Positions 1 through 64,000 of a stretch of DNA of 64,000 nt are shown piece by piece. The stretch is from Nocardioides sp. SYSU D00065 (lineage in GTDB: Bacteria; Actinomycetota; Actinomycetes; Propionibacteriales; Nocardioidaceae). Positions within the stretch are counted from its first letter, which is position 1. Each line of letters begins with the position of its first letter. The position numbers and the translations under genes are program-made. The notes beneath the pieces are model-generated. The model was not told where the DNA came from. It did not search any database and saw nothing but the letters and a program-made list of their open reading frames with translations. The stretch spans positions 992,001 through 1,056,000 of the forward strand of contig NZ_JAFMSX010000001.1 of the NCBI RefSeq assembly GCF_017916425.1, written 5' to 3'.

Positions 1-3000
1 AGGCGTTGCCTGCCCGGTCCTGCGCGGCGCCGGCCGGCACCGACACGCGGACCGTGCCGTCGGCGGCAGGAATCAGGGTGAAGGTCCAGGACCGGGGGCC
101 GCTGGCGGCCCAGTCGGAGACGGCTCCGTTGACGACCTGCACGTCATCGACGGCGAAGCCGGTGACGTCCTCGGGCCAGGTGACGGTGACCGCGAAGGAG
201 GCGGCGTTGCTCGGTGAGGTGACCGGAGACGTGACCTGCGGGGTCGGGCCTGTCTGGTCGTAGGTGCGGGTGGCCGCTGCGCCGGCGGTGTTGGTGTTGC
301 CCGCCGCGTCGCTCGCGACGCCCGCGGGGACCGCGACGGACACGGGTCCCTCGCCGGCCGGCACCACCAGCACCGTCCGCGTCGCGCCGGACCCGGACAG
401 GGTCGCCGTACCGCCCGAGACCGCGAGCTCGTCGACGTCCAGCCCGGTCACGGGCTCGGTGAAGGTGAGCGTGAAGCCGATGGGGTTGTCACCCGTCCGC
501 TCGCCGGCCGCCGAGGAGACCGTGACGCCCGGAGCGGTGGCGTCGTACGTCGTCGTGCTCGCCGCCGCGGCGTTGCCGTTGCCGGCGGCGTCGGCGACGG
601 ACCCGGCCGGTACTCGCAGGACCACCGGGCCCTCGGCCGTGGGCCGGACCCGGACGGTCCAGGGGCCGGACCCGGTGAGGGACTCCGCGGTGCCGCCGGA
701 GACCACGAGGTCGCCCATCGTCAGCGCGGCCACCTCCTCGCTGGCGCTCACCACCACGTCGTACGCCGCCCGCTGCGGGTCGGTCGGACCGGTCAGCGTG
801 AGGACCGGGGCGGTGCGGTCGGAGGTCCGCGAGGCACGGTTGCCGGCCGTGCTGGGGTTGCCCGCCGCGTCGCTGGCGGCGCCCGCCTCCGGTGTGACCG
901 ACACGGGTCCGTCGCCGCTCGGTGTCACCTGGACCGTCCACGACGCGGCAGGACCGGAGCCGCCGCCGGTGACGCCGACCGAGGAGACGGCGCCCCCGCC
1001 GACCGTCAGCCGGCCGGGGGCCGGCGCGGTCACGGCCTCGCTGAAGTCCAGCCGGAAGCCGATGAGATCGGCGTTGGTCGGGTCGGGCCCGAGCGCGGTC
1101 GTGGTGACCGCCGGCGCGACGGTGTCGATCGCGTACGCGGCGCCGGTCATCGGGAGGTTGTCGGTCGCCAGCCCGCGGCCGGTCGGGTCGGTCGCCGTGG
1201 CGGACGCCGGGACGCGAACGGCGAGCGTGCCGGTGCCGGTGGCCCGGGCGCTCACCACGCAGCTCGAGCCCGCGCAGGTGATGCCCGTGACGGTCGGGTC
1301 GGTGACGTCGACGGGCACGAGGACGACGTCCGAGGCGTCGAACCCGGTCACCGGCTGGTCGAAGGTGACGCGCCAGCGCACCGCGGCGCTGGTGGGCGAG
1401 GAGTCGAGCCGGGTGACGCTCTCGACCGCCAGCGGGTGGTCGAGGGTGACGGAGGCGGTGGCGGTGTTGGTGAGCGCGGGGTCGTCGACGACGGCGTCGG
1501 TCGCCGCGACCGCGGCGGTCGCGGTCCGGATCGTGCCCTCGGCACCGGCGGCCATCGTGCCGGTGAGGGTGATCGTGCCGCTGGCGCCGGGCTCCATGCG
1601 CGGGACGTCCCAGCCGCCACCGGACGCGACGGCCGGTCCGGTCACGGCGCTCCTGGTGACGGTGAAGCCGGGGAAGTCTACGGTCAGCCGGCTGGGCGCG
1701 CGACCGCTGGACGTGGCACTGGACCCGTAGCCGACGGTGACCGTGACCTGGTCGGCCGGGTTGACCCCCGCACGTGCGGGGCTCGGCCGGGCCGGGCTGA
1801 CGGCGATGGTGGTGGTGAGGTCGACGAGCGCGGCCGAGCGGCGTACGGCCACGCCGGGCCCGGCGTCCTGCCGCACCCGCGCCCAGACGTGGTGCACGGC
1901 GCCGCTGGCGTGCGCGACGAGGGCGGGTCGCATCGACTCGGCGTTGGGGTGGGACATGTTCGCGTCGGTCGTGCTGAGCTGGGTGAAGGGTTCGAGCCGT
2001 CCCGTGTTGCCGAAGCGGGCGGACATGACCTCGTAGTGCCCGGTGCCCGGGGTGCGGCGCGAGAAGTCCACGACGTACTGGCCCGGCTGGGCGGGGTCGG
2101 TCGCCACCGAGGGCCACGTGTCGTGGCCGGCCGTCAGGATCGCCCACCCCGTCATGGCGCCGTCGACGGCCAGCCGCGCGCTGGTGATCCGGTAGGACCC
2201 TGCGGAGTTGGAGGACCACACCACGCGGTAGCCGGCGTCGCTCGCGGCGATGTCGGGCGAGAGCTCCTCGACCGCGGACCCCAGGGCGGTCGCGCCGACA
2301 CCCGGGCTGTCGAGCGCGGTGACGGCCTCGTCGTCCACCCGTGCCGCGTGGATGCGCCGCAGCGGGGCGCCGCCGTCGAGCGCCGTGACGCCCTCCCAGA
2401 CGACGACCGAGCTCCGCGAGCCGGTGCTCGCCGAGGCCACCCGCGGCCGCGCGTGGTCGTACGCCGCTCCCGCGGGCGCCGCCGGGCTGACCCGGACGGC
2501 CGTGGGGACGGTGGCCGGATCGAGCGGGAGCTGGGCGGTCCAGACGTGGGTCTGGCCCTCGCCGGTGGCCGGGGTGTCGCCGTCCCAGACCACGCGGAGC
2601 ACGCCGTGGTCCATCGCGACGTCGGGGTGCTGCTGGTCGTAGGCGGCGTCGCCCGGCGCGACCGCCGTGACGGGGGTGGGGGCGACGAGTCCGAGGGCGC
2701 TCGGGTCGATCACCGCGTGCTGGATCTGCCAGCCGGTGAGGTCGTTCGGCGTCGGCGCTCCAGCTTTGTCCGCGATCGTGTCGCCCGCGAACACCAGTGC
2801 CACCCGGCCGTCCGGCAGCGTCGCCACCGCTGGGTCCGTCGCGTCGGTGGTCGCGTCGTCGACGCCGCCCATCCGGGCCAGCAGGACCGGGCTGCCGACG
2901 GCCGCGCCGGACACGTCGAGCAGCCGGCCGAAGATCTCGCGCTTGATCCCCTGCGCCGTCCCGGTCGTCACGGTGCGGGCGCCCTCCCACACCACGAGCG

Positions 3001-3181
3001 TGCGGCCGTCGGGCAGCGCGGCGACGACGGACTCGCCGGCGCCGGCCGGCGTGGTGGTCCCGGACACGATGGTCTCCCCCGGGCCGAAGGCGCCGGCGTG
3101 GGCAGGAGCGCCAAAGGCCGTCGGCAGCGACGCGGCCAGGGTCAGAGCGGTGGCCCCGGCGAGGCGGTGGCGAAGAGGCAC
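1..3181 (-). CDS. Large secreted protein with C-terminal bacterial Ig-like repeats (partial, 3' end outside window)
   Basis: The frame is open from a GTG at 3181 to the window edge (about 1,060 codons) with no stop. The start is supported by AAGGA five bases upstream. A Sec-type signal peptide ends in APAHA near residue 29. Residues about 35-420 contain repeated LPDGR and VxWDG phrases, suggesting a beta-propeller-like sequence. Residues about 460-565 resemble DUF11-type beta sandwiches. From about residue 590 on there are Ig-like modules; four carry the PAGxAxDAAGN signature (near residues 767, 864, 960 and 1054), spaced about 95 residues, as in the Big_12 family. It is probably an extracellular or wall-associated protein. 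It is last in the window in a run with three tail-collar genes and a DUF6916 gene. Its ligand and anchoring mode are unknown because the C-terminus is missing. Confidence 0.8.
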   Translation of the reverse strand, partial: MPLRHRLAGATALTLAASLPTAFGAPAHAGAFGPGETIVSGTTTPAGAGESVVAALPDGRTLVVWEGARTVTTGTAQGIKREIFGRLLDVSGAAVGSPVLLARMGGVDDATTDATDPAVATLPDGRVALVFAGDTIADKAGAPTPNDLTGWQIQHAVIDPSALGLVAPTPVTAVAPGDAAYDQQHPDVAMDHGVLRVVWDGDTPATGEGQTHVWTAQLPLDPATVPTAVRVSPAAPAGAAYDHARPRVASASTGSRSSVVVWEGVTALDGGAPLRRIHAARVDDEAVTALDSPGVGATALGSAVEELSPDIAASDAGYRVVWSSNSAGSYRITSARLAVDGAMTGWAILTAGHDTWPSVATDPAQPGQYVVDFSRRTPGTGHYEVMSARFGNTGRLEPFTQLSTTDANMSHPNAESMRPALVAHASGAVHHVWARVRQDAGPGVAVRRSAALVDLTTTIAVSPARPSPARAGVNPADQVTVTVGYGSSATSSGRAPSRLTVDFPGFTVTRSAVTGPAVASGGGWDVPRMEPGASGTITLTGTMAAGAEGTIRTATAAVAATDAVVDDPALTNTATASVTLDHPLAVESVTRLDSSPTSAAVRWRVTFDQPVTGFDASDVVLVPVDVTDPTVTGITCAGSSCVVSARATGTGTLAVRVPASATATDPTGRGLATDNLPMTGAAYAIDTVAPAVTTTALGPDPTNADLIGFRLDFSEAVTAPAPGRLTVGGGAVSSVGVTGGGSGPAASWTVQVTPSGDGPVSVTPEAGAASDAAGNPSTAGNRASRTSDRTAPVLTLTGPTDPQRAAYDVVVSASEEVAALTMGDLVVSGGTAESLTGSGPWTVRVRPTAEGPVVLRVPAGSVADAAGNGNAAAASTTTYDATAPGVTVSSAAGERTGDNPIGFTLTFTEPVTGLDVDELAVSGGTATLSGSGATRTVLVVPAGEGPVSVAVPAGVASDAAGNTNTAGAAATRTYDQTGPTPQVTSPVTSPSNAASFAVTVTWPEDVTGFAVDDVQVVNGAVSDWAASGPRSWTFTLIPAADGTVRVSVPAGAAQDRAGNA

Positions 3182-3240
3182 GGGAGTCCTTGAGGTGTGA
3201 TGGCTCGGCCCGCGTCGGGTCCTGGGCGGACCCGGACGGG

Positions 3241-3747
3241 TCAGCCGAAGGTCGGGAAGATGCCCTGGGTGGCGATGATCGCGTTGAGGGTCAGGTAGGG
3301 CTGCATGTTCTGGTGCGGCACGCTGCCGCCGACGACGGATACGGCCGAGGGATGGAAGGTGCCGTTGACCGCCGCCTGCGTCGTGTAGGTGCGCTCGCCG
3401 CTCGCGAAGGCCGCGCCGGCCGGTGCCCCGGGGTCCCCGGTGGTGCCGCGGTGGTCGCTGGCCGGGTAGGTGTGGAGGTGCGCCGGCATCTCCGCGGCGG
3501 TGAGCCTGTGCTCCGCCGCACCGCCCATCTGACCGGGACCCGGCGTCCCGGCACCGACGATGACGCGCCCCTGGAGGTTGGGCAGGGCGAACGTGGTCTG
3601 CCCGTTGCCGCCGTAGTGGGTGCCGAGCAGGGAGAACAGGGCCTGGTTCTGGTTGATGGGCAGCAGCTGGCCGTTGCAAAGCGCCCAGCCTCTTGGCGCG
3701 TAGGTGAAGGCGACCCACTGGATCTCGCCGAGGTGCGGTTCGAGCAT
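3241..3747 (-). CDS. Phage tail-collar (MdpB-type) protein, copy A
   Basis: A 168-residue protein with the compact tail-collar fold signature: an N-terminal GEI motif, then WALCNGQLLPI, then LLGTHYGGNG and TTFALPNLQGR, then a His-containing MPAHLHTY segment and the closing MQPYLTLNAIIA. Microcystin-dependent-protein-like tail-collar proteins of this length are common outside phages in actinobacteria, and their role is not established. The start has GAGAGG upstream. The gene lies 10 bases downstream of copy B and 59 bases upstream of the Ig-repeat gene. No signal peptide is visible. There are no other phage structural genes nearby, so this is unlikely to be prophage. Confidence 0.88.
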   Translation of the reverse strand: MLEPHLGEIQWVAFTYAPRGWALCNGQLLPINQNQALFSLLGTHYGGNGQTTFALPNLQGRVIVGAGTPGPGQMGGAAEHRLTAAEMPAHLHTYPASDHRGTTGDPGAPAGAAFASGERTYTTQAAVNGTFHPSAVSVVGGSVPHQNMQPYLTLNAIIATQGIFPTFG

Positions 3748-3757
3748 GGTGAACCTC

Positions 3758-4264
3758 TCAGGACCGGGTGGGGAACACGCCCTGGAGCGCGATCGCGTAG
3801 TACAGGGTGAGATAGGGCTGCATGTTGTTGTGGGGCAGGTCGCTGCCGGAGGGGTGCAGGATGCTGTCGGCGCCGCCGGTGGAGTGGTAGAGAGGCACCT
3901 CGCTCGTCGCCGGGGCCGACGTGACCGGGTTGGCCGTCGTCGCCGGGCCGGGAGCGGCGTTCACCGAGTGGACGTGCCAAGGCATCTCGGCCTGGCTGAG
4001 GGTCACGGTCTCCGAGCCACCCACCTCCCCCAGGTGCCGCTCGCTCAGTCCGGGACCCTGGCCCGGGTGCAGCGCGACCGAGCCGTTGAGGTTCGGCAGC
4101 GCGAACGTGGTCTTGCCGTTCCCGCCGTACGTGATGCCGAGCAGGGCGAAGAGTGCGGTGTTCTGCGAGATGGGCAGGATCTGGCCGTTGCACCATGCCC
4201 AGTTCTGCGGGCACATGGTGTAGGGGAACAGGTTGATCTCACCCACGAAGGGATCGCTGGCCAC
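3758..4264 (-). CDS. Phage tail-collar (MdpB-type) protein, copy B
   Basis: A 168-residue paralogue of its two neighbours. The same landmarks appear in the same order: VGEINLFPY, WAWCNGQILPI, LLGITYGGNGKTTFALPNL, the QAEMPWHVHSV histidine segment and the terminal MQPYLTLYYAIALQG. The loop after the histidine segment differs most among the three copies. The start codon is GTG, with GGAGG five bases upstream. The gene sits between copies C and A with gaps of 13 and 10 bases, so one transcript is likely. Function is unknown. The family name refers to a cyanobacterial protein whose abundance depends on microcystin, which says nothing about its role here. Confidence 0.88.
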   Translation of the reverse strand: MASDPFVGEINLFPYTMCPQNWAWCNGQILPISQNTALFALLGITYGGNGKTTFALPNLNGSVALHPGQGPGLSERHLGEVGGSETVTLSQAEMPWHVHSVNAAPGPATTANPVTSAPATSEVPLYHSTGGADSILHPSGSDLPHNNMQPYLTLYYAIALQGVFPTRS

Positions 4265-4277
4265 AGGGTCCTCCCGG

Positions 4278-4775
4278 TCAGGGCATCGGCGGGTACGCGC
4301 CGTAGAGCGCGAGAATGAAGTTGATGCCCAGGTAGGGCTGCATGTTGTCGTGCGGCTGCGAGCCGCCCGCGGGAGTCGTCGTGGCCATGGGCTCGGACGC
4401 AGCCTCGGACGACCACACGACCTCGCTGGGCGCCGCGGCCGGGACGCCGCCGACGGCCGAGCGGCTGCCGGCCGGGGTCGAGGAGACGGGCAGGCCGTGG
4501 GTGTGCGGCGGGAGCTGGCTGGCCGTCAGGGTGACGGTCTCGACCCCGCCGAGGCTGGCGAGCTGGTGGCCCGGGCCCGCGTGCAGCGGCACCCGACCGC
4601 GCAGGTCGGGCAGGCGGAACGTCGTCACACCGTTGCCGCCGTACATCGTCCCGATGAGCTGGTAGAGCACATCGTGTTCCGCGATCTGCAGCTCGCGTCC
4701 GTCGCAGAAGCCCCAGCCGACGGGCTCGAAGGTGCCGGCGAACATGCGGAGCTCGCCGATGAAGGGCTCGGCCAT
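4278..4775 (-). CDS. Phage tail-collar (MdpB-type) protein, copy C
   Basis: A 165-residue member of the same trio: IGELRMFAGTF, WGFCDGRELQI, LIGTMYGGNGVTTFRLPDLRGR, QLPPHTHGL and the closing MQPYLGINFILALYG. Asp replaces Asn in the CDGR motif, and an alanine-rich insertion follows the histidine motif. The ATG overlaps the stop of the DUF6916 gene by one base (TGATG), and GAGAGG lies upstream, which indicates translational coupling. It is the first of three tandem paralogues. Three diverged copies kept side by side suggest a hetero-oligomeric assembly, which is an inference. Confidence 0.88.
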   Translation of the reverse strand: MAEPFIGELRMFAGTFEPVGWGFCDGRELQIAEHDVLYQLIGTMYGGNGVTTFRLPDLRGRVPLHAGPGHQLASLGGVETVTLTASQLPPHTHGLPVSSTPAGSRSAVGGVPAAAPSEVVWSSEAASEPMATTTPAGGSQPHDNMQPYLGINFILALYGAYPPMP

Positions 4776-5257
4776 CAGCCTCTCCAGCCGTTGAAGGTCG
4801 CGGTCACGACCGTGCGCCTGCCCCGGTCAGCACCAGGGACGACGAAGAGCCGGAACCGCCGGGATCGGCGCGCGCGCAGGCTCCACGTGCCCTGCTCGAC
4901 CACGCCGCGCGTGGTGAAGACGAGCACGTAGGACTGGCGGCGCCAGCGGGCCAGCCGCTCGCCGCGGAGCCCGGGCGGACGGTAGGGCGCGTCCTGCACC
5001 GCGTCGAGGCGCAGCGCGACGCGCCGGCCGTCCCGCGTGGCGACGAACGTCTCCCCGACGAGCTTGTCGAACCGGGACCGTCTCGGAGCGCGCGCCGCCT
5101 CGGCGACGTCCGGAGCGGCCACGGTCGCCACGGTCGCGACGCCTGCGGCGACCACCGTCCTGCGCGTGGCAGCGGTCGAGACCAGCGGTATGCGTGCGTC
5201 CACCCGTGTGAGATCGATCCTGTGTGCGCCGACGATGACAGGAGGACGCTTCCACAC
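4775..5257 (-). CDS. DUF6916-type protein with Tat-like N-terminus
   Basis: The longest frame starts at a GTG (5257) without a good ribosome-binding site. A GTG 18 codons downstream (VDARIPLVS) is an alternative, with AGGA about 14 bases before it. An ATRRTV segment is followed by a hydrophobic alanine/valine stretch ending in AEAARA, resembling a short Tat or Sec signal. The remaining roughly 110 residues contain LVGETF, VALRLDAV and a terminal TATFNGW. This matches my recollection of the DUF6916 family, which is found beside tail-collar proteins. It is the first gene of the operon leading into the three collar genes and the Ig-repeat gene. No enzymatic motif is visible. Confidence 0.65.
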   Translation of the reverse strand: MWKRPPVIVGAHRIDLTRVDARIPLVSTAATRRTVVAAGVATVATVAAPDVAEAARAPRRSRFDKLVGETFVATRDGRRVALRLDAVQDAPYRPPGLRGERLARWRRQSYVLVFTTRGVVEQGTWSLRARRSRRFRLFVVPGADRGRRTVVTATFNGWRG

Positions 5258-5326
5258 CGATCGCGGGCCCGTGGCGTTTTCGCCGAACCTGCGGCACTGG
5301 TGTGGACCACCGCCGCCGCGCGTCGC

Positions 5327-5614
5327 TCAGTCGCGACCGACCCGGATGCGTACGTCGACCAGGTCGCCGAGCTCGACCTGCTCCGCACGGCGCACCGCGT
5401 CCTTCACCGGCAGGAACCAGGTCTCCTCGCGCGGGAACATGGACGTGGTGAACTCGGTGCCGCCGATCCAGGCGCGCACCGGCACGACGCCCCAGTAGAC
5501 GACGTCCGCCTTGACCTCGTCGACGAGGTCGGCGGCATCGAGCGGCAGGCGCACGAAGTGGTACGGCGCCGGCCCGCGCCACTCGACCACCTCGCCGCGG
5601 CACTCGATCTCCAT
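5327..5614 (-). CDS. DUF1905 domain protein
   Basis: A 95-residue protein that is almost entirely one DUF1905 domain: an N-terminal strand (VVEWRGPAPYHFVRLP), a GVVPVRAWIGG segment and the conserved FPREETWFLPVKDAVR, followed by a GDLVDVRIRV strand. These are small beta-barrel proteins of unknown function. CAGGGT lies six bases before the ATG and no ribosome-binding site is present, which would fit leaderless transcription with a weak -10. The gene ends 69 bases before the DUF6916 frame begins, so it may be the promoter-proximal member of that run or an independent unit. Confidence 0.85.
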   Translation of the reverse strand: MEIECRGEVVEWRGPAPYHFVRLPLDAADLVDEVKADVVYWGVVPVRAWIGGTEFTTSMFPREETWFLPVKDAVRRAEQVELGDLVDVRIRVGRD

Positions 5615-5860
5615 GCCCCCACCCTGGCAGCCCGCCGCGTCCGCGGACCAGCCCCGGGACCGGAGACGGGCGGAAGTCGCAGGACTCCCGCCCGTCCCCT
5701 TCCGCCGCGCCCCTGTCGCGCGGCGGCCCTCCCTGGAGGGTCTGGGTCCGGCTCGGGTCGCATCTGGTCCTCCCGAGATCGGATACGTCGCCTGCCCAAC
5801 GACGCGACCCGCACCAGGTCACGCGGGGACCGACCCCCGTACCCCCATTGCCCGCACTGC

Positions 5861-5866
5861 GACACT
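5861..5866 (+). promoter_or_regulatory. Putative leaderless -10 element of the AarF gene
   Basis: GACACT ends six bases before the ATG at 5873 and no Shine-Dalgarno sequence precedes the start. The first base departs from TANNNT, so this is weaker than the other leaderless sites in the window. Confidence 0.4.
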
Positions 5867-5872
5867 GGGCCC

Positions 5873-7240
5873 ATGACCGAGTTGCCGCGCAAGGCCGCCG
5901 CCCGCACGGCCCGTCTGGCCGCGTTGCCCCTCGGCTACGCCGGGCGCCAGGCGATGGGCCTGGGCAAGCGCCTCGGCGGCAAGCCGGCCGAGGCGGTGCT
6001 GACGGAGGTCCAGCAGCGCACCGCCGAGCAGCTGTTCCGCACGCTGGGCGAGCTCAAGGGCGGCGCGATGAAGTTCGGACAGGCGCTGTCGGTGCTCGAG
6101 GCGGCGCTGCCGGAGGAGGTCAGCGCGCCCTACCGCGAGCACCTCACCGCCCTGCAGGACTCCGCGCCGCCGATGGCGACGGCGACGGTCCGCGAGCAGC
6201 TCGCCGCGCACCTCGGCGAGGACTGGGCCGAGCGGCTGGTGTGGCTCGACGGTGCCCCCACCGCGGCCGCCTCGATCGGGCAGGTCCACCGGGGCCGCTG
6301 GGTCGACCACGCCGTCGACCATGCCTCCGGGGTTTCCGGGGAGCGCGAGGTCGCGGTCAAGGTCCAGTACCCCGGTGCGGGCGAGGCGCTCATGTCCGAC
6401 CTGCGGCAGATCGCGCGCGTGGCGCGCGGCGTCGCGCCCGTCTTCCCGGGCATCGACATCAAGCCGCTCGTCGCCGAGCTCCAGGCCCGGGCCGCCGACG
6501 AGCTCGACTACCACCTCGAGGCCGAGGCGCAGGCGGCGTACGCCGAGGCCTTCGCCGACCACCCCGACATCGTCGTGCCGGCCGTGGTCGCGGTGGGCAA
6601 CGAGGTGCTGGTCACGGAGTGGATGGACTCCGCCTACTCCCTGGCGCACGTCATCCGCGAGGGCACCCAGGCCGAGCGCGACCACTACGGCGAGCTGTTC
6701 GTCCGGTTCCTGTTCGAGGGTCCCCGGCGCACCGGCATGCTCCACGCCGACCCGCACCCCGGCAACTACCGCGTGATCCCGGCGCCCGACGGCGGGCCCG
6801 GCCGGCTCGGCGTCCTCGACTTCGGCGCCGTCGCCCGGCTGCCGAACGGCGGCCTGCCGGAGGCGATGGGCCGGTTGATCCGCATCGCGCTGGAGTCCGA
6901 CGAGGAGTCGCTGGTCGCGGGACTGCGCGAGGAGGGCTTCATCAAGGAGCGCACGACGGTCGACCCGGCCCTGCTCCTGGACTACCTCTCCCCGTTCGTC
7001 GAGCCCGCCGGGGAGGAGCGCTTCACCTTCACCCGCGACTGGATGCGCGAGCAGTTCGAGCGGATCAACGACCCCCGCGCCGAGACCTTCACCCTGGCCA
7101 CCAAGCTCAACCTGCCCCCGTCGTACCTCCTCATCCACCGCACCTGGCTCGGCGCACTGGGCCTGCTCAGCCAGCTCGGCGCGTCGGCCCCCTTCCGCGA
7201 GATCCTCGAGGAGTCGCTGCCGGGGTTCGCGGCCGACTGA
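5873..7240 (+). CDS. AarF/ABC1/UbiB-family atypical kinase
   Basis: A 455-residue member of the ABC1 (UbiB/AarF/ADCK) atypical kinase family. Visible landmarks are KFGQ near residue 65 (the family's KxGQ helix), the alanine-rich AAASIGQVH nucleotide loop, the AVKVQYPG lysine strand near residue 160, HADPHPGN near 291 and DFGAVARL near 316 (metal-binding DFG-like motif). Family members support isoprenoid-quinone or lipid homeostasis. In actinobacteria, which use menaquinone, the substrate is not settled. The ATG at 5873 is chosen because the family's N-terminus begins there and a -10-like hexamer lies just upstream. The gene is convergent with the VWA operon across a palindromic repeat array. 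Confidence 0.92.
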   Translation: MTELPRKAAARTARLAALPLGYAGRQAMGLGKRLGGKPAEAVLTEVQQRTAEQLFRTLGELKGGAMKFGQALSVLEAALPEEVSAPYREHLTALQDSAPPMATATVREQLAAHLGEDWAERLVWLDGAPTAAASIGQVHRGRWVDHAVDHASGVSGEREVAVKVQYPGAGEALMSDLRQIARVARGVAPVFPGIDIKPLVAELQARAADELDYHLEAEAQAAYAEAFADHPDIVVPAVVAVGNEVLVTEWMDSAYSLAHVIREGTQAERDHYGELFVRFLFEGPRRTGMLHADPHPGNYRVIPAPDGGPGRLGVLDFGAVARLPNGGLPEAMGRLIRIALESDEESLVAGLREEGFIKERTTVDPALLLDYLSPFVEPAGEERFTFTRDWMREQFERINDPRAETFTLATKLNLPPSYLLIHRTWLGALGLLSQLGASAPFREILEESLPGFAAD

Positions 7241-7249
7241 TCCGCGGGT

Positions 7250-7553
7250 GCCTGTTCGGCGACATCCCTTGGTGGAGCAGCGGGCGGGGCTCCGCGACAA
7301 TCATCAAGGTATGTCGCCGAACAGGCACTTCCCCGGGTCAACTCGGCACGGGAAGTGCCCATCGACCGACATCCCTTGATGGAGCAGCGGGCGGGGCTCC
7401 GCGACATCCATCAAGGTATGTCGCCGAACAGGCACTTCCCCGGGTCAACTCAGCACGGGAAGTGCCCATCGACCGACATCCCTTGATGAAGCAGCAGGCG
7501 GAGCTCCGCGACATCCACCAAGGTATGTCGCCGAACAGGCACTTCCCTGGCTC
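7250..7553. repeat. 107-bp tandem palindromic repeat (about 2.7 copies) between convergent genes
   Basis: Copies begin at 7261, 7368 and 7475, an exact 107-base period, and the third copy is truncated. Each carries nested inverted repeats: CCTTGATGGA pairs with TCCATCAAGG, GGAGC pairs with GCTCC, and GGCACTTCCC pairs with GGGAAGTGCC. The left edge (7250-7265) is a perfect 16-base inverted match to 7311-7326. The copies are nearly identical, so the expansion looks recent. It fills the 334-base gap between the AarF stop and the VWA stop, and no gene is present there. Confidence 0.9.
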
Positions 7554-7574
7554 GGCGAACCGACACCCCGAACC

Positions 7575-9566
7575 TCACGCCCAGAACCCGCGCCCGCCGT
7601 AGAAGTCCCCGAACTGCTCGCGGTACGACGACCCGGGCCCGCGCGAGCCGAGGTACGACCCGACCACCGCGGCGCCGAGGTCGTCGAGCTCGGGGCTCAC
7701 CATCCGGCCGTCGACCCGTCGGGCCATCGAGTCGATGAACCGGGCGAGCCCCGGGTCCTCACCCAGCCGGAAGAACGTCACCTGCGCGCCGAGGCGCGCG
7801 GCCGCGTCGAGCTCGCGCACGGACTGCGCGATCGTCAGTGGGTGCGGCGGGTAGGAGAACCACACCTCGCCGTCCGCCTCGAGGTGGGCGGTCGGCTCGC
7901 CGTCGGTGACGACGAGCAGCACCGGCTGGGCGTTGGGGTGCTTGCGGAAGAACCGGTTCGCGAGCAGCAGCCCGTGGTGGAGGTTGGTGCCCTTGTCCCA
8001 CCGCGCGTCGAGCGCGGTGAGCTCCTCGATCTCCATCACCTGCGCGTGCCGCCCGAAGGCGATCAGCTGCAGGTCGTCGCCGCGGAAGCGCGAGCGGACC
8101 AGCTGGTGCAGCGCCAGCGCCGTGCGCTTCATCGGCACCCACCGCCCGTCCATCGCCATCGAGAACGACGTGTCGACGAGCAGCGCGACGGCCGCCTGGG
8201 TGCGGGCCTCGGTCTCCACCACCTCGATGTCGTCGACCTGGATGCGCACCGGTGACCCGCCGTCGCGCAGGACCGCGTTGGTGATCGTGCGGGGCACGTC
8301 CCACGGCTCGGTGTCGCCGAACTCCCACCGCCGGCTCGCACCCGACGGCTCGCCGGCGAGGCCGGTCGTACGCGTCTCCCGGGCGCCGGCGCGCCCGCTC
8401 ATCCGGTCGGCGACGTCGCGCAGCAGGGCCTTGCCCAGCTGGCGCATCGCCTTGGGCGACAGGCGCAGCTCGCCGTCGGAGCCGCGCTTGAGGTAGCCGC
8501 TGTCGCGCAGCGCCCGCTCCAGCTCCTGCAGTGTCTTCGCCGCCACCGCCGCGTCCTGGCCCAGCTGGCGAGCCAGGGCGTCGAGGTCGACGTCGTCCAT
8601 CCGGGCGCCCGAGTGGGACTGAGCCAGCTGGTCGGCCAGCGCGTCGAGCTGGGCGAGGTCCTGCAGCGCGCCGGTGCCGTCACCGAGCCCCATCCCCTGC
8701 TCGCCCTCGAAGCTCTCCGAACCCGACCAGTCCTCCCCGGGTCGCAGCGCCTGCAGGTTGGCGTCCATGCGGGCGAGCTGCTCCATGAGCTGCGGCGAGC
8801 CGAAGGCCTGCTGCGAGAGCTCCATCAGCTCGCGCCGCTGCTCCTCGCTCATCGAGTTCAGCATCCGCTGGGCCGCGGCCGCCCGCTGGGCCAGCGAGTC
8901 GAGCAGCTCGTCCATGTCCTTCGGCTGCTCGGGGAAGAAGTCCCCGTGCTTGTCCATGAAGTCGCGGAAGTCCTCGTCAGTGTCCTCGCCGCGCGCGTGC
9001 TTCTCGAGCAGGTCGTTGAGGTCGGACAGCATCTCCGCGACGGCCTGGCGGTCCTCCTCCGTGGCCCCCTCCAGCGCCTGCTTCATGCCGGCGAAGCGCT
9101 GGTCGAGCAGCTCGCGACCGAGCAGGTCCTTGATCTCCTCGTACGCCGCGCGCGCCTCGGCGGACTGCCAGTCGTACGACGCCAGCTCGCCCACCGCGGC
9201 CGGGGTCGAGGTGGGCAGGTTGTCGAGCACCATCTCGCGGAAGTCGCGGTCGGCATCGTCCATGGTGATGTCGCGGGCGAGCTGTCCCCGCTCGGCCAGG
9301 ACCGCCTTGTCGAGCAGCTCGCGCACCTCGCGCATGGTCCCATCGAGGTTGTTGCGCTGGAGGATCTCACGGCGCCGCTCGGCGACGCGGCGGGCGAGGT
9401 CGTCGAGCCCGGCCTGGTCGGTGCCGCCGCGGCGCAGGAACTCGCGCATCGCGCGCTCCGGCGAGTAGCCGGCCATCACGTCCTGCCCGATCGCGTCGAG
9501 CGCCTCGGACAGGTCCACCGGTGGCGCCAGCGGGTCGCCGCCGTCGTACCTGCGGAACCGGCTCAT
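7575..9566 (-). CDS. VWA-domain protein partner of a MoxR-type ATPase
   Basis: A 663-residue protein. The N-terminal two thirds are helical and rich in charged residues (repeated LARRV, LDDLL and MDELLDSLA stretches). The C-terminal third is a von Willebrand factor A domain with the MIDAS motif DTSFS near residue 460, a conserved Thr at KGTN, and TDGEPT near 552. MoxR/VWA pairs act as AAA+ chaperone and adaptor for maturing metal-containing or multisubunit complexes, by analogy to magnesium chelatase ChlI/ChlD. The ATG overlaps the GNAT stop (ATGA), so it is the last gene of the MoxR-GNAT-VWA operon. The client complex is unknown. Chlorophyll synthesis is not implied, since no bch genes are present. 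Confidence 0.9.
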   Translation of the reverse strand: MSRFRRYDGGDPLAPPVDLSEALDAIGQDVMAGYSPERAMREFLRRGGTDQAGLDDLARRVAERRREILQRNNLDGTMREVRELLDKAVLAERGQLARDITMDDADRDFREMVLDNLPTSTPAAVGELASYDWQSAEARAAYEEIKDLLGRELLDQRFAGMKQALEGATEEDRQAVAEMLSDLNDLLEKHARGEDTDEDFRDFMDKHGDFFPEQPKDMDELLDSLAQRAAAAQRMLNSMSEEQRRELMELSQQAFGSPQLMEQLARMDANLQALRPGEDWSGSESFEGEQGMGLGDGTGALQDLAQLDALADQLAQSHSGARMDDVDLDALARQLGQDAAVAAKTLQELERALRDSGYLKRGSDGELRLSPKAMRQLGKALLRDVADRMSGRAGARETRTTGLAGEPSGASRRWEFGDTEPWDVPRTITNAVLRDGGSPVRIQVDDIEVVETEARTQAAVALLVDTSFSMAMDGRWVPMKRTALALHQLVRSRFRGDDLQLIAFGRHAQVMEIEELTALDARWDKGTNLHHGLLLANRFFRKHPNAQPVLLVVTDGEPTAHLEADGEVWFSYPPHPLTIAQSVRELDAAARLGAQVTFFRLGEDPGLARFIDSMARRVDGRMVSPELDDLGAAVVGSYLGSRGPGSSYREQFGDFYGGRGFWA

Positions 9567-10087
9567 CGCAGGACCTTCCTCATCCAGACGTCGTCGGGGA
9601 ACGGCCCGTCGTCGCTGATCCGCTCCACCTCCTCGAAGCCGTGCGAGCGGTAGAAGTCGAAGGCCGGGTCGTTGCCGTCGACCACCTCCAGCCACAGCTC
9701 GTCGCCCTCGACCAGCGCCTCCACCTGCCCCAGCAGCCGACTGCCGATGCCCAGGCCCTGGTGGTCGGGGTGGACGTAGAGCTTCCACATCACCTCGCGG
9801 TCGCCGGTGACGTAGGGGAAGTCGCGGTACGAGCGGGAGAGCCGACCGAAGCTGCCCAACGCCACGACCCGCCCGTCGCGCTCGGCGACGAGGTGCGCGT
9901 TGCGGGCCAGCGACTTCTCGAACACCTCCGGGATCCACCACTCGTCGAGCATCCGCTGGGCGTACGCCGGGTCGATGGGGCCGTACGTCGGCGGCACCAC
10001 CGCCTCGCCCAGCGCCCGGAACTGCGGGATGTCGTCGACCGTGCCGCGCCGGACGGTGATCTCGGCGCTCGAGCGGGTCTCAGCCAT
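9563..10087 (-). CDS. GNAT-family N-acetyltransferase inside the MoxR/VWA operon
   Basis: A 174-residue GNAT protein. The acetyl-CoA-binding motif A is clear (VHPDHQGLGIGSRLL), followed by an ELWLEVVDGNDPAFDFYRSHGFEE motif B region. The gene overlaps the upstream ATPase gene by 8 bases and the downstream VWA gene by 4, so the three are made together. The substrate cannot be read from sequence. Its position between an ATPase and its VWA adaptor suggests either protein acetylation of the client or a small-molecule reaction in the same pathway. Both are inference. Confidence 0.9.
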   Translation of the reverse strand: MAETRSSAEITVRRGTVDDIPQFRALGEAVVPPTYGPIDPAYAQRMLDEWWIPEVFEKSLARNAHLVAERDGRVVALGSFGRLSRSYRDFPYVTGDREVMWKLYVHPDHQGLGIGSRLLGQVEALVEGDELWLEVVDGNDPAFDFYRSHGFEEVERISDDGPFPDDVWMRKVLR

Positions 10088-11477
10088 AGACGGTCTCGCC
10101 GCCGTCGGTGTCCTTGCCGATCTTGCGGGCCAGGTAGAGCCCCTCCAGCGCCAGCTCGAGGGCGGCCGCCCGCTCGCCGTCGTTGGTCGCGCCGAGCCGG
10201 TCGCACACCGCGTCGTAGAGGTCGGACTCGCCCAGCACCGGCAGGCCGGCGAGGAAGTCGCGCGCGCCGACGCGGGCGCCGGTGCTGACCATCGCGCCCG
10301 CCTCGATGGCGTCGACGAGCAGCCGCAGGTCGATGCCGGCGAGGTGGGCGCGCACGGTCTCGGCGATCGCGGTCCGCAGCAGGTGGGTGAGGATCTCGGT
10401 CTCGCGGCCCTCCTCCCCCGTCTCGAACTCGATCTTGCCGCCGAGCACGTCGACGGCGGTCTCCAGGTCGACGACGCGGGCCACCGCCTCCTCCTCGCCC
10501 TGCGTGGTCGCGCGGTGCAGGGCGGCGGCCGCGATGGTCTCCGCGCCGGCGATCGCGAACCGCGCGCTGACGCCGGAGCGCTGGTCGACCGACTGCGAGT
10601 CGCGTAGGTGGCGGGTGAAGCGGGCGAGCACCTCCAGCAGGTACGCCGGCACCTCGGCCACGAGGTCGGCCTCCTGCTCGATGACGGCGATCTCCTCCGC
10701 CACCTCGCGCGGGTAGTGGGTGCGGATCTCGGCGCCGAAGCGGTCCTTGAGCGGGGTGATGATGCGCCCCCGGTTGGTGTAGTCCTCGGGGTTCGCGCTG
10801 GCCACGACGAGGACGTCGAGCGGCAGGCGCAGCACGTAGCCGCGGATCTGGATGTCGCGCTCCTCCATCACGTTGAGCATCGCGACCTGGATGCGCTCGG
10901 CGAGGTCGGGCAGCTCGTTGATCGCGATGATGCCGCGGTGGCTGCGCGGGATCAGCCCGAAGTGGATCGTCTCCGGGTCACCGAGGTGGCGGCCCTCGGC
11001 GACCTTCATCGGGTCGACGTCGCCGATCAGGTCGGCGACCGAGGTGTCGGGCGTCGCGAGCTTCTCGGCGTACCGCTCGTCGCGGTGGCGCCACGAGATC
11101 CGCAGGTCGTCGCCGTACGTCGCCGCCGCCTGCCGCGAGGTCACGGTGATCGGCTCGTAGGGGTGCTCGCCGAGCTCGGAGCCGGAGATCACCGGCGTCC
11201 ACTCGTCGAGCAGGCCCACCAGGGAGCGCAGCAGCCGGGTCTTGCCCTGGCCGCGCTCGCCGAGCAGCACGATGTCGTGGCCCGCCAGCAGCGCGCGCTC
11301 GACCTGCGGGATCACCGAGTCCGCGAAGCCGTGCAGCCCGGGCCACGGGTCCTCCCCGGCGGCGAGGCGGGCGAGCAGGTTGTCGCGGATCTCCTGCCGC
11401 AGGGACTTGAGTCGATGGCCGCTGGCACGCAGCTCTCCGAGGGTGCTGGCGGCGGGGTGCTGGGTCGGGTCCGTCAC
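10080..11477 (-). CDS. MoxR/ChlI-like AAA+ ATPase
   Basis: A 465-residue ATPase with Walker A GERGQGKTR near residue 70, Walker B IIAINELPD and sensor-like SANPEDY. PLKDRFGAEI marks the arginine-finger/sensor region of the magnesium-chelatase class. The C-terminal helical domain includes RSGVSARFAIAGAE. A TTG start at 11504 would add nine residues. The GTG at 11477 is preferred because TAGCGT lies exactly seven bases upstream, the leaderless spacing seen repeatedly in this window. It is the first gene of the MoxR-GNAT-VWA operon and probably remodels a protein complex presented by the VWA partner. Confidence 0.9.
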   Translation of the reverse strand: MTDPTQHPAASTLGELRASGHRLKSLRQEIRDNLLARLAAGEDPWPGLHGFADSVIPQVERALLAGHDIVLLGERGQGKTRLLRSLVGLLDEWTPVISGSELGEHPYEPITVTSRQAAATYGDDLRISWRHRDERYAEKLATPDTSVADLIGDVDPMKVAEGRHLGDPETIHFGLIPRSHRGIIAINELPDLAERIQVAMLNVMEERDIQIRGYVLRLPLDVLVVASANPEDYTNRGRIITPLKDRFGAEIRTHYPREVAEEIAVIEQEADLVAEVPAYLLEVLARFTRHLRDSQSVDQRSGVSARFAIAGAETIAAAALHRATTQGEEEAVARVVDLETAVDVLGGKIEFETGEEGRETEILTHLLRTAIAETVRAHLAGIDLRLLVDAIEAGAMVSTGARVGARDFLAGLPVLGESDLYDAVCDRLGATNDGERAAALELALEGLYLARKIGKDTDGGETVYG

Positions 11478-11484
11478 GACCTCC

Positions 11485-11490
11485 ACGCTA
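11485..11490 (-). promoter_or_regulatory. Leaderless -10 of the MoxR-GNAT-VWA operon
   Basis: TAGCGT on the minus strand is separated by seven bases from the GTG at 11477. The expected transcription start falls at the start codon, and this decides between the alternative starts. Confidence 0.6.
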
Positions 11491-11530
11491 GACCGGCCGC
11501 GCAACGTGGAGCGCGCTCGAAGTCGCTCGC

Positions 11531-12022
11531 TCAGCCGAGGTCCAGGTACATCACGTGCAGCCCGACTCGGCCGTGGCTCGCGCTGTCGAACGCCTCGGGC
11601 ACCGTGCCGACCACCTCGAAGCCGAGGTCACGCCACAGGCGCACCGCGGCGGCGTTCGTCTCGACGACCGCATTGAACTGGATGCCGGCGAACCCCTGCT
11701 CGCGGTGCCAGGCGACGACGTGCTCACCGAGCCGACGACCGACACCGCGACCGCGGGCGGCGCTGTCCACCATGACCGACGCCGTCCCGACGTGGGCTCC
11801 GCGCCCGGGCCGGTTGGGACCCATCTTCGCCGAGCCGAGGACGCGCTCGCCCGCCTCGGCCTCGGTGAGCACCACGACGTGGCTGCCGTCGAACCACCAC
11901 TCGCGGGCCTGCTCGGACGTGGCGCCGAGCGGGTACGCGTACGTCTCGCCGGCCTCGACGATGTCGCGCCAGAACGGCCAGATGGCCGGCCAGTCGGCGT
12001 CGGTCGCCTCGCGGACGGTCAC
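11531..12022 (-). CDS. GNAT-family N-acetyltransferase
   Basis: A 163-residue acetyltransferase starting at a GTG whose first bases overlap the stop of the upstream DinB gene (GTGA), with AGGA four bases before it. Motif A reads VDSAARGRGVGRRLGEHV. ETNAAAVRLWRDLGFEVVGTVPEAF is the typical C-terminal half of the phosphinothricin/YhhY-like GNAT branch, and KMGPNRPGRGAH is a typical central strand. The small-molecule substrate is unknown. It is co-translated with a DinB-like protein, an arrangement common among actinobacterial detoxification genes. Confidence 0.88.
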   Translation of the reverse strand: MTVREATDADWPAIWPFWRDIVEAGETYAYPLGATSEQAREWWFDGSHVVVLTEAEAGERVLGSAKMGPNRPGRGAHVGTASVMVDSAARGRGVGRRLGEHVVAWHREQGFAGIQFNAVVETNAAAVRLWRDLGFEVVGTVPEAFDSASHGRVGLHVMYLDLG

Positions 12023-12549
12023 AGGTTCCTCGCCCCGTCGACGGACTCGCGGACGAGGTCGGCGTGCCCGCAGTGGCGGGCGTACTCCTCGATCATGTGG
12101 ACCAGGATCCAGCGCAGGCTGGCGACGCTGCCGTCCCCTCGCGGGCGCACCGCGAGCCGGTCGAGGCCGCCGCCGTCGGCGAGCGCGTCGTCGATCGCCG
12201 CGTCGGCGCGCGCGATCTCCTCGACCAGCAGGGCGTCGAGCTCCTCGGGGCTGTCGTCGGCGGCGCTGTGCCAGTCCCAGTCGGCGTCGGCCTCCCAGTC
12301 GACGTCGGCCCACACGCCGGTCGCGGGACGCCCGTGCAGCACCTCGGTGAACCACCAGTGCTCGACGTAGGCCAGGTGCTTGAGCAGCCCGCCGAGCGTG
12401 ACCGGCGACGGCGGCAGCGTCCGGGTGAGCTGCTCGGCGTCGAGGCCCTGGGCCTGGCGGCGCAGGGTCGCGCGGTAGTGGTCGAGGAACCAGCGCAGCG
12501 TCGTGAGCTCGTCGGCGGCGTACGGCGGCGAGGTCCGGTCGGTGGTCAT
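12019..12549 (-). CDS. DinB/DUF664-family protein
   Basis: A 176-residue four-helix-bundle protein of the DinB/DUF664 group. The characteristic elements are LRWFLDHYRATL at the N-terminus, GGLLKHLAYVEHWW and WILVHMIEEYARHCGHADLVRE. Histidines in the second and third segments form the likely metal triad. Family members are metal-dependent, often thiol-using transferases (mycothiol or bacillithiol S-transferases among characterised examples), and the substrate here is unknown. The ATG is preceded by TAGGTT at seven bases, with no ribosome-binding site. The stop overlaps the GNAT start. Confidence 0.9.
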   Translation of the reverse strand: MTTDRTSPPYAADELTTLRWFLDHYRATLRRQAQGLDAEQLTRTLPPSPVTLGGLLKHLAYVEHWWFTEVLHGRPATGVWADVDWEADADWDWHSAADDSPEELDALLVEEIARADAAIDDALADGGGLDRLAVRPRGDGSVASLRWILVHMIEEYARHCGHADLVRESVDGARNL

Positions 12550-12556
12550 GCCGGCG

Positions 12557-12562
12557 AACCTA
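12557..12562 (-). promoter_or_regulatory. Leaderless -10 of the DinB-GNAT operon
   Basis: TAGGTT on the minus strand ends seven bases before the ATG at 12549. No Shine-Dalgarno sequence is present. Confidence 0.6.
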
Positions 12563-12653
12563 GTGGGAGACGCGCGGACAGAACACCGGATTTCGGCCGG
12601 CCGCCACGCTCTGCGGACGGCAGCCGGGCGACCAATGTCCGCGTGTCTACGCG

Positions 12654-13607
12654 TCAGGCGCCGAGCAGCTCGTGGCGCTGGGCGGTCAGCCGGTCGAGCT
12701 CGGCGGCGCACGCGGCCAGTCGCCGGTCGAGGGCTGCGGCGGCCTCGGCCACCCCGGCGCGGGCCGCCGACACCCGGTCGGCCGCCTGGCGGATCCGGTC
12801 GCGCACGGCCCAGTCGCTGAAGATGTTGTCGAACCAGACGTCGAAGAAGCCGGTCATCTGGGTGATCTCGATCGTGCCGACCGAGGTCATGCCGACGTCG
12901 GCGAGCTCGGTGGCGAGGTGGGCCAGGGCGTCGTCGGCCTCCCGCATCAGCGCGCCGGCCTTGTCGAGGTTGTCGTACTTGACCATGTCGGTGAGCATCC
13001 CGCCGCCGAAGAACGTGTCGTACGCGGCCCAGTCCCCGGCGCTGCCGAGGTGGCGCGCCGCCTCGTCGAGGCTGTGGGCGGCGTCGCCGGCGGCCGCGAG
13101 CGCCTCCTCGAGCTGCTGGCGCTCGGCCTGCTGGGCGCCGATGCCGGCTGCGAGCTCGTCGAGCCGCGCCGCCGTCTCCCGTGCCGCGGGGTCGGCCGCC
13201 ACCTCGGCCTCGCGCTGGGCCAGCAGCTCGGTGCGCCGGGCCGCCAGGTCGCCGAACCCGGCCAGGCGGGCCGCGAGCGCGTCGACGTCGGCCTGGGCGG
13301 CGCGGCGCCGCGACTCCGCCTCGGTGGCGGCGTAGCGCGCGGCCTCCGCCTCGGCTCGCTCGCGGTCGAGGTCGAGGTCGCGGCGCCCCCGCAGGCTGGC
13401 GAGGATCCGGGTCATCGAGACCTGCTCGAGCCGGGACACATCCTCGAGCTCGACCGCGAGCTGCTCGGTCGTGCGCTCGCACCGCTCGGCGGCACCCTCG
13501 AGCCGTCGCCGGGCCGCCTCGAGCTGGGCCACGACGCCGTCGCGCTCGACCCGGTCGCGGGCGAGCTGGGCGAGGGCGTCGAGCGCCGGGGTGCTGTCGC
13601 GCGTCAT
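12654..13607 (-). CDS. Coiled-coil protein of unknown function
   Basis: A 317-residue protein I do not recognise. Residues about 1-190 are almost continuous heptad-like sequence rich in Ala, Arg, Glu and Leu, predicting a long coiled coil. A short globular part near residues 190-270 carries YDTFFGGGMLTDMVKYDNLDKA and GFFDVWFDNIFSDW, followed by a further coiled coil to the C-terminus. No signal peptide or membrane segment is visible. TAACCT lies six bases before the ATG and there is no ribosome-binding site, so transcription is probably leaderless. It is divergent from the YchJ-like gene, with only 41 bases between the start codons. Confidence 0.85.
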   Translation of the reverse strand: MTRDSTPALDALAQLARDRVERDGVVAQLEAARRRLEGAAERCERTTEQLAVELEDVSRLEQVSMTRILASLRGRRDLDLDRERAEAEAARYAATEAESRRRAAQADVDALAARLAGFGDLAARRTELLAQREAEVAADPAARETAARLDELAAGIGAQQAERQQLEEALAAAGDAAHSLDEAARHLGSAGDWAAYDTFFGGGMLTDMVKYDNLDKAGALMREADDALAHLATELADVGMTSVGTIEITQMTGFFDVWFDNIFSDWAVRDRIRQAADRVSAARAGVAEAAAALDRRLAACAAELDRLTAQRHELLGA

Positions 13608-13613
13608 GCGGGC

Positions 13614-13619
13614 AGGTTA
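13614..13619 (-). promoter_or_regulatory. Leaderless -10 of the coiled-coil gene
   Basis: TAACCT on the minus strand is six bases before the ATG at 13607. It is divergent from the -10 of the YchJ-like gene at 13636. Confidence 0.6.
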
Positions 13620-13635
13620 GCCAGCCCGCTGCCGC

Positions 13636-13641
13636 TACCCT
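13636..13641 (+). promoter_or_regulatory. Leaderless -10 of the YchJ-like gene
   Basis: TACCCT is seven bases before the GTG at 13649, with no ribosome-binding site. Confidence 0.6.
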
Positions 13642-13648
13642 CGGCGAC

Positions 13649-13999
13649 GTGCTGACACCGACCTGCCCGTGCGGCACGGGGGCGGCGTACGACGCGTGCT
13701 GCGGGCCGCTGCTGGCCAACACGGCGCAGGCGTCCTCGCCGGAGCAGCTGATGCGGTCGCGCTACACCGCCTACGTCCGCGGCGACGCGCATCACCTGTT
13801 CCGCACCTGGCACCCCCGCACGCGCCCCGACGACGTCGTCCCCGACCCCGCGACGCGCTGGACCGGGCTGCGGATCCTGGCGGTCGACGCGGACACCGTG
13901 GAGTTCGTCGCGACGTGGGAGGGCGGCGAGATGCACGAGGTGAGCCGGTTCGAGCAGCGCGCGGGGCGCTGGGTGTACGTCGACGGCGACGTCAGCTGA
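13649..13999 (+). CDS. YchJ-like (UPF0225) SEC-C motif protein
   Basis: A 116-residue protein. An N-terminal cysteine knuckle (CPCGTGAAYDACC) is followed by the family-defining SPEQLMRSRYTAYVRGDAHHLFRTWHP and a beta-rich NTF2-like remainder ending VYVDGDVS. SEC-C-type cysteine clusters bind zinc in SecA and related proteins. The cellular role of YchJ proteins is not established. The GTG start is fixed by the leaderless -10 and by the position of the cysteine motif. The 3' end overlaps the convergent YigZ gene by 8 bases, so the two transcripts are antisense at their ends. Confidence 0.9.
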   Translation: MLTPTCPCGTGAAYDACCGPLLANTAQASSPEQLMRSRYTAYVRGDAHHLFRTWHPRTRPDDVVPDPATRWTGLRILAVDADTVEFVATWEGGEMHEVSRFEQRAGRWVYVDGDVS

Positions 14000-14621
14000 G
14001 CGCGTCGACCCAACGCTCGCCCACGGGCACCGGCCGGGCCCGTCCCGAGGTGACCGCGGCGACCGTCTGGGCCAGCCGTTCCACCTCGTCGGGCGCCGCC
14101 GCGAGCAGCAGCCGCACCCGCGCCTCGTGGACCACCTCGAGGACGGTCGCCCCGCGCGAGCGCAGCTCTCCCTCGACCCGCCCGGCGTCGGCGTGGTCGA
14201 GGTCGAGGGACAGCTCGGTGAGCAGGGAGCGGCGCCGCGTGCCGGCTGCGGCCACCGCGCCGCGCACGGCGTCGCCGTAGGCGCGCACGAGTCCGCCGGC
14301 ACCGAGCAGGGTGCCGCCGAACCAGCGGGTGACCACGGCGGCCACGTCGCTGATCCCGGCACCGCGCAGCACCTCGAGCATCGGCGCGCCGGCCGTGCCC
14401 GCCGGCTCGCCGTCGTCGGAGGAGCGCTGCACCTCCCCGCGCGGACCCAGCACGAAGGCCGAGCAGTGGTGCCGAGCGTCCGGGTGCAGCTTGCGTAGCT
14501 CGGCGACGAGCCGGCGCGCCTCGTCCTCGTCGTCGACCCGGCGCAGCGTGCACACGAAGCGCGAGCCTCGGTCCTCGACCTCGGCGGTGGCCGGACGGGC
14601 CGGCGTGAGGTACGACGTCAC
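13992..14621 (-). CDS. YigZ/IMPACT-family protein
   Basis: A 209-residue protein of the YigZ/IMPACT (UPF0029) family. The N-terminal domain contains RHHCSAFVLG, SSDDGEPAGTAGAPML and VTRWFGGTLLGAGGLVRAY, all near-invariant in the family. The C-terminal ferredoxin-like domain is the smaller DUF1949-type region. Eukaryotic IMPACT regulates translational control kinases. The bacterial function is uncertain, with ribosome or nucleic-acid association proposed. The GTG start overlaps the YihY stop (GTGA), so the two genes are translationally coupled. Confidence 0.93.
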   Translation of the reverse strand: MTSYLTPARPATAEVEDRGSRFVCTLRRVDDEDEARRLVAELRKLHPDARHHCSAFVLGPRGEVQRSSDDGEPAGTAGAPMLEVLRGAGISDVAAVVTRWFGGTLLGAGGLVRAYGDAVRGAVAAAGTRRRSLLTELSLDLDHADAGRVEGELRSRGATVLEVVHEARVRLLLAAAPDEVERLAQTVAAVTSGRARPVPVGERWVDALS

Positions 14622-15643
14622 GCGCCGCGGTCCGGCGCCGGCTCGGGCTCGCCGCTCGCCTGGAGCTCCGCCGGCCCCGGCTCCCAGACCACCTGCACCT
14701 TCTCGAAGCCCTTGTGGCGCTGCATCGCGGCGTAGGCGGCGTAGGCGCGCCGGTCGGCGTCGGTGAGCTCGACGTTGTCGGTGAACGGCGTCAGCAGCGC
14801 GCGCGGCCACAGCCGGCGGGCCGCGACCACGTTGATCTCCATCGCGAGCACGGCCATCACCGCGCCGATCCACAGGAAGCCGATCAGCCCCAGCACCAGC
14901 CCGAAGGTCTTGGTCATCGAGCTCGTGTCGACCAGCACGTTGTTGACGTACGCCGCACCGCCGAGCTGGAGGACCTGCCACATGACGGCGAGCGAGTACC
15001 CGCCGGGGGCCGCGCGCCGGAACGAGTGCTGGCCGGTGGCGGCGAAGCGGAACAGCACGGTGAGGAACGTGCCCACGACCGCCACGGTGAGCAGCGGCAG
15101 GAACAGCCGGATCCCCTCGCCCAGCCACTCGGTGAAGGCGTCGGTGGTGCTGGCGACGGTGGACACGATCGTCACCGCGAGAAGCGAGAAGCCCGCCGTG
15201 ACCAGCAGGAGAAGCGTCTTCACCCGGGCGTAGAACGGGTTGGGCCGGCTGTTGCGCGGCACCGACCAGGCGACGTGCTGGGTGTTCTGCAGTGCCTGGC
15301 CCAGACCCATCGCGCCGTACAGCGCGGCGATGCCGCCGACCGCGACACCGGCCACCGATCCCTGCAGGCCCGAGGGCCGGCCGAGCTCGTCGCCGATGAT
15401 GGGGAACTGCGACAGTGCGGAGTCGAGGATCTGCTCCTGCCACTGCGGCTCGCCGCGGAGCACGAGCCCGAGGATCGACGTCCCCAGCAGCATCAGCGGG
15501 AAGATCGCGATGAACGCGTAGTAGGTCAGCGCCGAGGCGAGGTAGGGGCCCTGGTCGTCGAAGTACTTGTAGACCACGGCCAGGGGGAAGCCGAGCACGG
15601 GGTGACGGCGCTGGAACCCGTCGACTGCCGAGACCGCTCCCAC
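14618..15643 (-). CDS. YihY/BrkB-family integral membrane protein
   Basis: A 341-residue membrane protein with six hydrophobic segments. The N-terminal YKYFDDQGPYLASALTYYAFIAIFPLML is the hallmark of the YihY/virulence-factor BrkB family, with GQALQNTQHVAW and a SLAVMWQVLQLGGAAYV segment further on. The cytoplasmic C-terminal tail is acidic and proline-rich. The function is unknown; the old RNase BN label for the E. coli member was wrong. The GTG start at 15643 has TAGCCT six bases upstream and no ribosome-binding site. The next gene (YigZ) overlaps its stop by 4 bases. Confidence 0.92.
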   Translation of the reverse strand: MGAVSAVDGFQRRHPVLGFPLAVVYKYFDDQGPYLASALTYYAFIAIFPLMLLGTSILGLVLRGEPQWQEQILDSALSQFPIIGDELGRPSGLQGSVAGVAVGGIAALYGAMGLGQALQNTQHVAWSVPRNSRPNPFYARVKTLLLLVTAGFSLLAVTIVSTVASTTDAFTEWLGEGIRLFLPLLTVAVVGTFLTVLFRFAATGQHSFRRAAPGGYSLAVMWQVLQLGGAAYVNNVLVDTSSMTKTFGLVLGLIGFLWIGAVMAVLAMEINVVAARRLWPRALLTPFTDNVELTDADRRAYAAYAAMQRHKGFEKVQVVWEPGPAELQASGEPEPAPDRGA

Positions 15644-15649
15644 GAGGGG

Positions 15650-15655
15650 AGGCTA
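15650..15655 (-). promoter_or_regulatory. Leaderless -10 of the YihY-YigZ operon
   Basis: TAGCCT on the minus strand ends six bases before the GTG at 15643. Confidence 0.6.
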
Positions 15656-15678
15656 CCGCTCCCGGTGGCCGCCGGCGC

Positions 15679-16458
15679 TCACCACCAGCCGAGCAGCTGC
15701 CCGCCGATGCGCACCACGAAGCCCGAGACGACCAGCAGGAAGAACACCCGCACGAACTTCGCGCCGCGCGCCATCGCCAGCCGCGCACCGACGTAGCCGC
15801 CGGTGACGTTGGCCGCCGCCATCACCAGCGCCAGGTCCCAGATGACCGCGCCCTGCGGGATGAAGACGGCGAGGGCGGCCAGGTTCGTGGCCCAGTTGGC
15901 GAGCTTGGCCTTGGCCGAGGCCTCGAGGAAGTTGTAGCCGAGCAGCCCGACCAGCGCGAAGACGAGGAACGAGCCGGTGCCCGGCCCGATCGCCCCGTCG
16001 TAGAAGCCGATCGTCAGGCCGGTCAGCGCGACGACGGCGAGGTGCCGACCGCCCTCGAAGCGCAGCTTGGTCAGCTCGCCGACGCTCGGCCTGGCCACCA
16101 CGTAGCCGCCGACCAGCACGAGCACGACGAGGATGATCGGGTCGAAGGCGCTGCGCGGCAGCAGCGAGGCGACGAGTGCCCCGCCCGCGGAGCCGACGAA
16201 CGCGGCCAGCATCAGCGGCAGGAAGGTCCGTGGGTCGGGGCGGATGCGCCGGACGTACGTCGCCGCGCTGATGCTGGTGCCGCAGAAGGACGCGAGCTTG
16301 TTCGTGGCCGCGATCTGCACGACCGACGCGCCGGGCAGCCCGACGAGCAGGGCGGGCAGCTGCACGAGCCCGCCGCCGCCGACGACGGCGTCGACGAAGC
16401 CGGCGCACAGGGCCGCGAGGAGCAGGAAGCAGACGACCTCGAGGGACAGGTCCGCCAC
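15679..16458 (-). CDS. TauE/SafE-family sulfite or anion exporter-like permease
   Basis: A 259-residue membrane protein with about eight hydrophobic segments in two halves. Each half carries the family signature: GFVDAVVGGGGLVQLPAL in the first, GFYDGAIGPGTGSFLVF in the second. ATNKLASFCGTSISA is also typical. TauE/SafE proteins move sulfur-containing anions such as sulfite or sulfoacetate, and many homologues are uncharacterised. The GTG start lies two bases downstream of the preceding lipoprotein stop. The operon CBS-lipoprotein-permease puts a putative sulfur-anion transporter beside a sulfur amino-acid enzyme, which is suggestive but not proof of substrate. Confidence 0.9.
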   Translation of the reverse strand: MADLSLEVVCFLLLAALCAGFVDAVVGGGGLVQLPALLVGLPGASVVQIAATNKLASFCGTSISAATYVRRIRPDPRTFLPLMLAAFVGSAGGALVASLLPRSAFDPIILVVLVLVGGYVVARPSVGELTKLRFEGGRHLAVVALTGLTIGFYDGAIGPGTGSFLVFALVGLLGYNFLEASAKAKLANWATNLAALAVFIPQGAVIWDLALVMAAANVTGGYVGARLAMARGAKFVRVFFLLVVSGFVVRIGGQLLGWW

Positions 16459-16459
16459 G

Positions 16460-16933
16460 TCAGCCGGACGTGGAGTCGTCGCCCGAGCCGGAGTCCCGGC
16501 TGAACTCCTGCACCACGACGGCGTCGTAGTCCTCGGGCATGGTCGCGCCGAGTCCGGGGCAGACCAGCTGCTGGGACTGGTCGGTCTCCATCGTCGCGGC
16601 CGAGCAGTTGAGGGTGGCCACGGGCTCGCCGTCGGTGGAGAACACCATCTGGAAGATGGCCGCACGCTCCTCGTCCGACCGGTTGGTGATCGTGCCCTTG
16701 ACCTCCGGGGTGGTGACCTCGTCGACACCGGCGGAGCGCTCGATGGGATTGAGCTCCCACCCGTCCTCCACGGCGAAGCCGTTCCACTCGAAGGCCTTGC
16801 CGACCTCGACCTCCACCGGGTCGGTGCTGGGCGCGGCATCCCGGGCGTCCTCGGCGTCCTCCGTGCACGCGCCGAGCGCGCCCAGGCAGGCGAGCGCGAG
16901 CAGCGCGGCGGGCAGCCGCGTGCCCCGCCTCAC
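16460..16933 (-). CDS. Small lipoprotein of unknown function
   Basis: A 157-residue predicted lipoprotein. The N-terminus VRRGTRLPAALLALACLGALGAC gives a basic n-region, a hydrophobic core and a lipobox ending LGAC. The mature part is acidic (TEDAEDARDAAPS) and has a single beta-rich domain with VKGTITNRSDEERAAIFQM and QLVCPGLGATMP; two cysteines could form a disulfide. This resembles DUF4352-like extracellular domains, but I cannot assign a family firmly. The GTG start overlaps the CBS stop (GTGA), and the permease follows after one base. Confidence 0.8.
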   Translation of the reverse strand: MRRGTRLPAALLALACLGALGACTEDAEDARDAAPSTDPVEVEVGKAFEWNGFAVEDGWELNPIERSAGVDEVTTPEVKGTITNRSDEERAAIFQMVFSTDGEPVATLNCSAATMETDQSQQLVCPGLGATMPEDYDAVVVQEFSRDSGSGDDSTSG

Positions 16934-18315
16934 GAGGCGGCCACGAAGGTGAGCAGGTCCTGGCGGGTGAGCACGCCGATGGGCTTGCCCTCCTCGTGGA
17001 CCAGCACCGCGTCGGCCTCGCCGAGCAGCGCGACGGCGTCCGCCGCCGGCTCGGCCGAGCCGATCGTCGGCAGCGCGGGCGACATGTGGTCCTCGACCCG
17101 GTCGGTGAGCCGGGCGGTGCCGGCGTACAGCGCGTCGAGGAGTGCGGACACCGACACCGAGCCGGCCACCTCGGCCGCCACGATGGGCGGCTCGGCGCGC
17201 ACGACCGGCATCTGGCTCACGCCGTACTCCTGCAGGATGTGGACCGCCTCGGCGATGGTCTCGCCCGGGTGCGTGTGCACGAGGTCGGGCAGCTGGCCGG
17301 ACTTGCCGCGCAGCACCTCGCCGACCGTGCGGGCGTCGGCCTGCGCGCCGGTGGCGAAGCCGTACTGGCCCAGCCAGTCGTCGTTGAAGACCTTGGTGAG
17401 GTAGCCGCGACCGGAGTCGGGCAGCAGCACGACGACCACCGCGTCGCTGCGTCCCTGCTCGGCCAGCTCGTGCGCCAGCTGGCGGGCCGCGAAGGCCGCC
17501 ATCCCGGCGGAGCCGCCGACGAGCATCGCCTCCTCGCGGGCCAGACGCCGGGTGAAGGCGAAGGAGTCGGCGTCGGAGACCTCGATGACCCGGTCGGCGA
17601 CGGTGCGGTCGTAGGTGTCGGGCCAGAAGTCCTCGCCGACGCCCTCGACGAGGTAGGGGCGGCCGGTGCCGCCGGAGTAGACCGACCCGGACGGGTCGGC
17701 GCCGACGACCTGGACGTCGGGGTTCTGCTCCTTGAGGTAGCGCCCGACGCCGCTGATCGTGCCGCCGGTGCCCATGCCGGTGACGAAGTGGGTGATCCGC
17801 CCCTCGGTCTGCGCCCAGATCTCCGGCCCCGTGGTCTCGTAGTGCGAGCGCGGGTTGTGGGGGTTGGAGTACTGGTCGGGCTTCCACGAGCCGGGCTCGG
17901 CGGCGAGCCGGTCGCTGACGTTGTAGTAGGAGTCGGGGTGCTCCGGCGCGACAGCGGTCGGGCACACCACGACCTCGGCGCCGTAGGCCTTGAGCACGTT
18001 GCGCTTGTCCTCGCTGACCTTGTCCGGGCACACGAAGACGCACTTGTAGCCCTTCTGCTGGGCCACCATCGCCAACCCGACGCCGGTGTTGCCGGAGGTC
18101 GGCTCGACGATCGTGCCGCCGGGCTGGAGGGCACCGGAGGCCTCGGCCGCCTCGATCATCCGCGAGGCGATGCGGTCCTTCACCGAGCCGCCGGGGTTGA
18201 GGTACTCGACCTTGGCGAGGACGAGCGGTCCCCCGTCCGGCAGGTCGAGGGTCCGGCTCAGCCGCACGAGCGGGGTGTTGCCGATGAGGTCGAGGAGCGA
18301 GTTCACGTACTGCAC
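16930..18315 (-). CDS. Cystathionine beta-synthase
   Basis: A 461-residue PLP enzyme that condenses serine and homocysteine to cystathionine in reverse transsulfuration. The PLP lysine lies in GGSVKDR near residue 46. EPTSGNTGVGLA is the substrate loop, and GMGTGGTISGVGRY is the phosphate-binding loop. LVGGSAGMAAF and the VVVLLPDSGRGYLTK segment complete the catalytic core to about residue 330. A tandem CBS-domain pair follows (AVHILQEYGVSQMPVV and AVLVHEEGKPIGVLTRQDLL), the usual regulatory module. It lacks the heme-binding N-terminus of vertebrate enzymes. The GTG start has TAGATT six bases upstream. It is first in the operon with the lipoprotein and TauE-type permease. Confidence 0.95.
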   Translation of the reverse strand: MQYVNSLLDLIGNTPLVRLSRTLDLPDGGPLVLAKVEYLNPGGSVKDRIASRMIEAAEASGALQPGGTIVEPTSGNTGVGLAMVAQQKGYKCVFVCPDKVSEDKRNVLKAYGAEVVVCPTAVAPEHPDSYYNVSDRLAAEPGSWKPDQYSNPHNPRSHYETTGPEIWAQTEGRITHFVTGMGTGGTISGVGRYLKEQNPDVQVVGADPSGSVYSGGTGRPYLVEGVGEDFWPDTYDRTVADRVIEVSDADSFAFTRRLAREEAMLVGGSAGMAAFAARQLAHELAEQGRSDAVVVVLLPDSGRGYLTKVFNDDWLGQYGFATGAQADARTVGEVLRGKSGQLPDLVHTHPGETIAEAVHILQEYGVSQMPVVRAEPPIVAAEVAGSVSVSALLDALYAGTARLTDRVEDHMSPALPTIGSAEPAADAVALLGEADAVLVHEEGKPIGVLTRQDLLTFVAAS

Positions 18316-18321
18316 CCACTC

Positions 18322-18327
18322 AATCTA
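18322..18327 (-). promoter_or_regulatory. Leaderless -10 of the CBS operon
   Basis: TAGATT on the minus strand ends six bases before the GTG at 18315. Confidence 0.6.
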
Positions 18328-18364
18328 GCCACCTCCTGCTCCGTTCGCGTCAACGCCGGTTGCG

Positions 18365-18370
18365 TAGCAT
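18365..18370 (+). promoter_or_regulatory. Leaderless -10 of the SGNH hydrolase gene
   Basis: TAGCAT ends seven bases before the GTG at 18378 and no ribosome-binding site precedes the start. The divergent CBS -10 lies 38 bases away. Confidence 0.6.
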
Positions 18371-18377
18371 CGGCGCC

Positions 18378-19427
18378 GTGGGGGCAACAGGAGCAGCACG
18401 CAAGCTGGCATCGGCCGCCGCCCTGGGCGGGGGCGGCCTGTCCGTGCTCGGCGCGGGCCTCTACGGGGTCCTGGTCGCCGAGGCGAAGATCGCCCGAAAG
18501 GTGATCGGCAACGCCACCGACGCGCCTCCCGACGCCACCGGCTGGTACGGACGGGGCCGGCCGGCGCCGGCGATCCGGATCGCGCTGCTGGGCGACTCCA
18601 GCGCCGCCGGCTACGGCGTCCAGCGGGTCGAGGACACGACCGGCGCCCACCTGGCCACCGGCGTGGCCGCCCAGGCCGACCGCCGCGTGCACCTGCGCTC
18701 CTTGGCGGTCGTGGGCGCGCAGTCCAGCGACCTGGCCGACCAGGTCGATGGCGCGCTCGGCACCCACCCCGACCTCGCCGTCGTGCTGATCGGCGCCAAC
18801 GACGTCACCCACACCGTCCTGCCGTCCGCGTCCGTGCGGCACCTGGCCGAGGGCGTACGCCGGCTCCGCGAGGCCGGCGTGGCCGTCGTGGTCGGGACCT
18901 GCCCGGACCTCGGCACCGTCCGGCCCATCCCGCCACCGCTCAAGCAGGTGGCGCGCGAGTGGTCGCGCCGTCTCGCTGCCGCCCAGACGATCACGGTGGT
19001 CGAGAACGGCGGCCGGTCGGTGTCGCTCGGCGACATCCTCGGCCCGGAGTTCGATGCCGCTCCGGCCGTCCTCTTCGGCCCCGACCGCTTCCACCCGTCG
19101 GCCGACGGCTACAAGCAGCTCGCGTCGGTGCTCGTCCCGTCGTGCCTGGCCGCGCTCGGCCTGGTGCCGGAGGACGAGGCGCTGCCCGAGCCGCGCCGCC
19201 GCGAGGGGATCCTGCCCGTCGCGGCCGCGGCGGTCCGCGCCGCCCGTACGCCCGGCACCGAGGTCGACGGCACGGAGGTCGGCGGCCACCAGCGCGGCCT
19301 GCGCGGGCGCTGGGTCGAGCTGCGGCACCGGCGCCGCCGCCCCTCCACCGACGCGGAGTCGCCCGAGCAGGACGAGCAGGAGGACCCCGAGCTGGCCGCG
19401 GCGTCGGGCGACACCAGCGGTCAGTGA
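18378..19427 (+). CDS. SGNH/GDSL-type hydrolase
   Basis: A 349-residue hydrolase. An N-terminal hydrophobic segment (GGGGLSVLGAGLYGVLVAEA) probably anchors or exports it. The SGNH blocks are visible: LLGDSSAAGYG (block I, catalytic Ser), a glycine in block II, VVLIGANDVTH (block III, Asn) and DRFHPSADGY (block V, Asp and His). The last roughly 80 residues are a charged low-complexity tail. SGNH enzymes are esterases or lipases, often acting on acylated cell-envelope glycans. The GTG at 18378 is chosen over an upstream TTG because of the -10 spacing. It is divergent from CBS. Confidence 0.88.
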   Translation: MGATGAARKLASAAALGGGGLSVLGAGLYGVLVAEAKIARKVIGNATDAPPDATGWYGRGRPAPAIRIALLGDSSAAGYGVQRVEDTTGAHLATGVAAQADRRVHLRSLAVVGAQSSDLADQVDGALGTHPDLAVVLIGANDVTHTVLPSASVRHLAEGVRRLREAGVAVVVGTCPDLGTVRPIPPPLKQVAREWSRRLAAAQTITVVENGGRSVSLGDILGPEFDAAPAVLFGPDRFHPSADGYKQLASVLVPSCLAALGLVPEDEALPEPRRREGILPVAAAAVRAARTPGTEVDGTEVGGHQRGLRGRWVELRHRRRRPSTDAESPEQDEQEDPELAAASGDTSGQ

Positions 19428-19460
19428 CGCACACCCGTGGCGCAGCGCCCGGACATGGCG

Positions 19461-19492
19461 CCGGCCCGCCCGAGGTGACTCGGACGGGCCGG
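19461..19492. terminator. Hairpin between convergent SGNH and Bax-inhibitor genes
   Basis: A 14-base stem with one mismatch pairs 19461-19474 with 19479-19492 around a GTGA loop. It sits 33 bases after the SGNH stop and 34 bases before the convergent gene's end. No U-tract follows, as is usual for actinobacterial terminators. Confidence 0.65.
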
Positions 19493-19526
19493 CGAACGGT
19501 CCAGCAGGGAGCAGGTCAGGCGAGGA

Positions 19527-20399
19527 TCAGTCCCCACCGCGCAGGATCGCGAGGATCCGCAGCAGGTTGGTGTAGATCCACACCAGGCTGACCGTCAGGC
19601 CGAAGGCGGCCCGCCACGACTCGCGCTCCGGGAGGCCGGCGGCGACGCCGTTCTCGACGAAGTCGAAGTCGAGGATCAGCATGAGGACACCGAGCACGAG
19701 GCCGGCGAGGGCGAAGACGAAGCCGAGCCCACCCATGCCGTAGAGGCCGGTGTTGACGCCGAAGAAGCTCAGCACCAGCGACAGCAGGCCGAGACCGACC
19801 ATGCCGAACATCGCGGCCACGACACCGCGGCGGAACTTGTCGCCCACCTTGATGTTGAGGAACTTGTAGGCGGCGAGCGTGCCCGCCAGGGCACCGAACG
19901 TGCCGATCACCGCGCTGGTGACGACGCCCTCGAACTGGGTCTCGAAGACCTTGCTCACCGCGCCCAGCGCGACGCCCTCTGCAGCCGCGAACGCGAGCAC
20001 GAGAGCCGGGCTGATGACGCGCTTGAACGAGTTCACCAGCGACAGCAGGAACGCAGCGCCCGCACCCAGGCCGGCGAGCATCAGCGCGCGGGACGCAGCG
20101 GCGTTGACCTCGGTGTCGGTGCCGGAGAAGTCACCGATCCACCACCAGGTGATGGTGGCCGTCACGAAGATGAGCGCGACCGAGATCGCCGTCTTCTGGA
20201 TGACCGAGTCGATCGTCATCCGACCCTGGTCCACCTGGCCGCCGGGCGTCCCGGTGCCCCACGTGGACGGGTCGCTGCTGGTGTCGCCGTAGCCGGGGTA
20301 GGCCGCGCCGCCACCGGCGTACGTCTGGTTGCCGTAGGCGTTCGACGAGGCTCGGCTGAACTCCTCGGAACGGTTGAAAACGGGGTTGTTGCTCTTCAT
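19527..20399 (-). CDS. Bax inhibitor-1/YccA-family membrane protein
   Basis: A 290-residue protein. The cytoplasmic N-terminus (about 65 residues) is rich in Gly, Ser and Tyr and low in complexity. Seven hydrophobic segments follow. FAAAEGVALGAVSKVFE and the RESWRAAFGLTVSLVWIYTNLLRIL C-terminus are typical of the YccA branch of the Bax-inhibitor-1 fold, whose conserved acidic residues form a pH-sensitive cation leak in characterised members. The ATG has AAGGAGAG seven bases upstream, one of the few strong ribosome-binding sites in this stretch. The gene is monocistronic by spacing, downstream of the tRNA on the same strand. Confidence 0.93.
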   Translation of the reverse strand: MKSNNPVFNRSEEFSRASSNAYGNQTYAGGGAAYPGYGDTSSDPSTWGTGTPGGQVDQGRMTIDSVIQKTAISVALIFVTATITWWWIGDFSGTDTEVNAAASRALMLAGLGAGAAFLLSLVNSFKRVISPALVLAFAAAEGVALGAVSKVFETQFEGVVTSAVIGTFGALAGTLAAYKFLNIKVGDKFRRGVVAAMFGMVGLGLLSLVLSFFGVNTGLYGMGGLGFVFALAGLVLGVLMLILDFDFVENGVAAGLPERESWRAAFGLTVSLVWIYTNLLRILAILRGGD

Positions 20400-20554
20400 G
20401 GTCTCTCCTTGGAGGCCGCCCCCGGAGCTTCCGGGGGTTCCGACGCCGTCGCGGTGACGGCGCCTGTCACGTCACACCACTCTAGCCGGGGTGACACCTG
20501 TTCAAACGTGCGCGCGGTGTCTGCTGTTCCCGTCACAGCAACTTCTCAGGTTCG

Positions 20555-20628
20555 TGCCCCGGCTGGGGTTCGAACCCAGACTGTGCGGTTTTTAAGACCG
20601 CTTCCTCTACCGGTTGGGATACCGGGGC
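20555..20628 (-). tRNA. tRNA with UAA anticodon (Leu-type codon) but class I short variable arm
   Basis: A 74-base cloverleaf. The acceptor stem GCCCCGG pairs with CCGGGGC, followed by discriminator A and no encoded CCA. The D arm has three good pairs and GG at 18-19. The anticodon stem GCGGT/ACCGC closes the loop CTTAAAA, giving anticodon TAA. The variable arm is only ACAGT (5 bases). The T arm CTGGG/CCCAG has the TTCGAAC loop. Leucine tRNAs normally have a long variable arm, so the identity implied by the anticodon and the architecture disagree. It lies 13 bases downstream of the peptide deformylase stop on the same strand. Confidence 0.85.
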
Positions 20629-20641
20629 CGGTCCAGCTGTC

Positions 20642-21199
20642 CTACAGGTAGGTCTTGCGAGCGTAGACGGCGTGCGCCCCGGCCGCCCGGTCGAGGAAGA
20701 GCAGGCCGTCGCAGTGGTCGATCTCGTGCTGGAGCGCCCGCGCCTCGAACGCCTCCGCCTCGAGCTCGACCTCCTCGCCGGTGCCGGGCAGCTGCCCGCG
20801 TACGACGATGCGGCTGGGCCGCTTGACGTCGCCGGTGAGGTCGGGGACGGACATGCAGCCCTCGCGGGCCTTCTCGTTGCGAGTGCTCGCGACCACGGCG
20901 GCGTTGCAGAGCACGAACGTCCCGTGATGCTCGCGGGTCTTGGGATGCTGGGACACGTCGACGCAGAAGACCTGGGCGGCGACACCGACCTGGGGCGCGG
21001 CCAGGCCCACGCAGCCCGGGGACACCCGCATGGTGGCGACCAGGTCCGCGGCGAGCTGCACGACCTCGGGCGACGTCGGGTCGACGGCGGCGCCGGCGGT
21101 GGACAGCACCGGCGCGGGAGCGCGTACGACGGCGCGCACCGCCCCGGTCACGGCGAGGTCGGTCACGGCCCAGTCCCGGACCCGGGGGTTGACACTCAT
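20642..21199 (-). CDS. def: Peptide deformylase
   Basis: A 185-residue enzyme that removes the N-formyl group from nascent proteins. All three metal-site motifs are present: GLAAPQVG near residue 65, EGCMSVPD (EGCLS motif, Cys ligand) near 113 and QHEIDHCDG (HExxH, two His ligands and catalytic Glu) near 157. Met replaces the usual Leu in the second motif, as in some actinobacterial type copies. The ATG lies 10 bases after the ACT-protein stop and the tRNA follows, so it is in the run gppA-udg-ACT-def. There is no signal peptide; it is cytosolic and ribosome-associated. Confidence 0.95.
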   Translation of the reverse strand: MSVNPRVRDWAVTDLAVTGAVRAVVRAPAPVLSTAGAAVDPTSPEVVQLAADLVATMRVSPGCVGLAAPQVGVAAQVFCVDVSQHPKTREHHGTFVLCNAAVVASTRNEKAREGCMSVPDLTGDVKRPSRIVVRGQLPGTGEEVELEAEAFEARALQHEIDHCDGLLFLDRAAGAHAVYARKTYL

Positions 21200-21209
21200 C
21201 GGCGGCCGC

Positions 21210-21737
21210 TCAGAGCTCGTCGGTCTCGGCGGCGCGCAGGGTCACGCCGACGCCGAGGTCCGCGGCCACCGCCGCGAGGTCATGCTCGACAGCCGCCGCG
21301 TCGGCATCGGCGGGAAGATCCACCTCCGCGACGAGCAGGTAGAGGTCACCGGCCAGGCGGGTGGTGAGGTCGGTGATGTTGCCGCCGACGGCGGCGAGCA
21401 CGCCGACCACGGCGGAGACGATGCCCGGACGGTCGCCACCGTGCACGGAGAGGATCCACGACGTGCCGTCGGCGGCCGGCACCTGCTCGACGGGCACCTC
21501 CCGCACCGTCACGGTGAGGGTGCCGTCGGTGGTCAGCGGCGCGAGGGCCGCCTCGATCTCGGCGTCGCCGGCGGCGCCCTCGCACACCAGAGTCATCGCG
21601 AAGTGACCGCGCAGCAGCGTCATCGTGGAGTCCTCGAGGTTGAGGCCCAGTCCCGCCAACCGGTCGGTGGTCTCGGCGATGATGCCGGGGCGGTCGTGGC
21701 CGAGGACGGTGATGGCGTGGAGGGTCACGGCGGTCAT
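21210..21737 (-). CDS. Tandem ACT-domain regulatory protein (GcvR-like)
   Basis: A 175-residue protein consisting of two ACT domains. The first begins AITVLGHDRPGIIAETTDRLAGLGLNL and the second ILSVHGGDRPGIVSAVVGVLAAVGGNI. Both contain the GxDRPGI amino-acid-binding turn. Proteins of this form include GcvR and the ACT part of SerB-like enzymes, and they sense small ligands such as glycine or serine. No catalytic domain is attached. The ATG overlaps the glycosylase stop (ATGA). Confidence 0.9.
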   Translation of the reverse strand: MTAVTLHAITVLGHDRPGIIAETTDRLAGLGLNLEDSTMTLLRGHFAMTLVCEGAAGDAEIEAALAPLTTDGTLTVTVREVPVEQVPAADGTSWILSVHGGDRPGIVSAVVGVLAAVGGNITDLTTRLAGDLYLLVAEVDLPADADAAAVEHDLAAVAADLGVGVTLRAAETDEL

Positions 21738-22549
21738 TGTGTCAGCGCGCGGGCGCGGGCGAAGACCTCGTCCGTCATGTCCCGGGTGAGTCGACCGGTG
21801 TAGGTGTTGTGCGGGGAGGGGTGGTAGCACCCCACGAGCGTGACTGCACCCAGCTCCACCTCGGCGCCGTGGGCGAACTTCGGCCTGCGGGCCGGCGCCG
21901 GCGCCCCGGCCGCGACCAGCGACCGCACCGCTCCGTCCCAGCCGAACGAGCCCAGCGCGACCACCACGCGGACGGTGGGCAGCAGCGCCAGCTCGGCCGC
22001 GATCCACGGTGCGCACGCGTCGCGCTCGGCCGGCGTCGGCTTGTTGTCCGGTGGCGCGCACCGGACCGTCGCGACCATCCGTGCCCCGACCAGCCGCTGA
22101 CCGTCGCCTGCGTGCTCGCTGGTCGCCTGCACCGCCCACCCGGTGCGGTGCAGGCTGGCGAAGAGCCAGTCCGCACTCGGGTCGCCGGTGAAGATGCGCC
22201 CAGTCCGGTTGCCACCGTTGGCGGCCGGCGCCAGGCCGACGACCAGCAGCGACGGCTCCGGATCCCCCCACCCCGGGATCGGCCGCCCCCAGTAGGGCTG
22301 GTCGGCGAACGAGGCGCGCTTCTCGCGCGCCACCCCCTCGCGCCAGGCCACCAGCCGCGGGCAGGCCGAGCAGACGCTGACCCGCGCCTCGAGCTCGGCG
22401 AGCGGCGCGTCCCGCGCCAGGCGACGTACGTCGTCGGCGTCGCGGGCCACGGGGGTGTCCGGTGCGGCCGGGTCGTCGGGCCAGCCGGTGCCCGGGGCGA
22501 CCGGGCTGGTGAACCTGCCCCCGACGAGCGGGTGCGGCAGCAGGGTCAT
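21734..22549 (-). CDS. Family 5 (UDGb-type) uracil-DNA glycosylase
   Basis: A 271-residue DNA-repair enzyme that excises uracil and other deaminated bases. The N-terminal CSACPRL and later VRCAPPDNKPTPAERDAC supply the four cysteines of the iron-sulfur cluster. Motif 1 reads GLAPAANGGNRTGR, without the Asp or Asn nucleophile-activating residue of family 1, and motif 2 is CYHPSPHNTYTGRL; both are typical of family 5. The length fits the family. It is translationally coupled at both ends (ATGA overlaps with gppA upstream and the ACT gene downstream). Confidence 0.93.
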   Translation of the reverse strand: MTLLPHPLVGGRFTSPVAPGTGWPDDPAAPDTPVARDADDVRRLARDAPLAELEARVSVCSACPRLVAWREGVAREKRASFADQPYWGRPIPGWGDPEPSLLVVGLAPAANGGNRTGRIFTGDPSADWLFASLHRTGWAVQATSEHAGDGQRLVGARMVATVRCAPPDNKPTPAERDACAPWIAAELALLPTVRVVVALGSFGWDGAVRSLVAAGAPAPARRPKFAHGAEVELGAVTLVGCYHPSPHNTYTGRLTRDMTDEVFARARALTQ

Positions 22550-23478
22550 CGGCCGATGGCCGCGGCCATGCCGTGCAGGATGTCGGCCTCGGAGACCACG
22601 TGGTCCGGGACGGGCACCCGGGCGAGGATCCGGGTCCAGATCAGCGCGCCGGCGCCGATGACGTCGGCGCGGCCGGGGTGCATGTAGGGCAGCGCGCGCC
22701 GCTCCGCCACGGTCATCGCGACCAGACCGTCGACGAAGGAGGCGGTCGCGGCGTTGGACAGCACCGCCTGGTCGAAGGCGTCCCGGTCGTACGTCGGCAG
22801 CGCGAGCACCCCGCAGGCGAGGGTCTTGATGGTGCCGGAGGTGCCGATGACGGTCCGGGTCCGCTCGAGCGGGATGCCGGAGGCGTCGAGGTGGGCGTCG
22901 ATGTCGGCCACGCAGGCCGCGACCTCGTCGGCAGTCGGCGGGTCGCTGTGGAGGTGCCGCTCGTGCAGCCGCACCGACCCGATGTCCATCGACACCGCCT
23001 GCCGCTCCCCCGCCTCGCCGAGGACGAGCTCGGTCGAGCCGCCGCCGATGTCGACGACCAGCACGGGCTCCGGCGGGACCGGGTCCTGGGCGGCGATGGC
23101 GCCGGCGAACACGAGCGCGGCCTCCTCCTCTCCCGACAGGACCTCCGGCTCGACGCCCAGCCGTCGGCGTACGCCGTCGCGGAACACCGCGGCGTTGGCT
23201 GCGTCGCGGGTGGCCGAGGTCGCGCAGAACCGGACCCGCCCCGGCTCGACGCCGTGGCTGCGGATGGTCTCGGCGAGGTCGTCGACAGCGGCGAACGTGC
23301 GTGTCAGCGCCTCCTCGGCGAGCACCCCCGTCCGGTCCACCCCCTGCCCGAGGCGTACGACGCGCGAGTCGCGCACCACCACGTCGAGCCGCCCGTCGCC
23401 GCGGGGGCTGCCGATGAGCACCTTGATGGAGTTGGTGCCGCAGTCGATGGCCGCGACGAGCCGTGCCGGGTCGGTCAT
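22546..23478 (-). CDS. Ppx/GppA-family exopolyphosphatase / pppGpp phosphatase
   Basis: A 310-residue single-domain-pair member of the ASKHA fold. Motifs are AIDCGTNSIKVLI (phosphate 1), ATSATRDAANA, VLSGEEEAALVFAGA and LVVDIGGGSTELVLG (phosphate 2), then GTSGTIKTLA. The short form lacks the C-terminal HD-like domain of E. coli Ppx, as in the Mycobacterium homologues. Likely substrates are polyphosphate and/or pppGpp. Upstream of the ATG, CACAAT ends six bases before the start, a weaker leaderless-type site. It follows DUF501 and DivIC as in the conserved actinobacterial order eno-divIC-DUF501-ppx. Confidence 0.93.
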   Translation of the reverse strand: MTDPARLVAAIDCGTNSIKVLIGSPRGDGRLDVVVRDSRVVRLGQGVDRTGVLAEEALTRTFAAVDDLAETIRSHGVEPGRVRFCATSATRDAANAAVFRDGVRRRLGVEPEVLSGEEEAALVFAGAIAAQDPVPPEPVLVVDIGGGSTELVLGEAGERQAVSMDIGSVRLHERHLHSDPPTADEVAACVADIDAHLDASGIPLERTRTVIGTSGTIKTLACGVLALPTYDRDAFDQAVLSNAATASFVDGLVAMTVAERRALPYMHPGRADVIGAGALIWTRILARVPVPDHVVSEADILHGMAAAIGR

Positions 23479-23499
23479 GGCCTCATTGTGCCGAGCGGC

Positions 23500-24039
23500 T
23501 CAGCGCTCGACGCAGGGACCGGCGGACCACCACTCGCCGAGCGCGTCGAGCACCTCGTCGCCGAGCGGGTTCACGCCGCGGCCCATCGCCAGCGACTGGC
23601 CGGCCAGCACGTGCAGGCACTTGACGCGGTCCGGCATGCCGCCGGCCGAGATGCCGTCGATCTCCGGCACGTCCAGCCCGGCCCGCTCGCCCACCTCGGC
23701 GCGGGCCTGCAGGTAGCGCTCGTGCGCGGCGCGGTAGGCCGCGGCGAGCTCCGGGTCGGTGCCGAGCCGCTCCTGCATCTGCTTCATCACGCCGTTGCCC
23801 TCGAGCGTGCCGATGCGCGAGGCCGCGCGCGGGCACGTGAGGTAGAAGGTGGTGGGGAACGGCGTGCCGTCGGGCAGCCGCGGCTCGGTCGTGACCACGT
23901 CGGGGTTGCCGCACGGGCACCGGTGGCCCACGGAGTCGATGCCGCGCGGGCGCCGGTCGAGCTGGGCGCGGATCGCGGCCTCGTCGGCGGGGTCGATCTT
24001 CGGCGCGGGCGGTGTGGGTGAGGGGGTCGGCTCGGTCAC
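23500..24039 (-). CDS. DUF501 protein
   Basis: A 179-residue protein dominated by the DUF501 domain: HRCPCGNPDVVTTEPRLPDGTPFPTTFYLTCPRA, then GTLEGNGVMKQM and ISAGGMPDRVKCLHVLAGQSLA. The conserved Cys and His residues (CPCG, CP, CLH) suggest a metal site. Function is unknown; the gene is conserved across actinobacteria between divIC and ppx. The GTG start overlaps the DivIC stop (GTGA). The N-terminal roughly 15 residues are a proline/threonine-rich extension. Confidence 0.93.
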   Translation of the reverse strand: MTEPTPSPTPPAPKIDPADEAAIRAQLDRRPRGIDSVGHRCPCGNPDVVTTEPRLPDGTPFPTTFYLTCPRAASRIGTLEGNGVMKQMQERLGTDPELAAAYRAAHERYLQARAEVGERAGLDVPEIDGISAGGMPDRVKCLHVLAGQSLAMGRGVNPLGDEVLDALGEWWSAGPCVER

Positions 24040-24650
24040 TGCTGGGTCCCGTCGATCAGCTTCGCGGGTTCTTCCTCGGGCGGGGGTGGGTTGCCGGCGA
24101 GCTCCATCGACTCCCACGCGGCGGTCCACCACGCCTTCGGCACGGTCTTGAGCACCTCGTCGGGGTCGTTGAGAGACGCCTGCGCCTCCAAGGGCCGGCC
24201 GTCGGGGCCGATCACCTCGTAGCCGGACTCACCCGGCATCAGGTAGCCGAAGCGGGCCCGGGCCTGCGCCTTGACGTAGGCGGGGTCGTCCCAGCGCTTC
24301 TTCTCCCGCTCGAGGTCGTTGATGCTGGCCTCGCGCTCGGCGATCTGCGCCTTGAGGTCGCCGATGTGCGAGCGCTGCTGCAGGTAGGCACGCGCCGACG
24401 AGGCGTACGACACCGTCAGCACGGCCAGCACGAGGACGAGCACGGCGGCGCGACCGGTGAAGCGCGGTCGGCGTGCGCGACTGCTCGGGCCGACAGGACC
24501 GCCCGCGGCGGGCAGCTCCCCGGTCCGGGCGATCGTCGTCGGTGCCGGGCCCCGCCGGAGCCGGGCGCCGCGCGTGCCGGGACTGACCTGTCCCGGCCCG
24601 CGCGATCCTCGCGCCGGGCCGCGGCGAGGCGTACGGCGCTGCGACGGCAT
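24036..24650 (-). CDS. FtsB/DivIC-family cell-division protein
   Basis: A 204-residue bitopic membrane protein. Residues 1-60 are a cytoplasmic Arg/Pro-rich tail, one membrane helix spans about 62-82 (RAAVLVLVLAVLTVSYASSA), and a short coiled coil (DLKAQIAEREASINDLEREKKRW) follows. The FtsB/DivIC signature DPAYVKAQARARFGYLMPGE is intact. It bridges FtsQ and FtsL in the divisome. The ATG at 24650 is chosen because the adjacent upstream frame would run into the eno stop region. It lies 19 bases downstream of eno, and DUF501 is coupled to its stop. Confidence 0.92.
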   Translation of the reverse strand: MPSQRRTPRRGPARGSRGPGQVSPGTRGARLRRGPAPTTIARTGELPAAGGPVGPSSRARRPRFTGRAAVLVLVLAVLTVSYASSARAYLQQRSHIGDLKAQIAEREASINDLEREKKRWDDPAYVKAQARARFGYLMPGESGYEVIGPDGRPLEAQASLNDPDEVLKTVPKAWWTAAWESMELAGNPPPPEEEPAKLIDGTQQ

Positions 24651-24669
24651 GCGCCCCAGTCTGCCTCGT

Positions 24670-26043
<1,374 letters not shown>

Positions 26044-26086
26044 TCACGAGGCCGGACGGCGTCTCGGCGGTGTCCGCGGGCGCGGC

Positions 26087-26092
26087 TAGCGT
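26087..26092 (+). promoter_or_regulatory. Leaderless -10 of the AraC/DinB-like gene
   Basis: TAGCGT is seven bases before the GTG at 26100. This start is preferred over a GTG three codons upstream. Confidence 0.55.
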
Positions 26093-26099
26093 GCGGGCC

Positions 26100-26948
26100 G
26101 TGCCCACCGCCGCCGACCACCTCGCCGCCTTCGTGAGCGGTCTCGCCGGTCCGGACGCGGCGCGGCTCGGGCGGGCCCTCGCCGGCGAGGCGCCGCTCAG
26201 GTTCCGCGGGCGGGTGCTGCTCGAGCGGGCGGCACACCTGGCACGCGAGAGCGACCTGAGCCTGCACGAGATCGCGGCCGACTGCGGCTTCGCGCGCTAC
26301 GACGTGTTCACGCGCGCGTTCCGCCGCGAGTTCGGCGTGCTGCCGTCGGCGTGGCGCGCGGAGCCGACGTCGTACGTCGTCGACGCGCCCGGTGACGTGC
26401 ACTTCCACCCGCCGGCCCATCTCCGCCTGCCGGCCCGGCAGCGGAGCGACGGCGGCGACCTGGTCGTGGAGATGGCCGAGCACCACGTGCGGCTCGTCGC
26501 AGAGCTCCTCGACCGCTCCGGCCCGGTCGCGGACACCGACCTGGACCGGCGCGCCCGGTGGCCGGACGAGGACGCGGACACCCTGCGGGGCGCGCTGTCG
26601 CGGCTGGTCGACGAGATCGCCGCCTGCGCCGAGGTCCTGGGCGGTGGGGCCCGGGTCGACGCGGAGCCGGACGTCGCCGGCAAGCACTCCGTCGCCGCCC
26701 TGAGACGGCGCCTCGACCTCGCCGGGTCGGCGTTCGTCGAGGCGGTGGCGGTGACGGCGGGGGCCGGCCGCCTCGACGAGGTGGTCGTCGCGGCGTTCGC
26801 GCCCGGGGCGCGGATGCTCTCCCACGGCGCGGCGGTCGCCCAGGTGCTCACCTCCGCCCACGACCGCGTGCTGGCCGTCGCGTGCCTGCGCGCCTGTGGG
26901 ATCGACGACCCGCTGCTCGCGGACCGACGGCCGCCGCTGCGGGCCTGA
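26100..26948 (+). CDS. AraC-type HTH fused to a DinB-like domain
   Basis: A 282-residue protein. Residues about 38-90 form an AraC-family second helix-turn-helix (LSLHEIAADCGFARYDVFTRAFRREFGVLPSAWR). Only about 35 residues precede it, too few for a full N-terminal sensor domain. Residues about 120-270 resemble a DinB/DUF664 bundle (MAEHHVRLVAELLDRSG with the first metal-type His, and later LSHGAAVAQVLTSAHDRVLAVACLR). It is probably a transcription factor whose effector domain is DinB-like. It is divergent from eno, with about 150 bases between them, and may regulate its own promoter. The target is unknown. Confidence 0.8.
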   Translation: MPTAADHLAAFVSGLAGPDAARLGRALAGEAPLRFRGRVLLERAAHLARESDLSLHEIAADCGFARYDVFTRAFRREFGVLPSAWRAEPTSYVVDAPGDVHFHPPAHLRLPARQRSDGGDLVVEMAEHHVRLVAELLDRSGPVADTDLDRRARWPDEDADTLRGALSRLVDEIAACAEVLGGGARVDAEPDVAGKHSVAALRRRLDLAGSAFVEAVAVTAGAGRLDEVVVAAFAPGARMLSHGAAVAQVLTSAHDRVLAVACLRACGIDDPLLADRRPPLRA

Positions 26949-27053
26949 GTCCGCCCAGGACGTACGCCGTTCACGTCGGCGTCACCGCCGCGCCACGCGC
27001 CGCGGCGATCCTTCGCCTGACGTCTCGGACCCGACCGCGCGAAAGGCATCGCA

Positions 27054-29750
27054 TTGCACTCCCGACGACCGTTGGCGTACCTCGCCGGCGCCGCCCTGCC
27101 CCTCTCCCTGCTGGCCGTGACCGGCGCCTCCTCCGGTGCCGCGCAGCCCGCGGAGTCGTTCCACCGGCTGGCCACCTACCCGGTCTTCCAGAACGTCCCG
27201 GCGGGCGTCGACCCGGCTGACGAGACGGTCGCGGAGATCTCCGACGTCACCGACGACGGGCGCACGGTGGTCTACACCGACGCCGCCGGGCGCCGGATCG
27301 GCTTGCTCGACATCACCGACCCGGCGAACCCGGTGGGCAAGGGGTCCATCGACGTCACCGCGGCCGACGCCGCCGGAGCGCCCGGCGACTCCCCCACCTC
27401 GGTCGCCGTCGTCGGCGACCACCTCCTGGTCGCGGTCGACAGCACGGACGGCGACTTCACCGACCCGTCGGGCCGCGTCGACGTCTACGACGTCGCGAGC
27501 CGGGACCTGGTGCGCAGCATCGACATGGAGGGGCAGCCCGACTCGATCGCGACCAGCCCCCACGGGACGTACGCCGTCGTCGCCGTGGAGAACCAGCGCG
27601 ACGAGGACGCCGCCCCGGCCGGCGGGGACGAGGGCGACCTCCCCCAGGCGCCCGCCGGGTTCGCCCAGGTCATCGAGCTGAGCGGCGGCCCCGCCGCCTG
27701 GACGACCACCCGCGTGGACCTTCCCGCCGCCGCGCTGGAGGGGATGAACACGCCCGAGGACGCCGAGCCGGAGTACGGCGACATCAACGCCGACGACCAG
27801 TACGTCCTCACCCTCCAGGAGAACAACGGCCTCGTCGTCATCGACCTGCCGTCGAAGCGGATCGTCTCCGCCTTCTCGGCCGGCCGCGCCCAGGTGCCGG
27901 GCGTCGACGACGACAACGACGGCGTCTTCGACTTCACCGTCGACCTCGACCTCCCCCGCGAGCCCGACGCCGTGCAGTGGGTCGGCGACGGCCTGGTCGC
28001 CACCGCCAACGAGGGCGACTGGCTCGGCGGCACCCGCGGATGGACGGTGTTCGACGCCGCCACCGGCGACGTCGTCTGGGACGCCGGTCGCTCGTTCGAG
28101 CAGCTCGCCGTGGAGCACGGGCTCTTCAACAACGACCGCGCCGACAACAAGGGCGCCGAGCCCGAGGGCCTGGCGTTCGCCGAGATCGGCGGCACGCCGT
28201 ACGCCTTCGTCGGCTCCGAGCGCAGCAACTTCGTCGCGGTCTACGACATGACGGACCCGACCCAGCCGCGGTTCACCCAGGCGCTGCCGACCACCAACGG
28301 ACCCGAGGGCCTGCTGCCCGTGCCGTCGCGGGACCTCGTGGTGATCTCCTCGGAGACCGACGACGCCGCCGCGCAGGTGCGCGCGAGCGTGGCGATCTAC
28401 CAGCTCGGCGCCGGGCGGCCGGCCTTCCCGTCGGTGGTCTCCGACGCCGACGCGGACGGGACCCACATCGGCTGGGGCGCCCTCGGCGCGCTGTCGGCCG
28501 ACCCCGGCAACGCCGGCCACCTCTGGGCGGCCAGCGACGCGGCGTACGCCACCGGCCGGATCTACCGGCTCGACGTGGGCGCCGAGCCCGCGGTCATCGA
28601 GAAGGTCGTCGAGGTGACCGACGGCGGCACCACGCCGGCGCTCGACATCGAGGGCCTGTCCGCACGCCCGGACGGCGGCTTCTGGCTCGCCGTTGAGGGC
28701 GCGACCGGCGCCGGCAACCAGGTCCTGCGCACCGACGCGCGGGGCCGGGTCGTCCAGACCGTCCCGCTGCCCGCGTCGGTGACCGACCACGTCCGCAGCT
28801 GGGGCCTAGAGGGCGTGACCGCCACCGGCACCGGCTCCTCGGAGGTCGTGTACGTCGCGCTGCAGCGCCCCCTCTGGACCACCACGAGCGGCGCCCTGAC
28901 CCCGCTCGAGGGCACCAGCACCCGGATCGGCCGCTACGACGTCGCGACCGGCACGTGGAGCTGGTTCGCCTACCCGCTGGCGACCACCGCCACCGCCGGG
29001 GACTGGATCGGCGTCTCCGAGGTGACGGCCGTCGACGCCGACACGCTCGCGGTGATCGAGCGCGACAAGCTCAACGGGCCGGCGGCCGCGGTGAAGCGGG
29101 TCTACACCGTCGACCTGCCCGCCACCGGCGGCACCACCACGCCCGTGCCGCTGACGAAGCGGCTCGCCGTCGACGTGCTGCCGCGGCTGCGCGCGCTGAA
29201 GGGCTGGACGCAGGAGAAGCTCGAGGGCCTGACCATCGGCGCCGACGGCCAGGTGTACGCCGTCACCGACAACGACGGGCTCGACGACGCCACCGGCGAG
29301 ACGCAGCTGCTGCGCCTCGGCGCGGCGGCCACGGTCTTCGCACCGGAGCCGACGGCGCCGCCGACCACCCCGCCGACCACTCCCCCAACCACCACGCCCA
29401 CGGTGCCCGCCACGCCGGCCCCGACGCCCGTCGCCCCGGCTCCCACCCCGGCTCCCACCCCCGGGCCGGTCGCCAAGGCGGAGTCGCGGGTGGCGCTCAC
29501 CGTCCGGGACCGGCCGGGCCGCCCGGTGCGCCTGGTCGCCAGGGTCCGCCCCGGCACCGCCACCGGCAAGGTCCGGGTCTTCGTCCGGCGCGGCGGCGAG
29601 ACCGAGCTGCGGCGCAAGGTCCGGCTGGACGACGGACGCGCGGTGCTCGACCTGCGCCTGACGGGCGGCCGCCACACGGTCGTGGTTACCTACCTCGGCG
29701 ACGCACGCACGCGGCGCTCGCGCACGGTCGAGCGGGTCACCGTCCGCTGA
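27054..29750 (+). CDS. Secreted esterase-like phytase-family protein
   Basis: An 898-residue secreted protein starting at TTG with AAAGG seven bases upstream. The signal peptide runs to about residue 32 (LLAVTGASSGAAQ). The N-terminal half is a beta-propeller of the choice-of-anchor I type (VVYTDAAGRRIGLLDITDPANP; FVAVYDMTDPTQPRF). The middle part contains the esterase-like phytase phrases DIEGLSARPDGGFWLAVEG and LEGLTIGADGQVYAVTDNDG. A Pro/Thr-rich linker spans about 764-804 and a final Ig-like beta sandwich runs to 898. It is probably an exported or wall-associated phosphoesterase for organic phosphate. Metal and substrate are not verifiable from sequence alone. Confidence 0.85.
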   Translation: MHSRRPLAYLAGAALPLSLLAVTGASSGAAQPAESFHRLATYPVFQNVPAGVDPADETVAEISDVTDDGRTVVYTDAAGRRIGLLDITDPANPVGKGSIDVTAADAAGAPGDSPTSVAVVGDHLLVAVDSTDGDFTDPSGRVDVYDVASRDLVRSIDMEGQPDSIATSPHGTYAVVAVENQRDEDAAPAGGDEGDLPQAPAGFAQVIELSGGPAAWTTTRVDLPAAALEGMNTPEDAEPEYGDINADDQYVLTLQENNGLVVIDLPSKRIVSAFSAGRAQVPGVDDDNDGVFDFTVDLDLPREPDAVQWVGDGLVATANEGDWLGGTRGWTVFDAATGDVVWDAGRSFEQLAVEHGLFNNDRADNKGAEPEGLAFAEIGGTPYAFVGSERSNFVAVYDMTDPTQPRFTQALPTTNGPEGLLPVPSRDLVVISSETDDAAAQVRASVAIYQLGAGRPAFPSVVSDADADGTHIGWGALGALSADPGNAGHLWAASDAAYATGRIYRLDVGAEPAVIEKVVEVTDGGTTPALDIEGLSARPDGGFWLAVEGATGAGNQVLRTDARGRVVQTVPLPASVTDHVRSWGLEGVTATGTGSSEVVYVALQRPLWTTTSGALTPLEGTSTRIGRYDVATGTWSWFAYPLATTATAGDWIGVSEVTAVDADTLAVIERDKLNGPAAAVKRVYTVDLPATGGTTTPVPLTKRLAVDVLPRLRALKGWTQEKLEGLTIGADGQVYAVTDNDGLDDATGETQLLRLGAAATVFAPEPTAPPTTPPTTPPTTTPTVPATPAPTPVAPAPTPAPTPGPVAKAESRVALTVRDRPGRPVRLVARVRPGTATGKVRVFVRRGGETELRRKVRLDDGRAVLDLRLTGGRHTVVVTYLGDARTRRSRTVERVTVR

Positions 29751-29756
29751 CCCGCT

Positions 29757-29802
29757 GACGTCATGGGGATCGCCGGTGCGCACCGGCGATCCTCATGACG
29801 TC
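29757..29802. terminator. Near-perfect palindromic hairpin between the phytase-like gene and mazG
   Basis: Two arms (GACGTCATGGGGATCGCCGG and its inverse, with a single bulged base) form a stem of about 22 pairs around 29757-29802. It lies six bases after the phytase stop and contains the stop codon of the convergent mazG gene (29793-29795). It is a likely bidirectional terminator. Confidence 0.75.
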
Positions 29803-30257
29803 CGGTCGCGCGCCTGCGCCTTCTCCGCCTTCTCGGCCTTCTCCGCCTTTTGGGCCTTCTCGGCGGCCTTGGCCGCGTTCCACAGCCGCTGCACCTGCGC
29901 GGCGTCGGTGGCGATCGCGTCGCCGAAGACGTGCGGGTTGCGGCGCTCCATCTTCGCGATCACGCCCCGCGCGACGTCGTCGAGCGTGAAGTCGCCCGCC
30001 TCCTCGGCGATGACCGAGTGGATGACCACCTGGAGCAGAAGGTCGCCCAGCTCGTCGCACAGCGCCGCGGGGTCGCCCGACTCGATGGCCTCGACGACCT
30101 CCTCGGCCTCCTCGCGCACGAACGGGACCAGGGAGGCGTGGGTCTGCTCGCGCTTCCAGGCGCACTCGCGCCGCAGCAGCCGCATCTGGTCGGCGAACGC
30201 CTCCAGCGCCGAGCCGTGCTCGCCCGATCCGCCCGCCGTCATCGGACGATCACTCAC
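29793..30257 (-). CDS. mazG: MazG-family nucleoside triphosphate pyrophosphohydrolase
   Basis: A 154-residue single-domain MazG. The metal-binding helices EEAEEVVEAIESGD and LCDELGDLLLQVVIHSVIAEE are intact, with KMERRNPHVFGD and VQRLWNAAK typical of the C-terminal part. It hydrolyses NTPs to NMP and pyrophosphate, cleaning aberrant or excess nucleotides. E. coli MazG has two such domains; here there is one. The last 25 residues are a Lys-Ala-Glu tandem repeat (AEKAQKAEKAEKAEKAQ) not expected in the family. The GTG start overlaps the preceding lipoprotein stop (GTGA). Confidence 0.93.
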   Translation of the reverse strand: MSDRPMTAGGSGEHGSALEAFADQMRLLRRECAWKREQTHASLVPFVREEAEEVVEAIESGDPAALCDELGDLLLQVVIHSVIAEEAGDFTLDDVARGVIAKMERRNPHVFGDAIATDAAQVQRLWNAAKAAEKAQKAEKAEKAEKAQARDRTS

Positions 30258-30925
30258 CCGCAGCGGTGCGTGAGCGGCAGCGTCTCGGCGTACGCGGTGT
30301 CCGGCTCGGTCGCCTGGCCGGCCGTCGCGGTCTCGCCCACGGCCACCGACGTGTTCGTGTCGACGGGGGTCAGGACGCCGTCGACGCTCTCCAGCCCGTA
30401 GCGCGGGTCGATCTCGATGCCGTGGGCGTCGGGCCACTGGTTGAACACGTCGACCCCGGCCTCGGACAGCTGCTCCTCGGTGGGATCGCTGACGCCCTCG
30501 TCCTCGAGGACGATCGCGCCGATCTGGTTGACGACGTCGTTGGCGAGCGCGGGGGTCGAGGCCAGCTCGACGAAGGTGTCCTGCACGTCGGCCGGCATGC
30601 CGGCGGCGGCCTGCCGACGCTGGGCGACGTCGCCGCGGTAGGTCGAGCCCGGCTCCACGCCGTAGTCGTCGGCGATCTGCATCGCCTGCGAGCGCAGCGT
30701 CATCAGCTGCACGACGTACTGGCGCACGAAGCCCATCGGGACGGCCGCCTCGAGCTGGTCGCTCACCGACGTGCAGTAGTCGGCCGTGGTGCGGTCGACC
30801 TCGCGGACCGTGAGCTCCTCGTCGCCCACCTTGACCGCCACCCCCGGCGCGGCGCTCCCGCACCCGGTCAGCAGCAGGGCGGCGACGGCCGTCGTCGCGG
30901 CCGTGGTCAGGCGGGTCTTCCTCAC
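30254..30925 (-). CDS. SurA N-terminal-like lipoprotein
   Basis: A 223-residue predicted lipoprotein with signal MRKTRLTTAATTAVAALLLTGC (lipobox LTGC). The mature N-terminus (VAVKVGDEELTVREVDRTTADYC) matches the start of SurA-type periplasmic chaperones, followed by helices with many Gln, Asp and Ala. No PPIase domain is present. It probably assists folding or export at the outer face of the membrane. It lies 10 bases downstream of mfd and overlaps mazG. Confidence 0.8.
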   Translation of the reverse strand: MRKTRLTTAATTAVAALLLTGCGSAAPGVAVKVGDEELTVREVDRTTADYCTSVSDQLEAAVPMGFVRQYVVQLMTLRSQAMQIADDYGVEPGSTYRGDVAQRRQAAAGMPADVQDTFVELASTPALANDVVNQIGAIVLEDEGVSDPTEEQLSEAGVDVFNQWPDAHGIEIDPRYGLESVDGVLTPVDTNTSVAVGETATAGQATEPDTAYAETLPLTHRCG

Positions 30926-30935
30926 GAGTTCACTC

Positions 30936-33900
30936 CTAGCTGGACGCTGCGGTGGTGGCCGGCACCGGCGGGTCGATCACCTCGTCGATCACGCCGCGGG
31001 CCCATTCAAGCAGGGCCACGCCCGCCACCGGGCGGACGGGGAACCCGGCGCTCTGCGGCCGCGGCACGAGGATCGTGCTGACCGGCGCCTTGACGATGCT
31101 GCGCGGGTGCAGCCGCTGCAGGCGTACGACGCGCGAGTCGGGCAGGTCGACCGGCGCGAAGCGGACGTACTTGCCGGCCACCGTGACCTCCCCGACACCG
31201 GCCTGGCGGCACCGGGCCCGGAAGCGCGCCACGACGAGCAGCGACTCCACGACCTCCGGCGGCGGACCGTAGCGGTCGACCAGCTCGGCGCGGACCTCGT
31301 CGACGTCGGCGTCGGCGCGCACCTCGGCCAGGCGCTTGTAGATCTCCAGCCGGAGCCGCTCGCTCGGGATGTAGTCGTGGGGCAGGTGCGCGTCGACGGG
31401 AAGCTCGATGCGGACCTCGGCGAGCTCCTCCTCGGCGCCGCCCTTGAAGTCGGCGACCGCCTCCCCCACCAGCCGGACGTAGAGGTCGAAGCCGACGTCG
31501 GCGATGTGCCCGGACTGCTCGCCGCCGAGCAGGTTGCCGGCGCCGCGGATCTCCAGGTCCTTCATCGCGATCGCCATGCCGCCACCCAGGTCGGAGTGCT
31601 GGGCCAGCGTCGCGAGCCGCTCGTGGGCGGTCTCGGTCAGCGGCTTCTCCGCCGGGTAGAGGAAGTAGGCGTAGGCCCGCTCGCGCGAGCGGCCCACCCG
31701 CCCGCGGAGCTGGTGCAGCTGGGACAGGCCGAGGGTGTCGGCCCGCTCGATGATCATCGTGTTGGCGTTGGACACGTCGAGTCCCGACTCCACCAGGGTC
31801 GTGCACACCAGCACGTCGAAGCGCTTCTCCCAGAAGTCGAGCATGACTTGCTCGAGCTGGCGCTCGTTCATCTGGCCGTGCGCCGTCGCCACCCGCGCCT
31901 CGGGCACCAGCTCGCGGATGCGGGCGGCGGCCTTCTCGATCGAGTTGACCCGGTTGTGGATGTAGAACACCTGGCCCTCGCGCAGCAGCTCCCGGCGCAC
32001 CGCCGCCACCACCTGCCGGTCCTCGTAGGCCCCGACGTAGGTGAGCACCGGGTGCCGCTCCTCGGGCGGGGTGGTGATCGTCGACATCTCGCGGATGCCC
32101 GTGACCGCCATCTCGAGGGTGCGCGGGATCGGCGTCGCGCTCATCGAGAGCACGTCGACCGAGGTGCGCATCCGCTTCATCTGCTCCTTGTGCTCGACAC
32201 CGAAGCGCTGCTCCTCGTCGACGATGATCAGGCCGAGGTCCTTCACCTTGATGTCGGGGTTGAGCAGGCGGTGGGTGCCGATCACGATGTCGATCGACCC
32301 GTCGGCGAGACCGTCGACGACCTCCTTGGCCTCCTTGTCGGTCTGGAAGCGCGACAGGGGCTTGATGACGACCGGGAAGCCGCTCATCCGCTCGGTGAAC
32401 GTCGACAGGTGCTGGGTGACCAGCAGCGTGGTGGGCACGAGCACCGCCACCTGCTTGCCGTCCTGCACGGCCTTGAACGCCGCGCGCACCGCGATCTCGG
32501 TCTTGCCGTAGCCGACGTCGCCGCACACCAGGCGGTCCATCGGCACCACCTGGCGCATGTCGGCCTTGACCTCGTCGACGGTCGTGAGCTGGTCGACGGT
32601 CTCGGTGAACGGGAACGCGTCCTCGAGCTCGCGCTGCCAGGGGGTGTCCGGGCCGTAGGCGTAGCCCCTGGTCGCCTGCCGCGCGGCGTAGAGCTTGATC
32701 AGCTCGGCGGCGATCTCGCGGACCGCGCGGCGCGCCTTGGCCTTGCGCTTGGTCCAGTCGCCACCGCCGAGCCGGTCCAGGCTCGGGTTCTCGCCGCCGA
32801 CGTAGCGGGTGACCTGGTCGAGGGTGTCGGCGGGGACGTAGAGCATGTCGTTGGGACCGCCGCGCTTGCTCGGGCCGTACTCGAGCACCAGGTACTCGCG
32901 GGTCGCGCCGCCGACCTCGCGCTGCCGCATCTCCACGAACCGGCCGACGCCGTGCTGCTCGTGGACGACGTAGTCGCCGGCCTTGAGCTCGAGCGGGTCG
33001 ATCTGCTTCTTGCGGCGCGTCGGCATCCGGCGCATGTCGCGGGTCGAGGTCTTCTGGCCCGACAGGTCGTCGCCGGTGACCACCGCGACCCGCGCCTCGT
33101 CGTCGACCACGCCGTGCACGAGGTGGCCGCACGTGACCGTGACGACGCCGGCGCCGGCGGTGTCGCCGTCCTCCACCATCCGGGCGGCGATGTCGTTCTC
33201 GCCGAGGAGCTCCACGAAGCGCTCGGCCGGCCCGTGCCCGGCGTGGACCACGACCACGTCGAGCCCCTCGCCCACCCACTCGCGGATGTCGTCGACGGCC
33301 TTCTGCAGGTCGCCACGGTAGGCCTCGGCGGGCTGGGTGGGCAGGGTGCGGCTCGGGACGCCGGCGGTCTGCGCGTCCGCGAGGGCCGCGGCCGGGACGT
33401 CGTCGGTGTCGATCCCGAACGGGCTCACCGTCCACCACGCGTGGCCGAGGCCGAGCGCGTGGAGGCGGACGTCGGCGATCTCGCGGTACGACGCGGCGCC
33501 GAGGTCGATCGGGGCGGTGCCGCCGCCGGCGGCCGCGGCCCACGACGCGCTCAGGAACTCCTCGCTGGTGGCGACGAGGTCGTGGGCGCGGCTGCGGGCG
33601 CGCTCGGGGTCGAGGACGAGCACGGTGGTGTCGGCGGGCATCAGGTCGACGAGCAGCTCCATCGAGTCGACGAGCACCGGGGCGAGGGACTCCATGCCCT
33701 CCACCGCGATGCCGGCCGCCATCTTGTCGGTGAGCTCGAGGAGCTGCGGGTGCGCCTGCCCGAGCTCTGCGGCACGCCGGCGTACGTCGTCGGTGAGCAG
33801 CAGCTCGCGGCACGGCGGCGCCCACAGCCGCTGCACCGTCTCCAGCGTGCGCTGGTCGGCGACGGAGAAGGCGCGGATCTCCTCGACGTCGTCGCCCCAG

Positions 33901-34520
33901 AACTCCACGCGCAGCGGGTGCTCCTCGGTCGGCGGGAAGACGTCGACGATGCCGCCGCGCACCGCGAACTCGCCGCGGCGCTCGACCATGTCGACGCGGG
34001 TGTACGCCGCGTCGGCCAGGCCGCGCACGACGTCGTCCAGGGCACGGGAGTCGCCGGGTGCGAGCTCGACCGGCTCGATGTCGGCCAGGCCGGGGACCTG
34101 CGGCTGGAGCAGGCTGCGGATGGGCGCGACGACCACCGACAGCGGGCCGTTGGCCGGGTCGGTGCCCGGGTGGCGCAGCCGCCGCAGCACGGCGAGTCGA
34201 CGCCCCACGGTGTCGCTGCGCGGGCTGAGCCGCTCGTGGGGAAGGGTCTCCCAGCTCGGGTAGTAGGCCACCGTGTCGGGGTCGACGAGGTCGGCCAGCT
34301 CCTCGACCAGGTCCTCGGCCTCGCGCGAGGTCGCCGTCACGGCCAGGACGGTCCGACCCCGCTCCACCAGCCCGTGGACCACGAACGGCCGGACCGCTCC
34401 CGGTCCGGTCAGGTCGAGCGTCGACTGCACCGCGGCGTCGGCCAGCGCACCACCCAGGGTGGGCGCGGTGGCGAGTCGCCGGGCGACGGCGTGGAGTGGT
34501 GTGGACGGCGCGGAGGACAC
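30936..34520 (-). CDS. mfd: Transcription-repair coupling factor Mfd
   Basis: An 1,194-residue DNA translocase that removes stalled RNA polymerase and recruits UvrA. The N-terminal part is UvrB-like. The RNA-polymerase interaction domain starts near residue 507 (LKAGDYVVHEQHGVGRFVEM). Walker A is CGDVGYGKTE near 667, and the DEEQ box (VDEEQRFG) is near 766, with SATPIPRTLEMA as motif III. The C-terminal RecG-like helicase half and TRCF domain are complete. The GTG at 34520 is preferred over the frame's first start (34541) because AAGGGA lies six bases before it. Confidence 0.97.
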   Translation of the reverse strand: MSSAPSTPLHAVARRLATAPTLGGALADAAVQSTLDLTGPGAVRPFVVHGLVERGRTVLAVTATSREAEDLVEELADLVDPDTVAYYPSWETLPHERLSPRSDTVGRRLAVLRRLRHPGTDPANGPLSVVVAPIRSLLQPQVPGLADIEPVELAPGDSRALDDVVRGLADAAYTRVDMVERRGEFAVRGGIVDVFPPTEEHPLRVEFWGDDVEEIRAFSVADQRTLETVQRLWAPPCRELLLTDDVRRRAAELGQAHPQLLELTDKMAAGIAVEGMESLAPVLVDSMELLVDLMPADTTVLVLDPERARSRAHDLVATSEEFLSASWAAAAGGGTAPIDLGAASYREIADVRLHALGLGHAWWTVSPFGIDTDDVPAAALADAQTAGVPSRTLPTQPAEAYRGDLQKAVDDIREWVGEGLDVVVVHAGHGPAERFVELLGENDIAARMVEDGDTAGAGVVTVTCGHLVHGVVDDEARVAVVTGDDLSGQKTSTRDMRRMPTRRKKQIDPLELKAGDYVVHEQHGVGRFVEMRQREVGGATREYLVLEYGPSKRGGPNDMLYVPADTLDQVTRYVGGENPSLDRLGGGDWTKRKAKARRAVREIAAELIKLYAARQATRGYAYGPDTPWQRELEDAFPFTETVDQLTTVDEVKADMRQVVPMDRLVCGDVGYGKTEIAVRAAFKAVQDGKQVAVLVPTTLLVTQHLSTFTERMSGFPVVIKPLSRFQTDKEAKEVVDGLADGSIDIVIGTHRLLNPDIKVKDLGLIIVDEEQRFGVEHKEQMKRMRTSVDVLSMSATPIPRTLEMAVTGIREMSTITTPPEERHPVLTYVGAYEDRQVVAAVRRELLREGQVFYIHNRVNSIEKAAARIRELVPEARVATAHGQMNERQLEQVMLDFWEKRFDVLVCTTLVESGLDVSNANTMIIERADTLGLSQLHQLRGRVGRSRERAYAYFLYPAEKPLTETAHERLATLAQHSDLGGGMAIAMKDLEIRGAGNLLGGEQSGHIADVGFDLYVRLVGEAVADFKGGAEEELAEVRIELPVDAHLPHDYIPSERLRLEIYKRLAEVRADADVDEVRAELVDRYGPPPEVVESLLVVARFRARCRQAGVGEVTVAGKYVRFAPVDLPDSRVVRLQRLHPRSIVKAPVSTILVPRPQSAGFPVRPVAGVALLEWARGVIDEVIDPPVPATTAASS

Positions 34521-34753
34521 CGGGAATCCCTTCGAGAGCACGCAGAGCGACCCCCGATCGCCGGGCGCCGGGGGGCTTTGAGAGTCTACGGGTGCTGTCC
34601 GACAACAGCGCGTGCGGGATGGGACCGATCCACCACCGAGCCTGAGGGCCGACGCGGAGGGTTTGTCCCGGGCGCCGCTGGGGTAGCAAGCACCTCAACG
34701 CCCGGCGCCCGAGCGCCGGTCGACCAGAATCCACTGAGAGGAACCACGGGGAC

Positions 34754-35425
34754 ATGCGCATCAACCGTCTCGTCGCCGGCACGGTCACCGCCGGACTGCT
34801 CGGCCTCACGCCGATCGCCATCGCCGCGCCCAGCCACGCCACCGAGAACCTGACCACCACCACGGTCGCCACGCCGAGCGCCACCGAGGTCGAGTACGGC
34901 GACGACATCTACATCAGCGTCGACGTCGACGCCTCCAACGGCTCGTCGGCCTACCGCGGCACCTCGACGCTCTACGCCATGGAGGCCGGCTCCACCGCGT
35001 GGGCCCCGGTCGCCACCGGCACCTCGGCGAGCTCCACGTTCTTCGACGTCAAGCCGAAGATCAACACCACGTACAAGGTGGTCTACAGCGGCTACGCCGC
35101 CACCTCGACCTACGAGGACAACTACGCGGCCAGCGAGTCGGCCCCCTTCACCGTGGGCGTCGCGCGCAAGATCACCTACCCGAGCTCCGGCTTCGTGCTC
35201 AAGGGCAAGGTGACGCCGAACTACGGCAAGAAGAAGATCGTCATCAAGGTCAGCAAGAAGCAGAACAAGGGCTTCAAGGGCTTCAAGACCATCAAGACCA
35301 ACAAGGCCGGCAAGTACCGCGTCACGCTGCCCAAGCGCGGCGGCACCTGGTACTGGAGCTTCACCGTCAAGGGTGACGCCAAGTACCTCGGCACCGGATT
35401 CGTCTGGAAGACCTGGGTCTCCTGA
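34754..35425 (+). CDS. Secreted beta-rich protein of unknown function
   Basis: A 223-residue secreted protein. The Sec signal is MRINRLVAGTVTAGLLGLTPIAIAAPSHA, cleaved near AHA. The mature protein has two beta-sandwich-like parts, a Thr/Ser/Tyr-rich acidic one (TEVEYGDDIYISVDVDASNG) and a very basic one (YGKKKIVIKVSKKQNKG), ending in WYWSFTVKGDAKYLGTGFVWKTW. The lysine codons cluster in the second half, giving a strongly bipolar charge. GAGAGGA lies 12 bases before the ATG. It is flanked downstream by a strong hairpin. I do not recognise a family; Ig-like wall or matrix proteins are the closest general match. Confidence 0.85.
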   Translation: MRINRLVAGTVTAGLLGLTPIAIAAPSHATENLTTTTVATPSATEVEYGDDIYISVDVDASNGSSAYRGTSTLYAMEAGSTAWAPVATGTSASSTFFDVKPKINTTYKVVYSGYAATSTYEDNYAASESAPFTVGVARKITYPSSGFVLKGKVTPNYGKKKIVIKVSKKQNKGFKGFKTIKTNKAGKYRVTLPKRGGTWYWSFTVKGDAKYLGTGFVWKTWVS

Positions 35426-35440
35426 CCTGAACGCTCCCCA

Positions 35441-35479
35441 CACCGACCCGGCAGAGACTCGCTCCCTGCCGGGTCGGTG
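35441..35479 (+). terminator. Hairpin terminator after the secreted beta-rich protein
   Basis: A perfect 14-base stem pairs CACCGACCCGGCAG (35441-35454) with CTGCCGGGTCGGTG (35466-35479) around an 11-base loop, 15 bases after the stop codon at 35425. Confidence 0.8.
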
Positions 35480-35550
35480 GCATTTCGGGTGGCACCCGGC
35501 TGAGAGTCGGTGGAGCCTCGCGGTGCCGCCCGCTGTGTGACAGTGGGCGC

Positions 35551-36537
35551 ATGTCCCGGTCCTGGCTGCTCGCGGCGCTGCTGGTCGTCCTGACCGCCTG
35601 CACGGCTGCACCACGCTCCGGCGCCGGCACCGACGGCTCGCCGCGCCCCAGCGACGCGCCGACGTCCCAGCAACCCTCGACCGAGCCCTCGGATGCGCAG
35701 GGCGGGTCCGACGTACCCGAGGAGCTGAGCCCGGCGCTCGCGGGCGCTCCGCAGCGCCCGGCGACGCCCGGGGAGGCGGCGGCCATGGTGCGAGCCTCCC
35801 AGCGCGTGATCGGCTCGGCGCGCCCGGACCCCGCCGCGGTGGCCGCGGCCGGGCACACCGGCCAGCTGGCGGTGCGGGAGATCGCGGTGCGCCCCGCGTG
35901 GCTGCCGCGGGTGCTGGAGCGGCTCGGCCCTCGCGAGCGACGCTGGGTGCGCGCCAACGTGGCCGCGCGCCGCGAGTTCCGCTCGATGCACCCCACCTCG
36001 AACGCCGACCTCGCCGACGAGCTCCCCGCCTGGCGGATCGTGTCGCCGGCGCCCGCCCGGATGGTGCTGCGCAGCTATCGCGAGGCTGAGCGGCGCTTCG
36101 GCGTCGACTGGGAGTACCTCGCTGCCATCCACCTGGTCGAGACCGCGTTCGGCCGCATCCGCGGCACGTCGGTCGCCGGGGCGCAGGGACCGATGCAGTT
36201 CATCCCGACGACGTGGGACATCTACGGCGCGGGCGGCGACATCCACGACACGCACGACGCGATCCTCGCCGCAGGCAGGCTGCTGCAGGCCAACGGCTTC
36301 CGCCGCGACCGGGGTGCCGCCCTGTGGCGCTACAACAACTCCTGGGCCTACGTCCGCGGTGTCACCCTCCACGCCGAGGTGATGCGCCGCGACCCGCGCC
36401 AGCTGCACGGCTACCTGGCGTGGGAGGTCTATTACCTGACCCGCATCGGCAGCGTGTGGCTGCCGGAGGGGTATGCCCACCGGCAGCCCGTGCCGGTGCG
36501 GGCGTACGTCGAGGCGCATCCGGAGCGCCTCCCCTGA
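35551..36537 (+). CDS. Lytic murein transglycosylase lipoprotein (LpqU-like)
   Basis: A 328-residue lipoprotein. The signal peptide ends at VVLTAC (lipobox LTAC). A Ser/Pro/Thr-rich linker follows to about residue 60. The C-terminal half is a transglycosylase fold with the catalytic glutamate in AAIHLVETAFG, and GAQGPMQFIPTTW, DTHDAILAAGRLL and ALWRYNNSWAYV as diagnostic segments. It cleaves peptidoglycan glycan strands to 1,6-anhydro products. Its position beside mfd parallels lpqU in Mycobacterium. GACAGT lies six bases before the ATG and no ribosome-binding site is visible. It is convergent with the VOC gene with no intervening base. Confidence 0.9.
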   Translation: MSRSWLLAALLVVLTACTAAPRSGAGTDGSPRPSDAPTSQQPSTEPSDAQGGSDVPEELSPALAGAPQRPATPGEAAAMVRASQRVIGSARPDPAAVAAAGHTGQLAVREIAVRPAWLPRVLERLGPRERRWVRANVAARREFRSMHPTSNADLADELPAWRIVSPAPARMVLRSYREAERRFGVDWEYLAAIHLVETAFGRIRGTSVAGAQGPMQFIPTTWDIYGAGGDIHDTHDAILAAGRLLQANGFRRDRGAALWRYNNSWAYVRGVTLHAEVMRRDPRQLHGYLAWEVYYLTRIGSVWLPEGYAHRQPVPVRAYVEAHPERLP

Positions 36538-36942
36538 TCAGGCCGGCGTGGGCGCCTCCATCTCGGCCGTCGAGCGGAGGATGCAGAACTGGTTGCCTTC
36601 GGGGTCGGCGAAGACGACCCAGCCCGTGCCCGGTCCCCACTCCCCGCGATGGTCGGCGACCTCGGTGGCCCCCAGCCCGCGCACGCGCTCGACCTCCTCG
36701 TCCCGGGTCCCCTCGCGCGGGCGCAGGTCGAAGTGGATCCGCTTGTCCGGCAGCTGCGCGTCGGGCACCTCGATGAACAAGATGGTGTGGCCGCTGTCGG
36801 GGTCGACGATCGTGCACTCGTCGTGGCCGGGCTCGTTGGGGTCGTCCTCGACGTCGACGTAGCCGAGCAGGGACTTCCACCACTCCGAGAGCGCGTAGGC
36901 GTCGTGGCAGTCCACGGTGGTGTGCGAGACGAAGGAGGTCAT
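36538..36942 (-). CDS. VOC-superfamily (glyoxalase-like) protein
   Basis: A 134-residue protein with two beta-alpha-beta-beta-beta repeats. The first is VSHTTVDCHDAYALSEWWKSLLGYV. The second ends in GWVVFADPEGNQFCILR, the usual C-terminal VOC strand. A His at the N-terminal strand and a Glu or Asp in HFDLRP are candidate metal ligands. VOC proteins include lyases, dioxygenases and drug-binding resistance proteins; the function here is unassigned. CAGCGT is six bases upstream of the ATG. Confidence 0.88.
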   Translation of the reverse strand: MTSFVSHTTVDCHDAYALSEWWKSLLGYVDVEDDPNEPGHDECTIVDPDSGHTILFIEVPDAQLPDKRIHFDLRPREGTRDEEVERVRGLGATEVADHRGEWGPGTGWVVFADPEGNQFCILRSTAEMEAPTPA

Positions 36943-37056
36943 GGGGCCACGCTGGCAAGGCGCACGCACCTCCGCAAGCGCGTTTCGGTCCTCGCCTCGG
37001 CTTGCCCGGGAGGGCACCGCGGTGGCACGGTCGGTCGTGCCCCGAGCAGAGGGCGA

Positions 37057-37096
37057 CCGGACGAGGGAGCCGTACCCGGACAGCGACAAGACGGCC
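37057..37096 (+). promoter_or_regulatory. Guanidine-III (ykkC-III) riboswitch aptamer
   Basis: The core reads CCGGACGAGG, a short loop, CCGTACCCGG, then ACAAGACGG. This matches the conserved blocks of the ykkC-III pseudoknot aptamer as I recall it from the crystallised Thermobifida version, with one extra base before GACAAG. It ends 17 bases before the ATG of a Gdx/SugE exporter gene, and the ribosome-binding site AGGAG follows at 37101-37105. Control is therefore probably at translation initiation. The family is known to control guanidinium export and degradation genes. Confidence 0.9.
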
Positions 37097-37113
37097 ACCG
37101 AGGAGCGTCGTCG

Positions 37114-37428
37114 ATGGCCTGGTTCGTGCTCGTCCTGTCCGGACTGATGGAGGCGGTGTGGGCCACCGCACTCGGCCGGTCCGAGGGGCTCACCCGCCCT
37201 GTCCCGACCGCGACGTTCCTCGTCGCGCTGGCGCTGAGCATGGGCGGGCTGGGCTACGCCATGCGCACCTTGCCGGTGGGCACGTCGTACGCCGTCTGGG
37301 TCGGCATCGGGTCCGTGCTGACCCTCGTCATCGCGATGGCCACCGGCACGGAGTCGTTCTCGGTCGTCAAGGGACTGCTGCTGGCCGGGCTCGTGGGCTG
37401 CATCATCGGCCTCAAGCTCGTCCACTGA
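37114..37428 (+). CDS. gdx: Guanidinium exporter, Gdx/SugE-type SMR protein
   Basis: A 104-residue, four-helix small multidrug resistance protein. The essential membrane glutamate is in SGLMEAVWATALG (position 13). RTLPVGTSYAVWVGIGSVLTLVIAM is the Gdx/SugE signature rather than the EmrE drug-transport type. The C-terminus is GLVGCIIGLKLVH. Gdx proteins exchange guanidinium for protons as antiparallel dimers in the membrane. A second SMR subunit is not seen, so a homodimer is likely. The guanidine-III riboswitch in the leader makes the substrate assignment strong. Only this gene lies downstream, with a convergent neighbour 41 bases on. Confidence 0.95.
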   Translation: MAWFVLVLSGLMEAVWATALGRSEGLTRPVPTATFLVALALSMGGLGYAMRTLPVGTSYAVWVGIGSVLTLVIAMATGTESFSVVKGLLLAGLVGCIIGLKLVH

Positions 37429-37469
37429 GCGCGCGGGGCGCGAGCGGCCCCCGCGGGCGGCCGGGCTGG

Positions 37470-38240
37470 TCAGTCCGTGCCGTGACGCCGCACGAAGTCG
37501 ACGATCTGCTCGGCCAGCTCGGGGCGGCACACGATGAGGTCGGGCAGGGAGGTGTCGTCCTCGTTGTAGACGAGGGGGGAGCCGTCGACACGGCTGCAGT
37601 GCAGTCCCGCCGCCCGGGCGACCACGACGGGTGCAGCGTTGTCCCACTGGTACTGGCCGCCGGCGTGGACGTAGGCGTCGGCCACGTCACGCACCACGCT
37701 CATCACCTTGACCCCCGCGCTGCCCATCGGCACCAGCTCGGCGTCGAGCTCGGCGGCCAGCGCCTCCACGAACGCCGGCGGTCGGCTGCGGGACACCGCG
37801 ATGCGCGGACGCGAAGAGGTGCGCGGCGGTACGACGCTGGGGCGCCCGGTGCTGAACGTCTCCCCTAGTGCCGGCTGGGCGACGGCGCCCGCGACGAGGT
37901 CGCCGTCCTCCCACAGCGCGACGTGGACGGCCCAGTCGTCGCGCGGCGGCTCGGAGAACTCCCGTGTGCCGTCGAGCGGGTCGATGATCCAGACCCGGCG
38001 GGCGGTGAGCCGCGACTTGTCGTCCGCGGCCTCCTCCGACAGCACCGCGTCCTCCGGCCGGTGGGCGGTGAGCACCCGGTCGAGCTCGGCCTGGGCGGCC
38101 GCGTCGCCGGCGTCCTTGAGCGCCTTGCCCTCGAGGCCCTCGGCCGCGGCACCGGCGCGTACGTCGAGCAGCACCGTCCCGGCTCGTTCGGCTGCCCAGG
38201 CGGCGAAGGCGTGGTCGTCGAGCGTGGTGGGGTCGATCAT
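37470..38240 (-). CDS. Inositol-monophosphatase-family phosphatase, probably CysQ (3'(2'),5'-bisphosphate nucleotidase)
   Basis: A 256-residue metal-dependent phosphatase. The metal-site motifs are LSEEAADD (acidic loop), IDPLDGTREF (the DPLDGT core) and QWDNAAPVVVARAAG. The EEAxD form and the REF ending of the core motif favour the CysQ branch over inositol monophosphatases. CysQ removes 3'-phosphoadenosine 5'-phosphate, the by-product of sulfotransfer. A PAP phosphatase next to a locus with four sulfotransferases would make sense, although no direct operon link exists. TAGGGT is seven bases upstream of the ATG. Confidence 0.88.
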   Translation of the reverse strand: MIDPTTLDDHAFAAWAAERAGTVLLDVRAGAAAEGLEGKALKDAGDAAAQAELDRVLTAHRPEDAVLSEEAADDKSRLTARRVWIIDPLDGTREFSEPPRDDWAVHVALWEDGDLVAGAVAQPALGETFSTGRPSVVPPRTSSRPRIAVSRSRPPAFVEALAAELDAELVPMGSAGVKVMSVVRDVADAYVHAGGQYQWDNAAPVVVARAAGLHCSRVDGSPLVYNEDDTSLPDLIVCRPELAEQIVDFVRRHGTD

Positions 38241-38247
38241 GGCGCCC

Positions 38248-38253
38248 ACCCTA
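38248..38253 (-). promoter_or_regulatory. Leaderless -10 of the CysQ-like gene
   Basis: TAGGGT on the minus strand is seven bases from the ATG at 38240. The hexamer overlaps the stop codon of the upstream LuxR-type gene. Confidence 0.55.
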
Positions 38254-39024
38254 GCCACGCTCGACGGCTCGCTCGGCGTCGGCGGGCGCGGCGCGCTGGC
38301 GAGGTACGACACCGGCACCCGTGCCCACCTGCTGGACCTGACGCAGGATGGCCACGGCCTCGAGCTGGGTCTTCGCCCCGAGCTTGGCGCGCAGGCTCTT
38401 GACGTGGCTGCGCACCGTCCCGTCGGTGATGCCCAGCAGCTGGGCGACCTCCGGTACCCGCCGCCCCGAGGCCAGCAGCTCGAGGACACGGCGCTGCTGC
38501 CCGCTGAGCGTCTCCACGCGTTGAACGAGTTGTTGACGCTTGTCAAGGGCCTCGATCCAGGCCGCTCGCAGTTCTTGTCGGCGTTCTTGCTCCATGAGCC
38601 GGTCCCCGGCGACGAGGCGGTCGACGACCTCGTGCAGCTGGCTGAGGGACGTGGTCATCATGACGATGTCGACCGCAGGGTCCGCGACCAGAGCCCCCCA
38701 CCCGGGGTCGCTCGGGAGCGACGTCACGACTGCGACGCGCACGTCTCCCAGGGCCAGGACGCGACCGATCTCCTCGACGGCCGCTGCCTGGCCGCCGCCG
38801 TCGATCACGACGAGGAGGTGGCGGACGCGCCCCTCGTCCTTGCTCGACGACAGCTCGTCGCGCAGGTTCTCCCACGCGTGGAACTGCACCCGCGCCCCCG
38901 TGGACTGCAGCGCCGCCACCACCGCCTGGGCCACCAGCCGGTGCGGCGACACCACCCAGACGACCGGCGCAGGACCGGTCGCCCGGGAGCGCTTCGCGCG
39001 CACGTCAACTGGTGGGGCCGCCAT
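38251..39024 (-). CDS. LuxR-family regulator with degenerate receiver domain
   Basis: A 257-residue DNA-binding protein. Residues about 20-145 have the outline of a response-regulator receiver, but the acidic pocket is altered (VVWVVSPHRL where a DD pair is expected) and the conserved Lys is replaced in the IVMMTTS strand. The C-terminal helix-turn-helix of the LuxR/NarL class is complete (LSGQQRRVLELLASGRRVPEVAQLLGITDGTVRSHVKSLRAKLGA). Phosphorylation-independent control is likely. GGGAGAGG precedes the ATG. It is divergent from the histidine kinase gene across a 395-base gap. Confidence 0.9.
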   Translation of the reverse strand: MAAPPVDVRAKRSRATGPAPVVWVVSPHRLVAQAVVAALQSTGARVQFHAWENLRDELSSSKDEGRVRHLLVVIDGGGQAAAVEEIGRVLALGDVRVAVVTSLPSDPGWGALVADPAVDIVMMTTSLSQLHEVVDRLVAGDRLMEQERRQELRAAWIEALDKRQQLVQRVETLSGQQRRVLELLASGRRVPEVAQLLGITDGTVRSHVKSLRAKLGAKTQLEAVAILRQVQQVGTGAGVVPRQRAAPADAERAVERG

Positions 39025-39419
39025 GACCTCTCCCTCCCTGCCGGACCTACGACAAACCCTGAGGGGTCGCCGCCGTCACGAAGGTGGCTCGTGCCGCACG
39101 TGCACCTATTTGGGGAAGGCGGCCGGCGCGAGGGAGGTCCGCCGACGGGGTACCGACCGTTGGTGGAGCCGGGCTCTTGTCGATGCCTCGCAGCGGGCTT
39201 CCGGTGCCCTAGTGGCGTTCTTGACCATTCCTCGTGGACCTCTCAAGGGGGCGGACCAGACCGGCCTTAACGCGGGCCGCGTCGCCGCACACAATCACCG
39301 CAGTCCCCCAGATGGGGGGCGATCGGCACCGGGGAACCCGTCCCGCAGTTGGGGTCAGGCGCGTGTCGAAGACCTCGGGGTCGTACGTCGCGGTCGTACA
39401 GCTGTTTGTGGGGAGAGAC
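39025..39419. other. Regulatory gap between divergent regulators
   Basis: This 395-base stretch has no credible gene. It contains two AT-rich, G-run elements: ACCTATTTGGGGA at 39104-39116 and the palindrome CCCCAGATGGGG at 39306-39317. Both resemble elements upstream of other genes in the exopolysaccharide region. The kinase gene start has GGGGAGAG before it. Confidence 0.6.
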
Positions 39420-40886
39420 ATGCACGAGCATTTCCAAGGGGTTCATCGCTGGATCGGCATCGGAGGCGTCGCCGCCTCCTGCTTCGCCTTCCTGGTCTAC
39501 GTCGGGTCGAGCGGCGGGCACGTGGGGAGCGTGGCGCCACCGGGCACGGCACTGCCACCACTCGCCGACGGGATCGTCGGCGGTGTGTTCGTCGCCGGTG
39601 CGATCTCCGCCGCCGTGGTGTCGTGGCGCCGGCACGCCGGCCCGAGGACCCGGTGGGTCCTGGCCGCGGGAGCGCTGGTCGCGGGCCAGGCCCTCGTCGT
39701 CACCCTGCTGGCGCTGCACAGCGCCCCGCCCCGTGACGTCGTCACCCTCACGCTCATGCTCCTCGGCGCAGTCGCGGGCCTGGGGTGCGTGGTGGGCTCG
39801 CTGCGCGGCCTGGCCGACGTCGGGCACGTGGTGGACAAGAGCTTCGCGATCGGCCTCGGCATGGGGCTGGTCGCGGCCGGTCACCTCCTGCTGCAGTTCC
39901 CGATCAGCCGCCCGCCGGCGGCGACGGTCGAGGTCCTGGTCGGCGTGCTGGTCGCCACCCACGTGGCGGTCGCCGCCCTGGTGCTCAGGCAGCGCTCGCT
40001 GGCCCCGAGCGTCGCGGCGCTGATCGTCGTCACCGTGCTCGTGGTCGACGGAGGCCTGCTGCTGAACGTCTTCGGCGTGACCGGCGGCGCCGCCGACGCC
40101 GCGGTGGCGCTGGCGAGGGCCGGTGTGGGCGCGGCCTGGCTCACCGTCGCCTGCGTCAGCCTCCGGCGCGCGATCGAGGAGGACCGACGACGCATCGACA
40201 GCTTCGAGCACGTCCTGGTCGACACGACGCGCGAGCAGCGCGAGCGCCTCCACGAGCTGCGCAGCACGGTGGCGGGGCTCGTACACGGGTCGGCGCTCAT
40301 GGACGAACCCGACCTGCCCGAGGACGTCCGCCGGCGGCTCTGGGAGTCGGTCCGCCGCGAGCTCGGACGCATGGAGCGACTGCTGTCCGGCAAGGACGAG
40401 CCGGCGACCGAGCTCGACCTCGACGAGGCGCTCACCATGATCCTCGACCTCCAGCGGCTCAAGGGCCGCCAGGTCGAGCTGCGCAGCACCGGCACCACCG
40501 TGCGTGCCCGCTTCGACGCGCTCGCGGAGGTCGTCAACATCCTCATGGACAACGCCGTCACCCACGGCCGGACCGATCGCAGCGTGGTGGAGGTCGTGCG
40601 CCGCGACGAGGACACCGTCGACATCACGGTGACCGACTTCGGCCGCGGGATCCCCGAGGAGCATCGATCGCAGATCTTCGCGTGGGGCAAGCGGGGCAGC
40701 CGCTCGCCCGGTGAGGGCATCGGCCTCCACGTCGCGCAGCGGCTGATGACCGAGGACGGCGGCTCGCTGCAGCTGGCCGAGCCCACCGGCACCGGCTCGT
40801 CGTTCGTGATCTCCCTGCCGGCGGTGCGCCGCTCGCAGGAGGACCTGGTGATGGGGGGCGACAGTGCCTGGCGCCGCTCGAGCTGA
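39420..40886 (+). CDS. Membrane histidine kinase
   Basis: A 488-residue sensor kinase. The first about 260 residues contain eight hydrophobic segments (for example VFVAGAISAAVVSW and LVGVLVATHVAVAALVL) without an obvious extracellular sensor domain. The phospho-acceptor helix contains His near residue 278 in ERLHELRSTVAGLVHG. The ATPase domain has the N box (NILMDNAVTHG), G1 (VTDFGRGIPEE) and G2 (GEGIGLHVAQRL). The start ATG 39420 has GGGGAGAG upstream. It overlaps the response regulator by 23 bases, so the two form a kinase-regulator pair. Confidence 0.93.
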   Translation: MHEHFQGVHRWIGIGGVAASCFAFLVYVGSSGGHVGSVAPPGTALPPLADGIVGGVFVAGAISAAVVSWRRHAGPRTRWVLAAGALVAGQALVVTLLALHSAPPRDVVTLTLMLLGAVAGLGCVVGSLRGLADVGHVVDKSFAIGLGMGLVAAGHLLLQFPISRPPAATVEVLVGVLVATHVAVAALVLRQRSLAPSVAALIVVTVLVVDGGLLLNVFGVTGGAADAAVALARAGVGAAWLTVACVSLRRAIEEDRRRIDSFEHVLVDTTREQRERLHELRSTVAGLVHGSALMDEPDLPEDVRRRLWESVRRELGRMERLLSGKDEPATELDLDEALTMILDLQRLKGRQVELRSTGTTVRARFDALAEVVNILMDNAVTHGRTDRSVVEVVRRDEDTVDITVTDFGRGIPEEHRSQIFAWGKRGSRSPGEGIGLHVAQRLMTEDGGSLQLAEPTGTGSSFVISLPAVRRSQEDLVMGGDSAWRRSS

Positions 40887-41547
40887 CCACCGCGTGCTGA
40901 TCATCGACGACCACGTGCTGTTCGCGGAGTCGCTCGAGCTCGCGCTGTCGGTCGAGGGCTACGACGTACGCCGCCTCGAGCTGCCCGAGGAGGGCGGCTC
41001 GATGGCCACCGTGCGGTCGCTGGCGCTGCGTGCCGGGCCGCGCACCGTGCTCCTCGACCTCGACCTCGGTCGGTTCGGCGACGGGGTCAACCTGGTCGCG
41101 CCGCTGGCGAAGGCCGGCATCAACGTGGTCGTGCTGACCGCGTCGGAGGAGCTCGGTCGCTGGGGCGGGTGCATGCGCCTGGGTGCGCGCCGCGTGCTGC
41201 CGAAGAGCGGTGCCCTGCAGTCGGCCCTGTCCACGGTCAGGCGCCTGAACCAGGGCCTGCCGGTGATGAACCGTGAGGAGCTGGAGCTGCTCCTCGACGC
41301 GTGGGCTCGCGAGCGACGGGCGCACGACGACCTGCGCCGCCGCCTCGACCTCCTGACCCCGCGTGAGCGGCAGGTGCTGGCGGCGCTGATCGAGGGCCGG
41401 ACGGTGCGCGCGATCGCGCAGGAGAGCGTGGTCTCGGAGGCGACCGTGCGGACCCAGGTCAAGTCGATACTCAACAAGCTCGAGGTGTCCTCCCAGCTCG
41501 CCGCGGTCGGGATGGCGAACCAGGTCGGATGGAGGCAGGGCGCATGA
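40864..41547 (+). CDS. LuxR/NarL-family response regulator
   Basis: A 227-residue two-domain regulator. The receiver has IIDDHVLF (acidic pair), LLDLDLG (phospho-accepting Asp), VLTAS (Thr) and LPKSG (Lys), so it is canonical. A helical linker leads to the LuxR helix-turn-helix (LTPRERQVLAALIEGRTVRAIAQESVVSEATVRTQVKSILNKLEV). The GTG start lies inside the kinase gene. It is the probable partner of the membrane kinase. Its position at the head of the exopolysaccharide genes suggests it regulates them. Confidence 0.93.
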   Translation: MPGAARADHRVLIIDDHVLFAESLELALSVEGYDVRRLELPEEGGSMATVRSLALRAGPRTVLLDLDLGRFGDGVNLVAPLAKAGINVVVLTASEELGRWGGCMRLGARRVLPKSGALQSALSTVRRLNQGLPVMNREELELLLDAWARERRAHDDLRRRLDLLTPRERQVLAALIEGRTVRAIAQESVVSEATVRTQVKSILNKLEVSSQLAAVGMANQVGWRQGA

Positions 41548-41557
41548 GGGCGACCGG

Positions 41558-43405
41558 ATGAGCGGCATCGGGGGCGTGCGTGCCTTCGGGGCGGGGGCAG
41601 GTGCTGAAGCCGGCGCCGGTCCGGGGGTGGCGACCGAGGGGCTGCACCGGATGGCCGGGCACCTGCACCACCGCGGGCCGGACCGGACCTCGGTGTGGGT
41701 GGGCTCCGACATCGGCCTCGTCCACACCGGGCTGTCGGCGTCGCACCACGCGCCTCCCGAGCGACCCGTGCACTCCGCCGACGGGCGATGGGTGCTCGTC
41801 CTGGACGGGGTGGTCCTCAACCGCGACAGCCTGCGCCACTACCTCGACCGACCGTCCGACTGCGACGACGACGAGGTGGTCGCGGCCGGTCTGGCCGTCG
41901 AGGGCATCAGCTTCGCCGAACGGCTGCTCGGGCAGTTCGCCTTCGTGGCGCACGACCTGCGGACCGGCACCACCCACCTGGTGCGTGACCGGCTCGGCGT
42001 CGTGCCCCTGCACTACCGCCAGGTCCCCGGTGGCGTCGCGTTCGCCTCCGAGGTGAAGGCGCTGCTGGACGTCGGCCCGGCCCCGCAGGTGGACCGCCGC
42101 AGCCTCGACGCCTACCTCGCCACCCGGTCGGTGCCCGCACCCGACACGCTGTTCGAGGGCGTGAAGAAGGTGCGACCCGCGCACCGGGTCACCGTCACCG
42201 CCGGCGGCCATGTCGAGGAGGTCCGCTACTGGGCTCCGCCCGAGTGCGACCCGGACGGCACGTGGAGCGCCGCGGACGCCATCGAGGCGGTCGGCGACGG
42301 CGTGCGGGCGGCGGTCGAGGCCGCGCTGCGCGCCGGTACGCCGGGCACCCGGGTCGGCGTACACCTGTCCGGCCTCGCCGGCAGCCTGGTCGCCGCCCAC
42401 GCCCAGCAGCAGCGCGGCGACGAGCCGCTGCACACGTTCTCCGTCGACCTCGGCGACCGCCACCGCGGCACGCAGTCCCGGGAGGCGCGCACCAGCGCCA
42501 TGTTGGGCACCCTGCACCACGAGGTCAGGCTCGACGCGGCTGGCCTCGACGCTCTCTGGGGCCGGCTCACCTGGGCCCGCGAAGCCCCCCTGTCGGACCC
42601 GGGCGACGTCGCGACCTTCGTGCTCGCCCGCGCCGCCCGTGAGCACGTCGACGTGCTGCTCACCGGAGAGGGCAGCGAGGCCCTGTTCGGGGGACACGGC
42701 AGCCACCTGCTGGCTCGGATCGTCGACCAGTCCACCCAGCGGACGACCGGGTTGCGCTCGCGCGTCGCGGGGACCGTCGAACGTCACCTGTGCGGGACGT
42801 TCACCCCCGCCGAGCGCGAGCGGCTGCTCGGATCGCCCCCGCCCGCCGAGCGGCGGTCGTCGCCGGCCCTCGGCGTGGACCCCGTCGACCGGATGCTGCG
42901 CGAGGACCTGCGGCACCGGCTGTCCGACGACGTCCTCGAGCGCGAGGACCGCATGGCCGCAGCCGCCTCCGTCGGGACGCGTCCGTGCCTGCTGGACCAC
43001 CGCCTGGTCGAGCTGGCCTCCAGGCTGCCGGCGTCGGTCAAGTGGCGCGGCGGCATCGACCACTGGGTGCTGCGTGAGGCCGCCCGGCCGTTCCTGCCCG
43101 ACGCGGTCCTGGACCGCGCCGGCGCGGAGCCCCGGGTTCCGCTCCGCTCCTGGTTCCGCGACGGGCTGCGGGACGTGGCGCGCGAGCGGCTGACGGCCGA
43201 GGGGTCGTGGATCGGCCAGACGTTCGACCCGCGCGCGGTCCACGACGTGCTCGACCGGCACGAGCTCGGAGGACGACAGGCCCTCCGGCTGTGGACCCTG
43301 TTGAGCCTCGAGATGTGGCACGACAGCTTCTTCGGTGCCCCGCCGCCCGTCCCGGGACCGCGGCGGGAGCACCGCCGCGTCGCCGTTCCGGGGCAGCGCG
43401 GCTGA
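41558..43405 (+). CDS. Asparagine-synthetase-like protein with both active sites degenerate
   Basis: A 615-residue protein with the AsnB layout: an N-terminal class II glutaminase domain (about 1-200) and an adenylating synthetase domain. The N-terminus is MSGIGG, where functional enzymes have MCGI, so the nucleophilic Cys2 is Ser. The ATP-pyrophosphatase loop, normally SGGxDS, reads SGLAGS, and GEGSDE reads GEGSEA. The flanking landmarks HHRGPDRT, RDRLGVVPLHYR and FASEVKALL are normal. It is probably a scaffold, sensor or altered amidotransferase in polymer assembly. It lies 10 bases after the response regulator and upstream of the priming transferase. Confidence 0.85.
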   Translation: MSGIGGVRAFGAGAGAEAGAGPGVATEGLHRMAGHLHHRGPDRTSVWVGSDIGLVHTGLSASHHAPPERPVHSADGRWVLVLDGVVLNRDSLRHYLDRPSDCDDDEVVAAGLAVEGISFAERLLGQFAFVAHDLRTGTTHLVRDRLGVVPLHYRQVPGGVAFASEVKALLDVGPAPQVDRRSLDAYLATRSVPAPDTLFEGVKKVRPAHRVTVTAGGHVEEVRYWAPPECDPDGTWSAADAIEAVGDGVRAAVEAALRAGTPGTRVGVHLSGLAGSLVAAHAQQQRGDEPLHTFSVDLGDRHRGTQSREARTSAMLGTLHHEVRLDAAGLDALWGRLTWAREAPLSDPGDVATFVLARAAREHVDVLLTGEGSEALFGGHGSHLLARIVDQSTQRTTGLRSRVAGTVERHLCGTFTPAERERLLGSPPPAERRSSPALGVDPVDRMLREDLRHRLSDDVLEREDRMAAAASVGTRPCLLDHRLVELASRLPASVKWRGGIDHWVLREAARPFLPDAVLDRAGAEPRVPLRSWFRDGLRDVARERLTAEGSWIGQTFDPRAVHDVLDRHELGGRQALRLWTLLSLEMWHDSFFGAPPPVPGPRREHRRVAVPGQRG

Positions 43406-43809
43406 GGTCCCTGCCGCACCGCAACGCACGCGCTGCAACGCACGCGCCACCACGCACGGGCGGCACACCGAGGCGGCGGCCGAGGTGGGGGATCCTCGAC
43501 CGCCGCTGCTGGTCCGCCGGGTCGGAACGACGAGTCGTGGGGATCTCATCGTCCTCGGCAGCCGTCACGGCGCTCGAGGTGGGACGGCGTGCCACCCAGC
43601 GTGGTGCACCCGCCGCAAGACTAGGTTCTGGCGCCCGCGCCGCCCATCCCACCGAATGGGTATCTCCGGGCCGGCCCGTCGGTGGCGTGTCCCGGGCGTC
43701 TGCACGGCTTTCGCTCATTTGCGGCATGCCGTGACCGACCAGCGTTCCTAGGCTCGCACCACCGGGGCAGAGGGCATCCGGTGGGCAGCAACGGGGTGGG
43801 GGGCAGAGC
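43406..43809. other. Promoter-containing gap before the priming transferase
   Basis: This 404-base gap has no credible coding sequence. It contains a short tandem repeat (CAACGCACGCGC twice and a third partial copy, 43422-43460), an element CCCACCGAATGGGTAT at 43648-43663, and a possible -10 TAGGCT at 43749-43754. That leaves a leader of about 50 bases before the ATG at 43810. Confidence 0.6.
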
Positions 43810-45294
43810 ATGACGTACACGCCGATCAGGGCCGTCGCGTCCGAGGCCGAGCTGACGACGACACCGGTCCCCCGCCCGCGGGGCGCGGAGCCCGCCGAGC
43901 CGTCGACGACGGCCCTGTCGCCGGTCGCTCCCCCGCCGGCCGTGGTCGAGTTCGCGACCCGGGTCTCGTCCGGGCGACGCACGACTCGATCGGCCATCGG
44001 CGTCGACACCCTGCTCGCGCTCGCCCTCGCAGGCGCCGCGGCGGCCATGGGAGTCGTCCCGGCGCCGGTGGCGGCTCTCTCCGCCGCGTCCTGGCCGCTG
44101 CTGCTGCTGGCGGCCGGGCACTACCGGTACCCAGGTCTCGGCGGGACTGCCGGCGCCCGGTTGGGCATCGTCCTGGGCACCGGCGTGCGTGCGGCGGTGC
44201 TGGCACTGGCGGTGTCGCCCCTGTTCTTCACGGTCGACCTGACCGCGCTGGCCGCGCTGGTCGCCATCATGAGCCTCGCCAGCTCCGTCCCCCCGGTCGT
44301 CGGCGCGCGACGGCGCCGCCTCCGACTCGTGCTGGCCGGGCGCCCGCGCGACGTCCGGGAGGCGATGGCGGAGCTGCGCTCCTCCGGCAGCCCGGAGATC
44401 GTCGCCGCATGCTTGACCCGCCCCTCGAAGGTGCCTCTCGGCGACCTGCCGACGTACGTCGGCTTCGCGGACTCCTCCACCGTGGCGCACCGCCACCAGG
44501 CCGACGCGCTGGTGGTGCTCCCCGGCGCGCGCCTGACCCACCACGAGGTGCGCCGCCTGCACTGGGCACTGGCCGGCGTCGGCGCCGAGCTGTACCTTGG
44601 CACGGGCCTGCTGGACGTCGAGCCGCAGCGCACGCGAGTCGTGTCCGCCGCCGGCATCGACATCCTGCACGTCACCCCGCCCGTCCTGGACGGGCCCCGG
44701 CGTCTCCTCAAGGACGTCGTCGAGCGCTCGCTCGCCCTGGTCGCCTGGCTCCTCGCGCTGCCGCTGCTGGCGGCGCTGTGCCTGGCCATCCGGCTGGAGA
44801 CGCCCGGGCCCGCCCTGTTCCGCCAGGAGCGCATCGGCCGCAACGGCGTGGCCTTCACGATGCTCAAGCTGCGCTCGATGTGCGTCGAGGCCGAGCACGT
44901 GCGATCCGCCCTCACCGCCGTGAACGAGAAGGACGGCGTGCTGTTCAAGATCCAGCAGGATCCCCGCATCACGCCGCTCGGACGGATGCTGCGCCGCTAC
45001 TCCCTCGACGAGCTGCCCCAGCTGTGGAACGTGGTGCGTGGCGACATGTCGCTGGTCGGACCCCGGCCGGCGCTGCCGAGCGAGGTCGCCCAGTACGACA
45101 TCGACCCGCGGCGGCGCCTGGTCGTCAAGCCCGGCGTGACCGGCCTGTGGCAGGTCTCCGGTCGCTCGGACCTGACCTGGGCGGAGTCGGTCCGGCTGGA
45201 CCTCAAGTACGTCGACAACTGGTCGCTGGCCCTGGACGTGAAGATCCTGGTCCGCACCGTCCGGGCCGTCCTCGGCCACCGCGGCGCGTACTGA
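43810..45294 (+). CDS. Polyprenyl-phosphate sugar phosphotransferase (exopolysaccharide priming enzyme)
   Basis: A 494-residue membrane enzyme that transfers a sugar-1-phosphate to undecaprenyl phosphate, the first step of repeat-unit assembly. Four hydrophobic segments lie in residues about 60-160, and a Rossmann-like region (LVLAGRPRDVREAM) follows. The C-terminal catalytic part starts after a further membrane helix (SLALVAWLLALPLLAALCLAI) and contains the family motifs MLKLRSM, LDELPQLWNV and GDMSLVGPRPA, then VKPGVTGLWQVSGRSDLTW. The specific sugar is not predictable. A gap of 256 bases and an HNH gene separate it from the rest of the cluster. Confidence 0.93.
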   Translation: MTYTPIRAVASEAELTTTPVPRPRGAEPAEPSTTALSPVAPPPAVVEFATRVSSGRRTTRSAIGVDTLLALALAGAAAAMGVVPAPVAALSAASWPLLLLAAGHYRYPGLGGTAGARLGIVLGTGVRAAVLALAVSPLFFTVDLTALAALVAIMSLASSVPPVVGARRRRLRLVLAGRPRDVREAMAELRSSGSPEIVAACLTRPSKVPLGDLPTYVGFADSSTVAHRHQADALVVLPGARLTHHEVRRLHWALAGVGAELYLGTGLLDVEPQRTRVVSAAGIDILHVTPPVLDGPRRLLKDVVERSLALVAWLLALPLLAALCLAIRLETPGPALFRQERIGRNGVAFTMLKLRSMCVEAEHVRSALTAVNEKDGVLFKIQQDPRITPLGRMLRRYSLDELPQLWNVVRGDMSLVGPRPALPSEVAQYDIDPRRRLVVKPGVTGLWQVSGRSDLTWAESVRLDLKYVDNWSLALDVKILVRTVRAVLGHRGAY

Positions 45295-45537
45295 GCGCGC
45301 GTCGTCGGAGGGCGGTGCCGGCGTCCGCCCTGCTCGGCTCAAGCGGGCGGGCCATCTCGGAGGGAGTCGCCGAGGACGACTGACACGGCGCTGGAGGCGG
45401 TGGCGGAGAAGGACGCGGCGGGCCTGGGGCCGGCGGGCTGGGGCCGAGGACGGGATCCCGCCACACGGGCGCCACACTTGCTTCCGCGATCTCCACCGGA
45501 TGCGCCCCGAGCCATGGCCACCGTCAGTCGAATACGA

Positions 45538-45543
45538 TATAAT
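45538..45543 (+). promoter_or_regulatory. Leaderless consensus -10 (TATAAT) of the HNH gene
   Basis: TATAAT ends seven bases before the ATG at 45551, in the most AT-rich spot of the surrounding DNA. TGGCCA at 45515-45520 is a possible -35 at 17-base spacing. Confidence 0.7.
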
Positions 45544-45550
45544 CGAACAC

Positions 45551-46954
45551 ATGATCGAGACGCTGGCAGGACCGCGAGGCGCAGGGGTCGAGGACCTCTC
45601 CGCCACCGCGCTGCTGGCTGCGATCAAGGAGCGGAAGGCCACAGAGCACCGCGCCGCCGCCGACCAACTCGACCTCGCCGCACGATGGGCCGACCTGCAC
45701 CCACCGGAGTCCATCCACTCCGCCGCCTCGTTCACCGTGCCCGGATGTGATCACGAGGAGCCCATCGCCGGCGAGGGTGCGCCGTTGGTGGCGGAGTTCT
45801 GCGTCGCCGAGCTCGGCGCCGTCCTCGGGATCTCGACGACGTCGGCGAAGCGGCTCATCGGGCACGCGCTCGAGCTGCGGCACCGGCTGCCGCGGCTGTG
45901 GGCGCAGGTCCAGTCAGGTGCCGTGCCGGCGTGGCGGGCGCGGTCGGTCGCCGAGGCCACGATCCACGCCACACCCGCGCTCACCCCCGAGGCAGCGGGC
46001 TGGGTCGACTCCCAGGTCGCCGCGGTCGCCGGGCGGGTGGGGCCGGCGCAGCTGGACAGGCTGGTCGCTGAGACGATCAAGCGGTTCGACCTGGCCGCGC
46101 CCGATCCCGCTGGGGATCCGGAGGACGGCTACCTGTCCGTGGACCCGCGCCACGCCACGATCGACACGCAGGACGTGCACTACGCCGGGACCATGCGCCT
46201 CGAGGCCGAGCTCGATCTCGCCGACGCCCTCGACCTCGACCGGGCGCTCGCGCATGGCGCCGCGACGCTGGCCGCGCTCGGCTCCGCTGAAACGCTGGAC
46301 GCCCGGCGCGCCAAAGCGCTCGGCGACCTGGCCCGCACCCAGACCGCCCTCGACCTCCACACCCAAGGCAATGCCGAGGCGCGGGCAGCTGACGGGCTCC
46401 CCGTCGCGCGGGAGGTCGTCCTCCACGCCCACTTCGACGCCACGGCTTGCGGCGACCAGACGGTGTTCGGGCCCACGGGTCGCATGGAGGAAGGCCAGCG
46501 GCTCCTGCTGCTCGACCAGGTCAAGGGGTGGTGCGCCGACACGCGCACCAAGGTCACCATCAAGCCGGTCATCGACCTCACCGCCGAGCTCACCTCGCCG
46601 GGCTACGACATCCCCGACCGCATCCGCGAGCAGGTCGTCCTCCGCGACCGGACGTGCGTCTTCCCCTGGTGCAGCCGGCCCGCCCGTGGCTGCGACATCG
46701 ACCACGTCATCCCCTACGACCCGGACGCGCACGCAGGCGGCCGGCCGCAGCCCGGACCGACCACCACGTCGAATCTCGCCGCGTTGTGTCGGCGCCACCA
46801 CCGATTGAAGACTCACTCCGCCTGGCGGTACAGCATCACCGGACCAGATGCGTTGGAGTGGACCAGCCCCCACGGCCACCGGTTCAGACGAGATCCGTCC
46901 GGCACCACCGCACTCGACGACCCACCACCGGTCCCGCTGCCACGCCGACAATGA
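45551..46954 (+). CDS. HNH endonuclease, DUF222 (13E12-repeat) family
   Basis: A 467-residue protein. The long N-terminal helical region is DUF222 (CDHEEPIAGEGAPLVAEFCVAELGAVLGIST, ARSVAEATIHATPALTPEAA). The C-terminal HNH nuclease motif is complete: RTCVFPWCSRPARGCDIDHVIPYD, then NLAALCRRHHRLKTH. Such genes are multicopy in many actinobacteria and behave like selfish nuclease genes; their cellular role is unproven. The ATG at 45551 is set by the leaderless consensus promoter rather than the longer frame. It stands alone between the priming transferase and a repeat array, interrupting the polysaccharide cluster. No flanking inverted repeats were seen. Confidence 0.9.
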   Translation: MIETLAGPRGAGVEDLSATALLAAIKERKATEHRAAADQLDLAARWADLHPPESIHSAASFTVPGCDHEEPIAGEGAPLVAEFCVAELGAVLGISTTSAKRLIGHALELRHRLPRLWAQVQSGAVPAWRARSVAEATIHATPALTPEAAGWVDSQVAAVAGRVGPAQLDRLVAETIKRFDLAAPDPAGDPEDGYLSVDPRHATIDTQDVHYAGTMRLEAELDLADALDLDRALAHGAATLAALGSAETLDARRAKALGDLARTQTALDLHTQGNAEARAADGLPVAREVVLHAHFDATACGDQTVFGPTGRMEEGQRLLLLDQVKGWCADTRTKVTIKPVIDLTAELTSPGYDIPDRIREQVVLRDRTCVFPWCSRPARGCDIDHVIPYDPDAHAGGRPQPGPTTTSNLAALCRRHHRLKTHSAWRYSITGPDALEWTSPHGHRFRRDPSGTTALDDPPPVPLPRRQ

Positions 46955-46966
46955 CCCCGCCCCACA

Positions 46967-47906
46967 CCCCGCCGCTCCGATGACGGCGGGGGTACGAGCA
47001 CGCACGGATGCCGCGGTGGCCGGAACACCGTCGCCCGTAGTGACCCGTCAGGCGCCTCCCCTCCTCGGTCCGCCGCCGCCTGCATCGCACTGGCGCAGCC
47101 GTGCCCCAAGCCTGGGCAGGACCACCGGCCGGGTGCAGGGACGTCGGGGACGACGTGTGGCGCTACCAGCCCTCAAACCACCGCAGCTGGACGGCCAAGT
47201 GTTCGCGAGCGCCGGCTCTCCGAGGCCAGTGCCGGGCGCACGGTGGTCCTGGACGCAGCTCTACCCCCGCCGCTCCCTTGACGGCGGAGCCTCGAGCACG
47301 TGCGGACGACGCGGTGGCCCAAACGCCGTCGCCCGCAGTGCAGGCGCCTGCCCTCCTCGGTCCGCCACGCCTGATCCCACTGGCGCAGGCCTGCCCAAGC
47401 CGGGGCAGGACCGCCGGCCGGCTGCAGGCACGTCGGGGACGACGTGTGGCGCTACCAGCCCTCAAACCACCGCAGCTGGACGGCCAAGGTGTCCCGAGCG
47501 CCGGCTCTCCGAGGCCAGTGCCGGGCGCACGGTGGTCCTGGACGCAGCTCTACCCCCGCCGCTCCATTGACGGCGGAGCCTCGAGCACGCACGGACGACG
47601 CGGTGGCCGAATACCGTCGCCCGTAGCGCCTGGTCAGGAGCCACTGCACTCCTCGGCCGCCGCCGCCTGGATCCCACCGGCGCAGCCGTGCCCAAGCCGG
47701 GGCAGGACCACGGCCGGATGCAGGGACGTCGGGGACGACGTGTGGAGCCACCCACCCTGAGACGGCCGCAGCTCGAAACTCCAAGGGGCCGCCGAGCGCC
47801 TGACTTGCGAGGCCAGTGCCCGGCGCACGAAGGTCACGTCCCGGCGCCCGATCCATACCGCCGCGCCGATGACGGCCGGGGGACGACGGAGGGACGACGC
47901 CTGGCG
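46967..47906. repeat. Tandem array of ~290-300-bp units carrying decayed copies of a sulfotransferase gene end
   Basis: Unit starts recognisable by CCCCGCCGCTCC are at 46967, 47265 and 47554 (spacing 298 and 289), with a shortened fourth start at 47855. The last about 100 bases of each unit match the 3' end of the sulfotransferase gene at 47907-48740, including the stop region (GCTACCAGCCC) and the CCGAGGCCAGTGCC block. In units 1-3 this stretch is frameshifted and substituted, so they are not genes. Unit 3 is more diverged than units 1 and 2. No intact gene was found in this 952-base stretch. Confidence 0.85.
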
Positions 47907-48740
47907 CTACCAGCCCCAGGACTCCCGCAGCCTGAACCCGAAGGTGCTCTCGAGAGCCTCGACCTCCGAGGCCAGTGCCCGGCGCACGAACATCACGTCG
48001 CTGGCCCCGGGCCGCACCGCGGCGCGGTCGATCGGGCGGTAGAGGGCGCGATGCACCAGCGGCGAGCGCTTGACCGCCCCGACCAGCCGGGCGCCGTCGT
48101 GCTCGCGCACCCAGTCGGCGCCGCGTCGCACGGTCGCGGCCACCCGCACCGACCGCGCCCTCGCCGCCGGGAGCTTGGCCTCGAGGTCCTTGGGCGCGAG
48201 CGGGAGCCGGGCGATCCCGAGCGTGTCCGTGACGCCGTCGAGGAACGCCTGCGGGTCGGCCTCGAGGTCGTCGAAGAGGGCGACGTGGACGTTGTCTCGG
48301 GAGAAGTGCTGCAGGAAGCGGTCCAGCCCGGTCGCGTAGCGCCCGTGCTCCAGCAGCTCGGGACAGCTGCGCAGCGCCTCGGCGAAGGTGTCGGGCCCGA
48401 TGCCGTGCTTGCGCATGTAGAGGTACGACGACCAGGCGCGGTCCACCGGGTCGCGCAGCGAGACCATGATCTTGATGTCGCCGAGCGCGTCGTGGATGCG
48501 CTGCGCCGCCTCGGGGTGGAACAGGTAGTCCTGACAGACCTCACCGACGACCTTCTCCTCCCGCGCGTCCTTGAACTGCGCGGCGTACCAGTCCAGGCCG
48601 CGGTCGTGGTAGCGGTCGAAGAAGTAGAGGTCCTTCGAGGGCGTGAGGTAGCAGTCCGGGTGCTTGATCAGCGTCTCGTGCAGCCACGACGACCCGGCCT
48701 TGTCCGGGCCGACGTAGAGGAAGTTGGGCAGACGGCTCAT
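47907..48740 (-). CDS. Sulfotransferase (PAPS-dependent, Sulfotransfer_1-like)
   Basis: A 277-residue sulfotransferase-fold protein. The 5'-phosphosulfate-binding loop is YVGPDKAGSSWLHETL near the N-terminus. The 3'-phosphate-binding segment is MVSLRDPVDRAWSSYLYM. KDLYFFDRY is typical of the heparan-sulfate-like bacterial branch. The C-terminal helix VRRALASEVEALESTFGFRL is the segment repeated in decayed form downstream. It probably sulfates a sugar of the polymer built here. The ATG overlaps the glycosyltransferase stop (ATGA), and it is last in its operon. Confidence 0.9.
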   Translation of the reverse strand: MSRLPNFLYVGPDKAGSSWLHETLIKHPDCYLTPSKDLYFFDRYHDRGLDWYAAQFKDAREEKVVGEVCQDYLFHPEAAQRIHDALGDIKIMVSLRDPVDRAWSSYLYMRKHGIGPDTFAEALRSCPELLEHGRYATGLDRFLQHFSRDNVHVALFDDLEADPQAFLDGVTDTLGIARLPLAPKDLEAKLPAARARSVRVAATVRRGADWVREHDGARLVGAVKRSPLVHRALYRPIDRAAVRPGASDVMFVRRALASEVEALESTFGFRLRESWGW

Positions 48741-49690
48741 GACAGTCCCCTTCCGAAGCGACGCGCCATGGTGAGCAGGCGCTGGTGGTCCGTGCCGGGT
48801 CCGGCGACGGCGAGGGCGAGCCAGGCGTACGGCACCGCGGGGTGGCGGCGCAGCGCCCGGCCGGCCAGGCGGGCAGCGACCCGTCGCTCGCCGGCGGCCG
48901 CGCGGGCGTAGGCGATCTGTCCGAGGATGCGCGCGTGCCCGCGCCGGTGCGAGCCGAAGTCCGGGTGCTTGTCCAGCAGGTACTCCAGCGCCGTCGCGGT
49001 GTTGAGCCAGCGGTCACGGAACCAGGACGGGACGTCCTTGCGGATGTCGGCGAGGGTCTCCTGGACGACGCCGACCCGCCCGACGAGGCTCGCCCGCAGC
49101 AGCCAGTCGTAGTCCTCGCCGTAGCCGTGCGGCAGCTGCTCGTCGTAGAGGCCGGCGAGGTCGAAGGCCGAGCGGCGCATCATGAGGTTGGAGCTGTGCA
49201 GCTCCTTGACGCGGTTGTGCAACAGCCGCTCGTGCGTGACGACGCCCTGGGTGGCCACCCACTCCACGTCGGCCTGCGATCCCATCAGCAGCCGGATGCC
49301 GGTGCCGACGACGACCAGCGACGGGTCCTCCTCGAGGCGCTGCACCTGCTTGCGCACCTTCGTCGGGTGCCACAGGTCGTCGTCGTCGCAGCTGGCCACG
49401 AGGTCGCCCCGGGAGGCGAGCACGCCGGTGTTGCGGGCGCCGCACAGCCCACGGGTGCGCAGATTCGTCGTCGTGCGCACGAGGCGGCCGGGGCACGAGA
49501 GCGCCTCCAGGTCCTGGTCGGCCGGCTCCCCGTCGTGCACCACGAGCACCTCCATCGGGCCGGCGTAGTCCTGGTCGAGGATCGTGGCCAGCGTCTCGCG
49601 GAGCAGGTCGGGTCGCCCGTGCGTCGGGATGACGACGCTCACCAGCGGGCCTTCCCGCCCCGCCGCCGCTCGTGGTTGCTGTGTCGTCAC
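48737..49690 (-). CDS. Family 2 glycosyltransferase
   Basis: A 317-residue GT-A-fold enzyme. The N-terminal VSVVIPTHGRPDLLRETLATILDQDY is the nucleotide-sugar strand. CDDDDLWHPTK carries the DxD metal motif, and GYGEDYDWLLRA holds the ED catalytic-base motif. A C-terminal helical tail (GERRVAARLAGRALRRHP) follows. It adds one sugar of the repeat unit in the cytoplasm; the sugar is not predictable. The GTG start overlaps the preceding sulfotransferase stop (GTGA), and the next sulfotransferase overlaps its own stop. Confidence 0.92.
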   Translation of the reverse strand: MTTQQPRAAAGREGPLVSVVIPTHGRPDLLRETLATILDQDYAGPMEVLVVHDGEPADQDLEALSCPGRLVRTTTNLRTRGLCGARNTGVLASRGDLVASCDDDDLWHPTKVRKQVQRLEEDPSLVVVGTGIRLLMGSQADVEWVATQGVVTHERLLHNRVKELHSSNLMMRRSAFDLAGLYDEQLPHGYGEDYDWLLRASLVGRVGVVQETLADIRKDVPSWFRDRWLNTATALEYLLDKHPDFGSHRRGHARILGQIAYARAAAGERRVAARLAGRALRRHPAVPYAWLALAVAGPGTDHQRLLTMARRFGRGLS

Positions 49691-50685
49691 TTCGCGATCC
49701 TCTCGTCGAGTCCGTGCCGTACGTCGGCGTGCGTGCGCTGCTGGGGCGGCCGCGGGGCGCGAGCGCCCGCGTAGCCGTAGCGGGCCAGCAGGGGCAGGGT
49801 CAGGCCCGTCACGACGGCGCGCGCCGCTGCCGGCATGTCGGTGGTCCAGGAGTCGTCCCGGCGCAGCCGCACCGTGCCGGACCGGAACCGCGACGGGTTC
49901 CCGGACAGCCCGTGACTGGGCTCGAGGACGAGCCCGCCGTCGTCCGTGCCGGGCAGCTCGTCGGCCACCACCGGTAGCCCGAGCGCGGTCGACGCGGCCA
50001 CCACGGAGCCCACCGGGTCGGCCACGAAGTCCTCGTAGCGCAGCCGCGCGCTGGGCACGCCTGCGCGCGCCACCAGCTCCATCTCGAGCTGGAGGGCGCT
50101 CCACTGGGCCGCCGACCGCCGCGCCGGGATGCGCCACATGGTGTCCGTGCCCGAGACGTCGTGGGGACGGAGCACCTCGCGCTGCCACGACCAGGCGACG
50201 GCGCGGGGATCGCGCACGACGTTGAGCACCCTCAGGTCGACGCCGGGAGCGCCGGCCAGGGCCTGCCCGAGGGCCGGGCCCTTGGACGCGTCCACCACGA
50301 CGCGGGCGCCGGTCACCTCCGCGACGGCACGGTAGATGGCGCTGTAGTCCGCGCGCAGGGAGGCGAGGGCGGCGGAGGGCTCTCCTCGCGGGCGCAGCAG
50401 GCCGGGCAGGTGGCGCTGGCGCGCGGATGCGTGGTGCGAGGACCGGATGCGGGCCAGCACCTCCTCCGACCAGCCGCCGAAGGCGAGCCGGCCCACTTCG
50501 TTCCACAGCGGGCAGCTCGAGAAGGAGCGTCCGCAGCCGCACAGCTCGTCGCGCGGCGCGACCGAGCGGGCGAGGTCGACCAGCTCTCCGACGTTCACCC
50601 AGCCGGGCACCGACCCCAGCACCCGCTCGACCAGCGTGGACCCCGACCGGCCGAAGCCCCCGAGATAGACGACGCAGACCCCCAT
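49687..50685 (-). CDS. Sulfotransferase-family protein with CxC cysteine motif
   Basis: A 332-residue sulfotransferase-fold protein of a different type from the terminal gene of this operon. The 5'-loop is YLGGFGRSGSTLVERVLG, LCGCGRSFSSCPLWNEVG is a cysteine cluster shared with the protein at 53838, and VVDASKGP and LNVVRDPRAVAWSW give the 3'-phosphate site. The C-terminus contains NPSRFRSGTVRLRRDDSW. Acceptor unknown. AGGGGGAGAG precedes the ATG; it lies 28 bases after the Alg13-type gene. Confidence 0.88.
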   Translation of the reverse strand: MGVCVVYLGGFGRSGSTLVERVLGSVPGWVNVGELVDLARSVAPRDELCGCGRSFSSCPLWNEVGRLAFGGWSEEVLARIRSSHHASARQRHLPGLLRPRGEPSAALASLRADYSAIYRAVAEVTGARVVVDASKGPALGQALAGAPGVDLRVLNVVRDPRAVAWSWQREVLRPHDVSGTDTMWRIPARRSAAQWSALQLEMELVARAGVPSARLRYEDFVADPVGSVVAASTALGLPVVADELPGTDDGGLVLEPSHGLSGNPSRFRSGTVRLRRDDSWTTDMPAAARAVVTGLTLPLLARYGYAGARAPRPPQQRTHADVRHGLDERIAK

Positions 50686-50713
50686 CAGCTCTCCCCCTCG
50701 TCGCCGTCGGCGC

Positions 50714-51271
50714 TCACATGGGCCCGGACAGCTGCGTGGGGCGGTGCCGACGCGGCCGCGGGATGCGTACGGACATGAGGTGGTCGAGCTCCGCGGCGGC
50801 TCGCGCGCGGGCCGCCTGGCGGGTCCCGTCGATCGCGGCGGGCTCGCCCTCGTGCAGCCCGCCCGCGAGCCCTCCGTCGAGCTCGGCAAGCAGGCCCTCG
50901 AGCGTCCCGATCGGGCGGACCAGGCCGACGGCCCCGACCACCGCGACGAACCGTTGCTGGTGGTCGTCGACGTGCTCCCCGAGGCGCGGGTCGCGCGGCA
51001 TGCAGAGCGGCACACGGCCGGCCTCGCGCGCGTCCATGATGGTGCCGGGACCACCGTGACAGACCACGACGGACGACTGCTGGATGAGCCCGACCATGAC
51101 GTCGTGGGCGAGGAAGGCGTGCCCCTCGGCGACGCGGGGCGGCGGGGCGGAGCCGTGCTGCACGACGAAGCGCACGTCGGCGCGGCGCGTCGCGGCCACG
51201 TCCATCCACTCCACGAGCCGGTCGAAGGGGTGGTGGTCCGTGCCGGCGAGGGCGAGGACGACGGCGCTCAC
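50714..51271 (-). CDS. Glycosyltransferase catalytic subunit, Alg13/PssE type
   Basis: A 185-residue half-glycosyltransferase. It starts at GTG with VSAVVLALAGTDHHPFDRLVEWMD. The donor-binding signature HGGPGTIMDAREAGRVPL is followed by RLGEHVDDHQ, exactly as in the bacterial PssE/EpsF-type Alg13 homologues. Such proteins are catalytic only together with a membrane-bound Alg14-type partner, encoded by the overlapping upstream gene here. The GTG overlaps the partner's stop (GTGA). The sugar is not predictable. Confidence 0.9.
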   Translation of the reverse strand: MSAVVLALAGTDHHPFDRLVEWMDVAATRRADVRFVVQHGSAPPPRVAEGHAFLAHDVMVGLIQQSSVVVCHGGPGTIMDAREAGRVPLCMPRDPRLGEHVDDHQQRFVAVVGAVGLVRPIGTLEGLLAELDGGLAGGLHEGEPAAIDGTRQAARARAAAELDHLMSVRIPRPRRHRPTQLSGPM

Positions 51272-51741
51272 AGCAGCGGCCCGACGAGGTGGGCGTCCGG
51301 GTAGAACTCCAGCTGGCTGGGCCACTGCACCAGCCGCCGCGTGGTGAAGGGGCCGCACAGCCGTCCGGTCATCGTGGGTGAGTCCACCCGGTCGTAGACC
51401 TCGATGAAGACCGTCGGGATGCGCAGGAGCCAGGCGAGGACGAAGAAGGGGACCGCCACCCCGGCGCCGGCGCTGACCACGAGGGCGGGGCGCTCACGGC
51501 GCAGCAGACGCAGGGCGAGGACGGTGTTGCGCAGGAGGTTCGGCACGTTGCGCGTCGTCGGGTGGTGCGAGCTCGTCACCCGCTCGCCGTCGAGCCGGTC
51601 CGCCACGTCCGGCGTCCCCGGGCACACCCACAGCCGCTCCCGGCCCTCCCACCAGGGCCGCAGCGCGAGCAGGTGCGCCAGGTGCCCTCCCTGGGAGCTC
51701 ACCAGCAGAACGGGTCCCGCACGTCCGTCGTCTCGCGCCAT
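51268..51741 (-). CDS. Glycosyltransferase membrane subunit, Alg14/PssD type
   Basis: A 157-residue partner of the Alg13-type subunit. LLVSSQGGHLAHLLAL is the N-terminal signature. VVSAGAGVAVPFFVLAWLLRIPTVFIEVYDRVDSPTMTGRL is the family's defining C-terminal block, containing a membrane-associated helix. It recruits the catalytic subunit to the membrane-bound lipid-linked acceptor. It is first of the minus-strand operon Alg14-Alg13-ST-GT2-ST, all coupled by overlaps or short gaps, and is divergent from the glycoside hydrolase gene. Confidence 0.92.
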   Translation of the reverse strand: MARDDGRAGPVLLVSSQGGHLAHLLALRPWWEGRERLWVCPGTPDVADRLDGERVTSSHHPTTRNVPNLLRNTVLALRLLRRERPALVVSAGAGVAVPFFVLAWLLRIPTVFIEVYDRVDSPTMTGRLCGPFTTRRLVQWPSQLEFYPDAHLVGPLL

Positions 51742-51860
51742 GGGCACAGGCTGTGGCACCCCGCGCAGGAGGCCCGCCGGCAGCCGGGGGGAATCCTCCA
51801 TTTTGGGGGTATGCAGACAGGCCCACGCGCAGCGCACTCCCGCAGGGGGCGCGGTGTACC

Positions 51861-51866
51861 TACTGT
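51861..51866 (+). promoter_or_regulatory. Leaderless -10 of the glycoside-hydrolase gene
   Basis: TACTGT ends six bases before the ATG at 51873. An AT-rich TTTTGGGGG element lies about 56 bases upstream. Confidence 0.6.
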
Positions 51867-51872
51867 CGAGAC

Positions 51873-52871
51873 ATGCGCATCGGGCGACGTCAGCTGCTGG
51901 GCGCGGGCGCCTGCGTGGCGCTGTCCGCGGCGACGACGTCGTGCCACGACGCAGAGCCGGGCAGCTCCGGGACCGTGACGGCACCTGCGGACCCGACCGC
52001 GACGACCGCGCGGGTGCCTCGACCGGACCTCTTCCCGGGGCAGCCGGCACCCGGGACGCTCTACTACGGCGCCTCGGTGCCCTACCACCGGTCCCTGTCG
52101 GACTGGGAGTCCGACCTGGGCACGAGGCTCGGGCTCAACCGCTCCTACTTCACCCCCGACGACAACGAGGTGTCCCAGCTGGTGGCGCGCTGCCGCGACG
52201 ACCTCGCGCACGGCCGGATGCCGCACGTCTCGATCAAGCCGCACGGGACGTGGTCCGACGTGGCCGCCGGTCGGCGCGACTCGTGGCTGGCCAGCATGCT
52301 CGCCCCCCTCGGCGAGCTCGCGGGACCCGTCATCTTCACGCTGCACCACGAGCCGGAGAACGACGCCGGCCCTCCGGGCATGCAGCCGGCGGACTTCGTG
52401 GGCATGCAGCGGCGCGCGCTCGGCCTCGCGGCCGACCTGGCACCGTCGGTGGTCGTCGCCCCGGTGCTCCAGCACTGGACGTTCGACCCCGCTCGGCACG
52501 ACGTCGACCCGGGGGCCTGGCTGGTCGAGGAGGCTCCCGTCGCCGGGTTCGACGTCTACAACCCGTGGTCGCCGCTCAACGGCAAGGAGTGGCGCAGCTT
52601 CGGCAGCAAGATGGACGAGGTCCTGCCCTGGCTGGGCGACAAGCCGATCGTGATCGGCGAGCACGGCTGTCGCGACGACCCGGCCAACCCCGGCATCGCC
52701 GCGCAGTGGATCCGCGACGCCGCCGACTACGCCCGTACGCACGGCGTCGTGTCGCTGTCGTACTACAACTCGCGCACGAGCGGGCCGGAGGGCTCGTGGG
52801 AGCTGACCGAGCCGATGGAGTCGGCGTTCGCCGAGCAGCTGGCCTCCGCGTGGGTGGCCCGGCCCGCCTGA
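51873..52871 (+). CDS. Tat-exported lipoprotein glycoside hydrolase, GH26-like
   Basis: A 332-residue exported enzyme. The N-terminus MRIGRRQLLGAGACVALSAATTSC has a twin arginine and a lipobox ending in Cys. The mature part is a TIM-barrel glycoside-hydrolase-like domain: ISIKPHGTWSD, then FTLHHEPEND (candidate acid/base Glu), FDVYNPWSPLNG and VIGEHG (candidate nucleophile Glu). This resembles GH26-type endo-hydrolases, but assignment to a family number is tentative. It may trim or release the polymer made by the surrounding genes. The start is set by the leaderless -10. Confidence 0.75.
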   Translation: MRIGRRQLLGAGACVALSAATTSCHDAEPGSSGTVTAPADPTATTARVPRPDLFPGQPAPGTLYYGASVPYHRSLSDWESDLGTRLGLNRSYFTPDDNEVSQLVARCRDDLAHGRMPHVSIKPHGTWSDVAAGRRDSWLASMLAPLGELAGPVIFTLHHEPENDAGPPGMQPADFVGMQRRALGLAADLAPSVVVAPVLQHWTFDPARHDVDPGAWLVEEAPVAGFDVYNPWSPLNGKEWRSFGSKMDEVLPWLGDKPIVIGEHGCRDDPANPGIAAQWIRDAADYARTHGVVSLSYYNSRTSGPEGSWELTEPMESAFAEQLASAWVARPA

Positions 52872-52873
52872 CC

Positions 52874-53680
52874 TCAGTCCTCCGGGTCGATGTCGACCAC
52901 GACGTCGTCGACGATGCCGTGGAACTGGTCGTCGTGGTCCCCGGTGCCCGGGCTGCCGATGCGGACCGGCAGGCCCGTCTCCAGCGGTCCGCTCGGGCCG
53001 GCTCGGCGCTCGACCGACCCGTCCACGTCGATGCTGATGCCGCGACCGTCGCGGCGGCACACGATGCGGTGCCAGTCGCCGTCGGCGACCCCCGTCTCGG
53101 AGCGGACGCTGAGGACCTCGTCGCCCGAACGGATGACGCAGCTGGGCCGGCCGTCCGCGCCGTCGACCTGCAGCTTCCACTGACCGCCCGCCGAGCCGAA
53201 GCGGCCGCTCTGCACGATGTTGGAGCCGATGGCGGTCTGGTCCCTCTCCAGCAGCACGCTGGCCCCGTAGGCGAACGGCGCGGCGCCCGGCTCGAGGGCC
53301 GGGTCGGCCGGTACCTCCACGAGCGCCCGGGGGCACCCCGAGTCGTCGGTGCACCGCTCGGGGAAGGCGAGGGCGCGACCGCGCCCCGGAGCTCCGGCGA
53401 CGGGCCGCGCCGTGCCGCCGTTGGCGGTGAGGACCCGGCCGGCGAACGGCCCCTCCTGGGCGTCGGCGTACTCCGGCGAGCCGTCGAAGCCGACCTGGGC
53501 GTCGTCGAACGACAGCCACAGCTCGGCGCCCGACACGTCGAGATCGGCGCCTCCGCTCGACGGCGGGTCGGTGAGCCCCTCGTCCGGCGGCGCGGGCTCG
53601 GGCGCAGCGCAGGCGCCCGCCGCGAGCATCGCTAACGCGGCCGACCAGAGCGCTGCCCGGCGCCACCTGCTGGTCCACAC
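52874..53680 (-). CDS. LamG/concanavalin-like lipoprotein
   Basis: A 268-residue predicted lipoprotein starting at GTG 53680, with a basic n-region (TSRWRR), a hydrophobic core and a lipobox near LAAGAC. The mature N-terminus is acidic and proline-rich. The domain that follows is a laminin-G/concanavalin-type jelly roll: ELWLSFDDAQ, GASVLLERDQTAIGSNIVQSG, GQWKLQVDGADGRPSC, DGDWHRIVCRRDGRGISIDVDG and VDDVVVDIDPED. Such domains bind sugars, so surface attachment of the polymer is a reasonable inference. It is convergent with the hydrolase gene two bases away. Confidence 0.82.
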   Translation of the reverse strand: MWTSRWRRAALWSAALAMLAAGACAAPEPAPPDEGLTDPPSSGGADLDVSGAELWLSFDDAQVGFDGSPEYADAQEGPFAGRVLTANGGTARPVAGAPGRGRALAFPERCTDDSGCPRALVEVPADPALEPGAAPFAYGASVLLERDQTAIGSNIVQSGRFGSAGGQWKLQVDGADGRPSCVIRSGDEVLSVRSETGVADGDWHRIVCRRDGRGISIDVDGSVERRAGPSGPLETGLPVRIGSPGTGDHDDQFHGIVDDVVVDIDPED

Positions 53681-53721
53681 GATCGCGAGCCCCCTGTTCG
53701 CACGTCGGTCCTGACTGGCTA

Positions 53722-53734
53722 CCCCGAATTGGGG
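53722..53734. promoter_or_regulatory. Possible operator palindrome upstream of the sulfotransferase-Wzy-Wzx operon
   Basis: CCCCGAATTGGGG is a perfect inverted repeat with an AATT-containing centre. It lies between divergent genes, about 115 bases before the ATG at 53838 and 40 bases before a candidate -10 TAGCGT (53775-53780). Related elements precede several other genes of the region. Confidence 0.35.
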
Positions 53735-53837
53735 ATGCCCGACGACTGCCCCGCCCACGCCCACGAGCGAGACCTAGCGTCGGCACCTCGGCCACCCCCG
53801 GCGGTGGCCGGGTGGGGCACGACGGGGAGGAACGGGG

Positions 53838-54800
53838 ATGAAGGTCCTCTATATCGTAGGCGTGGGCAGGTCCGGTAGCACCCTGCTCGAACGGACCCTC
53901 GGCACGCTGCCGGGATGGCACAACGCCGGCGAGCTCAACGCCGTCTTCTCCCGGGTCGCCCGGCAGGACCAGCGCTGCGGGTGCGGAACGCCGTTCTCCT
54001 CCTGCGACTTCTGGCAGGCCGTCGGACAGCAGGCGTTCGGCGGCTGGTCCGAGGTGACCGCCGAGATGAGCCGGCTGCAGCCGCGGGTGGTGCGACAGCG
54101 CTACGTCCCACGGCTGGTGTCGGGCGTGATGAGTGACGACGCGCGCCGCGAGCTCGGCGTGTACCTCGAGTGCCACGACCGGCTGTACCGCGCGATCGCC
54201 GACGTCGCCGGCGCCGAGGTGGTCGTCGACGCGAGCAAGTCGACCGCCCAGCTGTTCGCCCTGCGCCGGATCGCTTCGCTCGACCTGCGCGTTCTCAACC
54301 TGGTGCGCGACTCGCGGGGCGTCGCCAACTCGTGGAACAAGCCCGGCCTGGTCAAGCCGCAGTCACGCGACGGCGAGTCGATGGGCACCTACTCGCCCCA
54401 GCGCCTCGCGGTGCTCTGGTCGGCGCTGCAGGCCGAGTCGGCGATGCTGTGCGCGGCTGCGCCGTACGCCACGCGGATGCGCTACGAGGACCTGGTCAGC
54501 GACCCGCGGCCCACCCTGGAGCGGGCCCTGGAGGAGGTGGGCCTTCCCGCCGCGCCGGGATCGCTGGCCCACGTGGGCGACCACAGCGTGGAGCTGCCGG
54601 CCAGCCACGGGGTCGCCGGCAGCCGCACCCGCTTCACCACCGGCCACGTCGAGCTGCGGCTCGACGACGCCTGGCGCTCGAGCCTTCCATCCGCCTCCAG
54701 GCGGGTCGTCACGGCCGTCACCTGGCCGCAGCTGGTCAGCTACGGCTACGCCGGCCGGCACGCGGCGGACGAGCGGACGGGGACGACCGCATGGCGCTGA
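53838..54800 (+). CDS. Sulfotransferase-family protein with CxC cysteine motif, paralogue of the 49687 gene
   Basis: A 320-residue sulfotransferase-fold protein, closely parallel to the one at 49687-50685: YIVGVGRSGSTLLERTLG, then RCGCGTPFSSCDFWQAVGQQAFGGWSE, VVDASKS, LNLVRDSRGVANSW and a C-terminal SRTRFTTGHVELRLDDAW. The Cys cluster and spacing are the same, so the two are paralogues that may act on different positions. The ATG is preceded by GGGGAGGAACGGGG. It is first of the plus-strand operon, and its stop overlaps the polymerase start by 10 bases. Confidence 0.88.
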   Translation: MKVLYIVGVGRSGSTLLERTLGTLPGWHNAGELNAVFSRVARQDQRCGCGTPFSSCDFWQAVGQQAFGGWSEVTAEMSRLQPRVVRQRYVPRLVSGVMSDDARRELGVYLECHDRLYRAIADVAGAEVVVDASKSTAQLFALRRIASLDLRVLNLVRDSRGVANSWNKPGLVKPQSRDGESMGTYSPQRLAVLWSALQAESAMLCAAAPYATRMRYEDLVSDPRPTLERALEEVGLPAAPGSLAHVGDHSVELPASHGVAGSRTRFTTGHVELRLDDAWRSSLPSASRRVVTAVTWPQLVSYGYAGRHAADERTGTTAWR

Positions 54801-56149
54801 GCCTCGCCGCGCCGGCCGTCCGGACCGACGTCCCTACCCGCGAGCGCCGGCTGCTGCGCCCGGGCTGGCCGCTCGCCGTGCTCTACCTCGGCTTCCCGCT
54901 GTGGTGGGCGCTCGGCCTGGCCCAGCTCATCTTCTTCTTCTCGGCGGCCGCCATGGCCGTTCTCCTGCGGCGGCAGGGCGCGCTGCGCGTGCCCCGCGGT
55001 TTCGCGCTCTGGCTGCTGTTCCTGATCTGGATGGGCGCCGGCGTCTTCGTCACCTACGCCCAGGCCCCCGGCACGGTCCCCGGAGGCGGTCTCGGCCGGC
55101 TCGCGGGCTTCGTGGTCTGGGGCGGCTGGTACGTCGCCATCACCGTCGTGATGCTCTACGTCGTCAACACCGCCCGGGAGGTGTCCTCCCAGCGCATCGT
55201 GCGCCTGCTCGCGTGGATGTTCGTCGTCACCACCGGGTTCGGGGTGCTGGCCATGGTCGCCCCCACGCTGGAGTTCGAGTCGCCGGTCGAGATGGTGCTG
55301 CCGCAGCAGCTGACGTCGAAGAACTTCGTGCGCACCCTGGTGCACCCGTCCCTGTCCTCGTCCAGCGACTTCCTGGGCTACGTGCAGGCCAGGCCCACCG
55401 CGCCGTTCCCCTACTCCAACGCGTGGGGCAACAACATCGCGCTCTACCTGCCGTTCTTCGTCCTGGCCTGGATGGGGCGCGACGGCGGCTGGCGTCGCAA
55501 GGTGGCTCCGCTCGTCCTGGTCGCCGCGGTCTTCCCCATCACGTTCTCGCTCAACCGGGGACTGTGGATCTCGCTGGCGGTGGCGGCGGTCTACGCGGCG
55601 TTCCGGCTGGCCGCCAACGGGAGGGCGCGTGCGCTGCAGGCCCTCGTCGCCGCGGTGCTCGTCGGTGGCATCGCGTTCGTCTCCTCCCCGCTGTACGACA
55701 CCCTGCTGCTGCGGGTCGAGACGCCGCACAGCAACGACCGGCGGGCCGGGACCGCGGAGACGGTCGTGTCGGTGACCGCCCAGGGGTCCCCGGTCGTCGG
55801 CTACGGCACCACGCGGACGATGCAGGGGAGCTTCAGCTCCCTGGCGGGCGGCGAGACCGACCAGTGCCACCAGTGCGCGGCTCCCCCGCTCGGCACCCAG
55901 GGCTTCATGTGGCGCCTGGTGCTGACCACCGGGTTCGGCGGCACGGTGCTGTGCCTGGCGTTCTTCGCCCACCAGTTCCTGCGACGAGCCCGCGGGCCCG
56001 CGCCCCTGGACGTCACCTGCTGCACGGTGCTGCTGGTCGCGGTCCTGTGCTTCTTCGTCTACGACTCCCTCGGCTCGGCCATGTTCACCGTGATGGTGGC
56101 CGTCGGCCTCATGGCCCGCGCCGACGACCCGATCGAGGAGGCGTCATGA
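54791..56149 (+). CDS. O-antigen ligase/Wzy-like polymerase membrane protein
   Basis: A 452-residue membrane protein with about eleven hydrophobic segments. A large extracytoplasmic loop (residues about 340-385) contains VVGYGTTRTMQGSFSS and QCHQCAAPPLGTQGFMW, the position of the catalytic loop in the Wzy/WaaL fold. TFSLNRGLWISLAVAAVYAAF is typical of the family's Arg-bearing helix. It polymerises lipid-linked repeat units at the outer face of the membrane. It is coupled to the kinase-like gene downstream (ATGA). Confidence 0.88.
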   Translation: MALSLAAPAVRTDVPTRERRLLRPGWPLAVLYLGFPLWWALGLAQLIFFFSAAAMAVLLRRQGALRVPRGFALWLLFLIWMGAGVFVTYAQAPGTVPGGGLGRLAGFVVWGGWYVAITVVMLYVVNTAREVSSQRIVRLLAWMFVVTTGFGVLAMVAPTLEFESPVEMVLPQQLTSKNFVRTLVHPSLSSSSDFLGYVQARPTAPFPYSNAWGNNIALYLPFFVLAWMGRDGGWRRKVAPLVLVAAVFPITFSLNRGLWISLAVAAVYAAFRLAANGRARALQALVAAVLVGGIAFVSSPLYDTLLLRVETPHSNDRRAGTAETVVSVTAQGSPVVGYGTTRTMQGSFSSLAGGETDQCHQCAAPPLGTQGFMWRLVLTTGFGGTVLCLAFFAHQFLRRARGPAPLDVTCCTVLLVAVLCFFVYDSLGSAMFTVMVAVGLMARADDPIEEAS

Positions 56150-57387
56150 GCGCCGAACTGGTGAGCCCGTCGGGCTCCTACGCCGCAGAGGTCGCCCGGC
56201 TGCTGTGGCCCGCTCCCTGGGGGACGCCGCAGCTCACCCGCGCCCGGCGTCCGGCCGGGTCGAGCCACCGAGACGTCTACCTGTTCCCCAGCGACACCAA
56301 CCCGCGGCTGCTGGTGCCCGCCGACCTGCCCGGGTCCTCGGTGATGATCCGCCGGCTCGGCGGCTCCCGGTCCGGGTGGGCCGGGCCCGCCCGCCGGGTG
56401 CTCGAGCGGACGGTGCGCTCGCGCGCGTTCCCGCTCCTGGGGTGGCCGCGGCTGCGGGTGCAGGGCGACGACCCGGACGCCGACTCGATCGAGCGGCACC
56501 TCACCGCGGCCCTGGGCGCCGAGGTGCGGGTCGGCGTGCTGCTGGGGACCCGGCGGGTCAACCAGAAGCCGGTCCTCCAGCTCTTCGGAGCCGACGGCGC
56601 GGTGCTGGGCTACGCCAAGATCGGGCACAACGAGCTGACCTCGGCACTGGTGCGCCGGGAAGCAGCCGCCCTCACGGCACTCGCCGCGGCGCAGCCGCAG
56701 CGCTTCCGCGCCCCCCGCGTGCTGCACCATGACAGCTGGGGCGGGCTCGAGGTCCTCGTCATGTCACCCCTCGCGTCCGGCGACGGTCCCCGGGTTCCGC
56801 GTACGGCCCGCATCGCCGCCGCCGGCGAGGTCATCCGCCTCGGCAATCCCACCACGACCACGCTCGGGCAGAGCGCCTACTTCACCCGGCTGGTCGCTCG
56901 CGCCCTCGGGCTCACGCAGCTCGACGGCGCCGACCGGCTGCTCGACTGCGTCGAGGTCCTCGCGCAGCGCCACGGCGGCGACGCCCTGACGTTCGGCGGC
57001 TGGCACGGCGACTGGGGGCACTGGAACATGGCCATGTCGCAAGGGGTCCTGCAGGTGTGGGACTGGGAGCGGCACGAGCCGGACGTCCCGCTCGGCTTCG
57101 ACGAGCTCCACTTCGCCGCGCAGTCGGTGCGGCCCGAGGAGCGGGCCGCGGGCGAGCAGGAGCGAGCGTTCCTCGCCGCGTGCGACGCGCACCTGGCGCG
57201 ACTCGACGTGCCGTCCGGCCAGCACCGGCTCACCCTGCTGCTCTACCTCGCCGAGATGTCGGCCCGCTACCTCGAGGCGCTGCGGCACGGCGCGACGCCG
57301 GTGCTCCGGCTGCGCACCGACTGGGTCGCCTCGCTCCTCGAACGCCAGCTGCACCACCCAGGTCACGCACGGAACGGAGAATCATGA
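56146..57387 (+). CDS. Aminoglycoside-phosphotransferase-like kinase in the polymer locus
   Basis: A 413-residue protein with an APH/choline-kinase-like fold. The catalytic loop is FGGWHGDWGHWNMAM and the metal segment is VWDWERH. The nucleotide-binding lysine strand is around LGYAKIGHNELT. The first about 130 residues are unlike typical APH enzymes. It could phosphorylate a sugar, a lipid-linked intermediate or a protein. In an exopolysaccharide operon a capsule or teichoic-type modification is plausible. It is flanked by ATGA overlaps on both sides, so it is clearly part of the operon. Confidence 0.8.
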   Translation: MSAELVSPSGSYAAEVARLLWPAPWGTPQLTRARRPAGSSHRDVYLFPSDTNPRLLVPADLPGSSVMIRRLGGSRSGWAGPARRVLERTVRSRAFPLLGWPRLRVQGDDPDADSIERHLTAALGAEVRVGVLLGTRRVNQKPVLQLFGADGAVLGYAKIGHNELTSALVRREAAALTALAAAQPQRFRAPRVLHHDSWGGLEVLVMSPLASGDGPRVPRTARIAAAGEVIRLGNPTTTTLGQSAYFTRLVARALGLTQLDGADRLLDCVEVLAQRHGGDALTFGGWHGDWGHWNMAMSQGVLQVWDWERHEPDVPLGFDELHFAAQSVRPEERAAGEQERAFLAACDAHLARLDVPSGQHRLTLLLYLAEMSARYLEALRHGATPVLRLRTDWVASLLERQLHHPGHARNGES

Positions 57388-58253
57388 CTATTCGTCGGGC
57401 ACTGCCCCAGCCGGTCAAGCACGCGGGAAGGTTGGTCTCCGTAGGCGTGGGGACGGTCACCGCCTCGCGTCGTCAGCTCCCCACCTTCATCCTGGTCGGC
57501 GCCCAGCGGGCGGGGACGACCTCGCTGTTCCGCGCGCTGCAGTCGCATCCCCTGGTGCACTCGGCGAACTACCACAAGGGCGTCAACTACTTCGACGTCA
57601 ACTACCACCGCGGCTTCGACTGGTACCAGGGCCACTTCCCGCTCGCGGCCTCGCTGCGGGGCCGCACCCAGGGGCTGCGCGGGGAGCCGATCACGTTCGA
57701 GGCGAGCGGCTACTACATGTTCCACCCGTGCGCCCCCGAGCGGATGGCCCAGCACCTGCCCGACGTGCGGATCCTGGCGATGCTGCGCGACCCGGTCGAG
57801 CGCGCGTGGTCGGCCTACAAGCACGAGCACGCCCGCGGCTTCGAGTCCGAGAGCTTCGACCGCGCGCTCGCGCTCGAGGACGAGCGGCTCGCCGGGCAGG
57901 CCGAGCGGATGGCACAGGACCCGCTGTACCAGAGCGTCAGCCACCGCCACCACGCCTACGTGCGGCGCGGGCAGTACGCCGAGCAGCTGCGCCGGATCGG
58001 CGAGCTCTTCCCGCGCGAGCACATCCACGTCGTGGAGAGCGAGTCGTTCTTCGAGCACCCGGAGCGGACCTTCGCCGGCGTCTTGGACTTCCTCGGGCTG
58101 CCGATCGTCATGCCCGAGCGCTTCGACAGGTGGAACGGCCGGCCCAGCGCCCCGATGTCGGACTCCACCCGGGCCCGCCTGCGCCGGCACTTCCGCAGCC
58201 ACGACGACGCGCTGTCCGACTTCCTGGGGCGGCCGCCGGCATGGGCGAGCTGA
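57384..58253 (+). CDS. Sulfotransferase (heparan-sulfate-type, Sulfotransfer_1-like)
   Basis: A 289-residue sulfotransferase. The 5'-phosphosulfate loop is VGAQRAGTTSLFRALQSHP. The 3'-phosphate segment is LAMLRDPVERAWSAYKHE. KGVNYFDVNYHRGFDWYQGHFP and the C-terminal DSTRARLRRHFRSHDDALSDFLG match the capsular/heparan-type branch and resemble the protein at 47907. It is probably membrane-proximal and cytosolic, acting on the nascent repeat unit. GGAACGGAG precedes the ATG, which overlaps the kinase-like stop. The Wzz gene overlaps its stop by 13 bases. Confidence 0.92.
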   Translation: MTIRRALPQPVKHAGRLVSVGVGTVTASRRQLPTFILVGAQRAGTTSLFRALQSHPLVHSANYHKGVNYFDVNYHRGFDWYQGHFPLAASLRGRTQGLRGEPITFEASGYYMFHPCAPERMAQHLPDVRILAMLRDPVERAWSAYKHEHARGFESESFDRALALEDERLAGQAERMAQDPLYQSVSHRHHAYVRRGQYAEQLRRIGELFPREHIHVVESESFFEHPERTFAGVLDFLGLPIVMPERFDRWNGRPSAPMSDSTRARLRRHFRSHDDALSDFLGRPPAWAS

Positions 58254-59044
58254 ACCGGACCGGCGGCCTGCCGCTGGTCGCCGACTACACCCGGTTCGTC
58301 CGCAGGCACCGCGCACGGATCGCTGCAGCCGTGGCGGCCGGCGTGCTGGGTGGCCTCGCGCTGTCGGCGACCCAGTCCACCACGTACTCCGCCACCGCGT
58401 CGGTGGCGCTCACGCCCGTCCCGCTCTACGTCATGGCGGCGACCTCCGAGCTGGCTCCGCCCCCGGTGAGCATCGACACCGACGCGCAGCTGCTGCGCAG
58501 TCCCGCGGTGCTGGCCGCGGTCGCCGAGGAGCTGGACGTCGACGGCGCCCGGAGCGAGGAGCACATGTCGGTGACGGCCTCGCCCAACACGAGCATCCTC
58601 CACGTCACCGTCACCGCCACCGACGCCGCCGCGGCCGCCCGCGCGGCCGACGCCGCGGCACTCGCGCTGCTCGAGGTGCGCCGCACCGCGCTCGGCGCCA
58701 TCACCAACGAGCAGATCCGCCAGCTGCGGTTCCACGTCGTCGCGACCGAGGCGGCGCTGGCCCGGCAGCAGGCTCGACGCCTCGTCGTCCCCGCCCGCGA
58801 CGACCTCTTCGCCGAGCTCCTCGAGCTGCGCACGCGGCTGGACGAGCTCGAGAGCGCCAGGCGCACGCCTGCGGAGGTCATCGAGCCGGCCCCTGATCGC
58901 GGGCAGGCGGTCTACGCCAACAGCGAGGTCCCGGTGACCTCGGGAGCCGCTCTCGGACTGGTCATCGGCTGCCTGGTCGGCGCCGCACGAGATCGATCGA
59001 GGGACGAGCACTCCGTCCCCAAGGAGGACGAACATGCCGCATGA
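58241..59044 (+). CDS. Wzz-type chain-length / polymer co-regulator, kinase-less
   Basis: A 267-residue membrane protein. One membrane helix near residues 28-46 and a second near 238-253 enclose a periplasmic Wzz-type domain with a coiled-coil part (HVVATEAALARQQARR, ELLELRTRLDELES). This is the classic Wzz outline without a cytoplasmic kinase. It regulates polymer length together with Wzy. A second Wzz-like protein follows directly and carries the kinase-like extension, so the two may form a hetero-complex. Confidence 0.85.
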   Translation: MGELNRTGGLPLVADYTRFVRRHRARIAAAVAAGVLGGLALSATQSTTYSATASVALTPVPLYVMAATSELAPPPVSIDTDAQLLRSPAVLAAVAEELDVDGARSEEHMSVTASPNTSILHVTVTATDAAAAARAADAAALALLEVRRTALGAITNEQIRQLRFHVVATEAALARQQARRLVVPARDDLFAELLELRTRLDELESARRTPAEVIEPAPDRGQAVYANSEVPVTSGAALGLVIGCLVGAARDRSRDEHSVPKEDEHAA

Positions 59045-60623
59045 CACCCACGCCGCCGCACCGGGCGGGAAGCTCGCCCGGGCCGCTCGTCACCACATCG
59101 TCCTCGTCGCCGTCCTCACGGCCCTGGGCCTGGGCGCCGGGTGGTACGTCGCGGGCGCGCAGCCTGCGACGTACACCAGCACCACACGCGTGCTGATCAA
59201 CCCATCGGTCGGCAACCCGTTCTCTGCGACCCCCGCGTCGGTACGCCAGGACGAGGTCACCAGCCTGGAGACCGAGGCGCAGATGGTCCGGTCCGCCGAG
59301 GTGCTCGCCGCGGTCGTCGAGCGCGGCGACGGCCTCACGGTCGAGGGCCTCGCCTCGCGGTTGCAGGTGAGCGTGCCGCCCAGCACCCAGATCCTCGAGA
59401 TCACCTACTCAGCCGGCGACGCGAGCTTCGCCCGGCAGGTGGCCGGAGCCGTCGCGACGGCCTACCTCGACAACCGCGACGCCCGCTTCCAGCGCATCCA
59501 GGACGAGCGCGTCGGACGGCTCGAGACCCAGACGGTGCGCACCGTCGAGGACCTGCGCGCAGCGACGTCCGCGGCGCAGAGGGGCACCCCGGCCCAGCGC
59601 GCCTTCAACAACGAGCTCGCCGACGCGCTGCGCAACGAGCTGGTCAACCTGCGCGCCCAGCGCACCTCGCTGGAGAACCTGACCTCGCCTCCGGGCACCG
59701 TCATCGCCCCGGCGTCCGTGCCGGCCGGACCGCCGCTCCTGACCACGCTCGTGTGGCCGGTGGGAGGCGCCCTGGCGGGACTCGCTCTGGGCCTGCTGCT
59801 CGCCGTCGTGCTCGAGCGCACGCGTGGCGTGGTGCGGTCCGCGAGGGAGGCCCAGGACGTCGGTGTCCCGGTCGTCGCGGCCGTCCCCGCGGCCGGGTGG
59901 CGTGACCGCCGGCGCCCGGACAGCAGGCGGGAGGCCGTCGACGCAGCCGTACGTCGCCTCCGCACCACGATCCTCGACCTCGACGACCGCCCCGGCGTCA
60001 TCACCGTCACCGGTACGACGTCCGACACGAGCGACGCCGGCGCCGCGGAGGCCCTCGCCGGGTCGTTCACCAGGGCGGGGCACCGGGTGGTGCTGGTGCG
60101 GCCCGGCCACGCGCCCGGGGCCGAGGACCTCGCCGTTGACGAGCGCGGCCTGGCCCAGCTGCTGCTGCACGAGCGGCTCGACGTCCACGACGTGCTGCGC
60201 CCGAGCGTCGAGCCGCTGCTGAGCGTGCTCGACGGCGGCGCCTGGACCGCGGAGACCCGGGAGCTGCTGACCGCGGACCGGGTGCGGGAGGTGCTGCAAC
60301 CCCTCGTGGACGAGGGCAACATCGTCGTGATCGAGGCGCCCGGCCGCGGCACCGCGGACGGCGAGGCCCACCTCGCGGCGGCCGATCTCGGGGTGGTGGT
60401 GGTCACCAGGTCGCGGACCCGGCGCCGGGCGCTCGAGGAGGTCGTGGGTGAGGCGCGCGCCTCGCTGTCCTCGGTCGTCGCGCTCGTCGTCGGCCCCCGG
60501 GACCTCGCGCAGCGGTCCCGACCCAGCCGCCACGCGGACTCGACACCGACCGCGACGGGTCGCGACGCCCGACGCAACGCCCGACGCGACACCTCGCACG
60601 GCGCGCCCCGGGCGCGAGCGTGA
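59034..60623 (+). CDS. Wzz-domain protein with degenerate BY-kinase-like domain
   Basis: A 529-residue protein. Residues about 20-260 form a Wzz-type periplasmic domain between two membrane helices (IVLVAVLTALGLGAGWYV and LVWPVGGALAGLALGLLLAVVL). The rest resembles a bacterial tyrosine autokinase, but the P-loop is missing: VTGTTSDTSDAGAAEAL lacks the GKS/T motif, and the Walker A' strand reads VVLVRPG in place of a DxDxR motif. NIVVIEAPG occupies the Walker B position without Asp. It is probably a non-catalytic regulator of polymer length. The basic C-terminal tail has no Tyr cluster. Confidence 0.85.
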   Translation: MPHDTHAAAPGGKLARAARHHIVLVAVLTALGLGAGWYVAGAQPATYTSTTRVLINPSVGNPFSATPASVRQDEVTSLETEAQMVRSAEVLAAVVERGDGLTVEGLASRLQVSVPPSTQILEITYSAGDASFARQVAGAVATAYLDNRDARFQRIQDERVGRLETQTVRTVEDLRAATSAAQRGTPAQRAFNNELADALRNELVNLRAQRTSLENLTSPPGTVIAPASVPAGPPLLTTLVWPVGGALAGLALGLLLAVVLERTRGVVRSAREAQDVGVPVVAAVPAAGWRDRRRPDSRREAVDAAVRRLRTTILDLDDRPGVITVTGTTSDTSDAGAAEALAGSFTRAGHRVVLVRPGHAPGAEDLAVDERGLAQLLLHERLDVHDVLRPSVEPLLSVLDGGAWTAETRELLTADRVREVLQPLVDEGNIVVIEAPGRGTADGEAHLAAADLGVVVVTRSRTRRRALEEVVGEARASLSSVVALVVGPRDLAQRSRPSRHADSTPTATGRDARRNARRDTSHGAPRARA

Positions 60624-62194
60624 CCCCCTTGGCCCCGGTGTCCCCCGCTGGTCGGGCCTCGCCGCACAGCGGCCAGCTGGAGCGGCTGGCCAGGCGGGGC
60701 ACCGCCAGCATGATCGGCGCCGGCTTCAGCGGGGTCTTCGGGGTCGTGCTGGTCGTCATCGTCACCAACGGCTTCTCCCCGGCGGTGGCCGGCACCCTGT
60801 TCGCTGCGACGGCAGCCTTCCTGATCCTGGAGTCGGTCGCGCTGCTGGGCACCGACACCGGCCTCGTGCGGTGGCTGCCCACCCAGCTCGGCTCCGACCG
60901 TGCCGGCGATCTCCGCCGCACGGTCGTGGTCGCGGTGGCCCCCGTGCTGCTGTTCTCCGTGGTCGTCGCGGCAGGTCTGCACACCGTCGCGTCCGGTGTC
61001 GCGCCGTACCTCGTCGGGGACGCGGAGGCCGACACGATGGCGGGGATGCTCCGCGCCCTCGCGCTGGTCCTCCCCGTCGCGGCCCTGCACGACCTGGTGC
61101 TGGCCGCCACCCGCGGAGCCGGCTCGATGCGCCCGACCGTGATCGTCGAGAACATCGGCCGCCTCGGGCTGCAGTCCCTGCTGGTCGTCCTCACCTACCT
61201 GGCCGGCGGCGGCACGGTGATGCTGGCCCTGGCCTGGGCGGTTCCCTACGTCCCGGGCCTGGCCGTCTCGACGGTCTGGCTCTCTCGCCTGTTGCGTCGT
61301 GGGGCGGGCGGGCGGGCGCCGGCCACGCCCTGGGCGGTGCTGGCACGCGAGTTCTGGTCCTACACCGCGGCCCGCGGCATCGCTCGCGTCACCCAGACCG
61401 CCCTCAAGCGCTCCGACATCGTGATGGTCGCCGCGCTGGCCTCGCCGGCCGAGGCCGCCCTCTACACCGCAGCCAGCCGGTTCATCGTGCTCGGGCAGCT
61501 GTTCGTGCAGTCGGTGCAGCAGGCGCTCTCGCCGCAGATGAGCTCGCTGTTCGCGCGCGGCGAGCAGCGCGCTGCCAACGCGGTGTTCCAGGCCGCCACC
61601 CGGTGGAGCATGATCGCGGCCTGGCCGCTCTACCTCGTCACAGCCGGCTTCGCGCCGGCGCTCATGGCCCTCTTCGGCGAGGGCTACGCGTCGGCCTCCG
61701 ACGTGGTGGTGATCCTCTCCCTGACGATGCTCCTGGCGACCGCCTGCGGCCCCGTCGACTCGGTGCTGCTCATGGCCGGGCGCAGCTGGCTGAGCCTCCG
61801 CAACAGCACCGTCGCGCTCGCCGTCAACGTCGGCCTCAACCTCGTCCTCATCCCGCCTCTGGGCATCCGGGGCGCGGCGATCGCCTGGGCGGTCGCGATC
61901 GTGGTGCGCAACCTCCTGCCGCTGTTCCAGGTCCGCCGCCACCTCGACATGTGGCCCGGAACGGCGCCGTCGCTGCGCGTCGGCCTCGCCGCGCTCGGGT
62001 GCTTCGGCCTCGTGGACGCGGTGCTGTGGCTCGCCGACCTGCCCCTGGTCGTCGGCATCTCGCTCACCGCCGCGGCCGCGATCGGCTACGGCGCCGTGCT
62101 GTGGACGTGGCGCGGGCCCCTCGAGCTCGCCGCGTTCCGCACCGCGCTCAGGCCACGGCACGCACCGGCGCGCCCCGGCCCCACCGCCGCCTGA
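60620..62194 (+). CDS. Wzx-type polysaccharide flippase (MOP superfamily)
   Basis: A 524-residue membrane protein with about fourteen hydrophobic segments, the MOP-flippase count. The N-terminal MIGAGFSGVFGVVLVVIVTNGFSPAVAGTLF and the later ALKRSDIVMVAALASPAEAALYTAASRFIVLG are typical of Wzx proteins. NLVLIPPLGIRGAAIAW is the usual helix 9-10 motif. It moves lipid-linked repeat units across the membrane for Wzy. The GTG start overlaps the upstream stop (GTGA); it is the last gene of the plus-strand operon. Confidence 0.92.
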   Translation: MTPLAPVSPAGRASPHSGQLERLARRGTASMIGAGFSGVFGVVLVVIVTNGFSPAVAGTLFAATAAFLILESVALLGTDTGLVRWLPTQLGSDRAGDLRRTVVVAVAPVLLFSVVVAAGLHTVASGVAPYLVGDAEADTMAGMLRALALVLPVAALHDLVLAATRGAGSMRPTVIVENIGRLGLQSLLVVLTYLAGGGTVMLALAWAVPYVPGLAVSTVWLSRLLRRGAGGRAPATPWAVLAREFWSYTAARGIARVTQTALKRSDIVMVAALASPAEAALYTAASRFIVLGQLFVQSVQQALSPQMSSLFARGEQRAANAVFQAATRWSMIAAWPLYLVTAGFAPALMALFGEGYASASDVVVILSLTMLLATACGPVDSVLLMAGRSWLSLRNSTVALAVNVGLNLVLIPPLGIRGAAIAWAVAIVVRNLLPLFQVRRHLDMWPGTAPSLRVGLAALGCFGLVDAVLWLADLPLVVGISLTAAAAIGYGAVLWTWRGPLELAAFRTALRPRHAPARPGPTAA

Positions 62195-62332
62195 CCCCGC
62201 GCCCGGGCTTTCACCAAAACTGAGGTTGAGGCCTCTCCGACGGCCGACCTACGTTCGAGGCTCCAGGCGTCCGCCGGCAACGGCCGGTGCGACCAGCGAC
62301 GCGAGCGACACCGACAGACGGGCCTGAACGAC

Positions 62333-64000
62333 ATGACCGGACCACGCACCAAGCTCGTGACGCTGCTGGCTGCGACCGCCACCGCGGCGGGCGCGCTGAG
62401 CACCACCACCGTCTCCCCGGCGAGCGCGGCCGCCACGGACGTGGTGATCAACGAGATGATGTACCACGCCGTGTCCGACCTCGACGGCGACGACTACCTC
62501 GAGCTGACGAACATCGGCACCACCCCCGTCGACCTGTCCGGGTGGACCTTCAGCGGCATCACGCTCACCCTCCCCGCCGGCACCACGATCGCCCCCGGTG
62601 GCTTCCTGGTCGTCGCCAAGGACGCCGCGCAGTTCCAGGCCAGCTACGGGTTCGCCCCCGCCGCCGTCTACGGCGGCAACCTGTCCAACTCCGGAGAGAC
62701 CGTCTCGCTCAAGGACGCCGCGGGCACGACCATCGACACCGTCGCCTACGGCGAGGCCGACCCCTGGCCCGTGAAGGCCGACGGCACCGGTCCCTCCCTC
62801 GAGCTCGTCGACGCCCGCCTCGACAACAACGACTTCCTCAACTGGGCCGCCGCGACCAATGCCGCCGGCCGGACCCCCGGAGCGGCGAACTCGGTGCGTC
62901 GCAGCGGGCTGGGCCCGCGGATCACCGCCGTCACGCCGAGCACCACGACCCCCGCCGCCGGCGAGGCCGTCACCATCAGCGCCACGATCACCGGCCACGC
63001 CAGCGCGGTCGTGCGATACCGCACCGACTTCGCCGCCGAGCAGACCGTGCCGATGACCGCGACCGGCGGCGACACGTGGACCGCGACCATCCCCGGCGCC
63101 GCGGCCGGCCACCTCATCCGCTACCGGGTGCAGGCCACCAACGCGACCGCCACGACGACCTCCCCCCGCAGCGACGACACCGTCACCTATCGGGGCGTCG
63201 TGGTGCCGAGCGGCATCAGCAGCCCGATCCCGCAGTGGGAGTGGTTCATCGCCCCCTCGGACTACACCAACCTGGTCAACAACCCGACCGTCGACATCGT
63301 CGTCCAGGGGGCGATCGCCTACGAGGGCCGCGTCTACGACAACGTCTCGATGGAGATCAAGGGGCACGCCTCGCAGCGCGACCCCAAGGTCAGCTGGAAG
63401 TTCAAGACCCCTGCGGGCTACGACTTCGACATGCCCGGGCTCCTCGTGGAGCCGGTCGACGAGCTCGACATGCAGGCCGACTGGAGCGACCGCTCCCACG
63501 GCCGGGCGATCCTGTCCTGGGACGCCTACGCCCGGGCCGGCTTCGAGGACCACACGATGTTCCCGGTCCGCACCCAGCGCAACGGCGCCTTCCAAGGCCT
63601 GTACACGCTGCAGGAGACCTACGACGGGACCTGGCGCGAGCGCGAGGGGTACGACGACGACCAGTTCTACGAGGCTGAGACGAGCGCCTTCTCCACCCGG
63701 CCGATCTCCGTGCAGTTCTCCAAGAAGTCGCCCGACGAGACCGACTTCGCGCCCATCGCGGCCTTCGTCAGCGGCGTCCGGCTGACCGGGACCGCCCAGC
63801 GCAACCACCTGCTCGCCAACGCCGACCTGCCCCAGATGCTCAACTACGCGGCGGTGACCGCCATCGTCGAGCACCACGACTCCGCGTCGAAGAACTTCTA
63901 CCTCGCGCAGGAGCCGACCACGGGCCGGTGGCGCATCCTGCCGTGGGACCTCGACCACACGCTCGGCAACGGGTGCTGCAACGTCGACAGCGCCTTCGTG
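62333..64000 (+). CDS. Secreted lamin-tail / CotH-family protein (partial, C-terminus outside window)
   Basis: The frame is open to the window edge (556 codons). The signal peptide ends near ASAAA (residue 33). A lamin-tail domain follows (VVINEMMYHAVSDLDGDDYLELTNIGTTPVDLSGWTF). An Ig-like sandwich spans about 195-285. The CotH atypical kinase domain starts near residue 310 (SMEIKGHASQ; LYTLQETYDG) and reaches its metal motif PWDLDHTLG near 536. CotH proteins phosphorylate extracellular proteins in spore-formers; here an extracellular matrix role is inferred. The upstream gap holds a possible -10 TACGTT at 62250-62255 and an AT-rich element at 62211-62232. Confidence 0.88.
   Translation, partial: MTGPRTKLVTLLAATATAAGALSTTTVSPASAAATDVVINEMMYHAVSDLDGDDYLELTNIGTTPVDLSGWTFSGITLTLPAGTTIAPGGFLVVAKDAAQFQASYGFAPAAVYGGNLSNSGETVSLKDAAGTTIDTVAYGEADPWPVKADGTGPSLELVDARLDNNDFLNWAAATNAAGRTPGAANSVRRSGLGPRITAVTPSTTTPAAGEAVTISATITGHASAVVRYRTDFAAEQTVPMTATGGDTWTATIPGAAAGHLIRYRVQATNATATTTSPRSDDTVTYRGVVVPSGISSPIPQWEWFIAPSDYTNLVNNPTVDIVVQGAIAYEGRVYDNVSMEIKGHASQRDPKVSWKFKTPAGYDFDMPGLLVEPVDELDMQADWSDRSHGRAILSWDAYARAGFEDHTMFPVRTQRNGAFQGLYTLQETYDGTWREREGYDDDQFYEAETSAFSTRPISVQFSKKSPDETDFAPIAAFVSGVRLTGTAQRNHLLANADLPQMLNYAAVTAIVEHHDSASKNFYLAQEPTTGRWRILPWDLDHTLGNGCCNVDSAFV

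Follow-up and report, generated by a model that had tools for sequence, protein, structure and literature searches.

An AsnB-like protein with two degenerate active sites, kept under purifying selection in an exopolysaccharide locus of Nocardioides

Introduction

Beta-lactam synthetase and carbapenam synthetase (PDB 1JGT and 1Q15), which share the fold of the asparagine synthetase AsnB, have no cysteine nucleophile but retain a working ATP site. Pseudoenzymes have been well studied in kinases and, to our knowledge, little is known of them in amidotransferases. WbpS-type enzymes amidate uronic acids for O-antigen synthesis (PMC3684757). ASNSD1 is described only as a predicted enzyme in a review (PMC9140057), and a short search of the open literature found no description of a doubly dead AsnB lineage or of AsnB pseudoenzymes.

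Here we analysed a window of 64,000 nucleotides from Nocardioides sp. SYSU D00065, which encodes an AsnB-like protein (Table 1). As with the WbpS-type and XrtA-system (TIGR03108) amidotransferases, its gene is found in a polysaccharide locus and adjoins a priming transferase, but the catalytic residues of the window protein are largely gone. It resembles the beta-lactam and carbapenam synthetases in having the AsnB fold and no working glutaminase nucleophile, and differs from them in that its ATP site is degenerate. Among solved structures, that of the hydroxyamidotransferase TsnB9 (PDB 7YLZ) is closest in both sequence (E 1e-26) and fold (Z 33.1); TsnB9 is named as an active enzyme, and the window protein is only about 23% identical to it.

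Table 1 Features of the AsnB-like locus in the window.
Feature	Position	Strand	Remarks
Inositol monophosphatase family gene	37470..38546	-	PF00459; conserved upstream flank; synteny
Sensor histidine kinase (HK)	39234..40886	+	PF02518 64.2 bits; synteny
LuxR-type response regulator (RR)	40864..41547	+	PF00072, PF00196; stop in ATGA just before the degenerate gene
Minicistron MRATG*	41544..41561	+	ATGA-ATGA chain; from sequence, function inferred
AsnB-family pseudo-amidotransferase	41558..43405	+	615 aa; both active sites degenerate
Class II glutaminase-like domain	residues about 2-215		of the 41558..43405 product
Synthetase-like domain	residues about 235-595		of the 41558..43405 product
Codon 2, AGC (Ser)	41561..41563	+	replaces the Cys1 nucleophile codon; sequence and alignment
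Most conserved part of the degenerate clade	41885..42307	+	residues 110-250; dN/dS 0.06; candidate interaction surface
Degenerate ATP pyrophosphatase loop SGLAGS	42368..42385	+	residues 271-276; SGGxDS expected
Priming polyprenyl glycosylphosphotransferase (GT, exopolysaccharide)	43810..45294	+	PF02397 215.9 bits; TIGR03025 326.5 (cutoff 295.6)
Wzz-like chain-length determinant	59034..60623	+	PF02706; same polysaccharide region
Wzx-like polysaccharide flippase	60620..62194	+	PF01943; same polysaccharide region

Results

Both catalytic centres are degenerate in a conserved fold

The product of the AsnB-like gene starts with MSGIGGVRAF and contains VHLSGLAGSLVAA. It matched the Pfam profiles PF00733 (Asn_synthase, 198.8 bits for a cutoff of 21) and PF13537 (GATase_7, 70.3 bits), and these two domain profiles, together with the AsnB fold of the predicted model, place it in the Asn_synthase / class II GATase superfamily. 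The score for the asparagine synthetase equivalog TIGR01536 was below cutoff (252.2 versus 267.1 bits), as was that for the XrtA/PEP-CTERM amidotransferase TIGR03108 (240.1 versus 816.9 bits), and a link to XrtA systems was not upheld.

That prediction had noted a serine in place of the glutaminase nucleophile (MSGIGG) and SGLAGS in place of SGGxDS. Both replacements were confirmed by the sequence and by alignment with homologues, in which they fall in catalytic columns: Ser2 is aligned exactly with Cys1, and SGLAGS with SGGLDS. Its statement that both centres are disabled was correct and understated the loss. Among 13 tabulated residues, which we take to follow E. coli AsnB numbering (Cys1, Arg49, Asn74, Glu76, Asp98, five ATP-loop positions, Glu348, Asp351 and Lys449), the window protein keeps four. 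Unlike E. coli AsnB (PDB 1CT9), with which it shares the two domains, it is devoid of Cys1, Arg49 (Gly), Asn74 (Asp), Glu76 (Val), the ATP loop and the catalytic Lys449 (Gly). With Ser, Gly, Asp and Val at these positions the pocket keeps only Asp98 and does not have what a class II glutaminase requires; nor does the synthetase site have what an AsnB-type enzyme requires, the loop carrying a deletion besides the SGLAGS change, Asp351 being Glu and Lys449 being Gly, with Glu348 kept.

The structure prediction called for at the outset gave an AlphaFold2 model with a pLDDT of 81.4 and a pTM of 0.84. Its best fold matches were TsnB9, E. coli AsnB (Z 30.5 over 471 residues) and human ASNS (Z 29.6), followed by beta-lactam synthetase (28.4) and carbapenam synthetase (26.5). 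The AsnB fold is kept in this prediction, from which function cannot be read.

The genome of the window strain encodes no other full-length PF00733 protein, the second match being a fragment of 54 positions (26.5 bits), and a role as subunit or partner of an active AsnB paralogue was therefore rejected. A GatB gene is present, so that a tRNA-dependent route to asparagine is possible without AsnB, and a need for AsnB to supply asparagine was rejected as well.

The start codon and its overlap with the response regulator gene

The reading frame is open for 56 codons upstream of the ATG and holds no ATG, GTG or TTG, so that an N-terminus MCGI, considered in the original prediction, cannot be regained from an upstream start. 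Since the same kinds of loss are also found in independently sequenced orthologues, sequencing error was rejected, and an artefact of either kind has practically no probability.

The five-codon minicistron has a start that overlaps the RR stop and a stop that overlaps the start of the AsnB-like gene, a chain which suggests translational coupling of this gene with RR. In eight loci, the ATG of the AsnB-like gene itself forms an ATGA with the RR stop, and in two others (L072/L073) a GTG start overlaps it as GTGA. Such an overlap imposes an A at the first position of codon 2, so that Cys (TGY) is impossible, and the single change TGC to AGC both removes the nucleophile and makes ATGA. Judged from these junctions, the start/stop overlap is a possible cause of the cysteine loss; it leaves unexplained the members with Gly, whose starts overlap otherwise or not at all. 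In L071 and its sister loci L065 and L066 the gene starts within the overlap with the RR stop, and the protein has two additional residues before the former Cys1 column; the L071 gene (start at about 7998-8030) has the N-terminus MTGAGVCGIR.

Degenerate orthologues form a graded series within Nocardioides

A search of 216 Nocardioides genomes at E <= 1e-60 detected the gene in 26, 21 of them in the clade considered here and five with more distant, intact homologues. Twenty orthologues, the window's included, are degenerate and keep between 4 and 9 of the 13 catalytic residues. The 15 intact homologues, namely that of N. baculatus (L075) and 14 more distant ones, come from Nocardioides, Actinotalea and other Actinomycetes, and each has the full set of 13. 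No orthologue was found outside Nocardioides in 342 genomes of the family (1 of 26 genera positive), and the homologues found in 395 genomes of the class were all intact. The view that a doubly degenerate protein is unusual is borne out in the wider family, where no such case occurred among the 15 intact or more distant homologues checked, but not at this locus, at which it is the rule (20/21).

None of the 20 degenerate orthologues has Cys1, Asn74 or a complete synthetase site; 19 are without Lys449, 15 without the loop Asp and 13 without Glu348. At the Cys1 position they have Ser, Gly or Ala, and at that of Asn74 invariably Asp; the altered loop and lysine positions vary from one orthologue to another. 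As the dead sites differ in this way, a shared new chemistry, one of the options of the original prediction, is unlikely. A changed chemistry on the model of the beta-lactam and carbapenam synthetases, which work without the cysteine, would fit the common fold (Z 28 and 26), and L057 (N. astragali), L058/059 and L064 retain much of the synthetase site, so that a stage that uses ammonia or acts as a ligase is possible in these members. However, the loop Asp, Glu348 or Lys449 is replaced in the window protein and most orthologues, differently in each lineage, and a conserved new site would be expected, yet the degenerate clade has just four newly fixed residues; we regard this explanation as improbable. 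Slightly less probable still is a metabolite sensor whose dead pocket would bind a ligand such as glutamine or a nucleotide and report to the two-component system: the gene adjoins a sensor pair and the fixed Asp at position 74 (20/20) indicates a pocket position still under constraint, but Arg49, Glu76 and the ATP loop are variable or missing in several members, among them the window protein.

In a mixture-model tree built with the catalytic columns left out, the 20 degenerate members form one clade with an SH-aLRT of 92, which is suggestive and not decisive, and intact L075 is its sister (support 100). Parsimony on a FastTree protein tree gave one loss each for Cys1, Asn74 and Lys449, four for the loop Asp and six for Glu348. 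The simplest reading of these counts is that the glutaminase centre died first and once, and the synthetase centre piecemeal and repeatedly. The trees of neighbouring genes put L075 within the clade, at differing positions; if they reflect the true history, either losses took place several times or the gene in L075 was replaced.

Conserved gene order and repeated loss of the whole gene

The 21 loci of the clade all share the order HK, RR, AsnB-like gene (degenerate or intact) and GT, and each except L075 has the inositol monophosphatase family gene upstream. Across the clade, identity is 83-91% for RR and 52-62% for the AsnB-like gene. Nine further genomes with an RR of at least 82% identity have HK and RR without the AsnB-like gene, and in eight of them GT follows directly; no gene remnants were found in those RR-GT gaps that could be checked. 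The gene-less loci are nested within the clade in at least two places (G144 and the seven-genome G160-G030 group, G045 being uncertain), which implies at least two losses of the whole gene, and hence that it is dispensable. Genome G005 has an intact homologue not next to RR but 6.8 kb downstream of it, which hints at the route by which the gene may have entered the locus. The HK-RR-GT locus is present twice, with equal scores, in genome G017 (L086 and L087, on G017:C1 and G017:C8); this genome is listed with 9% contamination, and the duplicate may be an assembly matter.

Polysaccharide surroundings and ancestral function

At the intact L075 locus, GT is directly followed by genes for a member of the UDP-glucose/GDP-mannose dehydrogenase family and for an RmlC-type epimerase. 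No relative was found within about 8 kb of the degenerate genes, nor in the window. Every genome has at least one UDP-glucose/GDP-mannose dehydrogenase, the window's genome having only one, about 625 kb away. The intact genes L075, L080 and L037 adjoin sugar-nucleotide enzymes or glycosyltransferases. From the one intact locus L075, it is plausible that the ancestor was a sugar-acid amidotransferase which lost its substrate.

Two sulfotransferase-family genes (47907-48740, minus strand, and 53838-54800, plus strand), both shared by some relatives, are also found in the polysaccharide region of the window and hint at a sulfated polymer. A DUF222-domain gene (45500-46954) directly follows the priming transferase gene, outside the conserved synteny, and at the edge of the region (62333-64000) a CotH kinase domain is joined to a Lamin Tail Domain.

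Purifying selection and the conserved region of residues 110-250

Selection was measured as dN/dS, with a codon model and by pairwise NG86. The codon model gave 0.100 for 19 degenerate genes and 0.048 for six intact homologues, compared with 0.080 for GT, 0.090 for HK, 0.034 for RR and 0.018 for the inositol monophosphatase gene. In three close groups made up of degenerate genes only, it was 0.065-0.085 versus 0.056-0.075 for GT from the same genomes. The pairwise values were 0.11-0.18 for the most recent informative degenerate pairs and 0.16 for an intact pair. Long open reading frames are kept in all 20 degenerate genes; the mean difference at four-fold sites is 0.48, near saturation and comparable to that in RR, HK and GT. 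These sequence comparisons indicate that the gene codes for a protein under selection and is not a drifting pseudogene, with a constraint partly relaxed, about twofold, relative to the intact homologues. The retention of a doubly disabled protein in a regulated polymer locus, as originally proposed, agrees with a dN/dS of about 0.1. By sequence and predicted structure, the protein qualifies as a putative pseudoenzyme, its catalytic residues being lost while the frame and the predicted fold are under purifying selection.

The mean pairwise identity over all sites is 0.61 in the degenerate set and 0.59 in the intact set. At catalytic sites it is 0.53 versus 1.0, whereas it reaches 0.81 versus 0.54 at residues 110-175 and 0.73 versus 0.51 at residues 175-230. 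The lowest dN/dS of the degenerate gene lies in residues 110-250, where synonymous variation is normal. As four-fold sites vary evenly along the gene, the constraint bears on the protein and not on the DNA; DNA-level constraint or an overlapping gene under this region was rejected. Thirty-five residues are fixed in the degenerate clade and rare in outgroups; they are already present in intact L075, and 24 of them are located within 110-250 (binomial p 1e-8). Only D83, V249, L285 and H453 are newly fixed and exclusive to degenerate members. If L075 is the sister, the special region predates the loss of catalysis.

The gene could also be a slowly dying relic, whose substrate was lost when the polymer changed and whose sites then decayed, the remaining constraint merely avoiding misfolding or disturbance of the operon. 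The graded decay from 9/13 to 4/13 residues, the N-terminal variation, the two or more whole-gene losses without remnants and the dehydrogenase seen only at the intact locus all agree with this, and, as the gene is dispensable, the explanation stays alive, although we hold it to be rather unlikely. Against it, the close degenerate groups are as constrained as the neighbouring GT, all 20 frames stay open despite near-saturated four-fold sites, and invariant clade-specific polar residues are not readily predicted by avoidance of misfolding.

Discussion

On balance, we favour the reading that the gene encodes a former amidotransferase of the exopolysaccharide locus, now probably a pseudoenzyme kept for a non-catalytic and dispensable role. 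The ancestor would have been a glutamine-dependent, ATP-using amidotransferase, perhaps active on sugar acids, whose gene came to lie between RR and the priming glycosyltransferase gene in the ancestor of the Nocardioides clade. Some 35 clade-specific residues would have arisen while the catalytic set of this ancestral protein was still complete, most of them in the linker between the domains and in the distal half of the glutaminase domain. Next would have come the loss of the glutaminase nucleophile and of Asn74, in the simplest case only once, followed by a decay of the synthetase site, repeated and different in each lineage, to a protein presumably without any activity. Selection would now keep the fold and residues 110-250, and since these are what is preserved, the protein most likely acts by binding. 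It may be a modulator made together with RR and acting on RR, with its HK partner, or on the priming transferase.

The role originally suggested, structural or regulatory, is a reasonable interpretation of these data, but at least two lineages have lost the gene and kept HK and RR. This argues against our favoured reading too, as RR loci nested in the clade function without the gene, and so does the partly relaxed constraint, with a dN/dS twice that of the intact homologues. More tentatively, this lineage of AsnB pseudoenzymes might link a two-component system to exopolysaccharide priming through a surface that arose before the enzymatic function was lost, a proposal that we consider possible and rather less likely than the non-catalytic role itself.

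The genus offers, at one syntenic spot, a natural series that runs from the intact enzyme through proteins that lack the nucleophile but retain much of the synthetase site, and others that are fully dead, to complete loss of the gene. This series makes the change from an enzyme to a non-catalytic protein directly testable, and also whether a binding surface arose before catalysis was lost, as the residue pattern suggests.
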